Source of the DNA: a virus | Strand: one strand, 5' to 3' | Virus record (IMG/VR): IMGVR_UViG_3300041809_000453 | Coordinates: 1 to 20,285 of that record | Length of the DNA: 20,285 nt | Shown: positions 1 through 20,285 of the stretch, piece after piece | Position numbering within the stretch: the first letter of the stretch is position 1 | Layout: the number at the start of each line of letters is the position of its first letter | Program-made: the position numbers and the translations under genes | Notes under the pieces: model-generated | Told to the model about the DNA's origin: nothing | Seen by the model: the letters and a program-made list of their open reading frames with translations, nothing else | The model's database searches: none

Positions 1-506
1 TCCCTTACAACCTGAACGCCTGGATTTTTACCAAAGTTAAATGCCTTCTGAGCTGGTTTGATAAGGGAGTTAATCATGCGTCCTGCTTCGTATCCGGTTA
101 ACTTCCCTATTCCTTGCGTTACTCCTTTACCAATTTTCAGCGCTCCTTTTAAGAGTGGTTCTGCAAGGTAATTAGCAGGTGTTGACATGATATCAGCACC
201 CTGACCTGTTAATACACGTTGCATGGCCCTGTCTTTAACATCCGGTACATTAGCGTCAAATGGCTTTGTCGCTGCTGTTTTATCGAATTGAGGCGTTTGC
301 GTGCTCTCAGATGCCATTTGCTCCATTGATTTCCCAGTAGATGATTCCATTGCAGGCTGTAAAACTGCTCGTGCTGCAGTCTTAAAAGGATGCTGTTGGA
401 AATCAGTCGCAGTAATACGATTATCCTGCTGGAAAGGAACTAATTTAATACTCTTTGGATTATTTTCAAGAGTATCGTATTCTTGTTCTAAAGGGACAAG
501 TTTCAT
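1..506 (-). CDS. Partial virion-associated protein, N-terminal 168 residues
   Basis: The frame opens at an ATG that overlaps the stop of the upstream gene (ATGA) and stays open to the window edge, so the C-terminus is missing. The visible part is hydrophilic and helical. Around residues 145-165 it carries a Gly/Lys stretch followed by INSLIKPAQKAFNFGKNPG. I have the impression that this kind of NSLIKP...FGKNPG motif occurs in large phage internal or polyvalent proteins, but cannot verify it. It lies last in the structural cluster after two Q-rich ejection-type proteins, where T7-like phages carry their largest internal virion proteins. A role as an internal or ejection protein is inferred from position. 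The product name is uncertain; the reading frame is well supported by the coupled start and by over 500 nt without a stop. Confidence 0.7.
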   Translation of the reverse strand, partial: MKLVPLEQEYDTLENNPKSIKLVPFQQDNRITATDFQQHPFKTAARAVLQPAMESSTGKSMEQMASESTQTPQFDKTAATKPFDANVPDVKDRAMQRVLTGQGADIMSTPANYLAEPLLKGALKIGKGVTQGIGKLTGYEAGRMINSLIKPAQKAFNFGKNPGVQVVR

Positions 507-1864
507 TGAGCAACCGTGAATTTTTGACCGTTAACTGTAACTACATCGCCTAACTTTACTTTGCCTTTGCTATAAGCCTTTTCAACATCTGCTTCTGAAT
601 TAAAAGAGGTATTTGACATTTTATCGATATCATCAGCACCTTTATACTGTTGTTCTTCTGCAATTGGCTCACCTTTTAAATTCTGCTGCATATCATTGAT
701 TTGGTCTAACATGTCTTGCCGTTCTTTTGCCAGGCTCACCATGCGGTTTTGAGTTGAAACACGAGTGAAATTAGCCATTTTCTTAAACGTGTCTTGAGAA
801 TCAGTTGCTTGTAAGAGGTCTTTAAAATGCTCACGGGCAGAGTCTGTCACTGCCGCACCTGTTGTCTGTCCTGTTTCAACACGAGCTGCATCTATTGAAG
901 CTAATTTAGCTGAAAAGATAAAATTCTTAATATCCCCAGAAAGTCCCGGCGTTTGTTTTAAATCAGTATTCCAAAGGTAATCTACTTTATTAAGTATTGG
1001 ATATTGTGTTCTGTTAATTTTATTAGATAATTGTTCTGCAATATTAAGTTGAGCATCTACGTTTTTAGCGGCTTGTCCCGTAATCGCTTGCATGTGTCCA
1101 ATCGCCATTAGCCCCTGCTTAGGTCCGAACATGCCATTTTCAAACATCGCTTCATTAAATTGGGGGTTAATTTGTTTAGCTTTGGTATAGTACGCCAGTC
1201 TGTTCGCCATTGCGTCCCCAGACATGCCCCTCATCATGCTTTCAAAGAAGGGTATAGTCATTTTCCCATAAGCTAAGTCTTTCGCCGTTTCGTATGAAGG
1301 GTCGCCAGAGCTTGATTTCATGATTTGACTAACGGCCATTTTAGATTCTTTTTGCTTTTCATAAGATTTATAATCAGGGTTTAATTGCTGTGAAATACTA
1401 ACTTCAGGTTTCATTCCATTAAATTTAATAGTCGGCTTCGTAACCATCTGTGAAGGAACTGACTCTAAATCTCCGCCTACTGTTGAATGCTGTATAGGTC
1501 CAGTCGTTGCTGTTGAACCTGCATTTGCGCCAAGCATACCAGAATCAGACAGGGCTTTCATTTGCATTTTGAGAGCATTGGCTGACTGCTGTGCCTGCAT
1601 TTCTGGTGTCACTTGCTGATAATTCGCACCCATGACGTTCATTGTCGGGCCGCCGACTTGGGGGCCGAGAAGGTTCTGTTTTATCCTCGTCATTAATCCG
1701 GGCTGTGGAGTGCCTTGCGGGGCAGGCTGGTATTGACCGGATTGAATGGCTTGCATGGCTAAGGCGAGTTTTTGTTGTTTTTGTTTTTCAAGAGCGTTAT
1801 TTATAGAATTTATTATTAAAGACGCTCCCGACGGTGAACCTATATTACCTAAATATTGAGACAT
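503..1864 (-). CDS. Putative internal virion / DNA-ejection protein (453 aa)
   Basis: The ATG at 1864 follows a GAGGT Shine-Dalgarno five bases upstream, and the stop overlaps the next start by four bases. The N-terminal 150 residues are rich in Gln, Ala, Met and Pro. The middle (about 180-390) is helical and charged. The C-terminal 45 residues, with GDVVTVNGQKFTVAQ at the very end, look like a small beta domain. No transmembrane segment or signal peptide is seen. Position after the nozzle-like and GNAT-like genes matches the internal core/ejection genes of podoviruses (T7 gp14-gp16 region), which form a conduit for DNA entry. That function is inferred from gene order and composition, not from a recognised motif. 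Confidence 0.75.
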   Translation of the reverse strand: MSQYLGNIGSPSGASLIINSINNALEKQKQQKLALAMQAIQSGQYQPAPQGTPQPGLMTRIKQNLLGPQVGGPTMNVMGANYQQVTPEMQAQQSANALKMQMKALSDSGMLGANAGSTATTGPIQHSTVGGDLESVPSQMVTKPTIKFNGMKPEVSISQQLNPDYKSYEKQKESKMAVSQIMKSSSGDPSYETAKDLAYGKMTIPFFESMMRGMSGDAMANRLAYYTKAKQINPQFNEAMFENGMFGPKQGLMAIGHMQAITGQAAKNVDAQLNIAEQLSNKINRTQYPILNKVDYLWNTDLKQTPGLSGDIKNFIFSAKLASIDAARVETGQTTGAAVTDSAREHFKDLLQATDSQDTFKKMANFTRVSTQNRMVSLAKERQDMLDQINDMQQNLKGEPIAEEQQYKGADDIDKMSNTSFNSEADVEKAYSKGKVKLGDVVTVNGQKFTVAQ

Positions 1865-1872
1865 AAATTACC

Positions 1873-2598
1873 TCACATAGAAGAAGCCATTAATCCAGGC
1901 ATACCATTAAGAGTTTGTTGATAATACCCTTGTTGGCTAGAACTACTCCCTTGTTGGCTAGAACTACTCCCTAACCCATTTGCAACCATTCCAATAATAT
2001 CCGCTGTAGTTTGAAATTTACTTTGAGGAGTATAAAAAGAATTGTCAATATTCTGGAATTGAGGCGGTTGCGATAAAGAAGAAATCTGTTGCAACGCCTG
2101 CATCGGGTCTGTAAATCCCATTAATTGATTCTGTCCCATTAATGATTGGCTTAACTGTTGAGCCATGTTTAATTCATCAACTCCAACTTCGCTTGACAGA
2201 GCCCCTCTATTTGTCGCTAATTGAGCTTGTAAATTGTTATTAGCACCCATACCCAAACCTGACGAGTAAATCCCTTCTTGTTGTAATTGGGCGTTTTGTG
2301 CGGCCTGCGCTTGGTTAGCTTGGGTATCAAAAGCACCTAAAAGATTTTTTTGTAAGGAAGTAAACGGGCCTCCCTGACCGGACACATCACCTTCCAAAGC
2401 TCCGTAGGTCTGTTGGAATAGCGGGTCCATGTTTCCTAACGTAGTCGTAGGAGATTGACCAAAATTAGAATTGTAAAAATTTTGTAACGAAGGAACCGAC
2501 TGAAGGGCCGTTTGATAGTTCTGTAACCCTAAATTTGCCGCCGCCGTTTTTTGTGCGCCTAACGGGTCAGTGATTGTGTTGAGTTTTGGACCGCCCAT
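1873..2598 (-). CDS. Putative internal virion protein, Gln/Ala-rich (241 aa)
   Basis: Starts MGGPKLN and consists largely of amphipathic Gln-, Ala-, Asn- and Leu-rich helix (about residues 15-200), with a Ser/Gln-rich C-terminus holding a perfect 7-residue tandem repeat (SSSSQQG twice). Size and composition resemble T7 gp14-type ejection proteins, which are about 200 aa, Ala/Gln-rich and insert into the host envelope; this is a positional and compositional inference. The start lies 4 nt after a 6-bp GC hairpin formed in the end of the preceding GNAT-like gene, which it overlaps by 40 nt. The Shine-Dalgarno-like AAGG lies partly inside that hairpin. Confidence 0.75.
   Translation of the reverse strand: MGGPKLNTITDPLGAQKTAAANLGLQNYQTALQSVPSLQNFYNSNFGQSPTTTLGNMDPLFQQTYGALEGDVSGQGGPFTSLQKNLLGAFDTQANQAQAAQNAQLQQEGIYSSGLGMGANNNLQAQLATNRGALSSEVGVDELNMAQQLSQSLMGQNQLMGFTDPMQALQQISSLSQPPQFQNIDNSFYTPQSKFQTTADIIGMVANGLGSSSSQQGSSSSQQGYYQQTLNGMPGLMASSM
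1929..1970 (-). repeat. Tandem 21-nt repeat, two perfect copies
   Basis: Two identical 21-nt units lie head to tail (1929-1949 and 1950-1970) inside the C-terminal coding region of the Q-rich internal protein. Each encodes SSSSQQG, so the repeat keeps frame. It looks like slippage or recombination expansion of a low-complexity linker. Confidence 0.95.
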
Positions 2599-3053
2599 AA
2601 TTCCGCCTTAGTTAGGCGGTCGAGCCGCTCTTTTTTAAATATTTTTACAGGTTTAAATGTACTTCCTTCTTTAAGTTTCCTTAAAGCAATTCCAGCGTAT
2701 TCTTTGCAATCTTTTGTGAACTCAAAAAACTTTCTTTCCAAGATTTTTACTACCCAAGAATTCCTGTGTTTTTTTTCAATCCATACATTAAAAACCACCG
2801 CCACATCACCTTTCAGGGAATCTTCTTCCGTCGCTGAAAATGGCCTGTCTAGAACCATCCTTCCAAACTGCTCAGGTGTTACTTTTAAAACCTCGACATA
2901 ACCTAATAACTTTCCATCTTCAACTTCGGTGATAATGTTCCCCCTGCTTATAAGAATCCTGTGGTAAGCGTCAATTTCATACTTCGGAAGTTTATCTGTA
3001 ATCCAGAGATGATCGTTTAAATAAATCAAATATAGTTGGTCAATAATAGTCAT
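2559..3053 (-). CDS. GNAT-fold-like phage internal protein (164 aa)
   Basis: The start is coupled to the upstream stop (ATGA). Residues 45-140 have a GNAT-like pattern: a strand with GYVEV, then GDVAVVFNVWIEKKHRN (residues about 82-98), a helix (VVKILERKFFEFTKDC), a strand with YAGIALRK, and a terminal KPVKIFKKERL. From memory, phage genes with a VWI...R-helix-ALRK...PVKIFK layout sit beside internal virion genes and are annotated as acetyltransferase-like; T7 gp13 at the equivalent position is also regarded as GNAT-related. The classic R/Q-x-x-G-x-G/A acetyl-CoA loop is not clear (KKHRNSW instead), so catalysis is doubtful and a structural role is as likely. The C-terminus overlaps the next gene by 40 nt. 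Confidence 0.7.
   Translation of the reverse strand: MTIIDQLYLIYLNDHLWITDKLPKYEIDAYHRILISRGNIITEVEDGKLLGYVEVLKVTPEQFGRMVLDRPFSATEEDSLKGDVAVVFNVWIEKKHRNSWVVKILERKFFEFTKDCKEYAGIALRKLKEGSTFKPVKIFKKERLDRLTKAELWAVQNSTQSLTR
2603..2619 (-). promoter_or_regulatory. Hairpin covering the ribosome-binding region of the 1873-2598 gene
   Basis: On the minus strand CCGCCT-AACTA-AGGCGG forms a perfect 6-bp GC-rich stem with a 5-nt loop, ending four bases before the ATG at 2598. The AAGG part of the ribosome-binding region lies in the loop edge and 3' arm. Translation of the upstream gene, which runs through it, would open it; this suggests translational coupling. Sequence-only evidence. Confidence 0.5.
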
Positions 3054-3472
3054 GGCAAAGTCGCATTAACTGTTTGATTCTTTATTGATGATTTAGCCGT
3101 ATTTAATGTGGTTAAATTAGAATTTTCCGACGTTACTTCTTCATTATTCAATATTCCCTGTTGTTGAAGGTCTGCTATCGCTAATGCTCTTATGTCTTGC
3201 TGTATCAACGTTTCTTGCTGTTGCTGTGCTATAACATTAGGGTCAACCCAAAGAGGATAAGCGCTTAAAGCCGCAAAGTTAGCAACCTCGGTATAAGTTT
3301 CACCCGCTGGAATGCAGACCGTAGAGCCAGGATTATATTGAGGCTGTAAAATAATATGTCCGTTGCTATCAGTTATGTATCCAAAACCAGTAACCACTTT
3401 GACATTGTTGCAGTTTTGGGCAAATACCAAAGTCGGACAAATTAGTAATAAAATAGTAATTAAGAATTTCAT
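3050..3472 (-). CDS. Secreted small protein with Sec signal peptide (140 aa)
   Basis: A textbook Shine-Dalgarno (AAGGAGG, four bases before ATG) fixes the start. The N-terminus MKFLITILLLICPTLVFA followed by Q is a typical Sec signal peptide with a VFA-type signal peptidase I site, so export of a mature chain of about 122 aa is predicted. The mature part begins with a beta-like region containing two Cys (NCNN and STVCIP, about residues 21 and 53), possibly a periplasmic disulfide. It continues as a Gln-rich helix (90-115) and an Asn/Thr-rich tail. No family is recognised. It lies between the tail-fibre-like gene and the GNAT-like internal protein, inside the tail module, so it may be a virion or lysis/entry accessory that passes through the envelope. 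Confidence 0.8.
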   Translation of the reverse strand: MKFLITILLLICPTLVFAQNCNNVKVVTGFGYITDSNGHIILQPQYNPGSTVCIPAGETYTEVANFAALSAYPLWVDPNVIAQQQQETLIQQDIRALAIADLQQQGILNNEEVTSENSNLTTLNTAKSSIKNQTVNATLP

Positions 3473-3481
3473 AAAGCCTCC

Positions 3482-4207
3482 TTAGCTTCCTAATGGTATA
3501 AAGTACATTGCCGTAATAGCGGTCCCATCAAAGCATTTATAATAATCATTTTTCTTTACTACAGAACTGCAACCACCAAAATAAGTACCATTCGTTGATA
3601 CGTTTTCACATCTTATAGTTGTTGGATTTGTATTAGAGTCTGTGATAGATTCTACTAAATCTCCACTCACGGTAGCAGTTCCTAAGCAGTAAAATACTCC
3701 ATCTGTTGAAGCTTGAAACGGGCCCCATGTTGCGCCAGTACCAGATTTTGTTTGCCAAGAACCTAATATTGCGGAAACATTAGAATTCCCAAAAACAGGA
3801 AAAACCCAATTTTGATTTCCGTTTAAAAAAGTTGTGGAGTTTGCCGTCCCTGTTCCTAAATTAGCAGTAGGAACTTCTCCCGCGCTTGAATTAATATTAC
3901 CTAATTGAATTAGTGAAGAACCATAAACATCTCCGTAAGTATAAATACCGTTAACAGAGTCAATTTTTGAATTAGTTACTGCGCCATTAGCGATAGCGGA
4001 AGTTGTTACCCCTGCCGTTGCTATGTTTGTTGACCCATCAATGTTATTATTATTCGCCCATTGAGCGATTGCCTGCATATCGGCGTTCCAGTCGCCTGAT
4101 TTAATCGTTCCGCCCGGTTGTTCGTTCTGGTAAGGAATATTTAAGGCAGTGGCTCCCGCAAGGGAGGCCCATCCTGCCAATATTAACGTAAGAATAAATT
4201 TTTTCAT
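3482..4207 (-). CDS. Putative tail-fibre/receptor-binding protein with signal peptide (241 aa)
   Basis: I start this gene at 4207, where the ATG overlaps the nozzle stop (TAATG) after a GGGGG ribosome site; a longer in-frame start at 4318 would read through nozzle coding sequence. The N-terminus MKKFILTLILAGWASLAGA is a Sec signal peptide with an AGA cleavage site. Residues 30-75 (GDWNADMQAIAQWANNNNID, then STNI and ANGAVTNSKID) resemble the N-terminal repeats of phage tail fibres. The C-terminal 90 residues (Gly/Thr/Ser-rich beta pattern, with DGVFYCLGTATVSGD and a final KNDYYKCF...FIPLGS) resemble distal fibre domains. Four Cys lie in the C-terminal part. Position after the nozzle fits a fibre. 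A signal peptide on a fibre is unusual, because virion proteins normally assemble in the cytoplasm. Confidence 0.75.
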   Translation of the reverse strand: MKKFILTLILAGWASLAGATALNIPYQNEQPGGTIKSGDWNADMQAIAQWANNNNIDGSTNIATAGVTTSAIANGAVTNSKIDSVNGIYTYGDVYGSSLIQLGNINSSAGEVPTANLGTGTANSTTFLNGNQNWVFPVFGNSNVSAILGSWQTKSGTGATWGPFQASTDGVFYCLGTATVSGDLVESITDSNTNPTTIRCENVSTNGTYFGGCSSVVKKNDYYKCFDGTAITAMYFIPLGS

Positions 4208-5766
4208 TATCCCAACCCCCTTGTAATCTGTAACGGTCGTTCCATGAATAAAATCTTTAAAATATTGACCGGAACATCTGAATTTGAACCATGAAAATTT
4301 ACTGATACTGACTTGCAAAGCTGGTTAATAGCCAATGACGCTTCAACAAAGCTTCCCGTAACTATCGGAAAAGTTGAGGTATCCCAAACTCCCGTCCCAT
4401 CAAACGTCGGCCCCGTTAATGTCCCTTGTGAAATAACCTGATTTAATAAAACAGCTATCGGGTTCTGGTCTAAAAGGATATCCGCATACATTGTGTAATT
4501 GCCCTGACTCGCAATATAGGCAAATAAAGAATCAAGTTTTTTCCGGTATTGCAAGCCCTCAAATGCCTGCCAGGGTATCTGAAAGTTCCAATTTATAGCA
4601 GAGCCGTCATCGTTATAGCCCTGATCGTGCCAGTAAGCATATCCGTTATAATTTCCAGAATATAGACGTTCTTGACCATTAACTGTACGCCTACAACAGC
4701 AGTTTCCTTGAAGCGTTCCGGGTCCCCACCATGACCTTGTTTTAACGTGATAATCAATGTGCATATTGTTTATGTTTGAGTACGGAGCGGAAAAGAAATA
4801 CCTAACTATATCAAGGTTAGGATAGTAAGCCCCACAAACGAACTGTAGGCGGGCGGGATTTACCATATTTCTAAAGAAATTTTTCATCCGGGGATTTTTT
4901 GTTTTAGGATGATCAGTTGCCGAAACTATCTGATTTCCCAAAAGCATATAAATATCGTTAGTGTCCCACCACATAAGGTTTCCGCCCGGAAGATAAACAA
5001 TAGACGCTTGCGAGCAACACCCTGCCCCATCGGCAAAGAGATATTTATAAAACGGCGGAGTAGTGCCGGAGTTTTCCACCATCGAGATTGATTTGTTCTT
5101 AAATACAATGAGCGTTTCAAACATTCCCCGGGCAATACCAGTAACAGCGCCACCGGCCCCTTCATCAAAATTGATGTAGTTGAGTCCTGTAAGTGCGTCC
5201 GTTGTTCCTGTGTAATCCTGACCGTTGCTTAAAGCAGAGAAAAAAACAACTGTAGGGCTTGCGTTATTCCCACCTGCCCACATACGCTCCCCCCAAGAAC
5301 AAAGAATTGTCCCGCCGCCCGTGGGAGGGTTAGAAATTAGTGCCCCGTTTCCAGTGCGGGGCCAATACCACATCCCGTCAAGCGAAGTGTCCGCTCCGTA
5401 AGCCGTTCCGTTTAAAGCGTCCATTGAAACGATGTTGTTCTGGCTGTTCGTTAATGTCAAAGAGCCGGTAATGTCGCTCCAAGTCCCGTCGGGTGAGTTG
5501 TTATAAATTTTTGAACCATTTGCCGCTAAAAAATACTCCGCGCCAAACCATGTATAAGACAACATTCCAGTAAAGGCGGAAGATAGCTGTACTGTGTTGT
5601 GTTTTATAATTCCCTGTCTTTGGGAAATTCCGCCCACGTTTAAAGATGGTAAGACGTTTGAACCCGCGATAATACATTCTTGGGGGACATCAAAGGGAGT
5701 GGAATCGAAGTCAACGCCTCCGACTAAGTCGTTTAATGGGACTACTGAAACATTGCGTTTTGCCAT
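4207..5766 (-). CDS. Putative tail nozzle / tail tubular protein B-like (519 aa)
   Basis: The ATG at 5766 abuts the preceding stop (TAAATG). The protein opens with MAKRNVSVVPLNDLVGGVDFD and LPSLNVGGISQRQGI, the pattern of podovirus nozzle/stopper proteins in which the N-terminus lists values and then Arg-containing QRQGI. It continues as a long beta-rich body with repeated Trp/Tyr-Gly blades (FLAANGSKIYN, YGADTSLDGMWYWPRTGNG, CSWGERMWAGG, MWWDTNDIYML) suggesting a beta-propeller. Length is intermediate for the family (T7 gp12 is about 790 aa). It would close the portal-adaptor channel and carry fibres. It lies downstream of the adaptor-like gene and upstream of the fibre-like gene, as expected. 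Family assignment comes from pattern and gene order. Confidence 0.75.
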   Translation of the reverse strand: MAKRNVSVVPLNDLVGGVDFDSTPFDVPQECIIAGSNVLPSLNVGGISQRQGIIKHNTVQLSSAFTGMLSYTWFGAEYFLAANGSKIYNNSPDGTWSDITGSLTLTNSQNNIVSMDALNGTAYGADTSLDGMWYWPRTGNGALISNPPTGGGTILCSWGERMWAGGNNASPTVVFFSALSNGQDYTGTTDALTGLNYINFDEGAGGAVTGIARGMFETLIVFKNKSISMVENSGTTPPFYKYLFADGAGCCSQASIVYLPGGNLMWWDTNDIYMLLGNQIVSATDHPKTKNPRMKNFFRNMVNPARLQFVCGAYYPNLDIVRYFFSAPYSNINNMHIDYHVKTRSWWGPGTLQGNCCCRRTVNGQERLYSGNYNGYAYWHDQGYNDDGSAINWNFQIPWQAFEGLQYRKKLDSLFAYIASQGNYTMYADILLDQNPIAVLLNQVISQGTLTGPTFDGTGVWDTSTFPIVTGSFVEASLAINQLCKSVSVNFHGSNSDVPVNILKILFMERPLQITRGLG

Positions 5767-5994
5767 TTATGACACCATAACCCATCCCGTAGTTGCTACT
5801 TTGGTCGCAACGTAAACCTGATGATTAGTAATATCTACATACTGCTGTCCAATTTGCGTCGGTAAAACCTTCGGCGCACCGCTTCCCGTTATCGTGGGGA
5901 TAATCTTCGTGTAAATGTCCTTCAAGTACGAAGCTAAACGAGCTTGGCCTTGTGGTGTATGTAAATCTTGAAGTTGAATTGGAGCCCTAATCAT
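5767..5994 (-). CDS. Small tail-region protein (75 aa)
   Basis: Starts MIRAPIQLQDLHTPQGQ, overlapping the last 8 nt of the O-antigen-ligase-type gene, and stops just before the nozzle ATG. The first half is helical (residues 12-35). The second half carries IGQQYVDITNHQVYVATKV and a terminal GWVMVS, a short beta pattern of the kind found on phage fibre or virion proteins, where a Gly-Gln-x-Tyr-x-Asp hairpin precedes a Tyr-Val-Ala strand. No function is known to me. Tight spacing with the nozzle suggests a tail-assembly role. Confidence 0.65.
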   Translation of the reverse strand: MIRAPIQLQDLHTPQGQARLASYLKDIYTKIIPTITGSGAPKVLPTQIGQQYVDITNHQVYVATKVATTGWVMVS

Positions 5995-7126
5995 GGCTTA
6001 AATCCCATTTTTTATCTGCGTTATAAAACTCGACCTGAAACATTCCATACAAAACAATAAATATCCAAAGGCAATCTGGAAAATGAAACGGGCTGTGGAA
6101 ACATGAAACCGAAAAAAACAAAATGAATGAGAATAAATAAGGCGCTTCGTAATAAACATTCTTGATTTTTTTCTTTAACTGCCATGCCCAAACCCCCAAA
6201 ATAGCTAATAACGAAATTCCGCCCTCGAAAAACGCTTGCAAGGGCTCGTTATGCAATTCAAGCCAGCTATTGGCGGGATATTGAGGGAAGATGCTATTAG
6301 CCATTGACGAATAACCCCCAATCCCAAACCCATCTAAAGCCCTTTCCCAAGTCAACTTAAATATAGGAATCCAAAATTGTAATCTTAATGAGAATTTATG
6401 ATGAAGATGATCCATCGCACAATGTCTTAACGGCGTTACAAATAAAAAAGATGAAATAAAAAAAACCAAAACAAACCATATCCACCATTCTTTCCTGAAA
6501 AACCAAAGAACACATAGACCTAACCCAAGCCACACCGAATATTCATTGCTTGCCACCAATCCCGCAAAGAGCGGAAGACACAAAATTTTTTTCCAGCCCC
6601 ACGCAAAAAATAGTGCAACAACAGACAGCAAAGCAAAATGAGCTGGATACACCATGAAACCAGTAGGCAAATGACCAGTGTCCTGAACTTGAAATGGTGC
6701 ATTAATGCCAATTCTTTCGAGAAAATAAGACCCGCAATTAAGAAGGGCATAAATCACCAAACCTTTCTTTAATTTTTCAACCATATCTAGGCTTATTCCA
6801 TTTTCAATTAAATAAATCCCCGTAATTGAAAAAAATACAATCATTATGGCCAACTTCGTATTCCCGCCGGTTCCGTGGGTAAATAAATTAACCATGCAAT
6901 AAGTCAAGAACAAAGCCGGACACCAATCATTTATTTTTCTAACCTGTCCAAAAACAAAATACGCGCCAACCAAAAAAGTAATGAACAGTTCAAAACATTC
7001 ATACTTCATCTGTACAGTTTCATGGTTAGGCCAATAAAATCCGCTGACAAAAAAAAGAGAAAACATTATTAGCCAATCAAAAATTTTATGCCGGTTTATA
7101 CCCGCGCTCTCCGTACTGTCTTCCAT
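5987..7126 (-). CDS. O-antigen ligase/polymerase-type (Wzy_C-like) polytopic membrane protein (379 aa)
   Basis: About ten hydrophobic segments cover most of the length. The diagnostic part is near residues 248-306: an Arg in SLRLQFW, then GFGIGGY, then LHNEPLQAFFEGGI followed by another membrane helix. This matches the Arg, Gly-rich motif and periplasmic-loop His of O-antigen ligases (WaaL), O-antigen polymerases (Wzy) and PglL/PilO protein O-oligosaccharyltransferases; His292 would be the catalytic-loop His. Such enzymes transfer undecaprenyl-linked glycans in the periplasm. The ATG at 7126 follows a GGGGG tract; alternatives are TTG 7153, ATG 7144 and ATG 7066 (after the upstream stop). The gene overlaps both neighbours and is embedded between adaptor- and nozzle-like genes, so it is an integral part of the late operon. 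Which of the three activities it has cannot be told from sequence. Confidence 0.75.
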   Translation of the reverse strand: MEDSTESAGINRHKIFDWLIMFSLFFVSGFYWPNHETVQMKYECFELFITFLVGAYFVFGQVRKINDWCPALFLTYCMVNLFTHGTGGNTKLAIMIVFFSITGIYLIENGISLDMVEKLKKGLVIYALLNCGSYFLERIGINAPFQVQDTGHLPTGFMVYPAHFALLSVVALFFAWGWKKILCLPLFAGLVASNEYSVWLGLGLCVLWFFRKEWWIWFVLVFFISSFLFVTPLRHCAMDHLHHKFSLRLQFWIPIFKLTWERALDGFGIGGYSSMANSIFPQYPANSWLELHNEPLQAFFEGGISLLAILGVWAWQLKKKIKNVYYEAPYLFSFILFFSVSCFHSPFHFPDCLWIFIVLYGMFQVEFYNADKKWDLSHD

Positions 7127-7826
7127 AAACCCCCAAAGGATCATCTGGTTCAAGTTGACCGTCTTTTGACGCCTGCTTAATAATCCACGCTTCTATTTCC
7201 TTCATGTCGTTGTCATAATCAGCCTTGTAAACAGCCATTAAATCAGTATCCGCTTGAATCTTCGCTGTTTCATAAATACCGCCATTGTATAAAACATTCT
7301 GCAAGCTATAAGGAATTGCGGGAACGTCCGTGTCATTGACTAGTTTTACAAGCTGTTGCCAATAACTATAATAAAGTTTTCCTCCCGATTGAGAAACCCA
7401 TGCTGTGCTAGGTCCTTCCCATATCTGCATGATGTTATTTCCTGAATTATTTGGAAGTAAAACTCTGTAAACTAATGGCTGGCCCTGAGTATTGGAATCA
7501 GTATTTAGTAACCACTCCTGATCGTCCGTTATTTGATCTAACATCCAATTTTCAGAAGACTCGTCAATCCACCAAACATTCTCAATCCTGTCAACATCAT
7601 TGGCTATGGTAATTTGCTGAACACCCGCGCCAACGAGAGGCGTTACAAAAACATCATTATTGCTTCCAACTAGTTTTTGTGGGAATTTAAAACGACGGGA
7701 CAAAGCAAGAATAACAGTATTTATTCCTAGCTTTGAGTTTGCTATGCCATTTGATGAGACGTCTTGACAAACCGTCGCTACGTTATTGTAGGTAATGCTG
7801 AATTGATCTGGTGCGTTGGCCCCCAT
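7086..7826 (-). CDS. Putative head-tail adaptor (tail tubular A-like) protein (246 aa)
   Basis: The ATG at 7826 follows GAGG five bases upstream, better than the in-frame GTG at 7832. The sequence has a helical N-terminal part (ITYNNVATVCQD, INTVILALSRRF), a beta middle with conserved-looking Trp residues (VENVWWIDE-type region, residues 80-145) and a helical C-terminus (IPYSLQNVLYNGGIYETAKI, then a long acidic helix with YDNDMKEIEAWI). This helix-beta-helix plan and a size near 200-250 aa fit podovirus adaptors that dock under the portal (T7 gp11 type). Gene order, after the capsid and before the nozzle, supports the call. Its last 41 nt overlap the next gene. Confidence 0.65.
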   Translation of the reverse strand: MGANAPDQFSITYNNVATVCQDVSSNGIANSKLGINTVILALSRRFKFPQKLVGSNNDVFVTPLVGAGVQQITIANDVDRIENVWWIDESSENWMLDQITDDQEWLLNTDSNTQGQPLVYRVLLPNNSGNNIMQIWEGPSTAWVSQSGGKLYYSYWQQLVKLVNDTDVPAIPYSLQNVLYNGGIYETAKIQADTDLMAVYKADYDNDMKEIEAWIIKQASKDGQLEPDDPLGVYGRQYGERGYKPA

Positions 7827-7833
7827 AACCACC

Positions 7834-8094
7834 TCACGTTGCGCTCAAACGGTATGCTTGCGTTCCGGAATTACTTTTTAAAAATATCCCTATCAGAGTT
7901 GTGGTAGGCCATGCATACGGTTCGCCAGGATTAAGCCTCATTTTTATATGAACACCGTCATCTGAAACATGAATAACGTCCGTGTTTGCTCTATCGGCAA
8001 TAATATTTATTAATTTCTGAGGCGCAAACCCAAACGGGAACCACGTCCAAGACGTGCCAACTGTGCTGTCTGACAAGTAGGACGGCTGGCCCAT
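7834..8094 (-). CDS. Small beta-rich virion-region protein (86 aa)
   Basis: The ATG at 8094 directly abuts the stop of the coiled-coil gene (TAAATG). The protein is mostly beta-predicted (TSWTWFPFGF, VIHVSDDGVHIKMRL, IGIFLKSNSGTQAYRLSAT), with no signal peptide or Cys. The C-terminal strand pattern resembles small decoration or fibre-like domains of environmental phages. No named family is recognised. Position upstream of the adaptor-like gene suggests a capsid or tail accessory. Confidence 0.65.
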   Translation of the reverse strand: MGQPSYLSDSTVGTSWTWFPFGFAPQKLINIIADRANTDVIHVSDDGVHIKMRLNPGEPYAWPTTTLIGIFLKSNSGTQAYRLSAT

Positions 8095-8544
8095 TTAAAC
8101 CCCTTTGATAACATCTGACAAATCGGATAATTTCCCCTGTAGAGAAAATCCCCATTCTTGAATTTTTTTAAGCAATTCTGTTTTTTTATCTTCTAAGGCG
8201 TTTATTCGATTGTTCAACTCTTGAACATTGTCTTCGTATTTTTTCACATTATTATCATGGTTCTCTTCGTGTATCCTAAGAGCCATGTCCCGGGAATCTA
8301 AAATATCAGTTCTTGCTTTTTTACTAGTTTCAAAATCATCGTTCTTTAACTTGATTGTTGCGTCTAAACCGTCAACGACTGATTGCTTAGACGAGATCTC
8401 ATCAATCAATTCCTGATGTTTTTTGTTTAAATTATCAATGCTTACCTTTAAGGAATCTTCCTGACCGGATAAGGCACGGATAATATTTTGCCTTCTAATT
8501 ACTTCTTTATTAAATTCATCCTGCATCTTATCAAAATCAGACAT
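8095..8544 (-). CDS. Coiled-coil protein (149 aa)
   Basis: AAAGGAGAAGGT precedes the ATG at 8544, a strong ribosome site. Residues 5-135 are a nearly unbroken charged heptad pattern (for example IDNLNKKHQELIDEISS and VQELNNRINALEDKKTELL), so an elongated coiled-coil oligomer is predicted. There are no Cys, signal peptide or membrane segments, unlike the two secreted genes just upstream. Candidates are an assembly chaperone, a tail fibre rod, or a scaffold-like factor. Nothing in the sequence decides among them. Confidence 0.7.
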   Translation of the reverse strand: MSDFDKMQDEFNKEVIRRQNIIRALSGQEDSLKVSIDNLNKKHQELIDEISSKQSVVDGLDATIKLKNDDFETSKKARTDILDSRDMALRIHEENHDNNVKKYEDNVQELNNRINALEDKKTELLKKIQEWGFSLQGKLSDLSDVIKGV

Positions 8545-8554
8545 ACCTTCTCCT

Positions 8555-8935
8555 TTATTGATAATTCAAAAACCCGTAACCATTCGACACTGTAACAACA
8601 ATTCCCGTCGTGGTTGCCAATGCTCCGCCGCCAAAACTGGTACTTTCCGAATTTCCAGAGGTTGCCGCCGCCACTTCATAAATTATATTTGCCTGTGCGG
8701 TTTCATTGGAAGCATTAGTGTCATAAACAGTCAATAAGGCATTGTTCGATGTTGCGTATACGGTCATGCCATAAATTAACCCTGGGCTTGCCTTAACGAG
8801 CATGGCTGTACCAGTTTCAAGATAGGATGAATAGCCATACCCTTTAACTGGTATCCCTGCCCCCGCAAAAGCGGGGGACAGGGACAACCACATCGTTAAG
8901 AGAACCAGTACAATAACTGCCATTCTCTTAAACAT
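8555..8935 (-). CDS. Secreted decoration-like protein, second of a tandem pair (126 aa)
   Basis: AAGGAGAG lies just upstream of the ATG at 8935. The N-terminus (MFKRMAVIVLVLLTMWLSLSP, then AFA) is a Sec signal peptide with a predicted signal peptidase I site after about residue 25. The mature chain is Gly/Ala/Thr-rich beta: SPGLIYGMTVYATSNNALLT, VYDTNAS, then a Ser/Gly linker and a terminal strand (GIVVTVSNGYGFLNYQ). It appears paralogous to the gene immediately upstream (shared G-x-I-x-G-M/V-x-V-x-A ... VYDT/LYDT core and aromatic C-terminal strand). Genes directly after a capsid gene often encode decoration proteins, but the signal peptide argues for export first. Confidence 0.75.
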   Translation of the reverse strand: MFKRMAVIVLVLLTMWLSLSPAFAGAGIPVKGYGYSSYLETGTAMLVKASPGLIYGMTVYATSNNALLTVYDTNASNETAQANIIYEVAAATSGNSESTSFGGGALATTTGIVVTVSNGYGFLNYQ

Positions 8936-8947
8936 ACTCTCTCCTTA

Positions 8948-9388
8948 TTACGGATATTGAATGGTGTACACAATAAACCCACCACCAAGACCAGCTTGGG
9001 CCGCTTCCAATCCTAACGTCGTTCTAATGGGCGTTTGGGAAAGGTCGAAGAACGAAGCTGTATTGGCCGCAACACTAGCCTCAAAAACTGTATTTGTAAT
9101 CCCAGGCTGAGGAACGCCAGCTTCAAAATATGGCGACGTAGCCGTTGCGCTTGTATCATACAGCTCCACCTGATTGGCGGTCCCACCTGCTACAACCATG
9201 ACTCCCGTAATAACAGCAGGAGTTCCGCTTATGGTTTGTATGCCCGTAGCAGTAAAAAAGCCACCGGTTGCTTTTTGATAATTCGTTACGATCTTGCCGT
9301 TGTTATTGACTTCAACATAGGCAAAACTAACCCCTGCCAATCCAATAACAAGCAAGGTTGTTAAAATGAATGATAATAATTTTTTCAT
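8948..9388 (-). CDS. Secreted decoration-like protein, first of a tandem pair (146 aa)
   Basis: I place the start at ATG 9388, which follows GAGGG eight bases upstream; an in-frame GTG at 9403 lies on that ribosome site and is less likely. MKKLLSFILTTLLVIGLAGV followed by SFA is a clear Sec signal peptide, cleaving before YVEVNNN. The mature protein is a Thr/Ala/Gly-rich beta chain (GKIVTNYQKATGGFF, VITGVMVVAGGTANQVELYD, and a C-terminal GGGFIVYTIQYP). It is paralogous to the next gene. It sits immediately downstream of the major capsid gene with a 19-nt gap, so it should be transcribed at late, structural levels. No enzymatic motif is seen. Confidence 0.75.
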   Translation of the reverse strand: MKKLLSFILTTLLVIGLAGVSFAYVEVNNNGKIVTNYQKATGGFFTATGIQTISGTPAVITGVMVVAGGTANQVELYDTSATATSPYFEAGVPQPGITNTVFEASVAANTASFFDLSQTPIRTTLGLEAAQAGLGGGFIVYTIQYP

Positions 9389-9407
9389 TTTATTGTCCCT
9401 CACTTTC

Positions 9408-10664
9408 TTATATTAAGCTGTTCGGGTTAGGTGAATATGTGTTCATTAACACAAAGTTAGGTGTCAATGTACCCGCAGAGTTTTGAATTACGCTCTGTCC
9501 GTAATAAGCCATGATGCCGATGCCTTGCTCATACCCATAATCACGAACATCAGTGATCCTGGTAGGAAGCATGCCCCATGCTCTTGCGGCAATTTCAGCA
9601 CCGAAGAAAATGGCGCGGCCCAGGTTATTGGCTGTAATCAAAGCACCAACGTTATGGGCGGCTCCGGTAGTACCATTCTGAGCACGAGTAATGCTCGTGG
9701 TGCCTAATTGAGTGTTGGAAGTTCCAACATAGGCAATCTGCTCACCGTCAATCAGCAAAGTCCCGCTTGATGGGAAAAACTTTGTATAATTTACATTGGT
9801 GTTGGAACCAACCGAGATCGGAGTTGTGCTTCCAGAGGTTAAAGCAACTGTTAGCCCCGCTTCCGGTCTCAGGTATGAACCATAACGACCGCTGTATTTT
9901 ACAGAGGTATGGGTATAAACATAAACCCCGTTATAGCTCCCTAAACAACCAGTAAAGATTTTGTTATCGTCGCCCCTGAATCCGGCATCTTTCTGGTTTG
10001 TATTCCAAATACTGTCTAGTTTGAGGTTATACTCATCAATTTCTGAGATAACCACCCCGTACCAGTCAATTTCCTGCTTACCATCAACAATGGTACGGAT
10101 AGGCAAAGCACCCTGTCTTTGCAAAGCCGCCTTACCTCTCATAATTTCCTGGACTCCGAAGGTTGTAGCCGGCCCCAACGTAGAAATACTTGTGGCCGCT
10201 CCGGCATACAGCTGAGAACCGACTGCCGAATTCACAATCGAGCTAAATAAATCCTCATCTGTTCTTCGTGCAATCCAGGTTGAAAGCAAATCACCGATAG
10301 CCATGATAATATCGAAGTTGATCTGCTTTTTGGCACGCCAGTTTACTGCAACCGCATTTCTCAAGGTATTAGGCGTAATTGAAATCTGACCAAGAGTAAT
10401 GGTTTCCTCATTTCCTTCCAATGTAGTATCGCCAGTCTGCCCCTCTTGCAGGAGTTGGCTGGTAATCTGAATATTCACGGCACTCCCGGGAGTGTTTGTG
10501 AAATCCATACGCTCGATAATAGGCTGATCGGATCCTTCTTTTCCGACAAACTTTCCCCAAAACGCTTTTCTAGCCGAATCCATGCGTATTTTCGGCTCCC
10601 ATTGCGTAGGGATAGCATTAGCTAGTATCGCTGGCGTCAAATCATTTAAAAATGGGCCCCCCAT
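9408..10664 (-). CDS. Major capsid protein, N4-gp56 type, with inserted domain (418 aa)
   Basis: AAGGA six bases before ATG 10664 supports the start. The protein matches the N4-gp56 / DUF4043 capsid family by its layout: a KFVGKEG...IIERMDF segment, a strand with VNIQITSQLL, the loop EGQTGDTTLEGNEET (about residues 74-88), then NAVAVNWRAKKQINFD and a helix ending in TWIARRTDEDLF, and a C-terminal LGRAIFFGAEIAARAWG. Residues about 264-347 (TLLIDGEQIAYVG, TRAQNGTTGAAHNVGALI) look like an extra beta domain inserted before the last core segment. It follows the scaffold-like gene by 20 nt, as in many podoviruses. Confidence 0.9.
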   Translation of the reverse strand: MGGPFLNDLTPAILANAIPTQWEPKIRMDSARKAFWGKFVGKEGSDQPIIERMDFTNTPGSAVNIQITSQLLQEGQTGDTTLEGNEETITLGQISITPNTLRNAVAVNWRAKKQINFDIIMAIGDLLSTWIARRTDEDLFSSIVNSAVGSQLYAGAATSISTLGPATTFGVQEIMRGKAALQRQGALPIRTIVDGKQEIDWYGVVISEIDEYNLKLDSIWNTNQKDAGFRGDDNKIFTGCLGSYNGVYVYTHTSVKYSGRYGSYLRPEAGLTVALTSGSTTPISVGSNTNVNYTKFFPSSGTLLIDGEQIAYVGTSNTQLGTTSITRAQNGTTGAAHNVGALITANNLGRAIFFGAEIAARAWGMLPTRITDVRDYGYEQGIGIMAYYGQSVIQNSAGTLTPNFVLMNTYSPNPNSLI

Positions 10665-10684
10665 AAACTATCCTTTCTCGTCCG

Positions 10685-11554
10685 CTATTCATTTAATCCG
10701 TTGTCTTCTTGTCGCTTTTTAAAATCAGCTTCCATAGATTCACGGATTTCATCGTCGGACATTTCGTTAATAGGTTTCTCGTCTTCTTTAGTGGCGGCAG
10801 GGGCGCGTCTTCCTTTGCCCTCAACCATCACGTTTTGCTTCTTGTTTTTGACCTCTTCCTTGTTAGCCTTTTCAAGACGTTCTTTCTCTTCGCGGAGTTC
10901 TTCTGCGGCTTCCAAAGTTGCTAACCAGTCGGCGTTAGGAGGAATATAATACGTTTTCCTGTCTTTCGACCATTCTGTGTATTTTTCCCGCACGATTTTG
11001 TCGGCTCTTTTGTAAAGCTCACTGTCCTTTTTATTAAGTTCAGGGAACTTGGACGTGGCTTTTTGAAAATAAGAGTTGCGTTTCGTCCAGTAATCATTCT
11101 TCTGGTACTCTTCAAGAAGGGCTTGGCGCTTGGCTTTGTTGACCACTTTCTGAATCACCCTGAGTTGATTGTCATCAAAATAGAGTTTTTCTTCTTCGGT
11201 TAACTCGTCAGGGTCTTCTTCTTTTTTGGTTTCCTGACGGCTACGCCTTAACTCTTCGTTTTCTTGACGTAAACGTGCTTTTTCCGATTCTAATTCTGCC
11301 GCTTTGTCTGTAACTTCCTTGAAACGCTTACGAGGAACAGGAGGCTCATCGCCTTCTTCATCTTCCTTCACGGATTCTGTTTTATCGTCACCAGCCGACG
11401 TGTCCGTAGCGGTATCTTCTTTGGATGACGAGTCCTTAGTGTCACCGCCAAGCTCTTCGACCTCTTCCGAAGCCGACATTTTTTCGTCAAAGTCTTTCTT
11501 CATTGCTTCTTCTGAAAAATCTTGTTTGGTCTTTTGTTCTTTTCCCATAACCAT
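10685..11554 (-). CDS. Putative scaffolding protein (289 aa)
   Basis: AAGGAG seven bases upstream fixes ATG 11554. The sequence is extremely charged: an acidic Ser/Asp/Glu N-terminal 70 residues, a coiled coil around 80-115 (LESEKARLRQENEELRRSRQ), a helical middle with QLRVIQKVVNKAKRQALLEE and Trp/Tyr-containing turns, a second coiled coil (about 215-245) and a basic/acidic C-terminal tail (DFKKRQEDNGLNE). Position immediately before the capsid gene plus length and helical content are those of scaffold proteins, which guide procapsid assembly and then leave. The gene is preceded by a strong terminator hairpin, so its expression may be set separately from the packaging genes. Confidence 0.8.
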   Translation of the reverse strand: MVMGKEQKTKQDFSEEAMKKDFDEKMSASEEVEELGGDTKDSSSKEDTATDTSAGDDKTESVKEDEEGDEPPVPRKRFKEVTDKAAELESEKARLRQENEELRRSRQETKKEEDPDELTEEEKLYFDDNQLRVIQKVVNKAKRQALLEEYQKNDYWTKRNSYFQKATSKFPELNKKDSELYKRADKIVREKYTEWSKDRKTYYIPPNADWLATLEAAEELREEKERLEKANKEEVKNKKQNVMVEGKGRRAPAATKEDEKPINEMSDDEIRESMEADFKKRQEDNGLNE

Positions 11555-11604
11555 TTGATTCTCCTTGTGAGGTTGTTTTTCGTGGTTACTTGTCCACGCA
11601 CGTT

Positions 11605-11663
11605 AATAAAAAAGCCCTGTGTTCACTACCCATCTCCCAATGAGTAGTTACTTACAGGGCTTT
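11605..11663 (-). terminator. Two-tier rho-independent terminator or structured RNA before the scaffold gene
   Basis: Read on the minus strand, AAAGCCCTGT pairs perfectly with ACAGGGCTTT (10 bp), and a run of six T followed by ATT comes straight after, as in an intrinsic terminator. Inside is a second 9-bp stem (ACTACTCAT with ATGGGTAGT, one G-T pair) closed by a TGGGAG hexaloop. The two stems are separated by a 5 x 4 internal loop (AAGTA / GAAC). It lies between the Com-like gene and the scaffold gene, both read leftward, so it would limit read-through into the capsid genes. Confidence 0.8.
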
Positions 11664-11688
11664 ATAGCCTCTAAAAAACTTCTGCGCT

Positions 11689-11838
11689 CTAAGGCACTAA
11701 GACTATCTTTTTACATTTACCGCATTTCACCTCTATAAATTTCATTCCCGATAAACAGTTTAAAATCTTAAACAAGAGTTTATTGCAACAAGGACACCTT
11801 ATTTCAATTTTTTTATCTGTTTCCAATGATCCTCGCAA
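11689..11838 (-). CDS. Com-like zinc-ribbon protein (45-49 aa)
   Basis: The translated frame holds IEIRCPCCNKLLFK, an 11-residue linker, then IEVKCGKCKKIVLVP. The two CxxC pairs and the IRCxxCNKLLFK block closely match phage Mu Com, the small zinc protein that binds mom mRNA and activates its translation (Mu Com begins with a very similar IRCKNCNKLLFK). Start codons are non-ATG: TTG at 11838 or, with GAGG four bases upstream, TTG at 11826. The frame is open further upstream, so the start is uncertain. No mom-like gene is recognised in the window. The gene sits directly before a large hairpin and then the scaffold gene. Confidence 0.75.
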   Translation of the reverse strand: MRGSLETDKKIEIRCPCCNKLLFKILNCLSGMKFIEVKCGKCKKIVLVP

Positions 11839-11843
11839 AGTAT

Positions 11844-11972
11844 CTATTCTTTCGGATCGTAAATTTCCTCTTGACAGATAACTCTTTTACCGCAAATTTT
11901 ACAACTTAATTCATAAAATCTTAGAAAACCGTTTTTCTCATCAATATAATGTTCTGTATATATCTTAGGCAT
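11844..11972 (-). CDS. Small Cys-containing protein (42 aa)
   Basis: ATG 11972 lies three bases after the staple-like gene's stop. The product starts MPKIYTEHYIDEKNGF and contains CKICGKRVIC near residues 24-33, which looks like one half of a zinc ribbon (a CxxC plus a third Cys). It is followed by a short acidic end. The ribosome site is weak, so translation may depend on coupling. It is five bases before the Com-like frame; the two could be partners or remnants of related ribbons. No family is recognised. Confidence 0.6.
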   Translation of the reverse strand: MPKIYTEHYIDEKNGFLRFYELSCKICGKRVICQEEIYDPKE

Positions 11973-11975
11973 AAT

Positions 11976-12332
11976 TTATTCATATTCCTCTAACTTGTCT
12001 TTGCCCATCCGATTCTCAAAATCTTTTTCCATCACATCGCGCTGATCTTCGTCATCAAGTTTCTTAAATTCTTCTTCAGAAACATCCCCCTGGACTTGAC
12101 CGCTTAATACTTTCAGTCTTGTTTGAAGGCCTCGTTGCTTGTCCTTGCTGACCGACTCGACTTCGCAACGAACAACTAATTCAACTGTACTTCCAACCTT
12201 CGGCGCTTCACCGTCAAACACCTCTTCGGGGACGGAGATTGATGGATAGTAAGGCTCTGGGGCTTTATCCGTCGGGGCCTCAACGCCTAAATTTAAAGGC
12301 TTCTCTGCGAATGATACGAATTTACTCTCCAT
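11976..12332 (-). CDS. Capsid-staple-like protein (118 aa)
   Basis: Residues 27-75 carry PYYPSISVPEEVFDGEAPKV, then GSTVELVVRCEVESVSKDK and LQTRLKVLSG. This resembles the layout of phage capsid-staple proteins (YSD1_16 type): a YP-x-hydrophobic strand, a Pro-x-x-Gly loop, a V-x-SVS strand and a last strand of alternating hydrophobics. Those proteins lock capsomers from the outside. The extended N-terminus (MESKFVSFAEKPLNLGVEAP) also fits the staple strand. The C-terminal 40 residues are acidic helix. The gene lies among portal, scaffold and capsid genes. The identification rests on pattern recall only. Its start overlaps the previous gene by 11 nt. Confidence 0.6.
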   Translation of the reverse strand: MESKFVSFAEKPLNLGVEAPTDKAPEPYYPSISVPEEVFDGEAPKVGSTVELVVRCEVESVSKDKQRGLQTRLKVLSGQVQGDVSEEEFKKLDDEDQRDVMEKDFENRMGKDKLEEYE

Positions 12333-12621
12333 TGTCCTCTCCTCTGTTAGAATATTCTTCTGCTTGGAGCCTCTTAGATTCTAATGCTTCTGCTAAAATT
12401 TCATCTGGTATGCCAAGCGAATGGTCATAGCATCTAATCTCTGTCCGGTAAACTTTGCTTTCACAATCCATTGTCATCAACTTTGCTAAAGATTCACGAC
12501 GATATTCTGCCAATCTACGGGATATTAAAGCCCATCCCTCGCTTGCGAGCAAGTCCTTAATGGGCTTTTCCCATAGGGAACGGTCTTCGGTTTTGTTTTG
12601 TTCAAGCGTTGCTTCGGGCAT
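12322..12621 (-). CDS. Small helical protein of the portal-capsid region (99 aa)
   Basis: ATG 12621 overlaps the previous stop (TAATG). The chain is helical and charged, with LWEKPIKDLLASEGWALISR near the N-terminus, a middle segment containing IRCYDHSLGIPDEILAEALE, and an acidic tail. No motif points to a function. Overlaps at both ends show it belongs to the same translationally coupled block as portal and the staple-like gene. Confidence 0.7.
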   Translation of the reverse strand: MPEATLEQNKTEDRSLWEKPIKDLLASEGWALISRRLAEYRRESLAKLMTMDCESKVYRTEIRCYDHSLGIPDEILAEALESKRLQAEEYSNRGEDNGE

Positions 12622-12821
12622 TACTTAATATCCTCCGGCTTGAATCCCAATTCCTTTACTTCCATAGCGAACAGATACGCCCTTGCCTGTCCTCTGATGG
12701 TAGCCATTTCCATCCCATGGCGGCGTTGGACTAAGGCCATGCGGTCTAAGATTGCCTTCAACTGCAAAGATTTATCAATCACTGGTTCTTTTCCTTGCGA
12801 TTTTGGTTTTGATTCATCCAT
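12621..12821 (-). CDS. Small helical protein after portal (66 aa)
   Basis: I start it at ATG 12821, which has GGAGGGGAG upstream and overlaps the portal stop by 8 nt; a longer in-frame start at 12956 would overlap portal by 140 nt and encode an unnatural basic N-terminus. The product is basic and helical (LQLKAILDRMALVQRRHGME, then an Ala-rich helix ending FKPEDIK). Function unknown; its place suggests a head assembly accessory. Confidence 0.65.
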   Translation of the reverse strand: MDESKPKSQGKEPVIDKSLQLKAILDRMALVQRRHGMEMATIRGQARAYLFAMEVKELGFKPEDIK

Positions 12822-14769
12822 TACTCGACTCCCCTCCGGCCATTGCTGGCTCTGGTTGCTGTTCTTCTTGTCCTTGTTGATATTGCTTTTTAGCTTCTCG
12901 CTGAATCTTTTTAGCTTTGTCCTGTTCTGTGGCAGACATTCTCCTAAACTCATCAACGCTCTTTATTTTGAAAGCTTTAACTTGGCATGAGTTAATAACC
13001 GCCTGTGTTAAGTCATGTACCGCATCAGGGTCTTGCATGACAAATGGATTCTGGGTCTTGGTAAACAACGAATAAAGATTTTCCAACATCTGCTGTTCAA
13101 TCTGCGGACTGACTGTTTGCGTATTGCCTTTAAACTCATACTCAAAGTCCGCGTTAAGTTCGTCCTGGCTCATGTTCATTATTGGGTCAAAGATACTTCT
13201 GGGCTTGCGAAGGCTCTTCTCTTTCATTATTGAATAACGATTCATGCAAAAATGAGAAAACACTTGGTAAGCTAACTCAGGATTAGATTCCTGTTGAATT
13301 AACCGGATGATAACATCAAAACGCATATTTCCTTCTTCGATCATCCTTGTCATTCCGCTTGCGGTTTTTGCTCCCGGCGCTTGGCCTCTGCGTCCTTGCG
13401 CTCCCAAAGAATAATCCGTTATCCCAAATAGCTTTTGAATGATGTCCTGCATCATTTCTTCGCGTAGAATACTTTGTTGTGGGGAAGGACTATTTTCTAG
13501 ACGACGAATGGCATCCGTCGTGATCTTGCGAAGCCCCCAGGTCTTGCCTACTCCTAACTTATGCTCAGTAGGATTAAAACCAGAATTAAGCACATCAAAA
13601 ATAATGGGCATATTGTCATAGAGAGTGTCCCTGTCTATTCCGGTATTTATTTGGGCATCTAGCATTGAACGTATGCCGCGTAACCATTCAGGTATGCCCT
13701 TACCCCAAAACTTACCATCTTGAGGAAAGCAGGTATAATGCACAAATTGACGACGACCTCGCTTGAAAAAGAAACGGTTTGGAACAAAACCCATGAACTC
13801 CTTTTCATCCGGTGCGGACAGGGCAATCAATTCGTGCGCATCACCTTTATCATCTTCATATCTTCCGTGCCATTCCCAAAACTTAAAACGCTTGGTCTTT
13901 GTCTTCTGATCTACGCCTAAAATATGCAACTTGGGGTCTTGCTCCATTGCACGGTCTTTATCTTTGTTTTTCTTAAGAGCGGCAACTCCTTCTTTACTGA
14001 ATATTTCTGGATACTGTTCTGCTTTCTGTGCTACCCACCAATAAGGCTTCCAAAACTCGTGTATAATCCAGTCGATTTGAGACGGGTCAGTGGTATCCGC
14101 ATCTGTGGGGACTATAATATGCTTTGTCGGGCAGTTGATTGCTTTGGGTCCGTAATAAACAACTCTGCTTCTTTTAAAGTCCTTAACTAATTTAGGTTTA
14201 TATTCAACTGATTCCCCACCATCGTTATCAAATATGCTTGGCTGGTCTTCGTCTTCCGCCTCTACCTCTGCCCCCGTTTCTTTTGAAACATACGGATTGC
14301 CTTTCTTGTCGACGAACAGAATAGTATCATCATCAAAGAATATTTCGTCTTTTTCAACCACCGTCTTTACTATCTTATCCCCGTCAATTAAAGTTCCCTG
14401 GTAAATCATCATCAAGGGAATGAACATTTTCATTTCATTCCACAACTGCCAGTTGATATAGTTTTGAAGATGTTCCGCCCATTTAATATCAGAAGGTCTT
14501 ACTCCGATTTCAGGACTTTCGCCCCAAGTTGCGCGAACCAAACGGGCAAGGATAGTATATACAACGGTTGCATCAACCGGAATCCCCACGTTTGAAGCAC
14601 CATAGAACGGCGAGGACTTAACATCTTTGTCAAGGCAGGCTGTAGAGCGTAACGCCTCGAAGCGCTTATTCCATTCGTCAAGATTCTTCATTCTCGATTT
14701 ATTGGCTTCAACGGCTTCTTTGCCGTTTTTAAGAATGAACTCTTTTAAGGTTTTCTTGTCAATCGCCAT
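12814..14769 (-). CDS. Portal protein (651 aa)
   Basis: The 651-aa product is of portal size. It has a helical N-terminus followed by SPFYGASNVGIPVDATVVYT and a helix with RATWGESPEI, an acidic insertion (about 165-195), a crown-side core with FFFKRGRRQFVHYTCFPQDG, then GKGIPEWLRGIRSMLDAQIN with TGIDRDTLYDNM, the long-helix region typical of portals. TASGMTRMIEEGNMRFD and a Gln-rich C-terminal barrel-like tail follow. It would form the dodecameric ring through which TerL packs DNA. It follows the terminase block and precedes scaffold and capsid. GGGGA lies just before the ATG. No truncation or missing segment is evident. Confidence 0.9.
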   Translation of the reverse strand: MAIDKKTLKEFILKNGKEAVEANKSRMKNLDEWNKRFEALRSTACLDKDVKSSPFYGASNVGIPVDATVVYTILARLVRATWGESPEIGVRPSDIKWAEHLQNYINWQLWNEMKMFIPLMMIYQGTLIDGDKIVKTVVEKDEIFFDDDTILFVDKKGNPYVSKETGAEVEAEDEDQPSIFDNDGGESVEYKPKLVKDFKRSRVVYYGPKAINCPTKHIIVPTDADTTDPSQIDWIIHEFWKPYWWVAQKAEQYPEIFSKEGVAALKKNKDKDRAMEQDPKLHILGVDQKTKTKRFKFWEWHGRYEDDKGDAHELIALSAPDEKEFMGFVPNRFFFKRGRRQFVHYTCFPQDGKFWGKGIPEWLRGIRSMLDAQINTGIDRDTLYDNMPIIFDVLNSGFNPTEHKLGVGKTWGLRKITTDAIRRLENSPSPQQSILREEMMQDIIQKLFGITDYSLGAQGRRGQAPGAKTASGMTRMIEEGNMRFDVIIRLIQQESNPELAYQVFSHFCMNRYSIMKEKSLRKPRSIFDPIMNMSQDELNADFEYEFKGNTQTVSPQIEQQMLENLYSLFTKTQNPFVMQDPDAVHDLTQAVINSCQVKAFKIKSVDEFRRMSATEQDKAKKIQREAKKQYQQGQEEQQPEPAMAGGESSNG

Positions 14770-14783
14770 GCGTCCCCACTAAA

Positions 14784-14930
14784 TTATTTTATAACTGCAA
14801 CTGCCCAAAGTTCGTTACACTCTTTACAATAAATAGCCGGAAGATTCTTCTCAGTTAAATGAATGACAGGGAGAACCTTCTTGCAACTTCTGCATCTAAA
14901 AATTTCACCGCTCAAATCATCTTTTTTCAT
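14784..14930 (-). CDS. Zinc-ribbon protein (48 aa)
   Basis: ATG 14930 overlaps the GroES-like stop (ATGA). The product has two CxxC knuckles, FRCRSCKK (near residue 13) and IYCKECNELW (near 35), separated by a short strand-rich stretch (LPVIHLTEKNLPA), so a single small zinc ribbon is predicted. Such tiny phage ribbons bind RNA, DNA or host transcription proteins; no specific partner can be inferred. It is related in design, not obviously in sequence, to the Com-like gene 3 kb downstream. Confidence 0.7.
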   Translation of the reverse strand: MKKDDLSGEIFRCRSCKKVLPVIHLTEKNLPAIYCKECNELWAVAVIK

Positions 14931-15208
14931 TTATCCAACCTAGCAACAACGGACCGTTCTTGCCCCATTGTGTAAACGATACCATCATGCTCTAATTCAG
15001 CAATATTCCCCACCAAAAAAACCATATCCCCTACTTGATAAGTGGTTTTGATAAATGTCCCGTTTTGCCAATAGCCCGGACCTATTGCCAATATTTCAAA
15101 AACAATCGTATTGTTAGGTTGCTGTCCGACTAATTTAATTAATCCCTTCTTTTCATTTTTTTTTAAAATCATAAAATCCGACGCGGGACATAATCTCTTA
15201 AAAGACAT
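14927..15208 (-). CDS. GroES-like (Cpn10) co-chaperonin (93 aa)
   Basis: With the start at ATG 15208 (AGAGGGG five bases upstream) the protein is 93 aa, the normal Cpn10 length. An alternative ATG at 15259 overlaps the previous stop but lacks a ribosome site. The N-terminus MSFKRLCPASDFMILKK fits the Cpn10 first strand, which usually reads K-x-L-x-P-L-x-D-x-V-L-V. The core IVFEILAIGPGYWQNG, then TYQVGDMVFL and DGIVYTMGQERSVVARLDK match the family's AVGPG, GD-x-V-x-F and final E-x-D-V-x-A motifs. The mobile loop region (about 18-34) is short but present. Phage GroES homologues (T4 gp31, RB49 CocO) work with host GroEL to fold the capsid protein. Placement between packaging and portal genes fits that role. 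Confidence 0.75.
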   Translation of the reverse strand: MSFKRLCPASDFMILKKNEKKGLIKLVGQQPNNTIVFEILAIGPGYWQNGTFIKTTYQVGDMVFLVGNIAELEHDGIVYTMGQERSVVARLDK

Positions 15209-15255
15209 TTCGGCCCCTCTTTCGTATTGATGGACTCTGTTGTTTGGAGGAATTT

Positions 15256-15672
15256 TCATTTTAAAGATTCATCAGGATTCATCACCTGGTTATCCCGATT
15301 AAAGCCCTTCTTGTTCTTAGGCTGGTCAAGGACATTGCCCTGTTGCATATCCGTATTAGGTTTAAAACCTCCATGATCTTCCATCCTGTCCCCGTGTTGG
15401 TCAAGCTTTGGACGTGTATTGTCAATCAGTCCGTCAGTCCGGCTGTCATGGGCAATACGGGATTTACCGTTTCCTACTTGGGGGCCACCGCGACGCTCTT
15501 GCATCAGACGGCTTTCAGAACCTTTGTTGAACGGTGAAGATTTAACGATAGGCGCAGTAATGTCGCCATCTCCCATTCTTGCGTTTGGTTCTTTCCTTGC
15601 AAGTTTGCGGGTTAGGTTTCTTGACTTCGCTCTAAACTCCCCTCCGCCTTTTATTCCTGAATTATTTTGCAT
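15256..15672 (-). CDS. Disordered charged protein (138 aa)
   Basis: Very rich in Gly, Asn, Asp, Lys and Arg, with almost no hydrophobic stretch (for example MQNNSGIKGGGEFRAKSRN and HGDRMEDHGGFKPNTDMQQG), so it should be intrinsically disordered. No motif is recognised. It forms a pair with the similarly disordered gene just upstream and could bind DNA or capsid, as small basic internal head proteins do. The open frame and its fit between neighbours support a real gene. Confidence 0.6.
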   Translation of the reverse strand: MQNNSGIKGGGEFRAKSRNLTRKLARKEPNARMGDGDITAPIVKSSPFNKGSESRLMQERRGGPQVGNGKSRIAHDSRTDGLIDNTRPKLDQHGDRMEDHGGFKPNTDMQQGNVLDQPKNKKGFNRDNQVMNPDESLK

Positions 15673-15681
15673 AGATTTCTC

Positions 15682-16095
15682 CTATGAGTTCATCTGCTTG
15701 TCTTTAGAAGTCCCTTCAGCAGAGAATGTTCTTTTCTTAGAGCGTTCATCCGCATTTCGTGAAGACGCCGATTTTGTAAATGAATCTTTGGCTTGTGGGG
15801 CCTTTCCTATCTTTCCGCTTTCTGATGGCCTTGTAGTGTCGCTGTGAAGGTTCTCATCATTCAGGGCTTCCCCAAACTCGCCCTTGATAGCGGTCTTTTC
15901 AGCTTTAAGTCTTTTGCGTGGGGAAGAGGTGAATGGATCGCCACTCACTACTTTATCCCGAATATCATGCCCTTCGTTGCATTTAGGGATTTCGCTTCTA
16001 CTTAACTCCTTCCCAATACGGATAGACATTTGCTGTGATTTTCCGTCATCGGATTTGCTGTTTTGGGTTTCTATTCCATGATAGTTCTTGCCCAT
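15682..16095 (-). CDS. Disordered Ser/Lys-rich protein (137 aa)
   Basis: AAGGAGACATAT precedes the ATG at 16095. The product is Ser-, Lys- and Glu-rich without hydrophobic core (SSPRKRLKAEKTAIKGEFGE near the middle, many short basic patches). The start lies 25 nt inside the end of the upstream membrane-protein gene. No function is recognisable. With the following gene it forms a pair of disordered, basic proteins between TerL and portal. Confidence 0.6.
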   Translation of the reverse strand: MGKNYHGIETQNSKSDDGKSQQMSIRIGKELSRSEIPKCNEGHDIRDKVVSGDPFTSSPRKRLKAEKTAIKGEFGEALNDENLHSDTTRPSESGKIGKAPQAKDSFTKSASSRNADERSKKRTFSAEGTSKDKQMNS

Positions 16096-16739
16096 ATATG
16101 TCTCCTTGTTTTGTTAAAACATCTTTCATAAACTTCTTTCAATAAAATTATTTCCATCGGCACTAAATAAATAAAATACCTGTTTGAATACCCGCTCATC
16201 CTAAATATTCCTGGGCCATACTGTAGTTGGTGAAAGTAAAAAGACAATATAATGATAGGTAAAATAGCCGTTTGCCACTTCCTTGTAACCAAAGAAGCTA
16301 AGACTATAGGCACAACGCAAATCGAATGAGTAAAAGCCATAAGAATATTAACCAGCCACAACCCTTTTGATCGTCCGACAACGCATAACCATTGCCAAGT
16401 CGTTAATAATACCACCAACGCATACGGCCTAGCCTCTGCTATGTGTTGCCACGTGATCTTAACGGAAAGTAAGCCAAACCCCCACCATCCCATCAATGCT
16501 CCCGCCAAAGACATAAACGCAACTGATAAAACCCTGCTTCCGGTCAATCCTAAAGGCTTTTCTATTAAGTACCACAACGGCCCATTACAACCTTCGGGCA
16601 ACTTTCCCATTAAAATATCGCTGTAAGAATACTCGCTCACGTTCTTTGATGTGTACTGCTCATCATGCCAGGGCCTCGAATTCAATAAAACCATCAACCC
16701 TATAAAAATCATCAATATAAAAACCTTCAAAAATTGCAT
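16071..16739 (-). CDS. GT-C-type membrane glycosyltransferase-like protein, short form (222 aa)
   Basis: Hydrophobic segments lie near residues 3-20, 68-92, 105-121, 126-148, 158-170 and 186-203. The first loop holds RPWHDEQYTSKNVSEYS, an Asp-Glu pair right after the first membrane helix, as in PMT/ArnT-type GT-C enzymes (GT39 and relatives). Residues 100-110 read IAEARPYALVV, matching the EARPYAL helix motif common in these proteins. GT-C enzymes move sugars from polyprenyl-phosphate donors on the outer face of the inner membrane. At 222 aa it is less than half the usual length and lacks the C-terminal periplasmic domain, so activity is uncertain. The start overlaps the TerL stop and the end overlaps the next gene, so it is fixed in the phage operon. 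Confidence 0.65.
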   Translation of the reverse strand: MQFLKVFILMIFIGLMVLLNSRPWHDEQYTSKNVSEYSYSDILMGKLPEGCNGPLWYLIEKPLGLTGSRVLSVAFMSLAGALMGWWGFGLLSVKITWQHIAEARPYALVVLLTTWQWLCVVGRSKGLWLVNILMAFTHSICVVPIVLASLVTRKWQTAILPIIILSFYFHQLQYGPGIFRMSGYSNRYFIYLVPMEIILLKEVYERCFNKTRRHIWARTIME

Positions 16740-18124
16740 ATACCAAGCTCTGCCTTTTCAACATCTTGTTTGAAAACCTCGTATCGGTCATGTGGTTTTT
16801 TAACATAACGGTTTTCATCCACAAATTGAAGGTAGTAAATCCCGTAAACAAACGCATCAGCGCGGTCAGGTGAGCATTTAAGGGTTTTCTTAGTCTTTTG
16901 CTTCTCTTCAACCCGCACCCGGCCTTTACGCATGATCGGCTCATACTTGACCCCCATTAATTGCCGTCTTAGCTCATCATCTTCCGGGAACGGTATCTTC
17001 CTATCAATGATCTGCTGAGATACATAAAACCACATTTCGGTTTTTTTGTTAAAGTAAAGATCTTTAGCATTGGCATCAGAGGCCGAGTTGCATCCCGTTA
17101 CTGACTTACCCTCTTTACTTACCAGCTTATTTAGAAAAGTATAAACGCCATGACCTATCCCTATCGAATCAATCACAAAGTCATAAACATCAAACTCATT
17201 GCCTATTGAAGCAATCTTGGCCGCTATCTTGGTTTCATCGTTATCGTGCATTATCTCTTGATGTAAGATATATCCATTCTCAATTACATAGATAACGCAC
17301 TCATCACCGCCAATCGAGGGATCGCAGGCTATTATCCTTTTGATAGTCTGCAAGTTGAACTTGATGTCTTTAAGGGCGTTTAGATGATGGGCTTTAATCA
17401 GGACAAACTCTGAATCGTTTACATCCCAATTATTCAGGACATACTTCTTGAAGATTTCCGGCCTACGCTCTTGAATTTTCTCAAGGCCTTTAAAGTAATC
17501 TAAAGGCAAAACATCCTTCATTTCGTAGGTGTCTGCCTCATAGCAAGGAAAGTCAGGATCAGTTCCCTCTTTCCATATCTTCTTGCCCCAATGCTCACCC
17601 GCATTACCTATCACAAAACCACTGTGAACGGGAAGACCGGTCCTTCTAAACTCCTCTGTCATTGTCAAAGAACGTCTTAAGCGACCTAACAGCATGAAAA
17701 ACTCGTGATCTGAATCTAACTCATCCCCCTGCTCAATCGCAAACCAGCCTAAATTAAGGTTCTGAATATTGTTAATCTCTTCAACGTGCATGAAGAGAAT
17801 CTGTGAGCTGTTTTCCTTAAAAGTAACGCTTCGCTTGGAGTCAACCTTTCGGCCGGTGTACGCTTCAAAGTCCCTAATGGTTGATTTCTCAAGGTCAACG
17901 TACTCCTTCCTGTAAATCACTCCCAGGTTGTGCGGTATCCGCTCGCTGTACAACATGGCCCGAAATATTAAGGACATCGTCTTTCCGGTGGCCCAGGAGC
18001 TCCACATTCCCGGGTACGGCTTCGGGCTGTAAATGAAGTCGTCCTGAAATATCTTCAGTTTGATTTTCTCCGTTGATAGGGCGGATGATAATAAGTTGTC
18101 TGATGCTTCCATTGATTCCGTCAT
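16727..18124 (-). CDS. terL: Terminase large subunit (465 aa)
   Basis: ATPase: a Walker A-like SSWATGKT (residues about 42-49) preceded by KLKIFQDDFIYSPKPYPG, and a Walker B-like WFAIEQGDEL (about 128-136) with the catalytic Glu/Asp. RNase-H nuclease: first Asp in RIIACDPSIGGDE (about 268), second in DFVIDSIGIGHG (about 319), third in CSPDRADAF (about 420-423). This is a complete motor-nuclease that packages DNA through the portal. I chose ATG 18124 because AAGGA stands eight bases upstream; an in-frame start at 18157 adds 11 residues, and ATG 18112 is possible. The N-terminus overlaps the TerS-like frame by about 230 nt. Confidence 0.93.
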   Translation of the reverse strand: MTESMEASDNLLSSALSTEKIKLKIFQDDFIYSPKPYPGMWSSWATGKTMSLIFRAMLYSERIPHNLGVIYRKEYVDLEKSTIRDFEAYTGRKVDSKRSVTFKENSSQILFMHVEEINNIQNLNLGWFAIEQGDELDSDHEFFMLLGRLRRSLTMTEEFRRTGLPVHSGFVIGNAGEHWGKKIWKEGTDPDFPCYEADTYEMKDVLPLDYFKGLEKIQERRPEIFKKYVLNNWDVNDSEFVLIKAHHLNALKDIKFNLQTIKRIIACDPSIGGDECVIYVIENGYILHQEIMHDNDETKIAAKIASIGNEFDVYDFVIDSIGIGHGVYTFLNKLVSKEGKSVTGCNSASDANAKDLYFNKKTEMWFYVSQQIIDRKIPFPEDDELRRQLMGVKYEPIMRKGRVRVEEKQKTKKTLKCSPDRADAFVYGIYYLQFVDENRYVKKPHDRYEVFKQDVEKAELGICNF

Positions 18125-18266
18125 CAAGCAAATCCTTAGTACATAAAGCCAAAGCAACCTTTATCTTGTTGGCTTGATTAAATTTGTGAAAGTTGTCACG
18201 AAGATAACTCCAACATTTTTTCAGTACATCTTCCCGGCATCTTTTTTGTTCTTTCGTAATTTCCAT
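17895..18266 (-). CDS. TerS-like small protein overlapping TerL (123 aa)
   Basis: The first 75 residues look genuine: a helical KKCWSYLRDNFHKFNQANKI, then KVALALCTKDL and GINGSIRQLIII, a pattern I associate with small phage proteins encoded just before terminases (possible small subunit, DNA recognition). The rest of the frame (from about residue 76) reads through the start of TerL in another phase and is Gly/His/Gln-rich without clear fold. Either the two genes overlap by about 230 nt, or the small gene once ended earlier and lost its stop. Ribosome site is weak. TerS identity is not proven. Confidence 0.5.
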   Translation of the reverse strand: MEITKEQKRCREDVLKKCWSYLRDNFHKFNQANKIKVALALCTKDLLDDGINGSIRQLIIIRPINGENQTEDISGRLHLQPEAVPGNVELLGHRKDDVLNISGHVVQRADTAQPGSDLQEGVR

Positions 18267-18296
18267 ATCTTAAATTGTTCATTTTTTAAATCTTTA

Positions 18297-18363
18297 GGGA
18301 CTCTCAGTACAAAGCCACCCCGGCTTATGCCTTATTTTATGTGAGTGTATGCCATTGAGTCCC
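18297..18363 (-). ncRNA. Candidate structured leader RNA upstream of the terminase genes
   Basis: On the minus strand GGGACTC (18363-18357) pairs perfectly with GAGTCCC (18303-18297), closing a 67-nt element. Inside it, AAGCC-GGGGT-GGCTT forms a 5-bp hairpin (18326-18312). The element lies between a terminator hairpin and the TerS-like start 30 nt downstream. It is not a tRNA: there is no D-arm, anticodon arm or T-arm pattern. It may be a 5' UTR regulator or a processed leader. Otherwise this 115-nt gap holds no ORF. Confidence 0.4.
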
Positions 18364-18369
18364 GTAAAT

Positions 18370-18395
18370 AAAAAAACGGACTTAATGCGTCCGTT
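18370..18395 (-). terminator. Rho-independent terminator
   Basis: Minus strand AACGGAC-GCATTAA-GTCCGTT forms a perfect 7-bp stem with a 7-nt loop, followed by a T-run (TTTTTTTATTT). It lies at the end of the 49-aa ORF, whose stop is in the loop, and upstream of the terminase leader. Late transcription from the promoter near 18600 must pass it, so readthrough or antitermination is implied unless another promoter exists. Confidence 0.8.
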
Positions 18396-18531
18396 GTAAT
18401 TTTTCTTTTTTCGTTATTAAATCAAATCCTGCTTTATCGTAATCTCCGCCCCCAAGTTTATTTTCTTCAAAAAATGAATGACCAGTTTTAAATCTTGATG
18501 TTCCTATATTAACCTGGGGAGCGTGGGCCAT
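18382..18531 (-). CDS. Small hypothetical protein (49 aa)
   Basis: Opens with MAHAPQVNIGTSRFKTGHSF and continues with FEENKLGGGDYDKAGFDLIT and a Lys-rich end. Its composition looks coding-like, and it fills the space between a promoter and a terminator, the stop codon lying within the terminator loop. No ribosome site is obvious. Function unknown; it may instead be a non-coding RNA gene. Confidence 0.45.
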   Translation of the reverse strand: MAHAPQVNIGTSRFKTGHSFFEENKLGGGDYDKAGFDLITKKEKLQRTH

Positions 18532-18575
18532 AAAATAACTTTTCTTTACCAAAGCCGGACTTTAATCTTACGAAT

Positions 18576-18603
18576 AAGGTACTACCACGGAATTTTTTGT
18601 CAA
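18576..18603 (-). promoter_or_regulatory. Putative sigma70-type promoter for leftward transcription
   Basis: A perfect TTGACA (18603-18598) is followed after 16 nt by TACCTT (18581-18576), a weak -10 with the first T, A and last T conserved. It would start RNA about 37-40 nt before the 49-aa ORF. It is the only candidate I see for the minus-strand operon within the divergent gap. Confidence 0.5.
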
Positions 18604-18685
18604 ATAAATTTCAAAATATTTTTCCCTATCATCTTTCGTTCAAAAACTTGCTTTTCTCTACAAAAAAGATTTTTGCAAATATTTC

Positions 18686-18713
18686 TTGACAATCAAATTT
18701 TAGCAGGTATACT
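18686..18713 (+). promoter_or_regulatory. Strong sigma70-type promoter for rightward transcription
   Basis: TTGACA (18686-18691), a 16-nt spacer and TATACT (18708-18713, five of six consensus bases) form a near-ideal promoter. Seven bases later comes G18721, a normal start site, which is also the first base of a long-range stem in the leader. An AT-rich upstream stretch could act as an UP element. Confidence 0.85.
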
Positions 18714-18720
18714 TTGAATT

Positions 18721-18887
18721 GTGAGGTTCGATATGAATACTTCAATCTTAAAAAATTTCAACAAACAAAAAAATCAAGACGCCTTTCGTGTGTCTTTTTT
18801 GTTTGCCCCTGGGCGAGCCTCACATCTCTCCGTTCCTCATATTCAGGGAACAACGGGGGCAAACATAATTTTAAAAGGAGGTTTATT
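18721..18887 (+). ncRNA. Structured 5' leader, pseudoknot-capable
   Basis: GTGAGGTTCG (18721-18730) can pair over its full length with CGAGCCTCAC (18814-18823), ten pairs with one G-U. GTTTGCCCC (18801-18809) pairs perfectly with GGGGCAAAC (18856-18864). The two stems interleave, giving a pseudoknot, with a terminator hairpin inside the first loop and a small GTTCC/GGAAC hairpin inside the second. The region ends at an ideal ribosome site (AAGGAGG, 18875-18881) before GTG 18888. It starts at the predicted transcription start. It matches no RNA family I know. Confidence 0.55.
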
Positions 18888-18891
18888 GTGA
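18733..18891 (+). CDS. Possible leader ORF (52 aa)
   Basis: ATG 18733 has GAGG six bases upstream; the frame (MNTSILKNFNKQKNQDAFRV...) runs 52 codons through the terminator hairpin and ends at a TGA overlapping the GTG start of the next gene. Its ribosome site is within the first stem arm. The peptide looks like no protein family and may have only a regulatory role, or the ORF may be incidental to the RNA structure. Confidence 0.3.
   Translation: MNTSILKNFNKQKNQDAFRVSFLFAPGRASHLSVPHIQGTTGANIILKGGLL
18762..18805 (+). terminator. Terminator-like hairpin in the early leader
   Basis: AAGACGC-CTTTCGT-GTGTCTT forms a 7-bp stem (one G-U) followed by TTTTGTTTG, and the flanks CAAACAAAAAA and TTTTTTGTTTG are perfect complements that can extend it. 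It lies about 40 nt after the start site and before the first certain gene, so it looks like an attenuator. Its symmetrical A/T flanks could work in both directions. Confidence 0.65.
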
Positions 18892-19121
18892 GAAACCCTC
18901 TAAACTCAAACGATGTAAACGGGAACACAATGGCTTGGATGGCTGATAAAGACCGCGAAAATACGGCAAGCCATGAGGACACCTACACCTGCCCCTGTGG
19001 GAATGTCGTACCGGAAGAAGAATGGATCGCAGAATTGCAGATATGTATGGAGTGCGCTGAAATCCAGTTTGGAATCTATGACAGTATTGATAAGGTTCTA
19101 AATCAGAGGGAGGACAGATAA
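18888..19121 (+). CDS. Zinc-ribbon small protein, first gene of the rightward operon (77 aa)
   Basis: GTG 18888 follows AAGGAGG by six bases, a stronger start than any upstream one in the same frame. The N-terminal third is Asn/Asp-rich (NPLNSNDVNGNTMAWMADKD). Residues about 38-65 carry TCPCGNVVPEEEW and ICMECAE, a CxC/CxxC zinc-binding knuckle pair. The C-terminal part is an acidic helix. Early phage genes of this type often bind host polymerase or nucleic acid; here that is only a possibility. Confidence 0.75.
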   Translation: MRNPLNSNDVNGNTMAWMADKDRENTASHEDTYTCPCGNVVPEEEWIAELQICMECAEIQFGIYDSIDKVLNQREDR

Positions 19122-19304
19122 ATGTACCAACCTATTGATTGGGAGGCTTATCTTTTGCAGACCCTCGCAGATGCAAACCGCAAGTTAGGACAAGTAAAGG
19201 GTGAGAAATGTTATTTGGATTACGCCGATTGCTTGGAAAATGCCGCTTTAAATCGCTCTCCGATAATTAGGGAAGCGCAAAAAATAGTTAAGGAGGTTTT
19301 ATGA
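19122..19304 (+). CDS. Small helical early protein (60 aa)
   Basis: ATG directly follows the previous stop (TAAATG) with GAGGGAGG upstream, and its end overlaps the next ATG (ATGA). The product, beginning MYQPIDWEAYLLQTLADANR, is a helical protein with two Cys and no recognised domain. Coupling at both ends ties it to the zinc-ribbon and hydrolase genes. Confidence 0.7.
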   Translation: MYQPIDWEAYLLQTLADANRKLGQVKGEKCYLDYADCLENAALNRSPIIREAQKIVKEVL

Positions 19305-19840
19305 TCCCCTCACAATTCATGCGCGATGATACCGCCAAACAGTATAAAAAAGTCCGCAAGCTCCTCTCCGGTTCTGACTACGATTCCGGTAAATTCTACA
19401 TCAAAGAAAACCAGAAAGAACGTAAAGTATTATTTGTTTACATCGTCCTGGGCTTGCTGGCATGGGCGTTACTTTTCTGGTTCTTTTATAGTTTCGATAT
19501 GACTCAGGCGAAAGCTTATACCGAACAAGAAGCCGTACAAACCATAGTCGGGGAAGCTTCCAATCAGGGGTTTACCGGGATGGTAGCAGTTGCCGAGGTT
19601 ATCAGGCATAGTAAAAATCTTAAAGGATTTTATGGGCTTCATGCGGCCCATAATGCCCATGAGCCAGTTTGGGTGTGGCAACGCGCTCAGCTGGCCTGGG
19701 CAAAGTCTAAATATACGAATTTAACTAAAGGCGCAAATCACTTTGAGAACATCCATTCCTTTGGCTGTCCATATTGGATTAAAAGTTGTGTTGAAACTTT
19801 CAGATGGAAAGATCACATATTTTTCAGAGAAATTATATGA
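19301..19840 (+). CDS. Membrane-anchored SleB-type cell-wall hydrolase (179 aa)
   Basis: AAGGAGG before the ATG. Residues 43-64 (KVLFVYIVLGLLAWALLFWF) form one strong membrane segment preceded by a basic N-terminus, a signal-anchor arrangement that would place the C-terminal domain in the periplasm. Residues 76-172 match the SleB/CwlJ hydrolase family (Hydrolase_2): AVQTIVGEASNQG with the catalytic Glu (E85), GMVAVAEVIRH, and a later GANHFEN...CPYWI corresponding to the family's GA-x-H/F-x-x-P-x-W region. Such enzymes cleave peptidoglycan. In a phage it could be the endolysin or a spanin-independent lysis factor, or help DNA entry. Placement with early genes is unusual for a lysis enzyme. Confidence 0.8.
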   Translation: MIPSQFMRDDTAKQYKKVRKLLSGSDYDSGKFYIKENQKERKVLFVYIVLGLLAWALLFWFFYSFDMTQAKAYTEQEAVQTIVGEASNQGFTGMVAVAEVIRHSKNLKGFYGLHAAHNAHEPVWVWQRAQLAWAKSKYTNLTKGANHFENIHSFGCPYWIKSCVETFRWKDHIFFREII

Positions 19841-19859
19841 GTTACGATAAGGAGAAAGC

Positions 19860-20045
19860 ATGAAACTTTCCCACTTTAGAAAAATGTTTAGACTTCAAGA
19901 ACTGGCAGATAAACACGCTTTCCGTCAACCCTATACTCCCCGTATCACCGACGTTTATCACGAGTACAGGCATGATAAATTAACTGAAAAGTTCATTAAA
20001 AAAATGCACAAAAGCTATTCAGGGCCGGCATTGAAACCGTGCTAA
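19860..20045 (+). CDS. Small basic early protein (61 aa)
   Basis: AAGGAG six bases before ATG. The product is basic, with many Lys, Arg, His and Tyr (MKLSHFRKMFRLQELADKHA at the start, then PRITDVYHEYRHDKLTEK). No domain recognised. High charge would suit nucleic-acid or host-protein binding, which is inference. Confidence 0.65.
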   Translation: MKLSHFRKMFRLQELADKHAFRQPYTPRITDVYHEYRHDKLTEKFIKKMHKSYSGPALKPC

Positions 20046-20049
20046 GACT

Positions 20050-20232
20050 ATGCAACTAACAGATGCCAACGAACTTATTAAAGCAATCAGATCAAATAAC
20101 CATTACTCCCCTAACTCTTGGGAAGCGGATTTTTTGGATAGCATAGAAGAAAAAATTGACATGGGATTCCAATTAACAATTCTTCAATCCCGAAAGTTAG
20201 AGCAAATTTATAGAAATTGTTACGGAGGTTGA
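20050..20232 (+). CDS. Small acidic early protein (60 aa)
   Basis: Starts four bases after the previous stop and ends one base before the next ATG. The product (MQLTDANELIKAIRSNNHYS, then SWEADFLDSIEEKID and QSRKLEQIYRNCYGG) is helical and has a layout seen in small phage proteins next to recombination genes: a first helix, a W-x-x-x-FL helix and a final L-x-x-x-Q-R-K-L-x-x-I-Y helix. Function unknown; it may accompany the exonuclease that follows. Confidence 0.65.
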   Translation: MQLTDANELIKAIRSNNHYSPNSWEADFLDSIEEKIDMGFQLTILQSRKLEQIYRNCYGG

Positions 20233-20233
20233 T

Positions 20234-20285
20234 ATGGAAAATAGGCATACATATATAGGCGGTACGGATGCGGCCGCGATCTTGG
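20234..20285 (+). CDS. YqaJ-like viral recombination exonuclease, N-terminus only
   Basis: GGAGG five bases before the ATG. Only 17 codons are visible: MENRHTYIGGTDAAAIL. The YIGGTDAAAIL stretch matches the start of YqaJ-type recombinase/exonuclease proteins, which begin with an IGGSDAA-x-ILG motif; the family resects double-stranded DNA ends for recombination. The gene runs off the right edge, so its catalytic residues cannot be checked. Confidence 0.65.
   Translation, partial: MENRHTYIGGTDAAAIL

Follow-up and report, generated by a model that had tools for sequence, protein, structure and literature searches.

The question raised by this locus is what a highly structured stretch of RNA does at the start of a phage transcript, and whether it is a riboswitch-like leader or attenuator, as the original prediction proposed. 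The window analyzed here is the whole of the IMG/VR virus record IMGVR_UViG_3300041809_000453 (20,285 nt). Its leftward genes encode the terminase large subunit (TerL), an SU10-like portal and a Phage_capsid_3 capsid protein, and small rightward genes start 3' of the leader region. Placed amid the virion structural genes is a gene for a 388-aa membrane protein (5987-7153, minus strand) with an O-antigen ligase match (Wzy_C, E 3e-8, above the Pfam cutoff), for which surface modification of the host is a possible role. A 222-aa multi-spanning membrane protein (16071-16739, minus strand) adjoins TerL; it has no clear family and gives us the impression, nothing firmer, of part of a membrane glycosyltransferase. 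The leftward transcript has a strong terminator at 18375-18395 (hairpin scored at 18377-18393; d score +18.6 by a d'Aubenton Carafa-type formula), and a possible leftward ORF of 56 aa (18382-18552) lies upstream of it. At the right end of the window, a truncated ORF (20235-20285, plus strand) begins MENRHTYIGGTDAAAIL; we take this start to resemble YqaJ-type phage recombinases, which suggests that the rightward genes are early or recombination genes.

The leader fold sits exactly from the promoter to the ribosome-binding site of the next gene, and the region contains the following features:

18686-18713, plus strand: sigma70-type promoter TTGACA-N16-TATACT, 11 of 12 consensus matches, start predicted
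18721-18730, plus strand: 5' arm of stem 1 (GTGAGGTTCG), at the predicted +1 and holding the Shine-Dalgarno sequence (SD1) GTGAGG, 18721-18726
18733-18891, plus strand: overlooked 52-aa ORF (MNTSILKNFNKQKNQDAFRVSFLFAPGRASHLSVPHIQGTTGANIILKGGLL), SD 6 nt upstream, codon score +0.063
18762-18772 and 18795-18805, plus strand: A-tract and U-tract extension of the terminator-like hairpin (CAAACAAAAAA / TTTTTTGTTTG)
18776-18796, plus strand: weak terminator-like hairpin, then a U-tract, d score -6.5 to -13.9
18795-18801, plus strand: U UUU UUG heptamer in frame with the 52-aa ORF, candidate -1 frameshift site
18800-18811 (core 18801-18809), plus strand: 5' arm of stem 2
18814-18823, plus strand: 3' arm of stem 1, the anti-SD (CGAGCCTCAC)
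18832-18850, plus strand: inner hairpin between the 3' arms of stem 1 and stem 2
18854-18865 (core 18856-18864), plus strand: 3' arm of stem 2
18876-18881, plus strand: SD2 (AGGAGG) of the next gene, duplex with anti-SD -12.3 kcal/mol
18888-19121, plus strand: next gene, 77 aa, CxC...CxxC zinc-ribbon-like, without relatives or any match in database searches

Judged from the promoter sequence, G18721 is a plausible transcription start: it is the eighth base past TATACT, with seven bases (18714-18720) intervening. All of the pairings listed in the original prediction are present where it placed them. Stem 1 (18721-18730/18814-18823) has 10 pairs, one of them G-U, and stem 2 has a core of 9 Watson-Crick pairs that can be extended to 12 with one G-U (18800-18811/18854-18865). 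The two stems cross, as claimed; the terminator-like hairpin and its extension are there too, as is the ribosome site AGGAGG, 6 nt 5' of GTG 18888. Within the 3' arm of stem 1, the segment 18815-18821 can also pair weakly with SD2.

These pairings exceed what is expected by chance. When the 167-nt leader was dinucleotide-shuffled, 4.5% of the shuffles had a stem of at least 10 pairs (at most one G-U, span >60 nt) and 6.9% a perfect stem of at least 9 bp, so that the earlier estimate of a few percent each was about right; energy-based P values were 0.023 for stem 1 and 0.0015 for extended stem 2. The summed stacking of the crossing pair (-43.1 kcal/mol) was reached in 0/2000 dinucleotide shuffles. 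It was also matched in none of 1584 same-length windows of the genome (overlapping, both strands; next best -37.8), so that the leader, which was picked for looking unusual, is still an outlier as the best window of the whole genome. By shuffles and genome windows alike the leader contains two crossing helices beyond chance, and its minimum free energy (MFE) z-score is -3.35.

Folding of the leader gives a mixed answer as to which structure forms. The MFE (best nested) fold (-44.8 kcal/mol) has stem 2, lacks stem 1 and is itself not pseudoknotted, and the best nested fold with stem 1, which includes the extended terminator hairpin, reaches -42.2 kcal/mol. The pseudoknot is roughly estimated at -44.6 to -39.6 kcal/mol for penalties of 7 to 12 kcal/mol, near-isoenergetic with the nested folds, and a pseudoknotted form is possible in this model. 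Because the energies are equal within error, computation cannot decide between a pseudoknot and a two-state switch. Stepwise folding of the exposed RNA suggests an order of events. At first SD1 is largely engaged in a weak local hairpin; stem 1 reaches a pair probability of 1.00 once 18823 is exposed and, together with the extended hairpin, dominates first; stem 2 competes after 18864 and the following bases are exposed, and as it completes the pair probability of stem 1 falls to 0.19-0.44. In the nested ensemble, pairing of the anti-SD with SD2 is negligible and SD2 is partly hidden by a local hairpin with 18893-18901.

A non-coding pseudoknot leader, riboswitch-like or bound by a trans factor, could act on translation from SD2, in which case the 52-aa ORF would be fortuitous. 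The leader structure is the most extreme of the genome at that size, the modeled pseudoknot is sterically plausible (4-nt link, loops of ~70 nt and 32 nt) as well as close in energy to its competitors, and a formed stem 2 leaves the anti-SD (18815-18821) able to pair with SD2. We nevertheless regard this explanation as unlikely: the near absence of anti-SD/SD2 pairing in the nested ensemble and the local hairpin over SD2 speak against it, codon statistics together with SD1 and its ATG point to translation, and no Rfam family fits the leader as the riboswitch-like label would have it (no match at gathering threshold, best permissive matches E>5).

No homologous leader was found among viral contigs, phages, plasmids and 100 fetched loci, and phage and plasmid DNA searches returned no match; DNA patterns built on stem 2 or on the junction of stems 1 and 2 matched unrelated sequences, and these matches were set aside as chance. 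Protein-based searches of viral contigs with the first rightward gene, TerL, capsid, portal and a hydrolase-like protein recovered only contig 3300014161_000095; it matches window 1-14803 (14.8 kb) at 99.99% identity and stops at that point, without the leader. In an alignment search with the capsid (80 viral and 4 genome loci), none except this contig was more than ~33% identical, and leader similarity was seen in 0 of these loci. That there is a single leader sequence, with neither homologue nor covariation, counts against the reading favored below.

One point at which the original prediction gives way is its treatment of the leader as untranslated RNA. A 52-codon frame from ATG 18733, which it missed, spans the whole leader, and its Shine-Dalgarno sequence, GTGAGG, 6 nt 5' of this ATG, lies in the 5' arm of stem 1. 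The window has two copies of GTGAGG-N6-ATG against 0.08 expected, the second copy starting the 453-aa gene at 503-1864. The codon score of the 52-aa ORF (+0.063) falls in the range of this phage's genes, with an in-frame mean of 0.028 against an out-of-frame mean of -0.161 (likelihood ratio ~14); only 0.2% of out-of-frame windows and 1.2% of those on the reverse strand score as high. In 1.0% of shuffles there was a start that had a 4-nt SD within 60 nt and a frame open to the end. Openness alone is weak coding evidence, since the frame of the next gene is likewise open across the leader; frame 0 was open in 13% of shuffles. An ATG with an SD, followed by 52 codons whose end shares 4 nt with the next gene, argues against an untranslated RNA, and as far as sequence can tell the leader is probably translated as a 52-aa cistron. 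The peptide has no relatives and no family match in our searches; weak phage peptide matches (E 0.2-0.3) were taken as chance.

The stop TGA of the 52-aa ORF overlaps the GTG start of the next gene in the 4-nt sequence GTGA (18888-18891), and because of this overlap the 77-aa gene is probably translationally coupled to the 52-aa ORF. At sequence level the locus has the makings of a coupled pair, namely a stop/start overlap and an upstream ORF with SD and coding signal. In another study, coupling was strict for 13 of the 14 overlapping stop/start pairs tested (PMC6728339; ATGA and TGATG overlaps). The leader resembles these termination-reinitiation pairs in its 4-nt overlap and strong intragenic SD, and differs from them in having GTGA instead of ATGA and an unusually strong fold over the first cistron. 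Counting against coupling, SD2 is strong enough for independent initiation. A start of the next gene further upstream in its frame, at TTG 18714, was rejected because it lacks an SD and the codon score is ambiguous.

Could this be an ordinary small gene followed by an overlapping gene, with a fold that has no regulatory role? The coding statistics are compatible with such an arrangement, odd folds occur somewhere in any genome, and this leader was chosen for looking odd. We consider it rather unlikely, on account of the genome-window comparison, the placement of the fold exactly between promoter and ribosome-binding site, and synonymous recoding: equally strong crossing stems appeared in 1/600 codon permutations and 0/600 synonymous samples (1/1200 recodings), and the peptide therefore does not account for the fold.

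The reading that we favor, tentatively and at somewhat less than even confidence, is that the 5' part of the mRNA is structured, possibly bistable, and conceals the SD of a small first cistron to which the next gene is coupled. This part would open a rightward operon of the phage, probably an early one, whose transcript begins at about G18721, with the 52-aa ORF as first cistron and the 5' arm of stem 1 as its SD. The first ten bases of the transcript would pair long-range with 18814-18823, hiding SD1 and the 5' end, and the first cistron would be translated when this helix opens. Stem 2 would form later, either replacing stem 1 or crossing it as a pseudoknot. The second gene would probably be translated via GTGA coupling, its SD2 perhaps partly hidden by the hairpin with 18893-18901. 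The likely effect would be on the timing and efficiency of translation of the first, and hence the second, cistron, and possibly on the stability of the 5' end. No ligand, protein or antisense partner of the leader is known, and SD1 is already mostly paired locally ahead of stem 1; both count against this reading. Long-distance SD/anti-SD pairing is found in type I toxin mRNAs such as hok and Helicobacter pylori aapA (PMC6733600). Like these, the leader has a small-ORF SD that can pair with a distant downstream anti-SD, and transient folds that would give way to final ones sequentially during transcription; unlike them, it shows no antisense RNA in a general promoter scan, its peptide is no obvious membrane toxin, its ORF is overlapped by the next gene, and there is no homology.

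A more elaborate bistable RNA is quite unlikely in our estimate. In such an RNA, a single anti-SD in the loop of the long hairpin would form alternative pseudoknots with SD1 (strong) or SD2 (weak), toggling the two overlapping genes while also encoding the peptide. Translational attenuators of the ermC type consist of SD1, a leader ORF, a complementary segment and SD2, and the complement pairs with either SD. The leader has the identical order of elements, and its complement is likewise able to pair with either SD; unlike in the ermC type, its ORF spans SD2 and ends in an overlap with the following start codon, coupling would replace stalling, and the SD1 pairing is far stronger than the SD2 pairing.

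The original prediction also saw a transcriptional attenuator, with the pseudoknot as antiterminator. Its description of a strongly non-random, pseudoknot-capable leader stands; the attenuator logic is not supported, given the strand order, and the hairpin scores weakly. The U-tract (18795-18800) is made before 18801-18809 and 18814-18823, and stem 1 forms only once 18823 is exposed; the U-tract precedes both pseudoknot strands, and therefore the pseudoknot cannot be the antiterminator. With a d score of about -6.5 (cutoff 0; same formula), versus +18.6 for the leftward terminator, the hairpin 18776-18796 falls under the cutoff, even as the top-scoring terminator-like site on the plus strand of the window. 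That it stops early transcription, with leader pairing or ribosomes translating the 52-aa ORF as the modulator, has a low probability in our view. A ribosome on this ORF would cover the hairpin, and a weak attenuator opposed by translating ribosomes is possible. Control of translation appears to fit better than a terminator switch.

Two further explanations are highly improbable. A programmed -1 frameshift at U UUU UUG, stimulated by stem 2 or the pseudoknot, would join the 23 N-terminal residues of the leader ORF to the reading frame used by the next gene. In its favor, the heptamer lies in phase and the -1 frame continues without a stop into the gene at 18888; against it, stem 2 begins at the heptamer with no spacer, further in-phase heptamers lie within the same AT-rich ORF, and across the leader the -1 frame has an ambiguous codon score (-0.066). 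In-phase slippery-type heptamers number 5 in the 52 codons of the leader ORF versus 0.008 per codon in other genes, ~12x denser, probably because of its A/T runs. An antiterminator RNA that serves the early operon in cis, in the manner of put, would share with HK022 putL the position just 3' of the promoter and the character of a structured RNA opening an early phage transcript (PMC9378689), but put RNA, which acts in cis antitermination, is ~70 nt with two adjacent stem-loops, whereas the leader RNA, at ~145 nt, has crossing pairs over long distances and a weak terminator within it, lacks an Rfam match and shows no sequence relation to put.

If the favored reading of a structured first cistron with a hidden SD is true, a single stretch of 170 bases would act at once as promoter-proximal leader, as coding sequence and as regulatory fold, which would make the locus a compact switch in a phage mRNA. 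For leaders that look like riboswitches, small overlapping genes and the order in which strands are transcribed should be checked first.
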